A stretch of 64,000 nt of DNA, from contig CAXIUT010000064.1 of the NCBI GenBank assembly GCA_964035545.1, forward strand, positions 1 to 64,000. The letters are read 5' to 3'. A program made the translations under genes and the position numbers. The notes beneath the pieces are model-generated. The model saw nothing but the letters and a program-made list of their open reading frames with translations. It searched no databases and was not told where the DNA came from. Position 1 is the stretch's first letter. Every line of letters begins with the position of its first letter. The DNA is from Bugula neritina (lineage: Eukaryota > Bryozoa > Gymnolaemata > Cheilostomatida > Bugulidae). Below, piece by piece: positions 1 to 64,000 of the stretch.

Positions 1-3000
1 TATACGTTTAACTAACGTATACTTTAAGCCAAGACTATACTCATAAATTTAATTATGATATTATACGTTTAACTAACGTATACTTTAAGCCAAGAACATA
101 CTCATAAATTTAATTAATATATTATACGTTTAACTAACGTATACTTTAAGCCAAGACTATACTCATAAATTTAATTATGATATTATACGTTTAACTAACG
201 TATACTTTAAGCCAAGAACATACTCATAAATTTAATTAATATATTATACGTTTAACTAACGTATACTTTAAGCCAAGAACATACTCATAAATTTAATTAA
301 TATATTATACGTTTAACTAACGTATACTTTAAGCCAAGACTATACTCATAAATTTAATTATGATATTATACGTTTAACTAACGTATACTTTAAGCCAAGA
401 CTATACTCATAAATTTAATTATGATATTATACGTTTAACTAACGTATACTTTAAGCCAAGAACATACTCATAAATTTAATTAATATATTATACGTTTAAC
501 TAACGTATACTTTAAGCCAAGACTATACTCATAAATTTAATTATGATATTATACGTTTAACTAACGTATACTTTAAGCCAAGAACATACTCATAAATTTA
601 ATTAATATATTATACGTTTAACTAACGTATACTTTAAGCCAAGAACATACTCATAAATTTAATTAATATATTATACGTTTAACTAACGTATACTTTAAGC
701 CAAGACTATACTCATAAATTTAATTATGATATTATACGTTTAACTAACGTATACTTTAAGCCAAGACTATACTCATAAATTTAATTATGATATTATACGT
801 TTAACTAACGTATACTTTAAGCCAAGAACATACTCATAAATTTAATTAATATATTATACGTTTAACTAACGTATACTTTAAGCCAAGAACATACTCATAA
901 ATTTAATTAATATATTATACGTTTAACTAACGTATACTTTAAGCCAAGAACATACTCATAAATTTAATTAATATATTATACGTTTAACTAACGTATACTT
1001 TAAGCCAAGACTATACTCATAAATTTAATTATGATATTATACGTTTAACTAACGTATACTTTAAGCCAAGAACATACTCATAAATTTAATTAATATATTA
1101 TACGTTTAACTAACGTATACTTTAAGCCAAGAACATACTCATAAATTTAATTAATATATTATACGTTTAACTAACGTATACTTTAAGCCAAGACTATACT
1201 CATAAATTTAATTATGATATTATACGTTTAACTAACGTATACTTTAAGCCAAGAACATACTCATAAATTTAATTAATATATTATACGTTTAACTAACGTA
1301 TACTTTAAGCCAAGAACATACTCATAAATTTAATTAATATATTATACGTTTAACTAACGTATACTTTAAGCCAAGACTATACTCATAAATTTAATTATGA
1401 TATTATACGTTTAACTAACGTATACTTTAAGCCAAGACTATACTCATAAATTTAATTATGATATTATACGTTTAACTAACGTATACTTTAAGCCAAGAAC
1501 ATACTCATAAATTTAATTAATATATTATACGTTTAACTAACGTATACTTTAAGCCAAGACTATACTCATAAATTTAATTATGATATTATACGTTTAATTA
1601 ACGTATACTTTAAGCCAAGACTATACTCATAAATTTAATTATGATATTATACGTTTAACTAACGTATACTTTAAGCCAAGAACATACTCATAAATTTAAT
1701 TAATATATTATACGTTTAACTAACGTATACTTTAAGCCAAGACTATACTCATAAATTTAATTATGATATTATACGTTTAACTAACGTATACTTTAAGCCA
1801 AGAACATACTCATAAATTTAATTAATATATTATACGTTTAACTAACGTATACTTTAAGCCAAGACTATACTCATAAATTTAATTATGATATTATACGTTT
1901 AATTAACGTATACTTTAAGCCAAGACTATACTCATAAATTTAATTATGATATTATACGTTTAACTAACGTATACTTTAAGCCAAGACTATACTCATAAAT
2001 TTAATTATGATATTATACGTTTAACTAACGTATACTTTAAGCCAAGAACATACTCATAAATTTAATTAATATATTATACGTTTAACTAACGTATACTTTA
2101 AGCCAAGACTATACTCATAAATTTAATTATGATATTATACGTTTAATTAACGTATACTTTAAGCCAAGACTATACTCATAAATTTAATTATGATATTATA
2201 CGTTTAACTAACGTATACTTTAAGCCAAGAACATACTCATAAATTTAATTAATATATTATACGTTTAATTAACGTATACTTTAAGCCAAGACTATACTCA
2301 TAAATTTAATTATGATATTATACGTTTAACTAACGTATACTTTAAGCCAAGACTATACTCATAAATTTAATTAATATATTATACGTTTAACTAACGTATA
2401 CTTTAAGCCAAGAACATACTCATAAATTTAATTAATATATTATACGTTTAACTAACGTATACTTTAAGCCAAGACTATACTCATAAATTTAATTATGATA
2501 TTATACGTTTAACTAACGTATACTTTAAGCCAAGACTATACTCATAAATTTAATTATGATATTATACGTTTAACTAACGTATACTTTAAGCCAAGAACAT
2601 ACTCATAAATTTAATTAATATATTATACGTTTAACTAACGTATACTTTAAGCCAAGACTATACTCATAAATTTAATTATGATATTATACGTTTAATTAAC
2701 GTATACTTTAAGCCAAGACTATACTCATAAATTTAATTATGATATTATACGTTTAACTAACGTATACTTTAAGCCAAGAACATACTCATAAATTTAATTA
2801 ATATATTATACGTTTAATTAACGTATACTTTAAGCCAAGACTATACTCATAAATTTAATTATGATATTATACGTTTAACTAACGTATACTTTAAGCCAAG
2901 ACTATACTCATAAATTTAATTAATATATTATACGTTTAACTAACGTATACTTTAAGCCAAGAACATACTCATAAATTTAATTAATATATTATACGTTTAA

Positions 3001-5124
3001 CTAACGTATACTTTAAGCCAAGACTATACTCATAAATTTAATTATGATATTATACGTTTAACTAACGTATACTTTAAGCCAAGACTATACTCATAAATTT
3101 AATTATGATATTATACGTTTAACTAACGTATACTTTAAGCCAAGAACATACTCATAAATTTAATTAATATATTATACGTTTAACTAACGTATACTTTAAG
3201 CCAAGACTATACTCATAAATTTAATTATGATATTATACGTTTAATTAATGTATACTTTAAGCCAAGACTATACTCATAAATTTAATTATGATATTATACG
3301 TTTAACTAACGTATACTTTAAGCCAAGAACATACTCATAAATTTAATTAATATATTATACGTTTAACTAACGTATACTTTAAGCCAAGACTATACTCATA
3401 AATTTAATTATGATATTATACGTTTAACTAACGTATACTTTAAGCCAAGACTATACTCATAAATTTAATTATGATATTATACGTTTAACTAACGTATACT
3501 TTAAGCCAAGAACATACTCATAAATTTAATTAATATATTATACGTTTAACTAACGTATACTTTAAGCCAAGACTATACTCATAAATTTAATTATGATATT
3601 ATACGTTTAATTAACGTATACTTTAAGCCAAGACTATACTCATAAATTTAATTATGATATTATACGTTTAACTAACGTATACTTTAAGCCAAGAACATAC
3701 TCATAAATTTAATTAATATATTATACGTTTAACTAACGTATACTTTAAGCCAAGACTATACTCATAAATTTAATTATGATATTATACGTTTAATTAATGT
3801 ATACTTTAAGCCAAGACTATACTCATAAATTTAATTATGATATTATACGTTTAACTAACGTATACTTTAAGCCAAGAACATACTCATAAATTTAATTAAT
3901 ATATTATACGTTTAACTAACGTATACTTTAAGCCAAGACTATACTCATAAATTTAATTATGATATTATACGTTTAACTAACGTATACTTTAAGCCAAGAA
4001 CATACTCATAAATTTAATTAATATATTATACGTTTAACTAACGTATACTTTAAGCCAAGAACATACTCATAAATTTAATTAATATATTATACGTTTAACT
4101 AACGTATACTTTAAGCCAAGACTATACTCATAAATTTAATTATGATATTATACGTTTAACTAACGTATACTTTAAGCCAAGACTATACTCATAAATTTAA
4201 TTATGATATTATACGTTTAACTAACGTATACTTTAAGCCAAGACTATACTCATAAATTTAATTATGATATTATACGTTTAACTAACGTATACTTTAAGCC
4301 AAGACTATACTCATAAATTTAATTATGATATTATACGTTTAACTAACGTATACTTTAAGCCAAGAACATACTCATAAATTTAATTAATATATTATACGTT
4401 TAACTAACGTATACTTTAAGCCAAGACTATACTCATAAATTTAATTATGATATTATACGTTTAATTAACGTATACTTTAAGCCAAGACTATACTCATAAA
4501 TTTAATTATGATATTATACGTTTAACTAACGTATACTTTAAGCCAAGAACATACTCATAAATTTAATTAATATATTATACGTTTAACTAACGTATACTTT
4601 AAGCCAAGACTATACTCATAAATTTAATTATGATATTATACGTTTAACTAACGTATACTTTAAGCCAAGACTATACTCATAAATTTAATTATGATATTAT
4701 ACGTTTAACTAACGTATACTTTAAGCCAAGAACATACTCATAAATTTAATTAATATATTATACGTTTAACTAACGTATACTTTAAGCCAAGACTATACTC
4801 ATAAATTTAATTATGATATTATACGTTTAACTAACGTATACTTTAAGCCAAGAACATACTCATAAATTTAATTAATATATTATACGTTTAACTAACGTAT
4901 ACTTTAAGCCAAGACTATACTCATAAATTTAATTATGATATTATACGTTTAATTAACGTATACTTTAAGCCAAGACTATACTCATAAATTTAATTATGAT
5001 ATTATACGTTTAACTAACGTATACTTTAAGCCAAGAACATACTCATAAATTTAATTAATATATTATACGTTTAACTAACGTATACTTTAAGCCAAGAACA
5101 TACTTATTAATTTAATTACCAATC
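1..5124 (-). repeat. Terminal 61-bp tandem array (about 84 units) derived from SSU rRNA 5' end
   Basis: The same 61-bp unit repeats without a single indel: the C of the 'tatacg' element falls at 5+61n up to 5068, giving 84 units. Two main versions alternate irregularly (gactat...tatgatat and gaacat...taatatat), with point variants (tttaattaacg, ttaattaatg). Read on the minus strand, each unit contains ATGAGT, TTGGCTTA and TAGTTAAA in the same order and spacing as the start of the SSU rRNA gene at 56.10-56.16 kb. It sits at the window edge and borders unique sequence at about 5125, so it is probably the chromosome-terminal (telomere-like) array. Whether base 1 is the physical end cannot be seen. 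Confidence 0.9.
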
Positions 5125-5244
5125 TTATATATATATATATACACGATTAAGTAACGAAAAAAAAATTTAATACTTCAAAACTTATATTTTAAAATCAAAT
5201 GTTACTAGTTTACTTCCTAATTAGTTAATATAAAAAAAATTTTT

Positions 5245-6090
5245 TACTTATTTGCAATAAAAACATAAATAATTCTATCAATATCAATATAAACATAATA
5301 TGGCTCTACACCATATATATGTGAATATAATGCTTCTGGATAAAAATCTATGGCCTTTATAAATTTAAAAACTAATATATTCTTTATTTCTCAAAGTGTA
5401 AATTGATATTTATATCAAACATAGAAAAATATATCAATATTTTTAAGAATACAAATTATTACCATTGCTATTAATCCCAACAATACTGACATAAATACAT
5501 AATATAATTTGTTTTATAATGAATAACCGGGAAACACTTTATTATTTTGTGTTTTTTTAATAAACATTTTTTACATCTTCCGCAAACTATGATTACTTCG
5601 TAAATCACTTTTTGTTTCTTCTATATTTTCTTTAAGCATAATTATCAATATGTAATATGTAATAGTGTTTTTTTAGTTTATTTATCTTATTATCAATACT
5701 ATTTTTTATTTTGTTTATGTAGTCTATAAATCTGTTTTTTAATACGCTACTTTATTGTTTTAACCTACATATCTCCTCCTTAAAACTAGTTTTTAATATA
5801 TTTTTCAACTCATTAAAATCTTTTTTGTCTCATCTGTATATTTTATATAGCTATCTTTAAGTATACTACAATGCTTTTTTTAACTTATTTATATTTTTCT
5901 TAAAAATATTTTTCAGTTTACTAAAGCCTTCTTTTATCTTGTATGTAGACTTTTTAAATTTGTTATTTATATTATTTTTTAAACTATTCTTTAATATACT
6001 ATACTCTTTTCTAATTAAACTTAAAATGACTATCCAATTTTGTTTTAACACATTATAATATGTTTTTAATTTGTTTATTATTTTTAAAAT
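5245..6090 (-). pseudogene. Decayed copy of orf281 (GYP-family membrane protein)
   Basis: This is the left-hand copy of the intact 281-aa ORF at 16823-17668. The first part still reads (61 codons, 5866-6051), but an extra C next to a T-run near 5874 shifts the frame. A T-run near 5831-5836 is one base shorter than in the intact copy, an insertion near 5650 adds bases, and the GTG start is lost. The C-terminal membrane region is still recognisable at the DNA level. It is flanked by the 61-bp array downstream and by the tRNA-like copy upstream. Confidence 0.8.
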
Positions 6091-6123
6091 ATATACTTTA
6101 ACCCTTTTTATGAATGGGATGGG

Positions 6124-6194
6124 TAGGAGAAATAGGATTTGAACCTATAATAACAGTCTTAAAACTGTAGTTTTTCCCTTTAAACTATTCTCCT
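6124..6194 (-). tRNA. tRNA-Trp-like copy, anticodon loop abnormal
   Basis: A full cloverleaf can be drawn: acceptor AGGAGAA/TTCTCCT, D-stem GTTT/AAAC, T-arm ATAGG-TTCAAAT-CCTAT. The anticodon stem is ACAGT/ACTGT, identical to that of the real trnW at 44309, but the loop between is only six bases (TTTAAG) where trnW has CTTCAAA. It is therefore a paralogue of trnW whose decoding capacity is unclear; UAA or UUA could be presented. It may be a pseudo-tRNA or a processing punctuation mark. An almost identical copy is at 17696-17766. Confidence 0.6.
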
Positions 6195-6811
6195 TTAAAC
6201 ATACATATATATATACATATTGATAATAAAAGAATTATAATAATTGTTACAAATAAAAAATTTATTTATTACTAATAACTGCAGATTATAATAGTATTTA
6301 CTTAAAAATTAAGTTAATAATATAATTTTTAATTTAATAACTGTTTTTTCTTCTTTTTATAATATGATTTAAAAATGATAAAAACTCAGTATACCTATAG
6401 ATATAACAATTAAAATTATATAAAAAAAACCTATTTATTAGTGTTATTATGCGTATATATGTGTATATATGTATATATACGTATATTGATAATACAGTAA
6501 ACAATGATCATAGTTTTATATAGGATTTTCTTCAACTACTCAATACTAACAGTTTTTAACTTATTTATTATTTTAAAATAATATTTTTAAATTTTTTATT
6601 TAGTTTTTTTAATAATAATATATATACATATAACTGGATATAGTTATAAATATTAAAATTTTGTATAATCTTTTATTAAATTTATTTAAAGATATACTAA
6701 AATTATTGGTAAAAAAATATTAATTAATTAATTAATATTTAATAATTAATTTCTATATAATACACTTAAAATTTTCTTAATAATATAGATATAAGGTACA
6801 TTAATTATTAA
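6195..6811. other. Gene-free AT-rich spacer
   Basis: No ORF of note. The first about 260 bp match the spacer upstream of the second tRNA-like copy (17767-18035). The stretch from about 6500 to 6720 is a diverged match to the about 400-bp spacer that follows each orf163 copy (for example 11040-11250), indicating that the same downstream flank travels with members of the GYP family. Confidence 0.6.
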
Positions 6812-7411
6812 TTACATATATTTTGCAATAAATATTATCAATTTATAAGCATACTGTATAGTAAATATTATTAAATGAACTACTAATCAAAGTAAAAATA
6901 CATAAAGATAAACTATAATCATTAATATCAGTTGATTTAGACCAGGATAACCTGGAATTAGTGTGTTCTCTGCTAATCCTGTAAGAATTTTGTTTATTAC
7001 GTATAAATATCCTCTATTCATCTTTAAATCATACTTCAATTCTTTGTGAGTTTTCTTAATCAAACCTTTTATTATAGTGTAATGTTTCTCTATAGCATCT
7101 TTACTATATCTTTTATTTAAATTATCTATACTCTCTAGAATCATACTCTTTAGTGTGATTTCAAACGGTATAACTTTAGATTTAATTGCTTTACGTTTAT
7201 ACTTGTATAAAATATATTGTTTATAGCGTCGTCAAAGTCTCTTTAATTTACCTTTACTGCGCTCTTTTTTTAAGTTTTTTTTACGATTTATACGTGCAAT
7301 TATTACTAATATTGGATCTGGTTTAGATCTAGGCTTTCTTCCTTTACGTTTACGTCTAAAGTAAAGTCGTTCTCATTTATCTAGGAGTTTAATAAAATTT
7401 TTTTTAGTCAT
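6812..7411 (-). CDS. orf199, GYP-family membrane protein
   Basis: 199 codons from ATG (7411) to TAA (6812-6814), with TGA as Trp at the 6887 position. The N-terminal about 80 residues are strongly basic (runs such as RRKRKGRKPRSK), followed by a charged, probably helical middle, then IPGYPGLNQL at residues 152-161 leading into a long hydrophobic C-terminal stretch (about residues 160-195), probably one or two membrane spans. I do not recognise the function. It shares the GYP-then-membrane layout with orf281, orf193 and orf163 in this zone, so all are probably paralogues. The reading frame is intact despite heavy rearrangement around it, suggesting that it is used. Confidence 0.7.
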
Positions 7412-7744
7412 TTATTTAGTTAGTTATCTAATAAATTAATAAGTATACAACAGTTATTTAGGTGTATTCATATGTGTGTATATTTAGATACGTAATTGTA
7501 ACTTTTAAAGTTTTAAATATTTTTATTAATATAGCTATTACCAGTTATATATATATATTGTCATTATATATATATATAACTATTTACTACTAAACAATTT
7601 ATAAATAAGTTATTGCTATTTAATTTAATAATATAATTTGAAAAAGAAATGTTAAGTATTTTTTTTATTATAAAATATAATTTAAATAATTAAAAAAAAT
7701 AAGTTATATATATAAGTATGTATATATGTGTATGTATACTCGTA
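7412..7744. other. Gene-free spacer with fragments duplicated elsewhere
   Basis: AT-rich with several (TA)n runs. About 7490-7570 is duplicated at about 18055-18130 (the aacttttaa-gttttaaatattttt segment ending in attaccagttatatat). No gene seen. Confidence 0.6.
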
Positions 7745-8290
7745 TACTAATTTTTTTTTTATTTTTCTGTTTATTATAACTAATAAAATATTAAGTTATA
7801 GCATATTTTTACTCGTAAAAAAAAAAAAAATTATTTAATAGAATTTTTTTTTTACTTTTCTGTTATTATATATAATAAAACATTAAGTTATAACATATTT
7901 TTACTTGTAAAAAAAAAAAATTATTTAGTAGAAATTTTTTTTTTCTGTTTATTATATATAATAAAACATTAAGTTACAACATATTTTTACTTGTAAAAAA
8001 AAAAAATTATTTAATAGAATTTTTTTTTTCTGTTTATTATATATAATAAAACATTAAGTTATATTATATTTTTACTCGTAAAAAAAAAAAAATTATTTAG
8101 TAGAAATTTTTTTTTTTCTGTTTATTATATATAATAAAACATTAAGTTATAACATATTTTTACTTGTAAAAAAAAAAATTATTTAGTAGAATTTTTTTTT
8201 TCTGTTTATTATATATAATAAAACATTAAGTTATATCATATTTTTACTTGTAAAAAAAAAAATTATTTAGTAGAAATTTTTTTATTTTTT
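7745..8290. repeat. R2 repeat array (about 85-bp unit), left locus
   Basis: About six to seven units, each with cattaagtta, then a small perfect hairpin (tttttac-tt-gtaaaaa), an A-run, ttattta and a T-run. The element cattaagtt starts at about 7967, 8052, 8140 and 8224, a spacing of 84-88 bp. The same family is present at 20.5-21.0 kb and 56.2-57.3 kb. Function unknown. Confidence 0.85.
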
Positions 8291-8404
8291 TTATTTCTAA
8301 ATAAATGAAGTACTTGTATACTGTATATTTACTAATATAAGTATAAATACATCTATATTGATACTTATAAATATACTTATATATATATCTATTTATTAAT
8401 TATT

Positions 8405-8550
8405 AAATAGATTTGTATAAGAAATTTATAGCTTTAATTTATTATAAAATTGTTTAAAAGCCGATAGATATGGTATTTATATGGGATTTGTGTAAAAAAA
8501 TTATACCTTTAATTTATTATAAAATTATTTAAAATTCAATAAACAAATAA
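8405..8550. repeat. Isolated R3 repeat units
   Basis: Two diverged units (tttgtataagaaatttata, then ctttaatttattataaaa, twice) that match, in the inverted orientation, the array that fills 60.24-64.0 kb. They show exchange of repeats between opposite ends of the molecule. Confidence 0.7.
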
Positions 8551-8640
8551 TTGTCGGCATTACCTTATCTCATAATATAAAGATATATCTATAACTTGTA
8601 TATGTAATTTTAATTATTTTTTTATAATAAATAAATAATC

Positions 8641-8720
8641 TGAGATAAGATAGAATCGAACTACCACCGACAACGTCATTTGATTTACAGTCAAACGCAT
8701 ACCCACTCTGCTTTTATCTC
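8641..8720 (-). tRNA. trnY: tRNA-Tyr (GUA)
   Basis: Acceptor GAGATAA/TTATCTC with discriminator A. The anticodon arm is TTTGA-CTGTAAA-TCAAA, giving anticodon GTA. There is a long variable arm of the class II type usual for bacterial-type tRNA-Tyr, and the T-arm is GGTAG-TTCGATT-CTATC. It lies just downstream of rpl6. This is one of five clear tRNAs in the window (Tyr, Phe, Trp, Glu, Met), in keeping with the very small tRNA sets of ciliate mitochondria. Confidence 0.93.
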
Positions 8721-8776
8721 CTAATTTTAGTATATATATATTGATAGATCTATGCATATTTGTCTATACACTATAG

Positions 8777-9262
8777 TTAAAAACTATGCAATATAGAGTT
8801 AACTTGTGAAATTTTTCCAAATCTTTTTATAAAAGGATCTTTTTTAAACCTTATACCTCTCCTGGTATACTTATTATATGTTCTTATACTGTTAAAAATT
8901 TTTTTTATTAAGAAAAAGTTTTCTCTTTTACTAAAAATTACAGTATAGTTTTGTCTTCTTATTCTAGAAAAATAAAAAATATTACTATTATATAATATTT
9001 TATATCAATGAGAATGGCCAAAATTAAATGTAAATTTTGATTTTTTTTTAAATAACCTAACTCTATAGGCTTTACCTCTCCATACAATCCTTAAATAATA
9101 CAGTATAAAGGTATAAATATATATATATTCTATTAAACTTTTATACTTTTTTTTATAAAAAATATGTTTTTCATTACTTGGTAAATAGATTAAAATATTA
9201 TTTATTTTTTTTAATTTTATAATATCATTAAAGGGGGTAATAAAGTTAATAGTTTTTAACAT
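8777..9262 (-). CDS. rpl6: Mitochondrial large-subunit ribosomal protein uL6
   Basis: 161 codons from ATG (9262) to TAA (8777-8779), reading TGA as Trp right after FNFGHSH. uL6 hallmarks are visible: WRGKAYRVR followed by FTFNFGHSH at residues 61-86 (the family's G-x-x-Y/F-x-V ... L-x-x-G-x-S/H-P segment), and a C-terminal IRTYNKVYQRGIRF ... KRFGK, matching the I-R-x-x-x-x-x-x-y-k-G-k-G-I-r-y motif of the second domain. Length is slightly below bacterial uL6 (about 177). It overlaps orf110 by 17 bases. It is a core gene isolated among duplicated accessory DNA. Confidence 0.85.
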
Positions 9263-9578
9263 TTATAAAAAATCCTCAAAAAAATATAATAAATACTTGA
9301 ATACTAAAAAAAAAATTTTTATTAAATGTATATAACATAAGTAAATAAATCATTATTAGCAGATGTACTATAACTATATTAGTTATAGATCATATATAAT
9401 ACAGTAATAATAGCGTTTTAAAGATTATAAAAAAAACAATTACATTACAACTATTTAATGCACTATAAATATATGTATATAAATTGAATTTTTTTATATT
9501 AAAGTGACTATAAGATATAACAGTATACCTTAATATATAAATATAATTTATTAATTTAAAGTTTGTTTTTCCTATCAC
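9246..9578 (-). CDS. orf110, hypothetical hydrophobic protein
   Basis: 110 codons from a GTG start (9578), preceded by an in-frame stop about six codons upstream, to TAA (9246-9248), with TGA as Trp. Mostly hydrophobic, with about two or three membrane segments (for example IVFFIIFKTLLLLYYI and TNIVIVHLLLIMIYLLML) and few charges. It overlaps the rpl6 start by 17 bases, typical of the tightly packed core. I do not recognise it; it could be a ciliate-specific ymf-type subunit. Confidence 0.5.
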
Positions 9579-9684
9579 TTTATATAATTTAAATAATTAA
9601 AAATAAGTTATAGTTTTAAAAGTATTCAATTTAATTGTATATATATATATATATATATAGATAAATAAAACTATAAATTACTAT

Positions 9685-10015
9685 ATTATAGTAAAACATC
9701 AACATTATACAGATTATATAGTTTATTATAAATACGTATATTAACATTAATAAGCAGTGATAATAAAATTTTGCTGTTTCTTAAATTATATTAATATGTT
9801 AAAAATATAAAATAATTAATTTACTAAATTTTTGAAATATTTATTTTTTTTTATAATTTTTAACCACATGTAAGTATGTATGCGTATATTAAAAAAAAAA
9901 AAAAATAAATTAATAATATTTAAGTTATTATATCAACAAAAAAATTTTACTAATTTATTAAAGTGTAAATATAACATAGTTTTTATATACGTTTAAATAT
10001 GGTATAAAAAAATTA
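9685..10015 (-). pseudogene. Decayed fragments of orf77 and orf92
   Basis: Two remnants with no continuous frame. About 9690-9850 resembles the 5' part of the 77-aa ORF at 18484-18717 (both read TTTCAAAAATTTA, then a matching run to TTTATTATC). About 9905-10015 resembles the 3' half of the 92-aa ORF at 20077-20355 (aaaattttactaatt-attaaa...tatagttttt). The two sit in the same relative order as their intact sources, so this may be one decayed block. The remainder of 9579-10071 holds nothing recognisable. Confidence 0.5.
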
Positions 10016-10071
10016 ATAAAAAGAGAAAGAAAATTTAATATTAAAAATTAAAAACTTATTAATACTCTTAT

Positions 10072-10653
10072 TTAAAATCACCATCCAAATATTTGTCAAA
10101 AAATAGAGCTCTTTATTTTTTCTTCTAATTTCCTCTTATCTTTCTCAAATTCAGTTGGGAAAAGATAAATACTTAAACATACTGAATATATATATGTTAT
10201 AAGAAACATAAACAATATTACTAATAATAGTAAAAACAGATTCATAAGTCAAAATAACATTCGACTTAATAGTGGATAGCCAATAAAGATTTCTCCTGTT
10301 TCTATTTTTCTAACAATTTTTCTTCGTATATCTCTTAAACTTCAATCATTATTTCAATCATCCACTAATTCTAAAATAAAATTTTTCAACATACCACCCA
10401 ATATATGTTTATGTCTCTTTAGTTTATTTATGTCTTTTTTAAGAACATCTTTTAATAAACTAAGATCCCTTTCTGTTTCATTTACATATTTTAAAAGTTT
10501 ATCTTCTAACTTATCATCTCATCTTTTATGTTTTTTTTTTATAATAGATTGACGGGAAAGTCTTTGGGGTTTATTTATAAAGCTATTAAAATGAGTTTTC
10601 ACTCATCTATAAAATCTAAATACTATTTTAATAAATTTTGTTATTAATTTCAT
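10072..10653 (-). CDS. orf193, GYP-family membrane protein
   Basis: 193 codons, ATG (10653) to TAA (10072-10074), with six or more TGA-encoded Trp. The N-terminus (KIVFRFYRWVK) is shared with orf163. Then follow a basic/charged middle (about residues 30-115, rich in K, R, D, E and probably helical), IFIGYPLLSRM at residues 122-132 (GYP motif, with I in place of the first P), and one or two membrane spans at about 133-165. A charged tail ends in a Trp-rich FWQIFGWWF. Function unknown. Upstream is a truncated copy of the small ORF that precedes each orf163. Confidence 0.72.
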
Positions 10654-10714
10654 TTATATATTATAAACATACACATAAACTATATATACTTATGTATATA
10701 CATATACATTAAAA

Positions 10715-10822
10715 TTATAAAACTATAAGCACGGTATTTAAGTTTACTATTTTAGGAGATATAGCAGCATTAACTAATTTATGAACATAAAATTTTAATA
10801 TATTCAACATAATTCTTATCAC
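10715..10822 (-). pseudogene. Truncated copy of small cassette ORF (orf69-like)
   Basis: It begins GTG-ATA-AGA like orf69 at 15804 and keeps about 35 codons of homologous sequence (ILKFYVHKLVNAAISPK against ILKIYIRKLIDTVISPK), then stops at TAA before the membrane segment. It shows that orf193 once had the same two-gene arrangement as the orf163 cassettes. Confidence 0.55.
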
Positions 10823-11347
10823 TTCATATTAAAAAAATTAAAATTAAAAAGTAAATTATATTTGTATGTGTATGTTATATTTACTATATTTATTAAAAAT
10901 CATAATATAATTATTTTTTATATAATATAGTTAAAAATTAATACGCTTATGAACACTGTTATTAAAACTATATAGAATTACGTCTATTTATGTCAATACA
11001 TATATATATATATATATGTATTAATAGTGTAATTAATAAACTAGTTATAGTTTTATATAAAGTTCTTATTAATCTATTTATTACTTTAAAATAATATTTT
11101 TTTAATTTTTACTAAATTATTTTAGCATATAATGTCTAAGTATAGTTATGAAAACGAAATTTTTTGTGTCAATGTTATTAAACTTATTTAAAAAATATAG
11201 TATAATTATTAATAGTAGTAAAAAATCTAACGTTAAATGATTAAAGGTGTATTAATATTTTTATTTAAAACTAATTTTCAAAAAAAGGATTTTATTTTTT
11301 TTTTATATATATTTTCTGTTTTATAGCAGATACTATACAATTTTCTA

Positions 11348-11839
11348 TTAAAAAAACTTATCATAAAAGATTGATAATAGTCACAGAATGTTTCTAGTAA
11401 TTTTTGCAAAAACTCATGGTGCATAAAACAATCATCATAATATTAACATTATTATCAATATTCTCGTTAATAACTGTATAAATTTCGCAAATCAATATAA
11501 TATCTGACTTAATATAGGATAACCGGGAAATACTTCATAATTCTCTATTTTTTTAAAGATTTTTTCCCACGTATCTATTCAGTTTCATCTACTATATAAA
11601 TTGCATTTTATTTCTCAAATAAACTTCCGCCACATACTCCCCATAATAGACTTATGTTTATCTATTTCAGTTATATACGCTAAGAGTTTTTCCTCTAATA
11701 TGTCCTCCTCTGTTTTGTCCTTTTTTTTAAGTACACGGACAGAACTTCCAATAAAATTATTATCAGGTTTATTAAATAAAGATTTTACTCATCTATAAAA
11801 CCTAAATACTAGTTTAATTAAATTTTTTATTATAGCCAC
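11348..11839 (-). CDS. orf163 copy 1, GYP-family membrane protein
   Basis: 163 codons from GTG (11839), directly after an in-frame TAA, to TAA (11348-11350), with 14 TGA-encoded Trp or similar. N-terminal KNLIKLVFRFYRWVKSLF; basic/acidic middle (KKKDKTEEDILEEKL) ending in a Trp-rich stretch; EVFPGYPILSQ at residues 102-112; then two hydrophobic segments (about 113-127 and 128-156). This looks like a soluble helical N-domain anchored by C-terminal membrane helices. Function unknown. The plus-strand ORF in the same place is a shadow. Confidence 0.72.
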
Positions 11840-11895
11840 TTAACAAATTATAAATATATATTAAAATTCTATAAACTTTTATATAAATCATATTT

Positions 11896-12060
11896 TTATA
11901 CATGTATATGTATATATATTAAAATTTTACATATTATTAATAATATAATTATTGTAAATACACAGGGAAAGTTATTTAAATTTATTATTTTAAGAAATAT
12001 AAAGCTATTGATTAATTTATAACTGTTAATTTTTAATATATTAAATTTTTTTACTATCAG
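11896..12060 (-). CDS. Small cassette ORF, copy 1 (54 codons, no standard start)
   Basis: Open frame homologous to orf69 (ILKINSYKLINSFIFLKIIN, then a hydrophobic TIIILLIICKILIYI), but beginning at CTG where orf69 has GTG, and ending earlier at TAA 11896-11898. The frame is preserved, yet the start is weakened. It may be translated from CTG or be decaying. It lies 57 bp upstream of orf163 copy 1. Confidence 0.4.
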   Translation of the reverse strand: MIVKKFNILKINSYKLINSFIFLKIINLNNFPCVFTIIILLIICKILIYIHIHV

Positions 12061-12243
12061 TTAATATTAAAAAAAAAAACTAAAATTCAAAAGTAAGTTG
12101 TAGTTATATATATATATATATAACACCTTTATTGTATTTATTAAAAATCATAATATAATTATTTTTTATATAATATAGTTAAAAATTAATACGCTTATGA
12201 ACACTGTTATTAAAACTATATAGAATTACGTCTATTTATGTCA

Positions 12244-12279
<36 letters not shown>

Positions 12280-12605
12280 TAATAGTGTAATTAATAAACT
12301 AGTTATAGTTTTATATAAAGTTCTTATTAATCTATTTATTACTTTAAAATAATATTTTTTTAATTTTTACTAAATTATTTTAGCATATAATGTCTAAATA
12401 TAGTTATGAAAACAAAACTTTTTGTGTCAATGTTATTAAACTTATTTAAAAAATATAGTATAATTATTAATAGTAGTAAAAAATCTAACGTTAAATGATT
12501 AAAAGTGTATTAATATTTTTATTTAAAACTAATTTTCAAAAAAAAAGAATTTTATTTTTTTTATATATATTTTCTGTTTTATAGCAGATACTATACAATT
12601 TTCTA

Positions 12606-13097
12606 TTAAAAAAACTTATCATAAAAGATTGATAATAGTCACAGAATGTTTCTAGTAATTTTTGCAAAAACTCATGGTGCATAAAACAATCATCATAATA
12701 TTAACATTATTATCAATATTCTCGTTAATAACTGTATAAATTTCGCAAATCAATATAATATCTGACTTAATATAGGATAACCGGGAAATACTTCATAATT
12801 CTCTATTTTTTTAAAGATTTTTTCCCACGTATCTATTCAGTTTCATCTACTATATAAATTGCATTTTATTTCTCAAATAAACTTCCGCCACATACTCCCC
12901 ATAATAGACTTATGTTTGTCCATTTCAGTTATATACGCTAAGAGTTTTTCCTCTAATATGTCCTCCTCTGTTTTGTCCTTTTTTTTAAGTACACGGACAG
13001 AACTTCCAATAAAATTATTATCAGGTTTATTAAATAAAGATTTTACTCATCTATAAAACCTAAATACTAGTTTAATTAAATTCTTTATTATAGCCAC
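12606..13097 (-). CDS. orf163 copy 2, GYP-family membrane protein
   Basis: Same length (163 codons), start (TAA-GTG) and stop context as copy 1. One visible substitution is in the IDKHKS region (plus-strand tgtttgtcc against tgtttatct). The GYP motif and C-terminal membrane segments are unchanged. The intact frame in all four copies argues for selection or very recent duplication. Confidence 0.72.
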
Positions 13098-13153
13098 TTA
13101 ACAAATTATAAATATATATTAAAATTCTATAAACTTTTATATAAATCATATTT

Positions 13154-13318
13154 TTATACATGTATATGTATATATATTAAAATTTTGCATATTATTAATA
13201 ATATAATTATTGTAAATACACAGGGAAAGTTGTTTAAATTTATTATTTTAAGAAATATAAAGCTATTGATTAATTTATAATTGTTAATTTTTAATATATT
13301 AAATTTTTTTACTATCAG
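13154..13318 (-). CDS. Small cassette ORF, copy 2 (54 codons, CTG start)
   Basis: Same 165-bp frame as at 11896-12060, with CTG in the start position and TAA at 13154-13156. One membrane segment is predicted. Expression is uncertain because the start codon is unconventional. Confidence 0.38.
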   Translation of the reverse strand: MIVKKFNILKINNYKLINSFIFLKIINLNNFPCVFTIIILLIICKILIYIHIHV

Positions 13319-13858
13319 TTAATATTAAAAAAAAAAACTAAAATTCAAAAGTAAGTTGTAGTTATATATATATATATAACACCTTTATTGTATTTATTAA
13401 AAATCATAATATAATTATTTTTTATATAATATAGTTAAAAATTAATACGCTTATGAACACTGTTATTAAAACTATATAGAATTACGTCTATTTATGTCAA
13501 TACATATATATATATATATGTATATATATATATTAATAGTATAATTAATAAACTAGTTATAGTTTTATATAAAGTTCTTATTAATCTATTTATTACTTTA
13601 AAATAATATTTTTTTAATTTTTACTAAATTATTTTAGCATATAATGTCTAAATATAGTTATGAAAACAAAACTTTTTGTGTCAATGTTATTAAACTTATT
13701 TAAAAAATATAGTATAATTATTAATAGTAGTAAAAAATCTAACGTTAAATGATTAAAAGTGTATTAATATTTTTATTTAAAACTAATTTTCAAAAAAAAG
13801 GATTTTATTTTTTATATATATATTTTCTGTTTTATAGCAGATACTATACAATTTTATA

Positions 13859-14350
13859 TTAAAAAAACTTATCATAAAAGATTGATAATAGTCACAGAAT
13901 GTTTCTAGTAATTTTTGCAAAAACTCATGGTGCATAAAACAATCATCATAATATTAACATTATTATCAATATTCTCGTTAATAACTGTATAAATTTCGCA
14001 AATCAATATAATATCTGACTTAATATGGGATAACCGGGAAATACTTCATAATTCTCTATTTTTTTAAAGATTTTTTCCCACGTATCTATTCAGTTTCATC
14101 TACTATATAAATTGCATTTTATTTCTCAAATAAACTTCCGCCACATACTCCCCATAATAGACTTATGTTTGTCCATTTCAGTTATATACGCTAAGAGTTT
14201 TTCCTCTAATATGTCCTCCTCTGTTTTGTCCTTTTTTTTAAGTACACGGACAGAACTTCCAATAAAATTATTATCAGGTTTATTAAATAAAGATTTTACT
14301 CATCTATAAAACCTAAATACTAGTTTAATTAAATTCTTTATTATAGCCAC
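13859..14350 (-). CDS. orf163 copy 3, GYP-family membrane protein
   Basis: 163 codons, TAA-GTG start (14350), TAA stop (13859-13861). Nearly identical to copies 1 and 2, including the FPGYP motif and the Trp-rich segment before it. Confidence 0.72.
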
Positions 14351-14406
14351 TTAACAAATTATAAATATATATTAAAATTCTATAAACTTTTATATAAATC
14401 ATATTT

Positions 14407-14571
14407 TTATACATGTATATGTATATATATTAAAATTTTGCATATTATTAATAATATAATTATTGTAAATACATAGGGAAAGTTGTCTAAATTTATTATT
14501 TTAAGAAATATAAAGCTATTGATTAATTTATAATTGTTAATTTTTAATATATTAAATTTTTTTACTATCAG
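14407..14571 (-). CDS. Small cassette ORF, copy 3 (54 codons, CTG start)
   Basis: Third copy of the 165-bp frame (CTG at 14571, TAA at 14407-14409), with the same uncertainty about its start as copies 1 and 2. Confidence 0.38.
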   Translation of the reverse strand: MIVKKFNILKINNYKLINSFIFLKIINLDNFPYVFTIIILLIICKILIYIHIHV

Positions 14572-15102
14572 TTAATATTAAAAAAAAAAACTAAAATTCA
14601 AAAGTAAGTTGTAGTTATATATATATATATATAACATCTTTACTGTATTTATTAAAAATCATAATATAATTATTTTTTATATAATATAGTTAAAAATTAA
14701 TACGCTTATGAACACTGTTATTAAAACTATATAAAATTACGTCTATTTATGTCAATACATATATATATATATATATATTAATAGTGTAATTAATAAACTA
14801 GTTATAGTTTTTTATAAAGTTCTTATTAGTCTATTTATTACTTTAAAATAATATTTTTTTAATTTTTACTAAATTATTTTAGCATATAATGTCTAAATAT
14901 AGTTATGAAAACAAAATTTTTTGTGTCAATGTTATTAAACTTATTTAAAAAATATAGTATAATTATTAATAGTAGTAAAAAATCTAATGTTAAATGATTA
15001 AAAGTGTATTAATATTTTTATTTAAAACTAATTTTCAAAAAAGGGATTTTATTTTTTTTATATATATTTTCTGTTTTATAACAGATACTATACAATTTTC
15101 TA

Positions 15103-15594
15103 TTAAAAAAACTTATCATAAAAGATTGATAATAGTCACAGAATGTTTCTAGTAATTTTTGCAAAAACTCATGGTGCATAAAACAATCATCATAATATTA
15201 ACATTATTATCAATATTCTCGTTAATAACTGTATAAATTTCGCAAATCAATATAATATCTGACTTAATATAGGATAACCGGGAAATACTTCATAATTCTC
15301 TATTTTTTTAAAGATTTTTTCCCACGTATCTATTCAGTTTCATCTACTATATAAATTGCATTTTATTTCTCAAATAAACTTCCGCCACATACTCCCCATA
15401 ATAGACTTATGTTTATCCATTTCAGTTATATACGCTAAGAGTTTTTCCTCTAATATGTCCTCCTCTGTTTTGTCCTTTTTTTTAAGTACACGGACAGAAC
15501 TTCCAATAAAATTATTATCAGGTTTATTAAATAAAGATTTTACTCATCTATAAAACCTAAATACTAGTTTAATTAAATTTTTTATTATATTCAA
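15103..15594 (-). CDS. orf163 copy 4, GYP-family membrane protein
   Basis: 163 codons with the same body and stop as copies 1-3, but with a different 5' junction. The start is TTG (15594), immediately after the TAA that ends orf69, and residues 1-2 change. The start region (TTAATTGAATATAATAAAA) is the same as that of nad5 over about 19 bases. This is the copy at the promoter-proximal end of the array and the only one with an intact, GTG-started small ORF directly upstream. Confidence 0.72.
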
Positions 15595-15804
15595 TTAAAA
15601 ACATACGAAGAAAAATCAAAATTGTGCATATATTATCATAAAACATATCTTTGCTATATACATTAAAATTTTATATATTATTAATAATATAATTATTGCA
15701 AATATATAGGGAAAGGCGTCTAGGTTTGTTACTTTAGGGGATATAACAGTATCGATTAATTTACGAATGTAAATTTTTAATACATTAAATTTTTCTCTTA
15801 TCAC
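15595..15804 (-). CDS. orf69, small membrane protein of the cassette
   Basis: 69 codons from GTG (15804), directly after TAA in the motif TTAAGTGATAAGAG, to TAA (15595-15597), which abuts the orf163 copy 4 start. A basic amphipathic N-terminus (REKFNVLKIYIRKLI) is followed by one membrane span (IFAIIILLIIYKILMYIA). The start motif is identical to that of orf108 (27335) and close to that of nad3. Function unknown; the stop/start contact with orf163 implies translational coupling. Confidence 0.55.
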
Positions 15805-15879
15805 TTAATATAAAAAAAAACTAAAATTAAAAAGTAAATTATAGCTGTATACAGTTTAATATGTATATATATATATAGA

Positions 15880-16695
15880 CACATTAAAATAGCTAATTTT
15901 AGTTTTAATATATACCCAATCTTACCCATAAAACGTAAACCTAAAAAATTTTTAAATTATTAAATATATATATATATAATTAATAACTTAATTAGCATTA
16001 GTTTATTATCTTTTTATATAAATAGTTTTTAGAAATTTTATAAAAAAAATTTCATTTAAAATCACTTTAAAAATTAAAATTTTATAAACGTTATTATATC
16101 TAATAAATAGAGTAAATATTAAAAAATTTTTTATAATAATTAACAAAAATAAATACAAAAAATTTAATAACATTTACCTAAGACAACAATTAGATAAAGA
16201 TATTAATTTATATTTTATTTATTTGTCTCCATAAAGTAGCATACGTATATTAGTATTACTGTTAATACCGTACTGATATACAGATTAGTTCAAAATTAAT
16301 TAATACAATTAAAATACTATTATTAAATGCAGTAAAATTAATATTAAGAATAAATCTTTTGTCTGTATACCTCCCTTAACATAGTTAAATTTACCAATAC
16401 TTATAACACGAATATACACATAACTTTCATGTGTACATTTTCTACATTAAAAATTTTTTAAATCTATTAAAAGTATTTAACTTTAAGAATCCTATTTTAC
16501 TAAACTTACTCACCATGACGCTATTTTATTTATTTTTTAAATTTTTAATTTAAAAAATAATTTCATTCAACTTGCATGTGTTATACATTTAACTAACGTT
16601 CACTCTAAGCTAAGACCACACTCATAACTTTAATTAAGATATTATACGTTTAACTAGTGTTCACTCTAAGCCAAGACCGCACTCATAATTTTAAT
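15880..16695 (-). pseudogene. SSU rRNA 5' fragment, second copy
   Basis: Nearly identical to 55295-56155, the 5' part of the SSU gene. It includes the AACACATGCAAGT element, the GTGAGTAAG element and the GGTAAGATTGGGTATAT stretch, but it lacks everything downstream (no 530 loop, no 1400 region). It is therefore a truncated gene copy and not a functional SSU, unless used as a separate 5' rRNA piece. At its 5' end it carries two units of the 61-bp terminal repeat. Confidence 0.88.
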
Positions 16696-16700
16696 TACTA
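16578..16700 (-). repeat. Two-unit internal array of the 61-bp telomere-type repeat
   Basis: Two units with the C of the atac element at 16586 and 16647, exactly 61 bp apart, both with cactctaagc-aagacc, which is closer to the SSU gene sequence than the terminal array is. It is followed by the same subtelomeric sequence (attac-aatcttatat) that follows the terminal array at 5120. Confidence 0.88.
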
Positions 16701-16822
16701 ATCTTATATATGTATATATACGATTAAGTAACGGGGGAAATTTTTAATACTTCAAAACTTATATTTTAAAATCAAATGTTACTAGTTTACTTCCTAATTA
16801 GTTAATATAAAAAAAAAATTTT

Positions 16823-17668
16823 TTACTTACTTGCAAGAAAAACATTAATAATTCAATCAATATCAATATAAACATAATAAGGCTCTACACCATATATATG
16901 TGGATATAACGCTTCTGGATAAAAAGCTATGGCCTTTATAAATTTAAAAACTAATATATTCTTTATTTCTACAAGTGTAAATTGACATTTATATCAAACA
17001 TAGAAAAATATACCAATATCTTCAAGAATACGCATTATTACCACTGCTATTAATCCCAACAATACTGACACAAATACATAGTATAATTTGTTTAATAATG
17101 GATAACCAGGAAACACTTTATTATCTTCTGTTTTTTTAATAAATATTTTTCACGTCTTCCGCAAACTACGATTACTTCGTAAATCACTTTTTGTTTCTTC
17201 TATATTTTTTTTAAGCATAATGATCAATATGTAATAATGTTCTTTTAATTTATTTATCTTATTATCAATACTATTTTTTATTTTGTTTATGTAGTCTATA
17301 AATCGGTTTTTTAATACGCTACTTTGTTGTTTTAACCTATATATCTCCTGCTTAAGACTAGTCTTTAATATATTTTTCAACTCGTTTAAATCTTTTTTTG
17401 TCTCATCTGTATATTTTATATAACTATCTTTAAGTATACTACAATGTTTTTTTAACTTATTTATCTTTTTCTTAAAAATATTCTTCAGTTTACTAAAGCC
17501 TTCTTTTATCTTGTTTGTAGACTTTTTAAACTTGTTATTTATATTACTTTTAAAACTATTCTGTAATATACTATACTCTTTTCTAATTAAACTTAAAATT
17601 CGTATACAATTTTGTTTTAACATATTATAATATGTTTTTAATTTATTTATTATTTTAAAAATATACAC
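16823..17668 (-). CDS. orf281, GYP-family coiled-coil membrane protein
   Basis: 281 codons from GTG (17668) to TAA (16823-16825), reading TGA as Trp at 17150, 16994 and 16853. About residues 1-172 form a long, lysine-rich coiled coil with repeated LK..F...I.KIK.....L heptad-like units (KFKKST, KIKEGFSKLKN, NKLKKHCSILKD, and so on). Then KVFPGYPLLNKL at residues 184-195, a strong membrane span (VFVSVLLGLIAVVIM), and a C-terminal domain ending in an acidic/tyrosine-rich EPYYVYIDIDW and a short hydrophobic tail. This is the longest member of the family. It is immediately downstream of a tRNA-like copy, and a decayed sister copy is at 5245-6090. Confidence 0.7.
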
Positions 17669-17695
17669 TTTAACCCTTTTTATGAATGGGATAGG

Positions 17696-17766
17696 TAGGA
17701 GAAATAGGATTTGAACCTATAATAACAGTCTTAAAACTGTAGTTTTTCCCTTTAAACTATTCTCCC
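17696..17766 (-). tRNA. tRNA-Trp-like copy 2, anticodon loop abnormal
   Basis: Same structure as the copy at 6124 (acceptor GGGAGAA/TTCTCCT, T-arm ATAGG/CCTAT, anticodon stem ACAGT/ACTGT with a six-base loop TTTAAG). Conservation of the cloverleaf in both copies suggests it is retained, perhaps as an RNA-processing signal ahead of orf281. Confidence 0.6.
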
Positions 17767-18483
17767 TTAAACGTACATTTATATGTATATATACATATTA
17801 ATAATAAAAGAGTTATAATAATTGTTACAAATAAAAAATTTATTTATTACTAATAACTGTAAATTATAATAGTATTTACTTAAAAATTAAGTTAATAATA
17901 TAGTTTTTAATTTAATAACTATTTTTTCTTCTTTTTATAATGTAATTTAAAAGTGATAAAAACTTAGTATACCTATAGATATAATAATTAAAATTATATA
18001 AAAAAAAATATATTTATTAAAATTGTTATACGTATACATACATATATATATATAATCGTAACTTTTAAGGTTTTAAATATTTTTGTTAATACAGCTATTA
18101 CCAGTTATATATTGTTATTATATGTATGTATATATACATGTGTATATTTATAAATTTAAATAAATAAACATAACTAATCGTATTAAACCCATAATAGTTA
18201 TTATTACCATATGTATTAAAGGTCGTATAGTAATTATATATATATAAAAAATTTGCTGATAGATATCTAAAAATTATTCTAATATTTTTTAATTTATTAA
18301 TAAAACTATATATTTATTTTTTATAAATATATTTATTTAATGCATCTATAAAACATAAGTATAGTTAATTGTAAATATGTCTATAATTATTAAATTATTA
18401 CTTTTTTATTAAACTATATTTTATTTTAATTTAAAGTAAACTTTAAACAGTTAAATCGGATTAAAAAAAAATATTGATCTTGA
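17767..18483. other. Gene-free AT-rich spacer
   Basis: To about 18035 it repeats the spacer at 6195-6455, and about 18055-18130 repeats 7490-7570. The rest is TA-rich with no ORF worth calling. Confidence 0.55.
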
Positions 18484-18717
18484 TTATATATACAAAGATA
18501 GATATAAATATAAAAATTCTATATGATAAATAATTTGTAAATATAAAAGTTCTATATGATAAATAATTATCAGTAGTATATAAGCTAAATAGCACATTAT
18601 AATAAAGTATACAACGCATGTAGCTGCAGAATAAAATGATAAAATTTTACTTTTTTTTAAATTTTCTTGATGCATAAAAAATATAAAGATAGCTATTTTT
18701 ATAAATTTTTGAAACAT
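18484..18717 (-). CDS. orf77, hypothetical membrane protein
   Basis: 77 codons, ATG (18717) to TAA (18484-18486). Short polar start, then hydrophobic segments (residues about 8-15 and 33-55) and a two-fold internal repeat IIYHIE(L/F)LYL near the C-terminus. The repeat comes from a duplicated tctatatgataaataatt element, so the tail may be recent. Unrecognised. A decayed relative is at about 9690-9850. Confidence 0.35.
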   Translation of the reverse strand: MFQKFIKIAIFIFFMHQENLKKSKILSFYSAATCVVYFIIMCYLAYILLIIIYHIELLYLQIIYHIEFLYLYLSLYI

Positions 18718-18879
18718 TTATTTTTTTTTATACTTTTTGTATATGTAATTATCTTTAAAAATTAATAATATATTTTATTTAGTAGTAGACAACTAAAAAA
18801 TATTTTTTTTTATAGTTTCTATAAGCTACTATTGTTATATTAATTATTTTTTACTTTTGTTTTTAATACTTTCTTAAAA

Positions 18880-19370
18880 TTTACTTATTAGTATATAATA
18901 GTGTTTTTTTTTAGTTTATTTATTTTTTGACTAATAACACTCTTTATTATACTTTTTAATTTACTAAATTCTCTTTACTTCGTTTATAATTTATAAACTT
19001 ATCTCTTAATATACTGTTTTAATTTTTTACAGTATTTATCACTTTTTCAGTGACGCTCTTTAAAATATCTTAGTTTATTAAGATCTCTTTTTATTTTATT
19101 TGTATACTATATAGTATAAATTCGTTTGTTAATGTATTAACATAATCCTTTAATTTACCTATATTTTTATAAGTTTATTAATTAATATCTAGTTAAATGT
19201 ATAATACATTAATTAAAATTATAAGTGTGGTCTCGGTCTAGAGTGAACACTAGTTAAATGTATTAATTAATACCTTTTTATTTTTTAAGTAAGTTTATAG
19301 TTCTTATATTACTTTACATTTAGTATATCATAATAACTTTTTAATTTATTTATTATTTTTAAAAAGTTTT
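18880..19370 (-). pseudogene. Heavily decayed third copy of orf281-like coiled-coil gene, interrupted
   Basis: The minus strand keeps the lysine/isoleucine heptad-like texture (tttatttattttttgact..., tttaatttacta..., a T-rich start matching the orf281 5' end near 19340-19370) but has many stops. It is interrupted at about 19185-19285 by an inverted SSU 5' fragment. Confidence 0.4.
19185..19285 (+). repeat. Inverted SSU 5'-end fragment
   Basis: Read on the plus strand, this has ATAAGTGTGGTCTCGGTCTA, then GAGTGAACACTAGTTAAATG, in SSU-sense order, i.e. the first about 50 nt of the SSU gene in reverse orientation to every other copy. The element ctagttaaatgtat is present on both sides of the core. 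Confidence 0.8.
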
Positions 19371-19739
19371 TTAATTTAATCAGTAAGTATAAGTATATAA
19401 ATATGTATGCATATACTTATAATTATAAGTTTTAAATTTTTTATTGTCTATATTTAGATAATTATCCTTGATTACGTTATAATTAATAAAAAAGTTATCT
19501 TATGTTAAGCGATTAAGAAAATAAAATAAATCTATTTAATTTAAGGTAAGGTTTTTATTTTACTGCTGTTAAATTTAACTTAAAATATAATAGAGTTTGG
19601 TATAATTATCTAATAATAACGTTAAAAAATTTAATATTAGATAATTAAAAATATATTAATATTTTTTATTTAAATTTAATCAAAAAATTAAATATATTAG
19701 TTTGTCTGTTTATATATATATTATAGTTTAAAATCTATT

Positions 19740-19802
19740 CAAATTTTCTCACGGTACTTCATTAAGAGTTGAGTCTTTTGTACTAAGTACATGAAGTTTA
19801 TC
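19740..19802. repeat. Copy of the cox2-leader hairpin
   Basis: ggtacttcattaagagttga ... acatgaagttta matches 51343-51391 just inside and upstream of cox2, with the inverted arms acttcat/atgaagt preserved. The surrounding sequence does not match. Confidence 0.7.
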
Positions 19803-20076
19803 TGTGTGTGTACGTGTATATGCATATGTATATATATATATTTAAAGAATTAAGATTAAAAAAAAAAATTTAAACTATAATAAATAAACACAATATAAAT
19901 ATATATATTAAAATTTTTAATACTGAATAAATAGGGAATATATTAGTGTATTTTAACGTATTAAAGTAACTGACGATTTTAAAAAGAAATTTTTTAGCCA
20001 TTTATTTTTTTTTTAATTATATTAACAGTTAAATGAATAAATATAAATAAATATATGTGTGTATATGTGTGTATGT

Positions 20077-20355
20077 TTAAATATAATAAATAAGTAATAT
20101 TTGAATTATTATTATAATAAAAAATTTTACTAATTCATTAAAATTTAAAGATGATATAGTTTTTGTATGTGCTGAAATATATTGTAAAAAGTTTTTAAAA
20201 AAAAAAAAACATTTTTCCGCTAAATATTTATCTATCAAATATATAAAATTATTACCCAATAGATTTTTATAAAAAAAAAAAAAAAAATTTTTAATAAAAT
20301 AATCTATAAATAATCCATTTTTAAAACTGTTTTGATTTTTTAAAAAAAATTTCAT
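20077..20355 (-). CDS. orf92, hypothetical
   Basis: 92 codons, ATG (20355) to TAA (20077-20079). Phe/Lys/Asn-rich with a C-terminal hydrophobic FFIIIIIQILLIYYI. It starts MKFFL like orf84 at 38822, which may be chance at this base composition. Unrecognised. A 3' fragment is duplicated at about 9905-10015. Confidence 0.4.
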   Translation of the reverse strand: MKFFLKNQNSFKNGLFIDYFIKNFFFFFYKNLLGNNFIYLIDKYLAEKCFFFFKNFLQYISAHTKTISSLNFNELVKFFIIIIIQILLIYYI

Positions 20356-20519
20356 TTAAATATTTATTAATAAAATTAATTTTATTTCTTTATTGTAAAT
20401 AAAAAATATTAACTATAAATATATTTATCAGTAAAAACTAAGAATTAAAAAAAAAATTTTTATCTACTGTAAGTAATTTGATATCAATTGAAGATACATT
20501 TTACTGTTAGGGGAAAAAA

Positions 20520-21015
20520 TTTACCAAATTTTTTTTTATAATTTTTTTTTGTATATTATAAGTAATAAAACATTAAGTTATAACATATTTTTACTTGTAA
20601 AAAAAAAAATTATTTAGTAGAATTTTTATAATTTTTTTTTATCTATTATTTATTATAAGCGATAAAATATTAAGTTATAATGTATTTTTTACTTTTCTGT
20701 TTATTATAGGTAATAAAACATTAAGTTATAACGTATTTTTACTTGTAAAAAAAAATTATTTAATAGAAATTTTTATAATTTTTTCTATCTATTATTTATT
20801 ATAAGTAATAAAATATTAAGTTATAATATGTTTTTACTAGTAAAAATAAAAAAAAAAAAGTTCTAACCAAGTTTTTTTTTATAATTTTTTTTTTTATTTA
20901 TTATAAGTATACTAATATTAAGTAGAAGTGTATTTTACTGTTAAAAAAAAAATTGGTAGAATTTTTTTATAAATTATAAGAGATATAGTATCAAGTAGAG
21001 ATATAGTTTTTTTTT
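20520..21015. repeat. R2 repeat array, middle locus
   Basis: About five units of the R2 family (aattaagttataa..., tttttacttgtaaaaa hairpin, ttatttagtaga, T-run), more diverged than at 7.7-8.3 kb. Confidence 0.8.
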
Positions 21016-21040
21016 TATAAAATTAGTTTTATTAAATTTT

Positions 21041-21484
21041 TTAATCAAAAAAATCATAATTAATTTTTAATTTTTTAAAGTTATAATTTTTTTTTTTTCC
21101 CTTAAAAAAAAATAAATCGGTTTTAAAAAAAATATTTATCAATAATATATAATTATAAAAATCTATACAATATAAATCTATATAATACATAAATCTAATA
21201 TAATTTTTAAAAATGTTATAAAGGTTTTTATATTTTATAGTAATAAAATTATTATTAATTTTATTATATGTTAAATTATTTCGAAAAATTAAATCAATAT
21301 CTATAAAATATAATATTTTAAAAAACTGAATATACGAAAATCATACATTATAAGATAGTCATTTATAATTTTTATTATAAATAAATGAATTTCAAATCAT
21401 TGAAGAATCAATTCTATGTAAAGTAGATAAACTTTTTTGTGCTATAGTACTATATAAAAGAATTGCACTTTTAAAAAATTCTAC
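21041..21484 (-). CDS. orf147, hypothetical core-region protein
   Basis: Open frame of 147 codons after an in-frame TAA, ending at TAA (21041-21043); the exact start is uncertain (GTA at 21484, ATT a few codons later). Contains Trp (TGA) and aromatic/charged stretches (SSMIWNSFIYNKNYKWLSYN) and a lysine-rich C-terminus (FFKGKKK). It lies eight bases downstream of nad7 in the same strand and phase of packing, so it is probably a real core gene, perhaps ribosomal. Not recognised. Confidence 0.5.
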
Positions 21485-21491
21485 TTATAGT

Positions 21492-22730
21492 TTATCTGTC
21501 TATTTCACCAAATACAATATCTATAGTTCCTATAAGAGCAGCTAAATCAGCTAAATAATGCCCTTTACTTAGTTTAGGTAAAATTTGTAAATTATAAAAA
21601 CTGGGTGATCTTATTTTACATTTTAAAGGTTTATTTGAATTATTACTTAATAAAATAGTTCCAAATTCACCTTTAGGTGTTTCTATATAATTAAATAAGA
21701 TATTTTTTTTTATATTTATACCCGTATGTCATTGTAAAAAATGTTCTATAATATCTTCCATATATACATTTTTTTTTAATTTATTTCATTTTTTATTAAC
21801 TAAATTTTGATATATATAATTATCATTTAATTTACTATTCAACAATAATTCGCAAATATTTGTAATAATATTTAAACTTTCTCCCATTTCCAACATTCTT
21901 ATTAAATACCTATCATAACAATCCCCGTTTATTCCTAAAAAGCTTTTTATATTTAATCTATTATAGTTTGAATAACTATGTTTATTAGATAGTCTTAAAT
22001 CTTTTTTTAAACCTACACTTCTAGCCATAACACCCGATAAATTTCAGTTTATAATATTATTTTTATTTAAAGTTCCTATATTAATTAGTCTTTGTTTTCA
22101 AATTTTATTATATGTTAAAACATTATGCATTTCATTTAATGTTTTATAACAATTTTTAATAAAATTTAAAATATCTACTAATAGTGTTTTAGAGATTATA
22201 AAGTTAAAATTATTACTTATCTTATGAAATGCAGCGTGCATTCTTGCCCCACTAACTCTTTCATAAAATTCCATAATATTTTCTCTTTCTTCAAAAGATC
22301 AAAAAATACTAGACATACTTCCTATATCTAATGCATGACAAGCAACAGCTAACATATGATTTAATATTCTAGTTAACTCATCAAATAAAACTCTAATATA
22401 GCTTGTTGTATTACTTTTATGTTGAAAATTTAATAGCTTCTCAATAGTTAAACAATAAGCATGTTCTTGACTCATCATAGAAACATAGTCTAATCTATCG
22501 AAATATGGTATAGATTTTTCATAATGTTTAGTTTCTATTAATTTTTCAGTACTTCTATGTAAAAGACCTATATGAATATCTGTTTTTTCTATAATCTCAT
22601 TAGATAGTTGTAATACTAGTCTTAAAACTCCGTGAGCTGCAGGGTGTTGTGGTCCAAAATTTATAATTAATTTTTTATTTTTATTATTATTTTTTAAAGA
22701 GTTTCAATTAAAAAAAAAACTAAAATTCAA
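21492..22730 (-). CDS. nad7: NADH dehydrogenase subunit 7 (49-kDa, NuoD)
   Basis: 412 codons from TTG (22730) to TAA (21492-21494). Recognised from the N-terminal [15 protein letters not shown], the conserved [19 protein letters not shown] segment, GARMHAAFH, and the C-terminal TPKGEFG ... [23 protein letters not shown]. It forms the quinone-binding hydrophilic arm of complex I with nad9 and nad10, which are also mitochondrially encoded here. The N-terminus is divergent and the start is inferred from the first TTG after an in-frame TAA. Confidence 0.95.
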
Positions 22731-22777
22731 GTGTAATTATTTATTTAAAAAAATAATATTAAAAATAGTAAAGTTAG

Positions 22778-24844
22778 TTAAGATTTATACCTAAAATTAT
22801 TTAATTTTATTAATTTATTATCGTATATGAACGAATTTAATAATTTTTTATTTTTACTAGTTTTTAAAATTGAAAAATAGTTAGTTAAAAAATCGAATTG
22901 AATACTATTAAAAATTCCTTTAAAATATAATGGTTGTTTGAATATAAATTTAGGAATTTTTTTTTTCATTTTCATTCAAAATTTTTTTTTAACTCTTTGC
23001 CTTTTACGAATTCATTTCCTTATTTTTTTTTTTATATATAGAGATTGTACTTTAACTTTTTTTAAAAAAATTCAAAAATTTAAATTTATAGGAATTTGAT
23101 ATATTTGTTTTTTTTTTTTTATATAGAAATGTTTATAAAATAGGGAAAAATCTTTTCAAAAATTATAAGATAAATTAAATTTTATAGAAAAATAGGAAAA
23201 TAAAAAATCATTACTTTTTATAGTATTTAATGTTTTAGCTTTTAAAAAAATTGGAAAAAAATTTTTATATCGTCTTTTTTTTATTGTTTTATTTTTATAA
23301 ACACTTCAATGAGTTATTCTAGATTTTTTATAAGTTATTAATTTTTTTTGTCAAAAATTAAAAAAATAAGTTTTTTTTTTTTTTTTTTTTTTTTTTGTAA
23401 AATATAGCTTTATTGCAGAACCAATTGCCATACGATTATTAAAAAATATATAATTAGTTATTAGTTTTTTTTTTTTACTATTACTATATCTATGATTTAA
23501 AAAATTTATAGAAAAAAATAATCTTTTACAATATTTAAATTTAATTTTTTTATATTTAAATAATAATTTTCTTTTTTTTTTTTTAGTCTTAAAATATATA
23601 CGTTTAAATTTTTTTTTTCTTTTAAAATATTTTTTACGTTTTATAGTAGAAAGTGTATTTATTTTATTTAATTTCATTAATGATTTATATAATAAATCAA
23701 GTGTAGATTTTTTTTTAAAAAAATTTCATAAAAAGGTAAAAAAAAATTTTTTTTTTCAAAAATTACATATTAACTTTATATTAAAAAGTTTTAAATAACG
23801 TGGTCTAAATTTTTTTCTTCTCATAAATTTTCAAAAAAATCTTGGTTTACAATTTATCCTTAAAATTTTATAAAAAGAAATATTTTTTAGAAAAAAAAAT
23901 TTTTTTTTTTTTTTTTCTTTTCTTATTACTGTATACTTATATTTATTAATATAATTTTTTTTTAAAATTTTTTTATAAAAACGTATATAATTTAATTTAT
24001 TTTTATTTAAAGATACTTTTAACTTATCTTCTAGTTTTGTATTAGTTTCATTATAAAAGTTATTATTTCATTTTAATTTACGCGTAAAATACTCTTCTCT
24101 AAATATTCTAAAGAAACGTTTTTCATCCACTACTTCTTCCAAAAAACGTATTTTAAATCTTGATATATATGCTATTTTAAATCGTCTTTTTCAATATATA
24201 TTTAATTTTTTTTTTTTTTTATCTAATAATGTTTTAAATGTATTAAAAAATATATTTGATATATTTATTTTTTTTTTTTTTAAATAATAAAGATTATTAT
24301 GATTATATAAATTATTAGTAATTAAGGAGTAATTTTTTTTTTTTATTATAATATTACTAAAAAGTTGTTTTAACAATGCTAAATTTGTACATATCTCATT
24401 TTTTGTTATTTTAATATCATAATAATTTGATACATAATAAATATATACATATTTTCTTACTAAACGATTTCATAATTTTAATTTTTTTTTTTTTTTTTTC
24501 TTTACAATTTTATGTGTTAGCTTATAAGACTTTTTTACTTTAATTTCATTTTTATATTTATTTACTAATAAATGTTTTCACTCTAAACGATTATAATTAT
24601 TTTTTAGTTTTTTTTTAAATTTATATAAAATTTTTTTAAAACTAATACTGTAATAAATTCTTATATTAGAATATGATATTTTCCTTAATAAAAAAAAAAA
24701 TTGTTTATATTTTTTAAAAAAAATATAAATATTTTTATAATTAAAATAAGATTCAATAAAAATAGACATTTTTATTTTTTTAAAGCTAGATTTTTTATAT
24801 TTAGTTAAGGCTTTAATATACTTTCTTTTTTTTGGAAAAAACAA
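22778..24844 (-). CDS. orf688, very large basic protein (Ymf77-like position)
   Basis: 688 codons from TTG (24844), directly after the TAA of orf176, to TAA (22778-22780). I walked the frame through all but the last stretch of the internal gaps and found only TGA (Trp). Extremely Lys/Phe/Asn-rich with many lysine runs encoded by A-tracts. The best conserved-looking parts are RRFKIAYISRFKIRFLEEV (middle) and FNNRMAIGSAIKLYF (C-terminal third). No membrane segments. Position next to nad7 and character resemble the large ciliate ORF Ymf77. Charge suggests a ribosome-associated role, which is inference only. Confidence 0.7.
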
Positions 24845-25375
24845 TTAATTTTTTGTTAATAAGTTTATTTTTTTTTTTATAAAAAAACCTATATAACTAC
24901 AGTTATTATCTATAAATTTATATTTACCAATTAATTTCCTTTTATAACTAGTTTTATATTTAATATTTAAATTATTATAATTAATTTTTTTTTTATAATA
25001 ATTTATAATATAAAAAAAATTTTCTAATAAATAACTTTTTACGTGATTAATATCAATATTACCTTTAAATTTGTTTAAAAATAATTTATGTTTTTTTGCC
25101 TTTTTTAATTTGTATTTTTTACGACTAATAGAGTTAAAACCATATGGTCTATATTCATTAAGCTGAGATAAAAACTCTATATTTTCTAAGTATACAATTT
25201 TATGAATATTTTGTACCTTATCAGTATTGATTATTATTTTACTATAAAACGGATATATATCTGCTTTATAGAAAAAAAAATTATTTATATTTTTTTTTTT
25301 ATTATATTTTTTTTTTTTTTTTTTAAAATAAAATAAATTATTTACACTATTTAATTTATTATATAAAAATAACAA
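24845..25375 (-). CDS. orf176, basic hypothetical (probably ribosomal)
   Basis: 176 codons from TTG (25375) to TAA (24845-24847). Overlaps the 3' end of rps13 by 25 bases and abuts orf688 with TAA-TTG. Lys/Asn/Tyr-rich, with a central EYRPYGFNSISRKKYKLKK block that looks like an RNA-binding loop. Lying in a run of ribosomal protein genes (rpl2-rps19-rps13), it is probably a divergent ribosomal protein. I cannot name the family. Confidence 0.6.
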   Translation of the reverse strand: MLFLYNKLNSVNNLFYFKKKKKKYNKKKNINNFFFYKADIYPFYSKIIINTDKVQNIHKIVYLENIEFLSQLNEYRPYGFNSISRKKYKLKKAKKHKLFLNKFKGNIDINHVKSYLLENFFYIINYYKKKINYNNLNIKYKTSYKRKLIGKYKFIDNNCSYIGFFIKKKINLLTKN

Positions 25376-26010
25376 TTTTTTTTTTTTTTTTTTTTTTTTT
25401 TACCCATTTTTCTTCTACTTTCGTTAGGTATAACTAAGGTATATTTTAATTTATATAAATTTTTATAATTATATAAGTATAATGAAAATAATATTGGTAA
25501 TCCTATTGTAGCGACTAATAAAATTTTTTTTTTAGCTACATTATGTTTTTTTTTTTTTTTTTTTGTTTTTACTCCAGTTATAATATTTTTTGATAATAAT
25601 TGTGGATCAAATTTTACCTTTTTTCTATTTTGTCTCGCTAATCTAGCTATAAATTTAAATCCTTGACCCCATTCTTGCATTCATAATAAATATCATAATC
25701 TATTATTATACTCCGCTAAAATTAGTGTAGGAAATATATCTCTTTTTCTTCGACCAAAAAGTTTATAAAACTGATTTACTCTAAACAAGAATACAATTCT
25801 ATGTTTTTTATTACCTTTATTATTACTATGACTACGTTGTCCATTAGAAGAATATCCCCTAACTTGTCTTCATATTTTCATATAAAACAACATATCTTTT
25901 ATTAACAGCTTACTTAATATAACATCTTTAAAATTAAATAATTTTTTTTTTTTTTTTCTTATAATAAAACTACTACTTATTTCTTTATTAATATTTACTT
26001 TTTTTAACAA
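25351..26010 (-). CDS. rps13: Small-subunit ribosomal protein uS13 with long C-terminal extension
   Basis: 219 codons from TTG (26010), right after the rps19 TAA, to TAA (25351-25353). The segment WRQVRGYSSNGQRSHSNNKG (about residues 50-70) matches the uS13 C-terminal R-G-Q-R-T-x-x-N-x-R/K-T motif. Usual length is about 120, so about 110 extra residues follow, including a hydrophobic stretch (KILLVATIGLPILFSLYLY) that looks like a membrane segment, and a lysine tail from an A-tract. The first 45 residues are poorly conserved and also cross a 16-A tract, so frame there depends on homopolymer accuracy. Confidence 0.65.
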
Positions 26011-26316
26011 TTATTTTTTTTTTTTTTTAGGTCTAAAATTAAAGGGCTTTTTAAATTTTAAAAAGTTTATACCTCTAGAATTAATAGAATATTTATAAAA
26101 ATTTTTCCTAATATAACAGTTTCCTAAATGAAAAAAATATGTATGCATATAATTTATCGAATTAAATCTAATATTATTTTTTATTAAACCTAAATTTTGT
26201 AAACCTTTTTTTTTATTAACTAATTTTAACTCTATAAAATATTTATAAAACTCGTATCTATTTGTTTTAAAAAATTTTCACGCTGATTTTGCCAATTTAT
26301 TTTTTATGTTTTGCAA
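26011..26316 (-). CDS. rps19: Small-subunit ribosomal protein uS19
   Basis: 101 codons from TTG (26316) to TAA (26011-26013), preceding the rps13 TTG without a gap. KSAWKFFKTNRYEF near the start corresponds to the R-S-x-W-K-g-P-F region, and FHLGNCYIRKNFYKYSINSR ... KPFNFRPKK matches the family's Y-N-G-k-x-f-x-x-v ... G-x-x-x-G-E-F-x-x-T-R-k. Order rpl2-rps19 is the ancestral S10-operon order. The start overlaps rpl2 by 20 bases. Confidence 0.65.
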
Positions 26317-27052
26317 CTCAATTTCAAGGGCTCAATTCAGGTTGAGATGTTTTAGTTCTCCCTCCATTGGGGTGATCAACTGGGTTCATTGCTACTCCCC
26401 TAACATTTATATTTTTTTTTCTATGTAAACTAAAACCAAATTTGCCTTCTACTAATTCATTTACTTTAAAATTTTTATTTTTTCCAATATATACATTTAA
26501 AAACTTGGGTAAGTACTTATGTTTACCCGATGGTAGAATCGTTAAAACTAATTTTTTTTTTGATTTTTTTGATTTTTTTTTTTTACAATAAGTTCCACTT
26601 GATCTAGAATATGTAATTTTATTATTGACAATAACGTTTGAAAATAATATAAAACTAGGTAATTTATTTAAATTTATTATAATGCTTTTAAAATAAAATT
26701 TATTTTTTAAATATTTAAATAAAGATATATTGAATAAAATTTTTCCTACATTTAAAAATTCAATTCCTGGAATATACGATTTAAAATTAAATATATTTTC
26801 ACATTTAAAAAATTGCTTATAAGGTTTTTTTAAATAAGATACATTTTTTACAATTGTATTTATATAAAAAGCTGATAAACTAAAGTATTTTATATTTTTC
26901 AATTTATAAATTTTTTTTTTTTTATGCATCAAATTATTATTTATTAATTTTTTTTTATTGTATATGTATATATAACTATTATCAAAAATATTTACATCTT
27001 TTTTATGTCTAAAGGATGGTATTTTTTTTTTTAAATTTTTTAAATATAACAT
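26297..27052 (-). CDS. rpl2: Large-subunit ribosomal protein uL2
   Basis: 251 codons, ATG (27052) to TAA (26297-26299). C-terminal signature VRGVAMNPVDHPNGG followed by RTKTSQPELSPW is the invariant uL2 peptidyl-transferase motif. Upstream are the LPSGKHKYLP and SRSSGTYCKK segments of the second domain. The N-terminal domain is divergent and AT-driven. Slightly shorter than bacterial uL2 (about 275). Confidence 0.95.
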
Positions 27053-27335
27053 TTATTTTAGATTTATAGTAATTAGAATTACTTTTAATATAATTAATTA
27101 ATTCTGGTTTTTTAAATAGTTTATAATCTATTATACTTTTTTTACCAGTATATCATAAAAAATTACTCATTAAATATGGTCGAAGTTTTACATAAGCTCC
27201 AAAATATATTAATTTTCTTTTTGATTTTTGTTTTTTTGATATTTTTGATAAATATTTTCATAATTTTTTAAACTTTAAACGTCTATAATTTATATTTTTT
27301 AAGCTATAGCAATTGAATTCAATTTCTCTTATCAC
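27009..27335 (-). CDS. orf108, conserved-looking basic protein
   Basis: 108 codons from GTG (27335) in the motif TTAAGTGATAAGAG to TAG (27009-27011). Overlaps nad10 by 7 bases and rpl2 by 44 bases. Basic, with [20 protein letters not shown] as its most distinctive segment. Located between nad10 and rpl2 and probably a ribosomal protein. I cannot assign a family with confidence. Confidence 0.6.
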
Positions 27336-27784
27336 TTAATATTTTTTAAAATTAATTGTTGTAACTTTAAAGTACCAAAAAATAATGACTCTGCTGTTGG
27401 TGGACATCCTGGTATATATAAATCTATAGGTATAATCTTATTACAACCCTTTACAACATTATTAGAATAATGATAATAACCTCCTCCATTTGCACAACTT
27501 CCCATAGAAATTACTCATTTAGGATTTGACATTTGTTCGTATATTCTTTTTAATGCTGGTGACATTTTAATTGTTAATGTTCCAGCAACTATAATTAGAT
27601 CGGCTTGTCTAGGTGATGCTCTGAATATAATACCAAATCTGTCGTAATCATATCTACTTACTGTTGCATGCATCATCTCAACTGCACAACAAGCTAATCC
27701 AAATGTTAGTGGGTAAAAAGATCCATGTCTTGCTCAATTTATTATAGTTATTAATTTTAATTTTAATAAATTTATTAAATTCAC
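27329..27784 (-). CDS. nad10: NADH dehydrogenase subunit 10 (PSST, NuoB)
   Basis: 151 codons from GTG (27784), right after an in-frame TAA, to TAA (27329-27331), the codon before being TGA (Trp). The ligands for iron-sulfur centre N2 are visible: CC in [12 protein letters not shown] (about residue 38), C in [12 protein letters not shown] and C in [10 protein letters not shown]. Base composition is less AT-biased than in its neighbours, reflecting strong protein conservation. Confidence 0.96.
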
Positions 27785-27805
27785 TTAGTATAAGTATAGT
27801 ATAGA

Positions 27806-28213
27806 TTACATATTTCTAAATTTTCTTCTTATATGTAATTTTAAAAGAGGGTCCTGTTTTAGACCATAAATAGATCTTCTTCGTATCTTTCCGTGAAGAG
27901 GAGAAAAATCGTATACACCTCTTATACATGTATAATTTACAACAGGTAAATCTCTTGCAGCATTGCCATTTAATAATACTTTTGAAAATTTTCTTAAATT
28001 ATGACCAAAACCAGGTATATGCCCTAATGCTCTTTTTTTTGTTGATAATCTAATTTTTGCAACAGGTCTTCTAGCTGAATTTGGTTTTCTAGGTGTACAT
28101 ATTCTTAATCTCAATATAACACCTTTTTTTTGAGGTGCTCCTTTAAACTTAGGTTTTTTGTTTCTTTTCGGTCTTTTATAAAAAGTTTTTATTTTTCACA
28201 TTGGAGAAGACAT
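27806..28213 (-). CDS. rps12: Small-subunit ribosomal protein uS12
   Basis: 135 codons, ATG (28213) to TAA (27806-27808). Contains LRICTPRKPNSARRPVAKIR, the decoding-centre loop KPNSA, plus IPGFGHNL and the C-terminal KIRRRSIYGLK. The N-terminus carries a TGA-encoded Trp (MSSPMWK). Very strongly conserved relative to neighbours. Confidence 0.97.
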
Positions 28214-28278
28214 TTATTTAACTATATCGAGTTTATAGTTACATAATTAACTATATAATTTAAAATTATCAGTATATG

Positions 28279-28755
28279 TTATAAATATATAGATAGTATA
28301 AAGTAGATATCTATAAAATAAAAAATACTTAATATAAAAAAATTTAATATAAAAAATATCACTAATAATAATTTAAAATTTATATTTTTTTTTTTTAATT
28401 TTATGTAATTAGTGTTAATATTAGTATTTTTTATAAAAAATATCTGTATATAAAAAATCATATTAAAAAAAACTATAAAAACTATTAAGTATAGGTATAT
28501 AAAACTTATTTTCGATAAAATATGTATTAAATAATTAAACTTAACAAAAAATAGTATAAATGGTGGTATACCGGTTAATGCTAAGATTAGCGGAAAGATT
28601 ATTAGTTTAAACTGAGATAATTTTGTAATATATTGTAAAATATATGGTAATGATAACGAGTTAATTTTATTAGAAAAAATAAATTTTGTTAGATATTGTA
28701 TACAGAATAAATTTACAATATATAATATCAAGTAAAGATTTAAATATAATGTCAT
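28279..28755 (-). CDS. nad2: NADH dehydrogenase subunit 2, C-terminal part (separate gene)
   Basis: 158 codons, ATG (28755) to TAA (28279-28281). KLSQFKLIIFPLILALTGIPPFILFFVKF corresponds to the L-x-L-x-G-I-P-P-x-x-G-F-x-x-K segment of nad2, followed by further membrane spans. The N-terminal half of nad2 is encoded about 2 kb upstream at 30568-31500. The 5' end overlaps the rps3 frame by 86 bases. Confidence 0.75.
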   Translation of the reverse strand: MTLYLNLYLILYIVNLFCIQYLTKFIFSNKINSLSLPYILQYITKLSQFKLIIFPLILALTGIPPFILFFVKFNYLIHILSKISFIYLYLIVFIVFFNMIFYIQIFFIKNTNINTNYIKLKKKNINFKLLLVIFFILNFFILSIFYFIDIYFILSIYL

Positions 28756-29425
28756 ATTTTATATAAAATAATTGTAAGGTACACCCTACTGAGCCAGTTT
28801 TTGTCCATATATCTCATTTATTTCTATTTAAACTTAACATTTTATTGCTTAAAGAATATCTTCCTTTACGGTAAAAAATAACTTTTTTTCTAGAATTACC
28901 CCCTCTTCCTAATTTTCCATTAAACCTTAAAGTAACTCCTTTTATTTGCAATAAATATCTATTTGGCATAATATACTTATTTATAATTCTAATAAAAAAT
29001 AAAAAATATCTTCTATGTCTTTTAAAATGAATATTATCTAATTTTCTTTTAATATATAAACATATGTTTTTTGTATTTTTTAATCAAATATTTATTAGAA
29101 ACATATATATAACTTCGTTAAAATATTTAATTCCAAAATTTTTAAAATGTTTATTTCTAGTAGTAAAAAGTATTTTTTTTATTAATTTTTTGGGTAATAT
29201 TACTATACTATTTATACTTTTTTCTTTTGTATTTAAATTATAAATTTTTTTTAAATAATACATATTAAATTCTTGATAATTATTATTATTTAGTTTATTT
29301 TTTTTATTTTGTTTAAAAAAAAAAAAAAAATAATTTAAATTTACTTTATTTTTCACTTTATTATAACTTATATAGTTAGTATTATTATATAAATTAAATA
29401 TAAATAATTTATAAATATAAAACAA
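28670..29425 (-). CDS. rps3: Small-subunit ribosomal protein uS3
   Basis: 251 codons to TAA (28670-28672), start taken at 29425, 20 bases from trnF. The C-terminal third has YLLQIKGVTLRFNGKLGRGG followed by SRKKVIFYRKGRYSL ... WTKTGSVGCTL, matching the uS3 pattern G-x-x-I-x-x-x-G-R-L-g-G ... a-r-x-x-x-x-x-G-x-x-p-L ... T-x-x-G-x-x-G-v-x-V. The N-terminal KH part is not recognisable at this divergence. About 33 residues after the conserved core run into nad2 (second part). Confidence 0.72.
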
Positions 29426-29444
29426 ATTAAATCTATTTAAAATA

Positions 29445-29516
29445 TGTCAACAAAAAGAATTGAACTTTCGACCCTCAGATTTTCAGTCTGATGCTCTACC
29501 ACTGAGCTATGTTAAC
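29445..29516 (-). tRNA. trnF: tRNA-Phe (GAA)
   Basis: Acceptor GTTAACA/TGTTGAC, D-arm GCTC..GAGC with a canonical AGTGGTAGA loop, anticodon arm TCAGA-CTGAAAA-TCTGA (GAA), T-arm with GTTCAATT. The most canonical tRNA in the window. The 5' end overlaps the nad1 second-part stop codon. Confidence 0.95.
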
Positions 29517-29689
29517 TTAAACAATAAATTTAGTATAATAATTTGATTAAAAAAAAAAATATTTATAAAAATAAAAGTTTTTCAATTTAATAAAATTAAC
29601 TGATCTATTCTATATCTAGGCAATGTTCCTCTGATTAATATACTTAGTATTACCAATAATATACTTTTTATAAACAAGAAATACGATAT
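29507..29689 (-). CDS. nad1: NADH dehydrogenase subunit 1, C-terminal part (separate gene)
   Basis: 60 codons from about ATA (29689), 5 bases after the atp9 stop, to TAG (29507-29509) inside trnF. ILIRGTLPRYRIDQLILLNW is the conserved nad1 C-terminal loop (R-x-x-x-P-R-x-R-x-D-x-L-x-x-x-x-W-K). The preceding parts of nad1 lie 10 kb upstream at 39869-40621. The stop is formed by tRNA bases, so tRNA excision could leave the mRNA to end with FKLT. Confidence 0.8.
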
Positions 29690-29693
29690 GGTT

Positions 29694-29927
29694 TTACAAG
29701 AAGTAAATAGTTCCTCCTAATAGCACTGCTAAAAAGACGAACGTTTCAATCAATGCAAATGCCATAAGTGAGGTGTTGAACAGACTTTCACTGTCCTCGG
29801 GGTTTCTTGATGCAGCTATACTATAGCCTGCAAACAGTATTCCTGTACCCATAGCTGCTCCAGATAGAGTAATTGAGATGAAACCTAGTGCAATGAATTT
29901 GGAAGCGTTTAGTGCTATCAAGTTCAT
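29694..29927 (-). CDS. atp9: ATP synthase subunit c (Fo ring)
   Basis: 77 codons, ATG (29927) to TAA (29694-29696). Two membrane helices joined by the polar loop SRNPEDSE (RNP motif), Gly-rich first helix (LSGAAMGTGILFAG), and the proton-carrying Glu in FALIETFVFLAVLLGG. Noticeably higher GC and balanced codon use than neighbours. Confidence 0.98.
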   Translation of the reverse strand: MNLIALNASKFIALGFISITLSGAAMGTGILFAGYSIAASRNPEDSESLFNTSLMAFALIETFVFLAVLLGGTIYFL

Positions 29928-29937
29928 CGCACTTAAT

Positions 29938-30489
29938 TTACTCCTGTAACTGCACTAATTTTTGTTTATAAAGTTTATATTTTACTTTTATAACCAAGTT
30001 ATTTTTATCATTAACTATATAGTTATAAAGGGGTAAAAATAAATATTTTGTCATGTTTTTTTTTTTTCTTTTAACATTAAGTAAGATAATATTTTTTAAA
30101 ATATTTATACACAGTATAGTACGACTTTTTTCATTTAAAAATAATAGTTTACTTAAAACTTTTTTTTTTTTTCTAAAAACTTTATTTTTATTAATAAACA
30201 TACAGTCTAATTGTCTAAACTTTCAATATAAAACTCTATCTAAATCTCTAAACGAATAATACTTATTATAAAAAAATAAAAAAGTACTAGATAAAGGTAT
30301 ACTATTAAATTTTTCGCGTAATAAATAATTATTATAAAAATATTTTATAATTTTATAAGTTTTTAAAAAATTACCTCTTTTTTTAATTCTATTAACTAAA
30401 CTATATGTCGGTGTATTTTTTAAGTATAGAAAATTATATTTTTTTTTATAACATATTTTGTGAGTGAAGTTTTTCCTTAAATTTTCCAT
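29938..30489 (-). CDS. rps7: Small-subunit ribosomal protein uS7
   Basis: 183 codons, ATG (30489) to TAA (29938-29940), one TGA (Trp) at 30223. SLVNRIKKRGNFLKTYKIIK matches the uS7 N-l-m-k-x-G-K-k-s-x-A-x-k-I segment, and INILKNIILLNVKRK ... YLFLPLYNY matches the P-x-v-e-V-k-x-r-r-v-G-G-x-x-y-q-V-P region. Strongly basic overall. Lies between nad2 (first part) and atp9. Confidence 0.6.
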
Positions 30490-30567
30490 ACTTACATTAC
30501 AGAAGTAGTAATTTACACTATTATAAGATTTTATTAATATTTATAATTATAGTATAGACGTATATAA

Positions 30568-31500
30568 TTAAACAATAAAATTTAATAGCATTAAAGTATT
30601 AGTCGCAAAACCACTATAAGCAATAAATTCTTGAAAATTATAAACTTTTAATTTTTGTATAAAAAAAAAAAAAATAAAAATAGATAAAAGATTAAATAAC
30701 TTATAATAGCTTAAAGTAAAATAAATAAAGTTATGGTTAAAAAAAAAAATAAAAAATATATAATTTATAAAAATAGTTATAATAGAATATGTAATCACAA
30801 TATCTATAGATATATATTTATACAACTCTAATTTTAAATAATGAAATCCTGGAAGGCTTAATTTTAAAATAAAGCTAATTATAAGGAAGTATATTTGTCA
30901 ATAAGATTTATTTGATATAATATAATTTAACTCTACTAAATTTACAGTACCAAATAATTGTATAATAAATAAAATTCCTACTAAAAAAATAATAGTTACA
31001 AAAAAATTATTAAGTAAATATAATAATAATAAATTTTTTTGTTTTAGTAAACTATTTGTATTAGTTATTTGAATACTATTTAAAAAGAAAAAATAAAAGA
31101 TAATACTATAAACTTCTATAATTAAGAAAAATGTAATTAAATTATTAACAAAAAATAAAAAAAATAGAAAAAAAATAATATTATAATTAATAAATAAAAT
31201 ATTTGATTTTATATAAAAATTTAAAAAAATACTTAATACTATATATACTAACATAAATGATACGATAATATTAGAATTTACTTCTAACTTTAAAGTTATT
31301 AGGTATAAAAATAATAGCTTATTAAATAATATAAATATATTATTTTTAAATAAATAGTAATTTAGTTTTTTTATAATATTTAAAGTAAAAAACTTTAAAT
31401 TTTTAAAAATAGAAATTACCAGTAAACTATAAAACATTTCTGCATATATATACATATACAAAAAAATGAAATTTCAAAAAAAAAAATTTAGATTTATCAC
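30568..31500 (-). CDS. nad2: NADH dehydrogenase subunit 2, N-terminal part (Ymf65-like)
   Basis: 310 codons from GTG (31500) to TAA (30568-30570), TGA (Trp) at 30898. About eight membrane spans; SFILKLSLPGFHYLKLELYK in the second half is the nad2 K-L-s-x-x-P-F-H-x-w-x-x-d-v-Y motif. The remaining C-terminal spans are in the separate gene at 28279-28755, with rps7, atp9, nad1 (second part), trnF and rps3 between. Known ciliate precedent: Ymf65 as the nad2 N-part in Tetrahymena. Confidence 0.78.
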
Positions 31501-31501
31501 A

Positions 31502-31648
31502 TTATATTAATTTTTTTGTTAAATATTTTTTTAAATTACGTTTTTTTTTTTTTATATTTTTAGAATAATTGATTACTAAAATATGTGATCTTAATAAATT
31601 TAAATAATTTATTTTTAAATTCTTATAATAATTTAATAATATTATTAA
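31502..31648 (-). CDS. Possible small basic ORF (48 codons)
   Basis: Open frame between the nad3 stop and the nad2 start, TAA at 31502-31504, first usable start ATA at 31645. Lysine-rich C-terminus (KNIKKKKRNLKKYLTKK). It could be a tiny ribosomal protein or simply spacer. Confidence 0.25.
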   Translation of the reverse strand, partial: LIILLNYYKNLKINYLNLLRSHILVINYSKNIKKKKRNLKKYLTKKLI

Positions 31649-31658
31649 AGTCTATAAA

Positions 31659-32021
31659 CTATACTTGTCATTCTAATGAATTAAATATTAAATCATAAAC
31701 AAGAGTTAATATCAATAAAGCAATAAATAAAACTAATAAAAAAATAGAAATAAAATTTATAGATGATATATTTAGGGATAAGGGTATTAAAATTAAAAAT
31801 TCTCCGTCGTAAATAACCAAAAATAGGAGTATTAGTATAAAATTTATGTTATATTGTATTTTTATATTATTTAGTGACTTAAAACCACATTCATAAAAAT
31901 TTAATTTATAATTAAAATTTTTATTACTATAAAAAAATTTTAATATATAAGTAATTATTCAAAATATAAGCGAGAGAAAAAAGGCATTTAAAATAACATA
32001 ACTTATAGTAATACTTATCAC
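31659..32021 (-). CDS. nad3: NADH dehydrogenase subunit 3
   Basis: 120 codons from GTG (32021), in TTAAGTGATAAG right after an in-frame TAA, to TAG (31659-31661). FYECGFKSL (Y-E-C-G), followed by FILILLFLVIYDGEFLILIP (the F-D-x-E-x-x-x-L-x-P helix) and a final LVYDLIFNSLEW, all hallmarks of nad3. Three membrane spans. Confidence 0.95.
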
Positions 32022-32033
32022 TTAATTAAACTT

Positions 32034-32357
32034 TTATCATTTAATAAAAATTTTAGTTTTAAATCTAATTGAATTTATACGATATAATAAGTTAAGCTTA
32101 AAAAAGGAAATAATAAAAAAATACATTAATAATTTATTTTTAAAAAACCGTATTAAATTTATAGTATAATTTATAGATATATTATAATTATAATTATTAT
32201 TAAAAGACAATACTTTTCGTTTTCCTATATTAAAGTGTTTTGGTGATCTTAAAAAAATTAAAGTTTGTTTATTTTTTTTTTTTAAAAATTTTTTTGAAAA
32301 AAAAATTCCTCTAATATAAAAGTTAAAAATTATAGCTTTATAGTTTAATTTATACAA
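32034..32357 (-). CDS. orf107, basic hypothetical (possible uS10-like)
   Basis: 107 codons from TTG (32357) to TAA (32034-32036), last codon TGA (Trp). Overlaps the rpl16 stop by 8 bases. LIFLRSPKHFNIGKRKV is vaguely like the uS10 R-S-P-H-v-x-K-K-x-R-E stretch, but the match is weak. A ribosomal protein is likely from context and charge. Confidence 0.5.
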
Positions 32358-32796
32358 TTTTTACTAATTTTTTTTTTTTATAAGTATTCAAGTAAAAATT
32401 AACATTTAATTTCATTTTAATATATTTTATAATATTTCTTATTAACTGAAAATAATAATTTTTTAATAGAACTATAGGCTTATTACATTTTACTATAGAT
32501 GCAACTCTTACATAAGAGCCAACACCTGATCCCATTCTAGAATTTTTTGATTTCATAGTTAATAAAAAATTAGGTCTAACCATTAATCAATATTTTTTAG
32601 TTAAATATGTAATATCTTTTTTAAAATACTTTTTTCTAAATAATTTTTTTAGTACTCTAAAATATACTAATTCAAATCTTATTTGATTAATCGTATATAC
32701 TCCATAATTAAATTTTCATTTTTTATATATTTTAGTTTTATAGAATTTACGTCTTTTAAATATATGATTTTTTTTTATTAAGTAGTTTAAATTCAA
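32350..32796 (-). CDS. rpl16: Large-subunit ribosomal protein uL16
   Basis: 148 codons from TTG (32796) to TAA (32350-32352). YTINQIRFELVYFRVLKKLF corresponds to the uL16 helix containing I-E-x-x-R-x-x-x-x-R, followed by VRPNFLLTMKSKNSRMGSGV (P-x-T-x-K-p-x-e-x-R-M-G-x-G-k-G) and VASIVKCNKPIVLL. Length is near the usual 137. A degenerate copy of its 5' half lies at 33540-33740. Confidence 0.88.
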
Positions 32797-34380
32797 CTTT
32801 TACAACTTTAAACTGATTTTTGCATTTATACCGATATCAATTTTATTACTCATTTTATGCATATTAATACATAAATACATATGTATATACGTATATAAAT
32901 TGTATACATAAATATAAACTTATTAAATTTTTACTAAAAAAAATACTTTATTAAAATTAAATATTATAAATTAAATAAAATTTTTATTAAAATAATTTTT
33001 TTATATTATTAAGTATAGATATATTATTAATACAATTATATTTTAAAAAATTTGAAATTTACAAATAACATAAGAATAATAACTATAAATACTGTTATAT
33101 ATATATATATGGGTGTGGGTTTATTGAATTTCAATTTAATCCTATAAATAAAGAAAAAATATAATAATAATAATAATAAATAAAAATTTTATGAATGCAT
33201 ATAAATAGATATTATTAATAAAATTAAACATAATAGTGAATAATATACATATAAATATATGTTAATATTACTAAATTTAATATAAAATTTTTGTTTATAT
33301 TATAACTTAAAATAAATAACATAATTAACAATATTAAAAATAATTTAACTACATTTATATCTAAAAGCTATAATTTAAGAAAATTATATTTATATATATA
33401 TACGTGTAACTATATTTTATTAGTAATATTAGCGGTAGTAGAAAAAACAGTAGTAAGTATTTCGTCAAATATATAAACACAAAAAACTATATTTCTAATT
33501 ATTAAAATATTTTATTTATATATTCAGTATCTTTTTTTTTAATATTTTTTTTTAATAACCTTTTTAATGATCTAAAATATCCCAATTCAAATATCATTTG
33601 ATTAACTATACATATAAATGTATATATTAATAATAATTAAATTTTTATTTTGTATAAATTTTAGTTTTATAAAATTTACGATTTCTAGATATATAATTCT
33701 ATTTTACTAAATAATTTAAATTTAACTTTTATAAATTTAAATTTATTTTTACACTCATAATCATATCAACTTCATTACTCATCTCACCATTATTAGTATA
33801 TATACATGTGTATTTAAACATACATATTTATTAAATTTTTACTAAAGAATATTTTATTAAAATTAAGCATTATAAAATGATTAAATTTTTTATTAAAATA
33901 ATTTTTTACATTATTAAGTATAAATATATTATTAGCATAATTATATTTTAAGAAATTATAATTAAATTTTAAAAAGTTATAATTATAACTTAAAAAATAA
34001 TAATTAAATTTTATAAAAAATTGAAGTTTACAGATAATATAAAAAATAATAACTACAAATATTATTATATGTGTAAAGAGAAAATTTATTAAATTTCAAT
34101 TCAACATTATAAACAAAAAAAAAAATATAATAATAAATAAAGATTTTATAAATACATATAAATAAACATTATTAATAAAATTAAATATAATAGCGAATAC
34201 ATATATATACAAATATATATTAATATTACTGAATTTAATATTAAAATTTTTGTTTATACTATAACTTAAAATAAATAACATAGTTAATAATATTAAAAAT
34301 AATTTAACTACATTTATATCTAAAAGTTGTGAATTGAAAAAGTTATGTTTCGTATAAATATAACTATATCTTATTAATAG
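32640..34380. repeat. Tandem segmental duplication covering rpl16 5' and ccmF 3' ends
   Basis: 32640-33500 and 33540-34380 are diverged copies of one about 0.9-kb block. The left copy holds the functional rpl16 5' end and a ruined ccmF 3' end (33120-33480). The right copy holds the functional ccmF 3' end and a ruined rpl16 5' end. Each gene thus kept one good end. The non-coding 32797-33813 is entirely explained by this. Confidence 0.75.
33540..33740 (-). pseudogene. rpl16 5' fragment
   Basis: Aligns with rpl16 codons 1-75 (plus-strand attcaaatatcatttgatta against attcaaatcttatttgatta, and attttagttttataaaattt against attttagttttatagaattt), but with stops and indels. It is the remnant left in the right-hand copy of the tandem duplication. 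Confidence 0.7.
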
Positions 34381-34926
34381 TAGTAAGTAGATTAGTAGAC
34401 TAATATTTCATAATTTATATAAATATAAATAATTATTTTTATGAATATTACATATATATACGTATGATAAAAATATAATAACATATTCTATAGAATCATT
34501 AGATCAATACACACCTCAATTAAAAACATATAAAGCTCATAAACTACCTAGTATAAATGAAATAACTGTAATACTTAAAAGAAAATTAAAACTTAATTTA
34601 TTTATACTATTATAATACTTAAGTATTAAGGTATTTATATAAAAAATTATAGATAAGTAAAATAAATAAGGATGTAATTTGAAAAAACCACAAAAAAATG
34701 AATTAATAAAAAAAAAAAAAACTAATTTATATTTAAATAAAAAAATAAAAATAAATAAATTATTATAAAAGTAGTATATAATATAAAAAAAAAAAATTAC
34801 GATACTATAATTAATGAAAATATCATTTAAACTTATTAAAAATTGTAAAAAAAATGTTAATTTTTTAAATAGTAATATATAATTAAATTTTATAAAATTA
34901 ATAATATTAAAAATCAAATTATACAA
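33814..34926 (-). CDS. ccmF: Cytochrome c maturation heme lyase subunit CcmF
   Basis: About 370 codons to TAA (33814-33816); the start is taken at TTG 34926, which is uncertain. Multi-spanning membrane protein. The family's tryptophan-rich heme-handling motif is recognisable as SLWALYVFNWGVYWSNDSIE (W-x-x-Y-x-x-x-W-G-x-x-W-x-x-D-x-x-E; all Trp but one by TGA), followed by YICNIHKN. Shorter than bacterial CcmF and than the roughly 500-aa ciliate version I recall. The C-terminal Tyr/Asn repeats (FNYYFLSYNYNFLKFNYNFL) derive from a small internal tandem repeat. Confidence 0.75.
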
Positions 34927-35398
34927 TTTTATTGGTTTTAAACAAATTTCTAAGTACTCTTCTTTTTATATTTTTTTTTTTTTTTTTAATATAATTTCAG
35001 CTATTAGTACTTATAAAATAATGAAACTCAGGTTTTAATAGATAGAAAAATTTTTTTATTAATAAGTAATTTTTAAAATTAAAATTTTTACAATAAAATA
35101 TGAAAACAGAATTTATTTTTTTTTTTAACTTTTTGTTTAGTATGTTTATTATAGAACTAAAATTTTTTATAGATTTTTTAAAATATTTTAATTTTTTAAT
35201 TTTTTTTCCTAATAACTGTCCTGAACTTAAAATATAAAATCTATTTTTATAAAAAAATTTAAAATATAATAGTTTTTTATGCATAAAAACAGATAAATAA
35301 AACAGTTTATATTTACTATAATTTATTGATGAAAAATTTGTATTATAATAAATATTTATTATTTTTTTAAAATTTATTTGCTCTTTTTTTATATTCAT
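34919..35398 (-). CDS. orf159, basic hypothetical (probably ribosomal)
   Basis: 159 codons, ATG (35398) to TAA (34919-34921), overlapping the nad4L stop-start region upstream (nad4L TAA at 35399) and ccmF downstream. Lys/Phe/Tyr-rich, with YILSSGQLLGKKIKKLKYFK and a C-terminal RRVLRNLFK. No membrane spans. Family not recognised. Confidence 0.55.
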
Positions 35399-35641
35399 TT
35401 ATAAATTTAATAGTAAAAAACTTAAAGCTACTTCTAAACCTCCCAATATTATAACTATAAAACTAAAACCAAAAATTCAATTTAAATTAAAAATTAGAGA
35501 TGTGAAAATATAAGAATAAAATAACAATATTAAAATAAATTCAGAATTTAAAATTAAAGTTAAAAAGTTTTTTAAAAATAAGTTAAAAGTTATTAGTAAA
35601 ATAAATATTATTGTGAAATAGAGCTTTAATCAAAATGTCAT
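35399..35641 (-). CDS. nad4L: NADH dehydrogenase subunit 4L
   Basis: 80 codons, ATG (35641) to TAA (35399-35401), directly adjoining orf159. Three membrane spans. LGGLEVALSFLLLN in the last one matches the nad4L A-x-E-x-A-I-G-L-x-x-x-v motif with the membrane-embedded Glu. Length is close to the family's 90-100. Confidence 0.75.
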
Positions 35642-35648
35642 AGTTACT

Positions 35649-35786
35649 TTAATTACTTAATAAAAAAAAATTTTTTTTCTTTAAATAATTAACTCAATAG
35701 CTATTATATCAAATTTTCTTTTTACTTATTTTTTTCTTTTTATTCAGTATTTTACTTTTAAACTTAAACCTTTTTGGAACTGCCAC
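35649..35786 (-). CDS. Ribosomal protein bL32-like
   Basis: 45 codons from GTG (35786), directly after the nad9 TAA, to TAA (35649-35651). The N-terminus (M)AVPKRFKFKSK is the classic bL32 M-A-V-P-K-x-x-x-S-K start; the rest is lysine-rich, with IWYNSYWVNYL. Shorter than bacterial bL32 (about 57) and lacking the zinc cysteines. Assignment rests on the N-terminal motif, size and context. Confidence 0.55.
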
Positions 35787-36258
35787 TTATACTTTTATAT
35801 CGTTAATAATAGTATTATATTGATTATATACTAATTGATTATTATAATTATAATTTAATAATAGTTTTCTACTATCATTTAAATTTATAAAATTTATTTT
35901 ATTAAATTCTTTTAATTCCCTTTCTAATCAAGAATTTCCTTGATAAATACTTGATAAAGAATTTAAATATTTAAATATATCTATATCTACTAATATTTTA
36001 AAATCTAAAAAGAAACTTTGTAACGCTAAATAATATTTTTTTATGTTACAGTTATTTATAATAACTGCATCTATACTAGAAATTAATAAATTATTAATAT
36101 TTTTTTTATTTAATAAAAAAAAAAAAAAAAAAAACTTTATTAGTTAAAGTTATTTTATAAATATTAGTAATTTTAGAATATTTAAAATTAATATTATTAT
36201 TAATAATGTAACAATCTAATCATCAGAGTTTATTATTTAAAAATTTTTTTTTATTCAA
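35787..36258 (-). CDS. nad9: NADH dehydrogenase subunit 9 (30-kDa, NuoC), frame broken at an A20 tract
   Basis: C-terminal frame ends at TAA (35787-35789) and contains DIFKYLNSLSSIYQGNSWLE, then RELKEFNKINFINLNDSRKL, matching nad9 (S-x-W-x-E-R-E-x-x-D-x-F-x-I-x-F-x-x-x-x-D-x-R-x-x-L-x-x-Y). The N-terminal frame starts at TTG (36258) in TTAATTGAAT and runs (LWWLDCYIIN...TNKVFF) into a 20-A tract at 36115-36134, where the two frames differ by one base. Nineteen As would join them. This is either a homopolymer error or transcript/ribosome slippage. It overlaps nad4 by 22 bases. Confidence 0.72.
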
Positions 36259-37826
36259 TTAACAAAATAAAAAACTAAAGTTAACAATAATATTAAAAAA
36301 CTTAAAAAATCTAATATATATTTTTCTTTTTTCTGTATATCTGTAAAATCAAAATTATCATCTAATTTTTCAGGTACACCATATAATATAGTAAATAAGA
36401 ATTTACAAAAAAATATAACACTTAAAAAATTAATAAAAAATATAATAACAATACACAAAAAGGAGTGTAATTCTAAAGCTAATGTAATAAGATTTCATTC
36501 TATAAAAAATTTTATAGTAATAGGGAAACCTGAAAATAATAATAATAAAAATCAAATATATTTTTGTAAATCTGGAAAAAATATACTTACCCCTCTTACC
36601 ATATTAACTGCTCTAGTATTAAATCTACGCTGTAATATATCGATAATATAAAACATTAGGGAAGACATTATTCCGTGTAATATCACAAAAAGTATACATA
36701 CATTTGTTAGAAATAGTTGTTTAAATACTAAAAATAAAAGCATAAAACTCATTTCCTGTATAGTTGCTCAAGCTATTAATTTTTTTATATCAGTTTGCAT
36801 TGCTAACCCCAGTGTACTAATTACTAAACTAAAAATAATTCAAATTATTACATAAATAAATAAATCATTATATTTAAATAAGCCTAAAATTATATATAAA
36901 CAATAAAATGCAGATTTTACTAAAAAACCGCTTAAAAACATAGAAAATGCAGTTGGAGCTTCAACATGAACTTTTAAAAGTCAGTAATGAAATGGTGCTA
37001 GTGGTATTTTAGTGCCAAAACCAACTATAATATTAATAAATAATATTATATTTTCATATTTAGAAAACTTCACTTCATTTAAATATATATAATTTAAAGT
37101 GTTATATTTAAAGTATATATATCCTAAACTAGATAAAACTAATAATGAACCGAATAAAGTTCAGTAAAATAAAATTGATACAGATTTATCATTTTTTTTT
37201 GAGTATCCTAATGTATATGCATAATAAACAGTTGGTAAAAAAATAAAATCAAAACTAATAAACATTATTAGTAAATTATTGGTGCTTACCATTACTGTAA
37301 CAAAAGTTATAAAAAAAAAAAATATACTTATATTACTAATACGTTCAAAAAGATTTTTAGTACTTATAACATCTAAACAAATTAAACCAGTAAATAACAT
37401 TAGCATTAAAATTGCGTCACTAAATGAAGTAGAAAAAATTGCAAAATGCTCCATGTATCCTAGATTACTATTAGACAAATAAAATGAAATTCTAACGTAA
37501 TGAAAGTAATGACCTAATGCTTGTTCAACTTTTAATGCTAAATAAAATTTTATTATTATTAAAAAGGTTATAATAAATATAAAAATCATGTTAAAATATC
37601 ATAAAACTTTTAAAATTTGTTTGTTATTATTAAAAAAAATATTAATAATATAATTCAGAACGCCTAAAGTTAAAAATGTGATTAATAGTACATTATATGT
37701 AGCTATTGAATATTTTATATAAACAGTATATTCTGGAACCTTTTCGTAAGATAAGTTTTTTCCAAATATGTTAACAAAAGATTTAATAAAAATAAAAAAG
37801 TCATCATATATTTTTTTTAAATTCAC
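36237..37826 (-). CDS. nad4: NADH dehydrogenase subunit 4
   Basis: 529 codons from GTG (37826), directly after an in-frame TAA, to TAA (36237-36239), with several TGA-encoded Trp. FGTKIPLAPFHYWLLKVHVE followed by APTAFSMFLSGFLVKSAFY is the antiporter-like core motif of nad4, with later LAMQTDIKKLIAWATIQEM. About 13 membrane spans. Proton-pumping membrane arm of complex I. Confidence 0.96.
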
Positions 37827-37834
37827 TTAACAAT

Positions 37835-38086
37835 TTATTTACTTAGTAACCTTATAGAATTGGGGAAAAAAAAACAAAAACAAAAAATTAAATAAAATCA
37901 TCAATTATAGGTTAATAGTAATACAATATTATAAAATACACTATAAACTAAATATATTACAATTATATTAATATAAATTGAAAAATAAAAAGTTACTCTA
38001 ACATTTTGTCTATTTCTTGAATATCTACTTTTATTAAAAATTCTAACTTTTCGTACAAAATTCATTAAAATATTTATTACATCCAT
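37835..38086 (-). CDS. orf83a, small conserved-looking protein (NRQNVR motif)
   Basis: 83 codons, ATG (38086) to TAA (37835-37837), with two consecutive TGA (Trp). A basic, polar N-terminus with FVRKVRIFNKSRYSRNRQNV is followed by a membrane span (FYFSIYINIIVIYLVYSVFY) and a second hydrophobic tail. The Arg/Asn motif next to a helix looks like a constrained structural subunit; I associate it with the small ciliate ymf ORFs (complex I or IV accessory) but cannot fix which. Confidence 0.6.
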
Positions 38087-38328
38087 TTAACTTTAAAATA
38101 AAATCACTTTTTATAGAAAATATCTTTTAAATTAATAGCTCTAGAAGCTTTAGAAAAATAAAATTGTAAGAAGTCTTTATTGCTCAGTAAAAAAAAAATA
38201 CTTTTTTTCTTTTTTACATAAAACGCTTTAATTATTTTATATATAATATAACTATTTAAGTTATAATTTTTTTTTTTTTTATATATAAATACATTGGAAA
38301 ATAAAATATATTTGCTTATTAATAACAA
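38077..38328 (-). CDS. orf83b, basic hypothetical
   Basis: 83 codons from TTG (38328), directly after TAG, to TAA (38077-38079), overlapping orf83a by 10 bases. Hydrophobic start, lysine-rich middle, and a FSKASRAINLKDIFYKKW segment near the C-terminus. Unrecognised; likely ribosomal by composition. Confidence 0.45.
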
Positions 38329-38567
38329 CTACATTAGATATATATATATATATATATTTTAATTATAATATAGAGTGCTGTATAGGTTATAAACTTAGCA
38401 TATAAATCGTATAAATTTGTATAATAATCAATATCTTTAGTATTTATAGTTACACTAGCAATAATTTATAATTATTAATAAAATTATGTGTGTGTGATAA
38501 AAATTTTTTATTAATTATATTTTGTATTATTGTAAAACTTTATAAAACTATAATTTTTTTCTAACAA

Positions 38568-38822
38568 CTATATTAATGTTAAAATAAATAATTGGTTTAT
38601 AATATTTAAAATAATAAAAATTAAAATAAAATTATTATAAAAACTATAATTAAATTTAAATAATTTTATTTTCATTTTTTTTATTAAATGTAAATAAATA
38701 TGTATACAATTAATTTGCTTAATTGAAAAGTATTGATTATTTTTTAAAAAAAATAAATTTAAAAAAAATTTATATGTTGGTCTATTTAATAAATTATCGT
38801 AAAAATTTAAAAAAAATTTCAT
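38568..38822 (-). CDS. orf84, hypothetical with C-terminal membrane span
   Basis: 84 codons, ATG (38822) to TAG (38568-38570), six bases after rpl14. Polar N-terminal two thirds and a hydrophobic FILIFIILNIINQLFILTLI tail. Not recognised. The following 38329-38567 is TA-rich spacer. Confidence 0.5.
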   Translation of the reverse strand: MKFFLNFYDNLLNRPTYKFFLNLFFLKNNQYFSIKQINCIHIYLHLIKKMKIKLFKFNYSFYNNFILIFIILNIINQLFILTLI

Positions 38823-38827
38823 TTATA

Positions 38828-39187
38828 TTAAAAAATACATCTATAAGCAATTTTAAACTTTTTTATTTTTAATTGTTTACTAGTAGGACCGTATAACTCT
38901 TTACCTCTAGAATTCATTCTTTTTTTCAATAAAACTAATGCATTGTCAAAAAAATTATAATATTTTCCTTTCTTTATATAAATTATATGTTTAGATCTTA
39001 CTACTATAGCTCTACTTTTTTTTTTTTTTATTCTATTTAATGATACTTTTGTATTTCTTACAACTACTCTTAAAAATCTACCAATTTTAGCATGTTTAAG
39101 TGTGCTACACTTTCTAGTTTGAATTGTTTTTACCAATAATATACCACTTGAATCACTTGGAACAGAAAAAGTATTTTTTTGAAACAT
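38828..39187 (-). CDS. rpl14: Large-subunit ribosomal protein uL14
   Basis: 119 codons, ATG (39187) to TAA (38828-38830). AKIGRFLRVVVRNTKVSLNR, SRAIVVRSKHIIYIKKGKYY, FFDNALVLL and ELYGPTSKQLK correspond in order to the uL14 beta-barrel motifs (A-x-I-G-D ... A-V-V-V-R-t-k ... F-d-d-N-A-x-V-l-i ... i-f-G-P-v-a-r-e-L-r). Usual length. Confidence 0.95.
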   Translation of the reverse strand: MFQKNTFSVPSDSSGILLVKTIQTRKCSTLKHAKIGRFLRVVVRNTKVSLNRIKKKKSRAIVVRSKHIIYIKKGKYYNFFDNALVLLKKRMNSRGKELYGPTSKQLKIKKFKIAYRCIF

Positions 39188-39197
39188 TTATTTTTTT

Positions 39198-39803
39198 TTA
39201 CTTAAATATTCTTATCTTCACGTTATAATTACTTTGATGTACTGAATTTTGTTTTCTTAATAAGTAAAGATTGTTTTTTTTTTTTATATTATTTTTTTGA
39301 ACTAATTTTAATGAAAAAAATAATAAAATAAAAAAAATACTAAATAATGTAATTATAAATAATGTAAAAATGGTTATTAATACTGATTTTTCAAAATAAA
39401 AGTTATAAATATACATAAAATCATTTAACATAATATTATTACTATAAAAGTTTTTATAGCTTATTATATTGAAATCAAAATAAGATAAATTAGTTATTAG
39501 TATAATATATAATATAAAGTAGTAATTAGTATTTTTTTTAAAATTATAGTAATTATACAATTGTGTATACATAACTATAAATATAAGTAGTACACTTAGC
39601 TCACATAAAATAAATAATAAGGTAACACCATCCAACTTATATCATATACTAATAGATGAAATAATACCAAAGTTTATAAATAATAAAATAAATTTCTGTC
39701 TTAAATTTATAGTAACTATAAAACTATTTAAGATGTATAAATATAAAATAAATAGTAATAAATATAGTATACTAACTGAATTTATAAATGTTTTTAATAT
39801 CAA
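39198..39803 (-). CDS. nad6: NADH dehydrogenase subunit 6 (Ymf62-like)
   Basis: 201 codons from TTG (39803), directly after TAG, to TAA (39198-39200). Five membrane spans; WYKLDGVTLLFILCELSVLL followed by IFIVMYTQL places acidic residues in the third helix as in nad6, and the C-terminal spans are separated by an Asn-rich loop. Assignment rests on topology, length and the known ciliate Ymf62 equivalence; identity is low. Confidence 0.6.
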
Positions 39804-39868
39804 CTAATGAACAAATAACATATAAATATTGTAGATATACATATATATATATATATATATTTATTTAG

Positions 39869-40621
39869 TTAATTTCAACCATTAAAAAAAATTAAAATAT
39901 AAACAACAGAAAAACAGTATAAATGAAAATATTCTCCTAAGTAAAATAGTGCAAAAAAAAAACCTCCCATTTCAGTAGTATGTCCAGCTATTAACTCTGA
40001 TTCTGCTTCTGCTAAATCGAAAGGTATTCTACCAGTTTCTAATAAAAATGTTATGATAATTATAGGAAGTATTGGAAGGCACAGAAAGAAGCCATTTAAA
40101 AAAAAGGATTGTAAGTTTACAGATTGATAAAATGAAAATGACTCAAAAAACATTATTAAAAATATAAATATAAAATTTAAAAATATTTCTAAATTAAAAC
40201 TAATAATTATTATTCTATTAGAAGCTAAAATAGAATATTTATTTTTACTACTTCACCCTACCAAAAATAATAGTAATGTAAAAAGAATTGATAAAATACC
40301 CATAAATATAATATTATATTCAATTTCAAATAAACTTAAATTAGGACCTCAAATTAAATTAATTCAAAATAAATAACACATTATTAAAACTAAAGAGGGA
40401 AATAGTAAGAATAAAAATTTATTTAATTTTGTTAAAATATAAATATGTTTTAATAACAATTTTAATGCATCTGCAATAAACTGTAGACGGCCTTTATAGC
40501 CAATATAATTAGGTCCTACTCTTCTTTGTACTAATGAAAGAATTTTTCTTTCTATTAAGGTTATAACTGCTACTATAACAGTCAATATTAAAAATAAAAT
40601 TATATTGAATATAAAAATCAT
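39869..40621 (-). CDS. nad1: NADH dehydrogenase subunit 1, N-terminal part
   Basis: 250 codons, ATG (40621) to TAA (39869-39871). [20 protein letters not shown] followed by [16 protein letters not shown] is the nad1 quinone-site loop, and [20 protein letters not shown] the second conserved loop. It ends after GEYFHLY and one more span; the family's last about 60 residues are encoded at 29507-29689. Known ciliate feature (split nad1). Confidence 0.95.
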
Positions 40622-40661
40622 ATCTTATATAATTTAATATATTTTTTATTAAAAATAATTA

Positions 40662-42794
40662 TTAAATAAATACTATATTTTTAAATATTATAGTTCTAGA
40701 TTTTATAAAAGGAAGTATTGTAAGTCGATTAAAATTAACAATACTACGTGAAAATTTTAACCTAAAAAGAGTATAATCAATATATAGTCTAGGGATTAAA
40801 TTGTACAAATAAGGTATTAATTTTTTTTCTAAAGTAGATTCAAATAAAGCAGTATAAAAACAAAAAACTCCGATCATAGTAGTTAAATGTCCTACAGTAG
40901 CTAAAGATTGTCACCCTAAATACATAAGAGGAAAATCATGTAATCTTCTAGGTAACCCTGAAAATGCTAATCAGAATAAAGGTAAAAACGTCATTCATTG
41001 ACCTACAGTATAATATACTATGTGTGAAAAACTAAATAATTTTGAATACTTTAACTGTAGTAAAGAATAATAATAGTAGTAAAAACCTACAAATATACCC
41101 ATAACAACAGCTCCTGATAACATTAAATGAAAATGGGCTACTACATATAAACTATCATGCATAGAGATATTTAAACTTACATGTGATAATCACATACCTG
41201 TAAAACCTGCAACTAAAAAAAAAAATATAAAAGAAGTTATTCCATATAATATAATATTGTTCCTTATTAAACCGTTTAAAAGAGTATAAGTTCAATTAAC
41301 AACTTTTATAGTAGCGGGTAGAGAGATCATAATAGTTATAGTACTATATAGAGATCTACTTCTATGATCTAGTCCAACTAGATACATATGATGTCCCCAC
41401 ACTAAAAAACCCATGTAATTCATAACGTATATAGCTCAAATTAAATGATGTTTTGACGCAACTCTTCTTGACGATGTAGTAGGTAATACTGAGTTAATAA
41501 TTCCAAATGCTGGAATAATAAGTACATATACTTCAGGGTGTCCAAAAAATCAAAATAGATGCTGAAAAAATATAGGATCTCCACCATATGCGAAATCAAA
41601 AAATGAAGTTTTTCAATGCCTATCTGTTAATAACATTAACATAGCTGAACCTAATATTGGTGTAATTATTGATAACGTTCTTAACATTAGTAATATAGTT
41701 ATACTTATAAATGGCAATAAAACTCTTCTATTTCTTAACCCAGACATAGACAAAGCTCTTCTGGTGATTAATAAGTTTACTAAACTGATTGTTGTACTTA
41801 TTCCTGCATAATAAATTCCTAAAATTAACATATCTTGTATACCAAAACCTGTATATTCAGGATTTGACGAAAAGGGTGTTATAAAGGTTCAACCAGCAAC
41901 TGTTTGTGATGCATTAGCACATTTAATTAAAAATCTTTTTTGTCTTTTTTGAGAAATAGCATTTTTAGTTAATGATCATAAACTGTCTGATGAATTATAC
42001 AAATCTTTTCAAAATATTAGCTTATAACTATAACTATCGCTATCTTTATCAAAAATTGTTAAATCATATCTAGTTTTTTTATGTAATTGTAATTTTAAAA
42101 TTATTTTTGTTTTTTTTTCATAATATGTTTTCTGATCTATTTCATTATTATCTAAAGCTCTTTTTATTTTTTCTAGTGCTTTTTGTATTATTAAATATGG
42201 TCCCATAAAATCATAATCATTTAATAATCTTTTTATATTCATAATAATCTCATCATATTTAAATTGTTGCATATAATGATCTACTTTAGTTAAACTAGAG
42301 AAATAAGATGTACTTATTTCATTTGTTCAAAACTCTAATCTCATAGAACCCATTTTAGCTATTAATAAAAATCCACATGGTTGTATTCAAAAACCCATAT
42401 TATTTAATCTTGGATATGCAACATCTTTACTACCCACATGGTAAGGTAAAAAATAGTTAGCAAACCCTCCAAAAAAAATAGGCACTACTACGAAAAATAT
42501 CATAATTAAGGCATGGGCTGTTATTACTTGTAAATATTTTAAAGAATCTCCATTAAAGAAAGGGCTTCCAGGGTAAGCCATTTCTAATCTAATACAAGTA
42601 GCTAAATACGAACCCATTATAGCTGATATTAATGTGTAGAAGAAATATAGTAAACCTAATTTTTTATGATTTATAGTATAAAATCATTTTTTTAAACTAA
42701 ACTTTTTAAGTATTGATAACTCTTCAATAATATATATATTTAAATCTATTAATTGTTTGTTTATTTTTATTTTTAAATTTTTTATTAAATCCAG
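40662..42794 (-). CDS. cox1: Cytochrome c oxidase subunit I
   Basis: Up to 710 codons; TAA at 40662-40664. The upstream limit is an in-frame TAA followed by CTG (42794), and ATA at 42785 is an alternative start. Heme/copper ligands visible: [38 protein letters not shown] and [13 protein letters not shown]. An about 110-residue charged insertion ([20 protein letters not shown] ... [14 protein letters not shown]) interrupts the second membrane region, a known ciliate trait. N-terminal and C-terminal extensions are also ciliate-like. Confidence 0.97.
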
Positions 42795-42801
42795 TTAAAT
42801 A

Positions 42802-44307
42802 TTAAATAAATTTTCATAATACCATATCATTTGAGTTAAAAAGTTTAGTAGAGTAGTTAATTATTTGGAAATAACTATAATCATTTATATTTAAAAAAAA
42901 ATAATTTTTAAAAGTTACTCAAATTTCTATTATAAATGTAATAAAAAATTTTTCATCATATTGTATATGAAATCAATAATAAGTAATTTCAAAAAATTTT
43001 TTAAATATATACTTTAATCATTGTGTTATACACAATAAGTTTAGTATATATAATATCAATAGATTTTGAACATTATAGCCTAATAATGTTATACTAATTT
43101 TTTCCAATTCAATACTTTTTATTAAAAAAAAAAATCAACTTATAAAAATAAAAATAAAATGTCAATATTTTGCAACTAAACATAAAATAAAATATTGTTG
43201 TTTAATTCTTAAATTATTTTGTTCAATCTCTAAATTTCATAATTGAGTAGATTCTTCAAAACTTCATTCGTTATCAGCAAATAAATTTAATATATATACA
43301 AATTGATACGACTCTAAGTATAGCATATAAAATATTATAAATGATATTAAAAATAGTATAATAATATTTTGATAAAAAACTAAAAAATTTAAATTAATTA
43401 ACAATATAAAACTAAAATAAATACATAAAGATAATAATATCATATTTTTATAAGAACTTTTTAACTGTATTAATAATTCTTGATTTAAATTACTATAATC
43501 AAACATATAAATAGGTTCTTGACTGCTGTTTAAGAAGTAATAGAAAAATAAAAGAAATAAAAATCCTTCTATTAATCAAAATACCATACCAGTTCGCTTT
43601 CAAAAACGCTGTATAGCTGAAGTAAACTTTCCATATCTATACTTATTTAAAAAGGAGTTAAAAGTGCTCATTAATAGATAATATACTATTAATAATATGT
43701 ATCAAAGTACAGTTTGTTTTGCTAAATCTACTTGAATATAAAATAATGAAAGAAAAAAATATATAAATGATATAATCATTGCTAATAAAATTCATTTTAC
43801 ATTAAATATTATTATATTAAAAATTTTTAATATAATTTGCTTATTTTTATATAAATAGTTGTTAAAAATTTTTAAATTAGTTTTAATACTGTGACTTCAA
43901 AGTTTCATTATTAAAAAAAAGTTTTTTGCATAACCTAAATTTTTATAATTTTCTCAATATATCTCAGTGTAAAAAATAATTATTAATAATGGTCAGTCTA
44001 TATTTGTTGATATTATTCAGTAAAAAAGAGGTTTTGGAGCTATTTTTATATTATCAAAATAATAATTATTATGAAAATTAAAAATTTTTGAATAAGAAAA
44101 TTTTTTATTCATTTCTTTTTTTAAATATAACTTATATTTTATTAATTTAATTAATTTAGTTAAAAATATCAATTCAATAAATTTTTTATATAAATTTTTA
44201 TTACTATTAACTTTTAAAAAAAAAATATTATTAGGTTTTATTACATAATTTTTAAAATTTAAATTAATTATGTATACATAGATAAGAGTGATAAATAGTT
44301 TTAACAA
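42802..44307 (-). CDS. orf501, ciliate-specific membrane protein (Ymf67/Ymf68 type)
   Basis: 501 codons from TTG (44307), 2 bases from trnW, to TAA (42802-42804); TGA-encoded Trp are numerous and all other codons read through. Several membrane spans. The best motif is RFWKRTGMVFWLIEGFLFLL followed by FYYFLNSSQEPIYMFDYSNL. Position between trnW and cox1 and the sequence texture suggest Ymf67 or Ymf68, which belong to the complex IV/supercomplex set in Tetrahymena (one of these large ORFs is thought to be the missing cox3). I cannot decide which. Confidence 0.7.
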
Positions 44308-44308
44308 A

Positions 44309-44379
44309 CGAGAAAAACAGGATTCGAACCTATAATGACAGTTTTGAAGACTGTAGTTTTTCCATTAAACTATTCTCTC
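44309..44379 (-). tRNA. trnW: tRNA-Trp (UCA)
   Basis: Acceptor GAGAGAA/TTTTCTC, D-stem GTTT/AAAC, anticodon arm ACAGT-CTTCAAA-ACTGT with anticodon TCA, T-arm ATAGG-TTCGAAT-CCTGT. The UCA anticodon decodes UGA and UGG and directly supports code 4 (UGA = Trp). Source of the two tRNA-like copies at 6124 and 17696. Confidence 0.95.
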
Positions 44380-44387
44380 TTAATTTT

Positions 44388-44597
44388 TTAATTATAACAT
44401 GTATATACATGATTAAATAATATTTTATTTTTATATAAATTATAAACTATAATATCATAAAAAAAAAAATTATTACTAAATTGATTTGTATTTTTATAAT
44501 TAAATAGTGATATATTTTTTATCATAATTTCATTATAACAGATTAATAATAGGTTTAAATTATATAAAATTACCAATATATATAAATAATTTTTCAT
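44388..44597 (-). CDS. orf69b, small hypothetical
   Basis: 69 codons, ATG (44597), 2 bases after the nad5 stop, to TAA (44388-44390), just before trnW. Hydrophobic N-terminus (YLYILVILYNLNLLLICYN) then a polar Asn/Tyr/Lys-rich tail. Its tight fit between nad5 and trnW supports a real gene; function unknown. Confidence 0.5.
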   Translation of the reverse strand: MKNYLYILVILYNLNLLLICYNEIMIKNISLFNYKNTNQFSNNFFFYDIIVYNLYKNKILFNHVYTCYN

Positions 44598-44599
44598 AA

Positions 44600-46348
44600 T
44601 TAAAATAAATAAATAAATAAATATTTAAAAATAAAATTTACAATAGTAAATCCGTATAAAAATATTATAACTTGTCTTAAAAGGGTAAACTTATAAATAA
44701 AAAAGGAGTTTTCTCTTCAATTATTTAAAATTAATATTAAAATAACCATTTTAAATAAAATATAATATATAGATATTAAATATTTTTTTAACTTTATAAA
44801 AGAAGTTAAGTATTTAATATCGTTTACTAATATTTCTGATGAATGATATCAGTAGATATAAATATCAAATACGTAATATTTTACTATAAAATAAAAAAGT
44901 AAAGAATATATATATACAGTTAAAAACGCAAAAATTTTTATAAAACTAAAATTGTATATTGATTTTTTTAACAATATATTATAGTTTTGTATAATTAATA
45001 AAATAGTATTTAACGATCCTTTTCTAAAATCAAAACAACTATAATATATTAATTTATAAACATAAACAACACTACTTAACATACCTAAAATACAAAAACC
45101 ATAGCCAATAAAATTGAAGCTAGTGGTAACTAAATATAATAAAAATACCTGTTTATATAAATAACCAAAAGTAAAAGGTAATCCACCTAAATTTATAGAA
45201 GATAATATTAATGTTGCGGTATTTAGAACATGTAATTTATTCATACCCATTAGTCTCATATCTTGAGTATTATTATACTTTATTAAAGATCCTACACAAA
45301 AAAATGTAACAGCTTTAAATAGTCCATGTAAGTATAAATAAATTATAGTTACTAAAAAATTATTTAATGCAATTGTGGTAAACATAAATCCACAATGACT
45401 AACAGTTGAGTAAGCTAATAGCTTTTTAACATCAGTTTGAGATGCTGCTACTACACCACCATAACAAGCGGTTATACTACCTCAAATGAATATTAATCAT
45501 ATTAAGTTAGTTGTTATAAATAATATTTGAAATTTTAATATCAAATAAATACCCGCTGAAACTAATGTAGCAGAATGTATTAAAGAGGATGCTGGGACTG
45601 GGGCTTCCATAGAATCTGGTAATCATAAATGACCAAATAACTGAACTGATTTAATACTACTACATACTAGTAAAAACATAGAACTAAGTAATAATAAATT
45701 GTTATTATTTTGCTTACTAAAAGAAATTAAAGTTAGTAATGTATCAACTGTATTAACCTTATATATATTACTAAGTATACAAAAAGATAACATTAAAAAT
45801 AAATCACTAAATTTATTAAAAACAAAAGCTTTATAACTGCAACTTAATGTTGTTATTTTAAATTTTCAAAAATTTATTAATAAAAAAGATGTTATCCCTA
45901 TTAACTCTCAACCTAGAATTAATGTAAAAAAATTATTACCACTAACTAAAATAATCATAGAAAATGTAAATCAATTTATTAATAGCATAAATTCTTCAGA
46001 TCTTTCTTCATATTTAAAATAGTTTAATATGTATATATTTGTAGCAAAACTAATAATATTTACTAAAAATATAAATAAAAAACTTAAAGAATTTACTTTA
46101 AAGTTAATTTCATAGTTTATATCAATTCAACTATTTGAATTAAGCTTTAGAGTCATTACTTCTATACCATAATCTATAATATAGAAAGTTCAATAATAAG
46201 AACAATATATTAAGAGCATAAAATTATTTAAAATTAATAACAATTGTATACCTTTATATGTTAAAACTTTTCTACTATTTGTAACTATTAATAAAACAAC
46301 AGAGTAAATTAAAATTATAGTGAGTAAATTAAATTTTATTATATTCAA
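44600..46348 (-). CDS. nad5: NADH dehydrogenase subunit 5
   Basis: 582 codons from TTG (46348), directly after TAA in TTAATTGAAT, to TAA (44600-44602). [20 protein letters not shown] followed by [10 protein letters not shown] is the defining nad5 motif; [20 protein letters not shown] follows. About 14 membrane spans with a C-terminal amphipathic extension. It overlaps the 3' end of the ymf66-like gene by 10 bases. Confidence 0.97.
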
Positions 46349-47418
46349 TTAACAATTTTTTTTATAGTAAAGTACTTATCCCATTTAGTTAAAAACTTAG
46401 TGGAATAAAGAAAAAAAAATAATCATACAGAAATTCCTACATATACTACTATTTGCACTATTAATAAAAATAATAGGTGTAACAAATAATAAAAATATAG
46501 TATTATAAACAATAATGAATTAATAAACAAGTAGTTAAAATTTGAAATATTTAAAAAATTACTTAATGTAATATTGTTTACAAATAAATTATTATTTAAA
46601 AAAATACTAGAGCAAAAAATACTATTATCTATAGACAAACATCACTCTAATAACTCAAAAACTCCAGAAAAAATAAATAAAAATCTTATATTCTGTACAA
46701 TAAACCTTATAAAAACAGTAGTAAAAGATAATATATCAAATATAAGTTCTTTTAAAAAATTATTGCTTGACGCAGAACCTCTTATAACTGATGAAAAAAT
46801 TATACCAAAATCAATAAATAAATTAATAGGTATAGATAAAATTAAAAACGTCATAAGAAATAAACATCCAATTGTTACTATAAAAATTTTTACTTGTGTT
46901 AATATTAAAATTATAGATGTAAAAATAAACATACTTATAGTTAAAATAAATAATATAGTAAAAAAAAAATAGTCATCAACAGGTCCAACTTCTTTTTCAG
47001 TTGAATTTAAAATAAATAATTTTACTAAATAATTTATAGTTTTTAATTGTTTTATATAACTTTCAAAATTTGTTAAAAAAAAAATTGTATATAATATAAA
47101 AAAAAAAATACTTAATTTTAAAAATATTTTTAATATGTATATGTGTGCATAATTATAATTATTAAAATTATGAACATTATTAGTATAAAAAAAATATCCC
47201 ATATTATTATCAATCAAGTTTAGATAAACAGATTCTATAAAAATGGGTGAAATATTTTTTAGTATAGTTAAATTATTATAGACGTATATATTTTTAAAAA
47301 GCTGTATATTTAATATTAAATCAAAATTATAAAAACCATAAAAAGTCTTTAAAATTAATTTATTAAAATATACACTATTAGAAACTAAGTAAAAATAATT
47401 ATCAATGCTTGAAATCAT
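46339..47418 (-). CDS. Probable ATP synthase subunit a (Ymf66-like)
   Basis: 359 codons, ATG (47418) to TAA (46339-46341), TGA (Trp) at 46642 and 46423. A long N-terminal polar/aromatic region, a membrane span around residue 105, then the part resembling subunit a: PINLFIDFGIIFSSVIRGSA ... ILSFTTVFIRFIVQNIRFLF, an Arg-bearing helix like the l-R-l-f-a-N-m helix that faces the c-ring. In Tetrahymena the equivalent is Ymf66 (shown to be subunit a). Similarity is motif-level only. Confidence 0.62.
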
Positions 47419-47470
47419 ACTTTATATTTAAATAACTAAGTCATACTTTATATCTAAATAACTAAATTAT

Positions 47471-47779
47471 TTAAGTATAGGTATTACTAATATTTAATGA
47501 ATTAAGTCTTTTATTTAAAAAAAATCTTGAAAACATAAAGTGTCTTGATGGAACTTTTTTACTTAAACTAAAGGGGCACAGTAGTTTCTGGGTACTTTTA
47601 AAGTAATTTAAACTATTTGTTTTACTATTATTATCTACTATAAATGTTAATCTAAATAAATATTTATTATAATGGTTTTTAAATAAACTTTTTTTTATTT
47701 TTATATCTAATTCATTTTTTAAAAAAATATATTTTAGTAGTAATTGTTTTTTTTTAAATAATTTCCTTTTAAATAACAT
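47471..47779 (-). CDS. rps14: Small-subunit ribosomal protein uS14
   Basis: 102 codons, ATG (47779) to TAA (47471-47473). The C-terminal QKLLCPFSLSKKVPSRHFMF followed by SRFFLNKRLNSLNI fits the uS14 pattern (R-C-x-x-t-x-r-x-R-g-v-x-r-x-F-x-l-S-R-x-x-x-r-e-l-x-x-x-G), with the basic helical N-terminus expected. Usual length about 100. Confidence 0.75.
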   Translation of the reverse strand: MLFKRKLFKKKQLLLKYIFLKNELDIKIKKSLFKNHYNKYLFRLTFIVDNNSKTNSLNYFKSTQKLLCPFSLSKKVPSRHFMFSRFFLNKRLNSLNISNTYT

Positions 47780-47796
47780 TTAACTTGTCATTTCTA

Positions 47797-47830
47797 TTAT
47801 ATCTTAATTAGGAATCGAGCCTAAAATATT
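47797..47830 (-). repeat. Partial duplicate of the trnE 3' half
   Basis: atcttaattaggaatcgagc matches atcctaactaggaatcgaac of trnE (47837-47857) and is followed, as there, by a similar tattatat flank. Only the T-arm/acceptor part is present. It sits between trnE and rps14. Confidence 0.65.
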
Positions 47831-47836
47831 TATTAT

Positions 47837-47905
47837 ATCCTAACTAGGAATCGAACCTAGAACGACTGATTGAAAGTCAGTAATTTTGCCACTAAACTAT
47901 TAGGA
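47837..47905 (-). tRNA. trnE: tRNA-Glu (UUC)
   Basis: Acceptor TCCTAAT/GTTAGGA with a terminal G-T pair, anticodon arm ACTGA-CTTTCAA-TCAGT (TTC), T-arm CTAGG-TTCGATT-CCTAG. Lies between cob and rps14. Confidence 0.94.
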
Positions 47906-47962
47906 CCTACCAAAATAATTATTAAAACTAGTAATAAATATGGGTAATATGGATTAATAAAT

Positions 47963-49270
47963 TTATCAATTTATTAAATTATATTTACTATTATTTAATA
48001 TTCATGAATTTCTCACAAAAATAAATAATAAAAACCCAAATATATAAAAATAAGAGATTAATAGGGCAAAGTTACCACCTATTTTATTATAAAATCTTCC
48101 ATATGGTAAAAATGATAATGTATATAATATAGCAATAAAAAATAATGAATAACTTATTCATCACTGTAAAGATAGCTCGTAATTTACAGTATTTCAACTG
48201 CTATAAACTTTTACATGTACTTTTTTTATCCTATTACTTATAAGCGTTACAGGTATAAAATATTTTAAAAATTTACTTTTTAAAATAATATTTATTAATT
48301 GATAATAAAATAAATATATAGTATTAAAATATTTTAAATTTTCTAATTCAGAACTACCAAATAATGATACTTGAAAATATATTATTAAAAAAAAAAATAC
48401 TAAACCAAAAATTCCTACATAGTGATATGGACAAGCTATTAATCAAGCCATATAAGGTCTAAAATATCAATGAGGTGCTACTCCATAAAATCTAACATCA
48501 GTTACTAAACCAATATCTCCTCACATAAAAATTTCATAACTCAATGCTTCAGGTTCAGAATACAATAATTCTCCTGCACAACCTAAAACAATTAAAAAGT
48601 TTAATAGTAGTCTTAATTCGTTATTTAAAGTTTCATCTCATCAGTTTAGTTGTTGTTTTATACCACTATATAAACCTTTACTTTTTCAGTCATAATGCAT
48701 ATCTACTCCATGCATCAAACCTAAATAAAGTAAAAAAAATGCTATACAGTAATGTAAATACATTAATCTAATTATAGTATCTGTATTTAATAATTTATCG
48801 GTAAAAGGTCATCAATATGGTTTACCGAAAAATAGGAAAAAAGTGTGTAACGCATTAGCTGCAATTACTAAAGTAATTTCACTTAAATGAGTTGTACATA
48901 AAACTAAACCTGCAAATACTGTAAGTTGGATAATTAAAAAGGCAAAAACACCGGTTTTTCAAGAATACTCCTGTTCTAAATCAGAAATACCTAAATATAT
49001 TTTTCTAAATAAATGAAAAAAGCTACTTATAATAATTAAATCAACTCCTCTTTCATGTAATCAGAAAAAATCATCTATATAATTATTTTCACTATCTTCT
49101 TCTTCTCTACTATAAGCTATTAGCATACAGTCATTAGTTAAACTAAATGATAACATTATACCACTAATACACTGATTAGCTATTATTACAAAAGTAATAA
49201 AACCTCAAAGTGCTCATACATTATGATATGCAGTTTTTAAATTTAAAAAATATTTTAAAATATATTCCAT
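47963..49270 (-). CDS. cob: Cytochrome b
   Basis: 435 codons, ATG (49270) to TAA (47963-47965), the preceding codon being TGA (Trp). Recognised from [40 protein letters not shown] (first histidine helix), [38 protein letters not shown] (Qo-side region) and the C-terminal spans ending in SWWISY...[12 protein letters not shown]. Length fits the longer ciliate cob; the mammalian protein is about 380. Confidence 0.95.
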
Positions 49271-49322
49271 TTTACTGTTAATAGAAACAGATTCAAACTT
49301 TTTTAAAACAGTTTCGTACAAT

Positions 49323-49389
49323 TAGTATGGTAAGGAATCGAACCTTACGAGGTATGGGCTATGAACCCTACGGTAAACCATTACATACT
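49323..49389 (-). tRNA. trnM: tRNA-Met (CAU)
   Basis: Acceptor AGTATGT/CCATACT, anticodon loop TTCATAG (CAT) on a GGG/CCC stem, T-arm TAAGG-TTCGATT-CCTTA. Probably serves as initiator and elongator; the only Met tRNA seen. Confidence 0.93.
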
Positions 49390-49417
49390 TTAAAGATATG
49401 ATATATAATTATCTATA

Positions 49418-51352
49418 TTATTTAAATAATATCTTTTTATATTTAAACTTATTTAGTAGTATACTTTTATTATTTATAAAATTTTTATGTCTATACATTC
49501 TAGGTAAACCTTTAGTTTGTCATCATAACATAAAATGCTCAAAAGGTAATGCGCAAACTCTTATAGGCATATGGTGATGAAATCTTCCGCAAATTTCAGC
49601 ACATTGTCCATAATAAAAACCTATATTATCAATATAGAGAGAATGGTGTGTAGATCTGCCAGGTACACAGTCTATTTTTAATCCTAATCCTGGTACAAAT
49701 CATGAATGAACTACATCATAAGAATTCGTTATTAGCGTAATATTTATATGTGCAGGTAAAACTAATGTTCTTTTTGTTCTTAAAAGTCTTCGAGCTAGTG
49801 TAACAGGGATTAACTCATTTTTATATTTATTATTTTTCATTATAGTATATATATTAAAATTATTTTGATAATTATTATCTAAAAAATTATAAATATTTTT
49901 GTACGTTATATTACTATATTTAGGATTCTGTGGGAAACAAAAAGACTTCAATTTTCTATATTTTTTTTGTCTAAATCCTCAAAATTGTTCTACTTGTAAA
50001 ACTTTTTCCGTAATATTAGTATTTTTTATACTATAATTTAAAAATATATTCTTATTTAAATTTTTATTATTTTTTAAAATATATAAATTATTTTTATTTA
50101 AAATACCCTTAATAATTCTTATAGGATATTTTACATTTTTTAATCTTAAATTTTCAGCACTTTCGTGTACTGTATCTAATCTATCTAGTTCAAAAAAATT
50201 ATTTTTATTATTTTTAATTGATTTACTTAACAAATTAAAATTGTTATTATAACCTTTTATTTTAGAATTATTTAATAAAATAATATTAGGTTTTTTTGCT
50301 AATTTTGATTGTTTATCAAGATTTTTTAATATAAATTGATAAACTTTAGAAAAATATTGATCTTTTAATGTATATTTTTTAAAATTATTACTAATATTAA
50401 ATTGTAATTTTTTTTTTAAATTTATTATAAAATTATTATTAATAAATTTATTTTTTTTAATAGAAGGATTATTTTTAAATCTATAGGTTAAGTAATTTTT
50501 AGATGCTTTTGTTTTTTTTGACGAAAGCTTAAATTTTCGTAATTGTTCAGTTTTTTCTTTATAAGAATTATAATATTTTTCTAAAAAAGTTAGATTTAAA
50601 TCTTTTTTATTAAAAATATAAGACTTACAGAATTGAGATTTTTTTGAGTTATTTCATTTCTTTATATTATTTAAATATAAAGACGAATGTTTTTTAAAAA
50701 AATTTACATTATTATCAACTTTAAAGTCTTTATAAATATTAACATTTGATATTAAACTAAATTTTTTAAAATTACTATTATTAAGAGAGAATCGTTGTAA
50801 ATTTACTTTATGAAGTTGTTTAAATTCATATTCATAAATAATTGACATTAAGCTATTTGTAAAAAAATAATTAGTTGTACTTTGAAGATTACTTTTCATT
50901 CAATTATTATTTCCTACATTAATATAAATGTTATTAAGTTTATAGTTAATATCGGAACTATACTTATAGGTTCAGTATCACTGTTTACCTTGTATTCTGA
51001 CAGTAAACAAAGAAGCTTCATTTTGTCATTCAATCATACGTAGTATGAAATTTGAATTTATCAGAATATTACCGCATCAACTTAGCGGTATTAAAGCTAC
51101 CAAAAAATCACCCCATTTCCCATGACTGCGCAATGACGTATTCAAAACTACGTTCAGCTTTTCAGCTCTATTATTATAACATCTTAATATTACAAAAAAA
51201 TATAAAGATCATAAAACTGCAAATCAAAATCATCATCAATATTGTCACTGAGATAACTGTACATGTACGTCATTCTTATGTGAAGCAAAACCGATGTTGA
51301 AATTTCTATGCATAGAATAGTCTACGTATAAAGTAGATCACAAGTACTTCAT
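49418..51352 (-). CDS. cox2: Cytochrome c oxidase subunit II with large central insertion
   Basis: 644 codons, ATG (51352) to TAA (49418-49420); I checked the frame across the 50234-50653 gap and found only TGA (Trp). The N-terminal half has QLSQWQYWWWFWFAVLWSLY, RSHGKWGDFLVALIPLSWCG and EWQNEASLFTVRIQGKQWYW. The CuA domain is intact: KRTLVLPAHINITLITNSYD, DCVPGRSTHHSLYI and the copper ligands GQCAEICGRFHHHMP. Between them lies an about 320-residue Lys/Asn-rich insertion, compared with about 230 residues for a whole typical subunit; ciliates are known for such insertions. A downstream ATG at 51313 is an alternative start. Confidence 0.96.
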
Positions 51353-51395
51353 TAAGATTTGACTCTTTGTACTAAATACATGAAGTTTATAAAAA
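51340..51395 (-). promoter_or_regulatory. Hairpin element at the LSU-cox2 boundary
   Basis: Inverted arms acttcat (51346-51352) and atgaagt (about 51382-51388) enclose an about 30-nt loop spanning the cox2 start. A copy of the whole element is found at 19740-19802 without cox2. It could be an RNA-processing or translation-control hairpin; function inferred only from structure and conservation. Confidence 0.45.
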
Positions 51396-51514
51396 TTAAT
51401 CAGCTAAATTAAGTAAAATTTATTATACTTCTATACAATTATTACTAATCTTATAAAGTATTTATTTTTATTAAAAATATTCTGTTTTTTACTTATTAAA
51501 AAAAAAAATTACTT

Positions 51515-54140
51515 AAATTCCCCATATTGGTTATATAATTAGGCGTAACTGATCAACATGCAATTTTTATACAATTGATTATAATTGGCCTATCGTCTCC
51601 GGTCCTCTCGTACTGAGATAATTATAATTTTTTTTTTTATTACGTACAGTAGATAGGGACCAAACTGTCTCACAACGTTTTGAACCCAGCTCACGTACCA
51701 TTTTATTTGACGAACAGTCAAACCCTTGGCAGCGTATGCTCCGCCAGGATATGATGAGCCGACATCGAGGTGCCAAACGATTTCTTCAATAGGAGCTCTC
51801 AAAAATCATTAGCCTGTTATCCCTAGCGTACCTTTTATTCGTTGATCGATTTTTTTAGCAATATAAAAAATCGGTTCAATATGACAGAGTTACCTCCTTA
51901 TATTACTAGTTAGTAATATAATCAGACTTATTTTGATCATTCATCTTTTTCTATATAATATATAGACTAAATCTTGTATTCACCTCCGTTACTTTTTAGG
52001 AGGTTGCCGCCCCAGCTAAACTGTCTTTCTAACAAAAAATAATACCATACAATTATTTTTAACTAACATATATAAAAAGTAGTTTTCCATTATTAAAAAA
52101 TTTACTACATATCTATATTTTATATACATTTAATTAATTATTAGATAACAGTAAAGGTGCATAGGGTCTCTCCGTCTAGCTGTACATTAACGCATCTTCA
52201 CGTTTAATTCAATTTCATAAAGTTAGTATTAGAGACAGTAGGGCAGTCGTTACACCATTCGTGCAGGACGGAACTTACCCGTCAAGGGATTTTGCTACCT
52301 TAGGACCGTTAGGATTACGGCCGCCGTTTATTGGGGCTTATACATAAACAGGATGTTTATGTTTTTTACCTTGCAACACTGGGCAGGTGTCAGACTTTAT
52401 ACTTCATAACTATACTTAGCAAAGTCTTATGTTTTTGTTAAACAGTCGCTACCCTCATTTATTATAACTATTTAGTTCTTTTTCTCCCGAAGTTACAAAG
52501 ATAATTTGCAGAGTTCCTTTAATACTATTATCTTTTATACCTTAGCTTACTCAGCTTATTAACTTGTGTTAGTATTAGTACAGTTTTTATTTTACAATTT
52601 TTTCTATATATTAAATTTATATGAATATATATATATATATATATACTTTAATATTTAATATAGTTTTTATAAAATTCATCACTTTTTTTTTTTTAAAAAA
52701 GTTTAGATACTGTATTACATGTAATAAATTTATTTTAATTACATAACCCTATAATATTAGGTATATATGTTTATACATATAATTATTACTCATATTAGCA
52801 TAATTAATCTTTATATTTCCAATTTTTTTTACAAAAAATCTTCTACAATATAAAAGACACTCCACTACCTAATGTGTAATTTCAATAAATAGTTTTTTAA
52901 CATTAATTTTAGAAAATTAAATATATGTTTATTAATTATATACAAAAAAAATATTTGATCTTTTACGATTTCTTAAAAGAATGGCTGATTCTAAGCCTAT
53001 CTCTATATTTAATATTTAGTAATTTTCTTAATATTAACTATTTTTTATTATTTTAATTTACACTCTGGGCTGTTTCCCTCTCGACATTTAATCTTTGCAC
53101 TAAATGTCTGTTTAAATATAAATATAGATACTAATTTATAAATTAATTTTCATTATCTCATTACCAAATATCTATATAATATTCACTTTACTTAAATAAA
53201 TTTCGTGGAGAACCAGCTATAACTAAGCTTGATAAGCCTTTCACCCCTAATAACAAATCATCTCAAAATTTTGCAACATTTACGAGTTCAGCCTAATGCT
53301 TGTTCATTATTAGATCGCTTAGTTTCGGGTCAAATACTATAAACTAAATTATTTTCACTATGCTTACGCTTGCTTATAGTATTTACTTGCTAATCCATTA
53401 TACAAAAGGTACAATAAAACATTCGCTTTATTTGATTTAATACATTAAAATTCAGTATTACTCATATTAATATGTTATTTCATCTATTTTTCGCAAAATA
53501 TAATCTATAAAACTTAAGTTTTTTAGCAGTTAATTTACTAAATTTTTATAGTTATATAGATTAATAAGTAAACTTAATAGGTATTAAAAATTTTAAAAAA
53601 TTTAAAATACACTAAAATATTAATATTACTTACTTAAATTTAATAGATTTAATTTTACTTAAATATATATATACAAAATTTAAATAAGTATATGATATTG
53701 TTTAATATATTAATACTATATACTTTTAAATCAATCTTAAAGATCTACTTTTTTACAAGACTTTCACTTTCTATGGTTTATTTTTTTCAAAATAATTATT
53801 AAAATTTTTTATTTTCTGCTAACTATTTTCGATCATCTCTACAATAGTTCTCAATTGAATTTTATAATTATATACTAAAATATTTTTCTTCTACAATATA
53901 ATCCTATTATTATTCATTAAAGACCAGGTCGTAATAATGATATATTCTTTATAAGAAAAATCTTTTACTCCATAGTTTTTAAATTATTCCTAATAATATA
54001 ACTTAAGTTTTAGACATCCTTCTAATGTAATTTTTTTAGCTAATTAATTCAATAAAAATATAAACTATATAAAAAATTTAATTTACCTACAGATTCATCT
54101 ACCAGTACCTTGTGTCAACTTAATTCAAATAACCTTTAAA
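51515..54140 (-). rRNA. rnl: Large subunit ribosomal RNA
   Basis: Recognised along its length on the minus strand: 5' region GGTACTGGTAGATG (near 54110); GACCCGAAACTAAGCGATCT ... GGGGTGAAAGGCTTATCAAG ... TAGCTGGTTCTCC (53330-53200); the peptidyl-transferase segments (GGACCGTTA/GACGGGTAAG complements near 52300); and the sarcin-ricin loop AGTACGAGAGGACCGG (51610). No fragmentation is visible, although domain I/II peripheral parts are very AT-rich. Ends are approximate. Confidence 0.93.
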
Positions 54141-54159
54141 CTAATCAAACTTTTTTTTT

Positions 54160-56155
54160 TTTTTTATCATAGTGACACTTAAAAATCTATTTATTTCATT
54201 GCAAGAAAAAAAAAAAGGTAAGCGTCTTTATTAATCTAAAAACGCTCCGAATGTGATGGGCGGTGTGTGCAAAACTATTGTATTAATTCGCCATAACATC
54301 GTTATTTATGGTTACTAACGATTTCAACTTCTTCACTTCTGTTTCAGAAATGATTCTGCACTTTGATAATTTTTTAAACTGTCTCTAAATTACTTTTTTG
54401 AATTTTTTTGTTTTTATCATTGTAATACGTGTGTAGCCCAATATACTTAGATCGTGAGGACTTGACTTCAATTTACTTTAAAAATACACTTTCATAGAGT
54501 TTGTATATCAATAACTAGTAAGATTACGTTCGTTATATAAACTTAATTATACACGTCAAAGCACGAACTGACGACAGCCATGCAGTACTATTTAAATATT
54601 AATTTAATTTTAATTTATTTAATTTATTATTATTACATATTGGTAAGATTTTACGTGGATTATCGCATTAAACCACATATTCCACCGTTCGATATAATTC
54701 CCGCCAATTCTGTTAGCTTTGAGATTTGCAACTGTACTCACCAGGTAGATTATTTTAACGTAAATTTTAATAATAATCAACATTCAGGGTAGAGATTACT
54801 AGGGTCTCTAATCCTATTCATTTCCTCTACTTTCGTGTTTTAGCGTCAGATAAAACCGGTAAAATTCATTAGAATAATGGCAAAATTATTTAAATAATAG
54901 CGTATTTTATCACTCTTTAAATAAGTTTTTTTACTTTTGTTTAATCTCAAAAATATTTTATATTACACATAATTTCAATTTATAAATCTAGTAGTATGTA
55001 TAATTTTATTTAGCCCACACACCTTTTACACCCAATCATGCTGAATAACGCTTGTTGCTCAGGTCTTACCGCGGCTGCTGGCACCTGTATTTGCCACAAC
55101 TTCTTTTTATGTTTAATATCATAATTTTTACATTTGGATAAACTTTACAACTTCTATAGTTTTCGTCGTTTCCGTTAAATTGATAGGTCATACTTTCGTA
55201 CATTGCCTAATATTCTTCACTGCTGCCGTATGGTGGGGTTGTTTTCATACCCCATGTGGATGATTCTTCTCTCAAATCAACTAAAGATTATAGGCATATT
55301 AAAACAGCTAATTTTAGTTTTAATATATACCTAATCTTACCCCATAAAACGTAAACCTAAAAATTTTTTAAATTATTAAGTATTTAAATATATATATACA
55401 ATTATATATATATATATATATACAATTAATAACTTAATTAGCATTAGTTTATTATTTTTTTATATAAATAGTTTTTAGAAATTTTATAAAAAAAAATTTT
55501 ATTTAAAATCACTTTAAAAATTAAAATTTTATAAAAATAATTTTACCTAAAATTACTTTAAAAAATTAAAATTTTATAAACTTTATTATATCTAATAAAT
55601 AAAGTAAAATAATAAAAAAATTTTTTATAATAATTAACAAAAATAAATACAAAAAATTTAATAACATTTTCCTAAGACAACAATTAAATAAAAATATTGG
55701 TTTATATTTTATTTATTTGCCTCCATAAAGTGGCATACGTATATTGGTATCGTTGTTAATACCGTACCAATATACAGATTAATTCAAAATTAATTAATAA
55801 TTTATTTTTCAAAAAAATTAATTAATACAATTAAAATACTATTGTTAATGTAGTAAATTTAATATTAAGAATAAATCTTTTGTCTGTATACCCCCTTAAC
55901 ATAGTTAAATTTACTAATACTTATAACACGAATATACACACAACTTTCATGTGTACATTTTCTACGTTAAAAATTTTTTAAATCTATTAAAAGTATTTAA
56001 CTTTCAGAATCCTATTTTACTAAGCTTACTCACCACGACGCTATTTTATTTATTTTTTAAATTTTTAATTTAAAAAATAATCCCATTCAACTTGCATGTG
56101 TTATACATTTAACTAGCGTTCACTCTAAGCCAAGATCACACTCATAAATTTAATT
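54160..56155 (-). rRNA. rns: Small subunit ribosomal RNA
   Basis: 5' end GTGTGATCTTGGCTTAGAGT with AACACATGCAAGTTGAATGG; GTGAGTAAG near 56030; CCATACGGCAGCAGTGAAGA near 55225; the 530 loop CCAGCAGCCGCGGTAAGACC (55075); and the decoding region GCACACACCGCCCATCACAT (54265). The 5' domain has long AT-rich expansions, giving about 2 kb. Unlike Tetrahymena there is no gene or obvious break splitting off a 5' fragment. The 3' end is approximate. Its first about 50 nt are the source of the 61-bp terminal repeat. Confidence 0.94.
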
Positions 56156-56229
56156 ACTAACCTTGATTCACAATATGTATATATATATATATATATATAA
56201 ATTTTAATTATTAAAACTTAACTAAAGAA

Positions 56230-57300
56230 AAAAAATAAAGATAGATTTTTAATTTTTTTTTTTTGTTTATTATAAATAAAGTAATATCAAATAGAGATAT
56301 GTTTTATTAAATAAAAAAATTACTTAGTAGAAATTTTTTTATAAACTTTTTTTATCTATTATAAATATAGCAACATTAAACAAAAATATGTTTTTTTTTT
56401 ACTGGTAAAAAAAAAATTTTTATTTATTATAAGTAAGGCAATATTTAGTGGATATATTTTAGTGATTAAAAAATACTTGGTAGAATTTTTTTTATCTATT
56501 ATAAGTAATAAAATATTAAGTTACAATATATTTTTACTTATAAAAAAAAAAATATTTAATAGAAATTTTTTTTATTTTCTGTTTATTATAAGTAATAATA
56601 CATTAAGTTATAACATATTTTTACTTGTAAAAAAAAAAATATTTAATAGAAATTGTTATAATTTTTTTTTATTTATTATTTATTATAGGTAATAAAACAT
56701 TAAATTATAACATATTTTTATTTGTAAAAAAAAAAACTATTTAATAGAAATTTTTTTTATTTTCTGTTTATTATAAGTAATAAAACATTAAGTTATAACA
56801 TATTTTTACTTGTAAAAAAAAAATATTTAATAGAAATTTTTATAATTTTTTTTTTTATTTATTATTTATTATAAATAATAAAACATTAAATTATAACATA
56901 TTTTTATTTGTAAAAAAAAAAAAACTATTTAATAGAAATTTTTTTTACTTTTCTGTTTATTATAAGTAATAATCCGTTAAGTTATAACATATTTTTACTT
57001 GTAAAAAAAAAAATATTTAATAGAAATTTTTATAATTTTTTTTTATTTATTATTTATTATAGGTAATAAAACATTAAATTATAACATATTTTTATTTGTA
57101 AAAAAAAAAACTATTTAATAGAAATTTTTTTTACTTTTCTGTTTATTATAAGTAATAAACCGTTAAGTTATAACATATTTTTACTTGTAAAAAAAAAATT
57201 ATTTAGTAAAAATTTTTATAATTTTTTTTATCTATTATTAATAAAGTAACGCTGAATAAATATATTTTTTAGTGATCAAGAATAGTTTAAATAGAATTTT
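56230..57300. repeat. R2 repeat array, right locus
   Basis: About ten units of 85-95 bp (ttattataagtaataaaaca, ttaagttataacatattttt, the tttttacttgtaaaaa hairpin, then tatttaatagaaa and a T-run), starting just upstream of the SSU gene. The largest R2 array. Short ORFs crossing it are repeat artefacts. Could form regularly spaced hairpins upstream of the rRNA genes. Confidence 0.88.
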
Positions 57301-60240
57301 TTGAAAACTTTTTATAACTATCTTATCCTGTATATACGAAAAAAATAATAAGATAGAATATATATATGTATATATTACTTATATTATATTAGTATAAAAT
57401 TTTTAAGTTACTTATCTTATATTATATTAGTATAAAATTTTTAAGTTATTTATTTTTTTTAAAAATATTATAAAATACAATGATAAAACATATAAATATT
57501 ATATAATTTCTAATTCTATAAAATTTTACATAACTTTTTTTTTTGATATAAATAGTATAAAAATAATAATAATAAAAATTCTACAGGTAAATTATTTTAA
57601 ATTTTTTTTATATTCTCCCTTTTTTTTTTCGTATAAGTTGCAAGATTAAAAAAAAAAAAATATTTATGAAAAAATAATTTTTTAAATTTTTCATATAAAC
57701 TATTTGCTGCAGAAATTGTAAAGTAATAAAAACGTAGAAAGATTTTTATAAAGAAAAAAAAAAAGCATTCATTAGAAATAAAATACTTCTTTTATTATAA
57801 ATATTGGGTAAGAAGAATAACAAATTAAAAAGTAAATATGAATTATCTTCAAAAATTGATTTTTTTCTCTTTTTTTTTTTATTAACTATGTAAAAAGAAT
57901 CATATAAAGATTATATTTCTAATACAAAGTATTAATTAATTAAAATTTTTTGTATAATAAATTATTAAAAATTTTATTAACTTATCATATTAAAGTAAGT
58001 ATATATATATATATACTAGTACAAGTACTAACTGCACATTTAAAAAAAAAAAATAACAATTTATTATTAATAGTCAAAAAATAATATGTAATTTCATAAA
58101 TTAATAATAATTATCATAATACTCAGTTAAATAATAATTATTATTATTAATAACATAATTAATTAACACACTAATAAATAAAATAATATAGAAAATTTTA
58201 AACAATATACCATATTTTATTTACCAACAACTAAAAAACTATAAAGTTTTTAATGCAAATTATTTAAAAAATATGATAAAAAAAGTATAATTTTCTTTAA
58301 TAAACAATTAATTTTAATTTTGTATGCACATATATATATCTTATAATTAATTTTACTCTTCAACAATAACATAAAACACCCTTCCAATCATCACTGATCA
58401 TTGATATTAATAAAACATATTACAAATTGATGATCAATTGATGATAATTATAATTAAATAATTAATCATATCAATATGTATGTATTCATACAACTATAAT
58501 TTAAAAAAAAAAAATGTGATTAGTAATTTTTTCCTTCTAACCAATAAATTAGAATACATTATATTTCAAATACCATTATATTACAAATTACATTTAAACT
58601 TTAAAATGTTTTTAATAAAATAAAATAAAAAATATTTTTGTTATAAATTACTAATAACTATACAATTAAATAATCTAATATAATTAATTGTTATTTATAC
58701 TTAATATAAATAAATAAATACAAATTAATTTTTTTTTTTATAAGTATAAATATACTATAAATTTTTAATATACAATGAAGAATTGTAATTTATTACTATT
58801 CATTTATAGATATATTATGATTATATTAACTTTATCAAATTTTACTATATTACAACATACATATATATTGCGAATATGTCAATTCCTTTTATTATATATT
58901 AAATTATATATATATTGTAATATACAAATATAAATATTATAATTACATATATATATATTTTATAATTATATATTTATATAATGTAATATAATATATAAAT
59001 ATATATATATAAAAAAATTTATTATTTACATAATATAATATATAAATATTTATTTATATAATATATAAATTTATTATTTATATATATATGTATATATATA
59101 TATATATATTAAAAATATAAAATTATATATTTATATAATATATATAATATAATAAATAAATATATATTTATATAATACATAAATTTATTATTTATGTATA
59201 TATATATATATATTTATATTTATATAATATATATAATATAATAAATAAATATATATTTATATAATATATAAATTTATTATTTATATAATATATATAATAT
59301 ATATAATATAATATATATATAGATATATATGTATAATTAAATATAAATTTATATATTTATAATATGTATATATATATATATATATAAATTTATATATTTA
59401 TATGATATATATATATATTTATTATATAGTTATATGATATATATAATGTAATATATATATATATATAAATATAAATGATATATACATATATAATTATAAA
59501 ATATATAAACATATACGTATATGTATAATGTATATAAATAAAAAATTGAAGTATAAATTCGTATAAAATAATATTAATTTGGTCTTATTTTTAATAATTA
59601 AATATTAAATTTTATATTAATATATATGGGTATATGTATAAGTTTTACAATTGTATAAGTGTATAAAGTATATATTAAATTTTTTTTAAGTATATTATTA
59701 AGATATGTTGATTGTAAGAGTATTAGATATATTAAATATAGAAAAATTAAAAATTTGATAATTGTCGTAATTTATTAATTTATATGGGTTATATGTTTTT
59801 ACGTAGGTATAAGTCTGTTAGTATGTATATACATATTTATATTAGGCATTATAATGGTATATGTGTTTAGTATATATATAAAAGTGTATTTTTATAAGAT
59901 TGGTTATGTAATTATATCGATGCATATTTGATAAACTAATTGTATTTAGAAAAGGATAAAAAGCGTAATATATGTATATATATATATATAATTGGTTAAT
60001 TGATGTGGTTATAAGTAATTTATTTAGTAGTAAAGTGATTGATTGATAATTATAGATATAAGTATGGGTATATATTTACGTACACAGATAAATTTTTTTA
60101 TGAATAAATATATTTGAAATAATGGTGATATGGCTATTCTTAATTGTAATTTTTTCATATTTTATAATTAAAGTTGAAGTTATGGTATTAATATAAATAT
60201 ATTTATTTGAGCGTTAACTATACTAATTTTAAATATTTTT
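57300..60240. other. Gene-free AT-rich region, candidate origin/promoter region
   Basis: No ORF of note on either strand. Two direct copies of an about 38-bp element (atattatattagtataaaat...taagtta) lie at about 57374-57450. At 58.9-59.5 kb is an almost pure A/T core rich in (TA)n. C clearly exceeds G on the plus strand to its left (about 58.3-58.7 kb: acccttccaatcatcactga and similar) and G exceeds C to its right (59.6-60.2 kb). All leftward genes read away from here, SSU first. Confidence 0.55.
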
Positions 60241-63200
60241 TTTTAATTATTATTATAAATTTTTTTATATAAAATTTATTTAAATACTTTATTTATCAAA
60301 TTTTAAAGATTTTTTATAATAAAATAAAGCTGTAAATTTCTTACACAAAACTTACTTAATTACCTTATTTATCAAATTTTAAATATTTTTTATAATAAAT
60401 TAAAGTTATAAATTTCTTACATAAAATCTACTTGAATAACTTATCTATCAAATTTTAAATATTTTTATAATAAATTAAAGTTATAAATTTCTTACATAAA
60501 ACCTACTTGAATAACTTATCTATCAAATTTTAAATACCTTTTTATAATAAATTAAAGTTATAAATTTCTTACATAAAACCTATTTGAATAACTTATCTAT
60601 CAAATTTTAAATATTTTTTATAATAAATTAAAGCTGTAAATTTCTTACATAAAACCTACTTGAATAACTTATCTATCAAATTTTAAATATTTTTATAATA
60701 AATTAAAGTTATAAATTTCTTACATAAAACCTACTTAAATAACTTATCTATCAAATTTTAAATATTTTTTATAATAAATTAAAGCTGTAAATTTCTTACA
60801 TAAAACCTACTTGAATAACTTATCTATCAAATTTTAAATATTTTTATAATAAATTAAAGTTATAAATTTCTTATATAAAACCTACTTAATTACCTTATCT
60901 ATCAAATTTTAAATACCTTTTTATAATAAATTAAAGTTATAAATTTCTTATATAAAACCTACTTAATTACCTTATCTATCAAATTTTAAATACCTTTTTA
61001 TAATAAATTAAAGTTATAAATTTCTTACATAAAACCTACTTAAATAACTTATCTATCAAATTTTAAATACCTTTTTATAATAAATTAAAGCTGTAAATTT
61101 CTTACATAAAACCTACTTGAATAATTTATTTATATAAGATTTGTATAAGAAATTTATAACTTTAATTTATTATATAAAACCTACTTAATTACCTTATCTA
61201 TCAAATTTTAAATACCTTTTTATAATAAATTAAAGCTGTAAATTTCTTACATAAAACCTACTTGAATAATTTATTTATATAAGATTTGTATAAGAAATTT
61301 ATAACTTTAATTTATTATAAAAAGGTATTTAAAATTTGATAGATAAGTTATTTAAGTAGGTTTTATGTAAGAAATTTATAACTTTAATTTATTATAAAAA
61401 ATATTTAAAATTTGATAGATAAGGTAATTAAGTAGGTTTTATATAAGAAATTTATAACTTTAATTTATTATAAAAAGGTATTTAAAATTTGATAGATAAG
61501 TTATTTAAGTAAGTTTTATGTAAGAAATTTATAACTTTAATTTATTATAAAAAGGTATTTAAAATTTGATAGATAAGGTAATTAAGTAGGTTTTATGTAA
61601 GAAATTTATAACTTTAATTTATTATAAAAATATTTAAAATTTGATAGATAAGTTATTTAAGTAAATTTCTTATATAAAACCTACTTAATTACCTTATCTA
61701 TCAAATTTTAAATATTTTTATAATAAATTAAAGTTATAAATTTCTTATATAAAACCTACTTGAATAACTTATCTATCAAATTTTAAATACCTTTTTATAA
61801 TAAATTAAAGTTATAAATTTCTTATATAAAACCTACTTAATTACCTTATCTATCAAATTTTAAATACCTTTTTATAATAAATTAAAGTTATAAATTTCTT
61901 ACATAAAACCTATTTGAATAACTTATCTATCAAATTTTAAATACCTTTTTATAATAAATTAAAGCTGTAAATTTCTTACATAAAACCTACTTAATTACCT
62001 TATCTATCAAATTTTAAATACCTTTTTATAATAAATTAAAGTTATAAATTTCTTATATAAAACCTACTTAATTACCTTATCTATCAAATTTTAAATATTT
62101 TTTATAATAAATTAAAGTTATAAATTTCTTACATAAAACCTATTTGAATAACTTATCTATCAAATTTTAATACCTTTTTATAATAAATTAAAGCTGTAAA
62201 TTTCTTACATAAAACCTACTTAATTACCTTATCTATCAAATTTTAAATACCTTTTTATAATAAATTAAAGTTATAAATTTCTTACATAAAACCTACTTAA
62301 ATAACTTATCTATCAAATTTTAAATACCTTTTTATAATAAATTAAAGTTATAAATTTCTTATACAAATCTTATATAAATAAATTATTCAAGTAGGTTTTA
62401 TGTAAGAAATTTATAACTTTAATTTATTATAAAAAATATTTAAAATTTGATAGATAAGGTAATTAAGTAGGTTTTATATAAGAAATTTATAACTTTAATT
62501 TATTATAAAAAGGTATTTAAAATTTGATAGATAAGTTATTTAAGTAAGTTTTATGTAAGAAATTTATAACTTTAATTTATTATAAAAAGTTATTATTGTT
62601 ATTTAAAATTTGATAGATAAGGTAATTAAGTAGGTTTTATGTAAGAAATTTATAACTTTAATTTATTATAAAAATATTTAAAATTTGATAGATAAGTTAT
62701 TTAAGTAAATTTCTTATATAAAACCTACTTAATTACCTTATCTATCAAATTTTAAATATTTTTATAATAAATTAAAGTTATAAATTTCTTATATAAAACC
62801 TACTTAAATAACTTATCTATCAAATTTTAAATATTTTTTATAATAAATTAAAGCTGTAAATTTCTTACATAAAACCTACTTAATTACCTTATCTATCAAA
62901 TTTTAAATACCTTTTTATAATAAATTAAAGTTATAAATTTCTTATATAAAACCTACTTAATTACCTTATCTATCAAATTTTAAATATTTTTTATAATAAA
63001 TTAAAGCTGTAAATTTCTTACATAAAACCTACTTGAATAATTTATTTATATAAGATTTGTATAAGAAATTTATAACTTTAATTTATTATAAAAAGGTATT
63101 TAAAATTTGATAGATAAGTTATTTAAGTAGGTTTTATGTAAGAAATTTATAACTTTAATTTATTATAAAAAATATTTAAAATTTGATAGATAAGGTAATT

Positions 63201-64000
63201 AAGTAGGTTTTATATAAGAAATTTATAACTTTAATTTATTATAAAAAGGTATTTAAAATTTGATAGATAAGGTAATTAAGTAGGTTTTATGTAAGAAATT
63301 TACAGCTTTAATTTATTATAAAAAATATTTAAAATTTGATAGATAAGGTAATTAAGTAGGTTTTATATAAGAAATTTATAACTTTAATTTATTATAAAAA
63401 GGTATTTAAAATTTGATAGATAAGTTATTTAAGTAAGTTTTATGTAAGAAATTTATAACTTTAATTTATTATAAAAAGGTATTTAAAATTTGATAGATAA
63501 GGTAATTAAGTAGGTTTTATGTAAGAAATTTATAACTTTAATTTATTATAAAAATATTTAAAATTTGATAGATAAGTTATTTAAGTAAATTTCTTATATA
63601 AAACCTACTTAATTACCTTATCTATCAAATTTTAAATATTTTTATAATAAATTAAAGTTATAAATTTCTTATATAAAACCTACTTAAATAACTTATCTAT
63701 CAAATTTTAAATATTTTTTATAATAAATTAAAGCTGTAAATTTCTTACATAAAACCTACTTAATTACCTTATCTATCAAATTTTAAATACCTTTTTATAA
63801 TAAATTAAAGTTATAAATTTCTTATATAAAACCTACTTAATTACCTTATCTATCAAATTTTAAATATTTTTTATAATAAATTAAAGCTGTAAATTTCTTA
63901 CATAAAACCTACTTAATTACCTTATCTATCAAATTTTAAATACCTTTTTATAATAAATTAAAGTTATAAATTTCTTATATAAAACCTACTTAATTACCTT
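60240..64000. repeat. R3 repeat arrays in alternating orientation
   Basis: An about 78-80 bp unit (taaaacctacttgaataac, ttatctatcaaattttaaat, ttataataaattaaagttat, aaatttcttacat) runs forward at 60.24-61.12 kb, then alternates: inverted at about 61.12-61.17, forward 61.18-61.27, inverted 61.28-61.66, forward 61.66-62.36, inverted 62.37-62.70, forward 62.70-63.04, inverted 63.06-63.59, forward to the window edge. Units carry either acttaattaccttatc or acttgaataacttatc variants. The array continues beyond the window. Confidence 0.92.

Follow-up and report, generated by a model that had tools for sequence, protein, structure and literature searches.

An array of 84 head-to-tail units of 61 bp, located at positions 1–5118 of the analysed DNA, is fairly likely to be the telomere at one terminus of a linear mitochondrial chromosome from a ciliate, with a unit that would have come from the SSU rRNA gene through the five steps described below. 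The terminal unit was confirmed by sequence comparison as homologous to the 5' end of the genome's own SSU rRNA gene, and, judged from homology and from the anatomy of the loci involved, it descends from the first 56–61 bp of that gene.

Origin of the contig

The window, i.e., the whole stretch of DNA that was analysed (64,000 nucleotides), corresponds to bases 1–64000 of a contig of 70,610 bp. Genes encoding COX1, COX2 and cytochrome b, as well as nad genes and genes for ribosomal proteins, are present (translation table 4). Among PDB structures, COX1 is nearest to 7w5z (E 4e-225) and 8b6h (E 3e-224), which we take to be Tetrahymena structures; the next match is at 8e-97. At E 0.001, relatives of COX1 made up 7332 of the 7996 candidates scored, and no relatives were confirmed in viral_contigs, where they were sought with COX1 and nad7. 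With this set of mitochondrial genes and this placement of COX1, the attribution of the DNA to a ciliate mitochondrion in the earlier note holds, and the contig is taken as a ciliate mitochondrial chromosome. Since other contigs of the assembly reach about 34 Mb, the ciliate may have accompanied another organism. The minus strand holds 39 of the 41 ORFs of at least 100 aa, which suits a linear map read one way and proves nothing about the ends.

Structure of the terminal array

Analysis of the array at positions 1–5118 with TRF gave a period of 61, 83.9 copies and 95% matches. When cut every 61 bases, it yields 84 units in head-to-tail order, represented by six types with 36, 34, 9, 2, 2 and 1 units. 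The SSU-sense strand of the units is the minus strand and points toward the contig end. The number and length of the units agree with the earlier count of about 84 units of 61 bp, although the end given there, 5124, lies a few bases beyond 5118. The array is homogeneous and contains tens of units in head-to-tail order, as do ciliate mitochondrial telomeres. The contig begins within it, and for this reason it is called a chromosome end and would be the true molecular end; a contig can simply stop inside a repeat, which counts against the array as a proven terminus.

The order of unit types in the array has a period of three, with a mean match of 0.534 at lags 3, 6 and 9; none of 10,000 shuffles was as high, also when the best of periods 1–8 was taken. 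A stretch of 12 units is repeated in the array (6 of 1000 shuffles contained one as long). The outermost 26 units belong to the two commonest types only, and the 13 units of types C, D and E are missing from them (hypergeometric 0.005). The three-unit periodicity points to amplification of the recombination type: growth by several units at a time, through unequal crossing-over or copying of circles, would yield the observed order, whereas the addition of units one by one from a single fixed template would not. Crossing-over and circles are left undistinguished by this order.

Relationship of the unit to the SSU rRNA gene

The SSU rRNA body, found as an Rfam match, is located at 54071–55346 on the minus strand. 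By our reading, the 5' domain of the gene lies upstream of the body, past an AT-rich interruption, and extends to about 56165. The 5' end of the full gene (56101–56159, minus strand), the single-copy homologue of the unit, was assigned by alignment, consensus score and helix 3. Against the consensus of RF00177 (bacterial SSU), of which the first 62 letters were used, the sequence at 56.1 kb has a score of 39, compared with a best score of 20 for this 5' consensus elsewhere in the masked window and 19–25 for 10 letter shuffles. Paired with the SSU body at 55.05 kb, it can complete helix 3 of the SSU in full (10 of 10 pairs), and 3–4 of 10 pairs when shifted by one base; the position of helix 3 and its bulge used in this pairing test are assumed by us. 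The region 55300–56300 alone was not recognised as SSU by Rfam.

The 61-bp unit is identical to the minus strand of 56101–56159 at 51 of 59 positions without gaps, with an E-value of 2.9e-15 in the window and of 1.1e-11 in a search of the 215.8-Mb assembly. The claim of the earlier note that the repeat is built from the 5' end of the SSU rRNA gene, based there on a hand count of 45 of 53 bases, is thus borne out. The shuffle control, named beforehand in that note as a possible refutation, gave best gapless 59-base matches of 36–39 for the circular unit in 20 dinucleotide shuffles. In the rest of the window, the best such match of the circular unit is 51 without masking and 38 when the SSU gene, 15.85–18.06 kb and 19.2 kb are masked. 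Local alignment of the unit with the SSU 5' end had a score of 72, with 29 as the top score for 200 shuffles of the unit. The unit alone has a score of 18 against the universal SSU consensus, which is not above background, and so the link runs through the SSU gene of this very genome. The telomere unit retains 8 of the 10 pairs of helix 3 and has drifted from rRNA function.

Internal copies of the unit and of the subtelomeric block

Two intermediates linking the gene and the array were found in the window. One of them, at 16581–16697 (minus strand; TRF and alignment), consists of 1.9 tandem 61-bp units, one of which flows into a partial SSU copy and the other into a copy of the subtelomeric block. 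The partial SSU copy (15874–16636, minus strand) comprises the 5' domain and the first bases of the body and aligns to 55289–56156 with 83% identity including gaps; in the 240 columns after the unit, the alignment shows 8 mismatches and a single gap. No Rfam match was obtained for the SSU copy at 15.8–16.7 kb or for the true 5' domain alone, so that this absence says nothing about the copy. The other intermediate is an inverted remnant of about 1.2 units at 19189–19263 (plus strand), identical at 85% to 16583–16657 over 75 bp without gaps.

The same unit–unit junction is found in the terminal array, at 16.6 kb and, in inverted form, at 19.2 kb. This common junction argues for a tandem duplication that happened once. 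At site 6, all 84 terminal units have G, as does internal unit I1, unlike the gene; at site 15, all 84 have A, as does internal unit I2, again unlike the gene. Sites 19, 20, 24 and 38 are changed in all 84 terminal units and unchanged in the gene, in I1 and I2 and in the 19.2-kb remnant.

The subtelomeric block at 5119–6475 is 92% identical to 16700–18054, and the homology of the two blocks stops near 18054. In the internal block, ORF281 is open (16823–17668, minus strand; ORF list and homology searches). Its decayed copy in the terminal block, detected at 5247–6096 on the minus strand by tblastn and three-frame translation, is represented by pieces in two frames, with stops in all three minus-strand frames. 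This state, open internally and disrupted terminally, is in line with the terminal block being the derived one. For ORF281, neither a homologue at E 0.001 among 4020 candidates nor a Pfam family above the cut-off was found, and its candidacy as a plasmid gene is consequently unsupported. The terminal block also contains a tRNA gene (6122–6194, minus strand), which resembles the tRNA with a UCA anticodon at 44309 and has an anticodon loop of 6 bases; its internal copy is at 17694–17766 on the minus strand.

The junction, the site states and ORF281 favour the order from the gene to the two-unit copy and then to the terminal array, with an early recombination in the reverse direction as the less likely course. 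Between the two block copies the difference is 8%, compared with few mismatches between the SSU copy and the gene over much of its length, e.g., 8 in 240 columns; this is hard to reconcile with a single event followed by free divergence, unless gene conversion or rRNA constraint acted. Upstream of the SSU leader and at the array boundary, homology is confined to TA runs (equalled by 20 and 4 of 1000 shuffles), and so no promoter is claimed at the array boundary.

Opposite end of the contig

The assembly search with three units did not list the 19.2-kb remnant, so that absences from this search are weak, and the right end of the contig was therefore checked directly. In the last 10,610 bases, the best gapless match to the 61-bp unit (two commonest types) is 36 of 59, i.e., at the level of shuffles. 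The region from 60225 to 64000, and on to 70610, is represented by repeats of 76–77 bp in alternately inverted blocks, according to TRF and alignments. With these unrelated repeats at the right end, the 61-bp array is not a telomere common to both ends.

Hairpin in the terminal units

The terminal units contain an 8+5+8 inverted repeat, located at positions 1–21 in the first unit and characterised by an arm census and DNA folding. It is perfect in 82 of the 84 units and has a single G–T pair in the other two. Of the same 8 pairs, 4 are present in the SSU gene and 4 and 5 in the internal units. Folded as single-stranded DNA, the commonest unit has an energy of −7.2 kcal/mol (z −4.1); the gene and both internal units have −0.1 to −0.7 (z about +0.9). 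In the second commonest type, the 8+5+8 hairpin is the only one formed (−5.1, z −2.2). The 19.2-kb remnant is without the 8+5+8 hairpin and has a different 6-bp hairpin of its own across the junction.

Starting from the gene, 8 random substitutions produced an arm of 8 in 0.06–0.1% of 20,000 trials, and with 13 random substitutions 34 and 14 of 3000 folded as stably as the commonest unit. Among other 61-mers taken as controls, a perfect arm of at least 8 occurs in 54 of 865, in 2 of 865 if at least 2 G/C per arm are required, and 29 of 865 fold as stably. Because 54 ordinary 61-mers have such an arm and 29 such stability, the gain of the hairpin in the terminal units is suggestive only and could be chance in AT-rich DNA. 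The first base of the contig is the first base of the hairpin, a 1-in-61 coincidence that was noticed afterwards.

Proposed origin of the array and alternative explanations

The simplest history would consist of one tandem duplication, at the start of an rRNA gene copy that was itself a duplicate, followed by growth where that copy became a chromosome end. In the proposed mechanism, the SSU 5' region would have been duplicated elsewhere, beside a block containing ORF281 and the tRNA gene, and a single tandem duplication of the first 61 bp within this SSU copy would have created the unit junction; the products of these two steps are directly visible at 15.87–18.05 kb. A copy of the block would then have reached the chromosome end, with loss of whatever remained of the SSU copy on the outer side of the tandem pair. 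The pair would have grown to about 84 units in multi-unit steps by recombination, either unequal crossing-over or rolling-circle copying of telomeric circles, which would also homogenise the units and offset loss at the end. Freed of rRNA constraint, the units would have changed together and gained the hairpin, which may serve in end protection or priming. The order of the first three steps, recombination, the true terminus and the role of the hairpin are inferred.

The SSU origin proposed in the earlier note as capture of an rRNA gene end, possibly by strand invasion, stands, and direct capture from the functional gene is not required. The two-unit intermediate adjoins, on its two sides, a partial copy of the SSU gene and a copy of the subtelomeric block, so that a duplicated SSU copy is the more probable parent; strand invasion from the functional gene, though possible, is not needed for the origin of the array. 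That earlier reading is partly supported: it was right on the origin and incomplete on the route, and the observation is stronger than its author knew.

A likeness of an AT-rich repeat to the SSU gene by chance or convergence has a practically negligible probability: the failure of the unit alone to rise above background against the universal consensus is what such a likeness would lead one to expect, but the 51 of 59 gapless identities against 36–39 in shuffles, the score of 72 against at most 29 in 200 shuffles and the intermediates at 16.6 and 19.2 kb all speak against it. A minor but real share of probability belongs to the opposite order of events, in which the terminal array was SSU-like from the outset, having been taken directly from the functional gene through strand invasion, and the chimera at 15.87–18.05 kb is a later recombinant between the end and the SSU gene. 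An end that invaded the SSU gene and copied about 0.8 kb of it would be expected to leave such an internal locus, and the closeness of the SSU copy to the gene next to the 8% difference between blocks agrees with it. Both internal units, however, hold the rRNA state at sites 19, 20, 24 and 38, and ORF281 is intact in the internal block and disrupted in the terminal one; the array could have come first only if the event predated the divergence of the array.

It is very unlikely that a linear mitochondrial plasmid or mobile element carrying the SSU 5' end gave rise to this chromosome end, with 16.58–19.26 kb as an integrated copy between inverted telomere-like units. Linear mitochondrial plasmids typically carry polymerase genes. 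No plasmid gene was recognised here, ORF281 having been tested, and the homology of the blocks ends near 18054, before the second, inverted unit (19.2 kb) is reached, even though unit remnants of opposite orientation do flank 16.58–19.26 kb. The accessible part of one source describes an Oxytricha mitochondrial plasmid with the telomeres of the chromosome, and a mobile-element origin has been proposed there for ciliate mitochondrial telomeres (PMC7961746), which would suit such a descent. Rather improbable, too, is an internal satellite at an assembly break in a circular or longer molecule without a telomere, a reading that draws on the repeats at both contig ends. Against it, the repeats at the two ends are different, the strand bias of the ORFs suits a linear map without being proof on the ends, and ciliate mitochondrial DNAs are described as linear, in most or all sequenced cases and often with arrays, in published accounts, PMC3341644 among them.

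With the donor gene, the two-unit intermediate and the full array all present on one chromosome, the birth of a telomere sequence can be read stepwise. If this reading is right, the telomere arose without a foreign element. The units of ciliate mitochondrial telomeres differ even between close species, and the source of new units is unsettled. It is a speculative and, on balance, unlikely generalisation that a gene in the neighbourhood can supply a chromosome end. Under it, a tandem duplication at the start of a second rRNA gene copy would have seeded the telomere, which was later selected as such (as the array-wide hairpin might indicate), and the array, with rRNA transcription directed outward, may give rise to telomeric RNA. 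If true, the unrelated telomeres of ciliate mitochondria would represent independent captures of local sequence by terminal amplification and not borrowed plasmid ends.

Comparison with known systems

The mitochondrial ends of Chlamydomonas reinhardtii have an 86-bp internal repeat near an rRNA module and are not known to form a tandem array; the likeness to the contig lies in a terminal sequence repeated beside an rRNA region. Module L2b of this species was reclassified as intergenic, according to the portion of PMC2412866 consulted. For the mitochondrial telomeres of Candida parapsilosis, which are accompanied by t-circles, the likeness lies in the tandem array, which is kept by recombination; the origin of the unit is not given in the consulted part of the source (PMC5176325).

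The linear mitochondrial ends of Hydra are similar in that a fragment of a mitochondrial gene (partial cox1) lies at the ends, but the cox1 fragment is there part of inverted terminal repeats, whereas a tandem array derived from rRNA is found here (PMC2518934, in part). A terminal inverted repeat of the Hydra kind, with the same sequence inverted at both ends, was not found in the contig, the last 10,610 bases containing 36 of 59 at best. In the arrangement of its ends, the contig recalls by analogy Paramecium, for which the available text of PMC7961746 describes one telomeric end and an opposite, fold-back end rich in repeats.

In the literature searched, including the accessible parts of PMC2779199 and PMC8303319 and few subscription papers, no mitochondrial telomere unit from an rRNA gene was encountered; the earlier note's statement that none has been described agrees with this, an absence that is not proof. 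In Tetrahymena, Ichthyophthirius and some spirotrichs, LSU rRNA genes lie in terminal regions and rRNA is duplicated near the ends; the telomere unit is not stated to be LSU-derived in the excerpts of PMC7961746 and PMC3341644 that were available. Seven published units from six species showed no clear match to the SSU and LSU of the contig's genome, a comparison with this genome and not with the rRNAs of those species; the best was the 37-bp unit of T. pigmentosa, which was equalled by 1 of 200 shuffles in a single test out of 21. The longest perfect arms in these seven units are 2–5 bp, compared with 8 in the 61-bp unit.

According to the consulted portions of PMC3341644, PMC1919467, PMC7961746 and PMC10878089, the units of ciliate mitochondrial telomeres are 31–64 bp in Tetrahymena, 225 bp in Ichthyophthirius and 32–142 bp in Colpoda, a size class into which the 61-bp unit falls, and different repeats at the two mitochondrial ends are known in some Tetrahymena. 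As far as these portions go, the array resembles ciliate mitochondrial telomeres in being a head-to-tail array that would end an AT-rich linear mitochondrial DNA and has a species-specific unit; it differs from them in that the origin of its unit is traceable to a gene of the same genome.

Repeats and duplicated sequences

A sequence of ~1.25 kb is present in four tandem copies at 10472–15851, each containing an ORF of 163 aa; nine codons of this ORF (TGA) have a reading differing from that of table 11, and a Pfam scan of two of the four copies gave no match. Adjacent 1-kb segments with ~73% identity to each other, possibly a duplication, were found at 32575–34450. An AT-rich repeat family of the 86-bp type is represented upstream of the SSU gene (56260–57242) and at two sites in the left arm, the array side of the contig (7757–8295 and 20340–20975), outside the blocks bordering the SSU-like units. 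The right contig end comprises ~10 kb of 76–77-bp repeats, from 60225 to 64000 and on to contig base 70610, with alternating block orientation; possible readings of this region are an end at which replication initiates, a fold-back end, or an assembly built from reads of that kind.

tRNA and rRNA genes

Near-identical tRNA genes, located at 6122–6194 and 17694–17766, are similar to the UCA-anticodon tRNA at 44309–44379 (85% over 72 bases), from which they differ in having an anticodon loop with one base fewer. A 48-bp piece in the left arm (19754–19801), possibly a further rRNA-flank fragment, shares 92% identity with 51344–51390, immediately past the 3' end of LSU rRNA.

Judged by eye, an AT-rich interruption at 55347–55900 separates the SSU 5' domain from the body, and SSU rRNA may be in two pieces, a state reported for Ichthyophthirius (PMC3341644).
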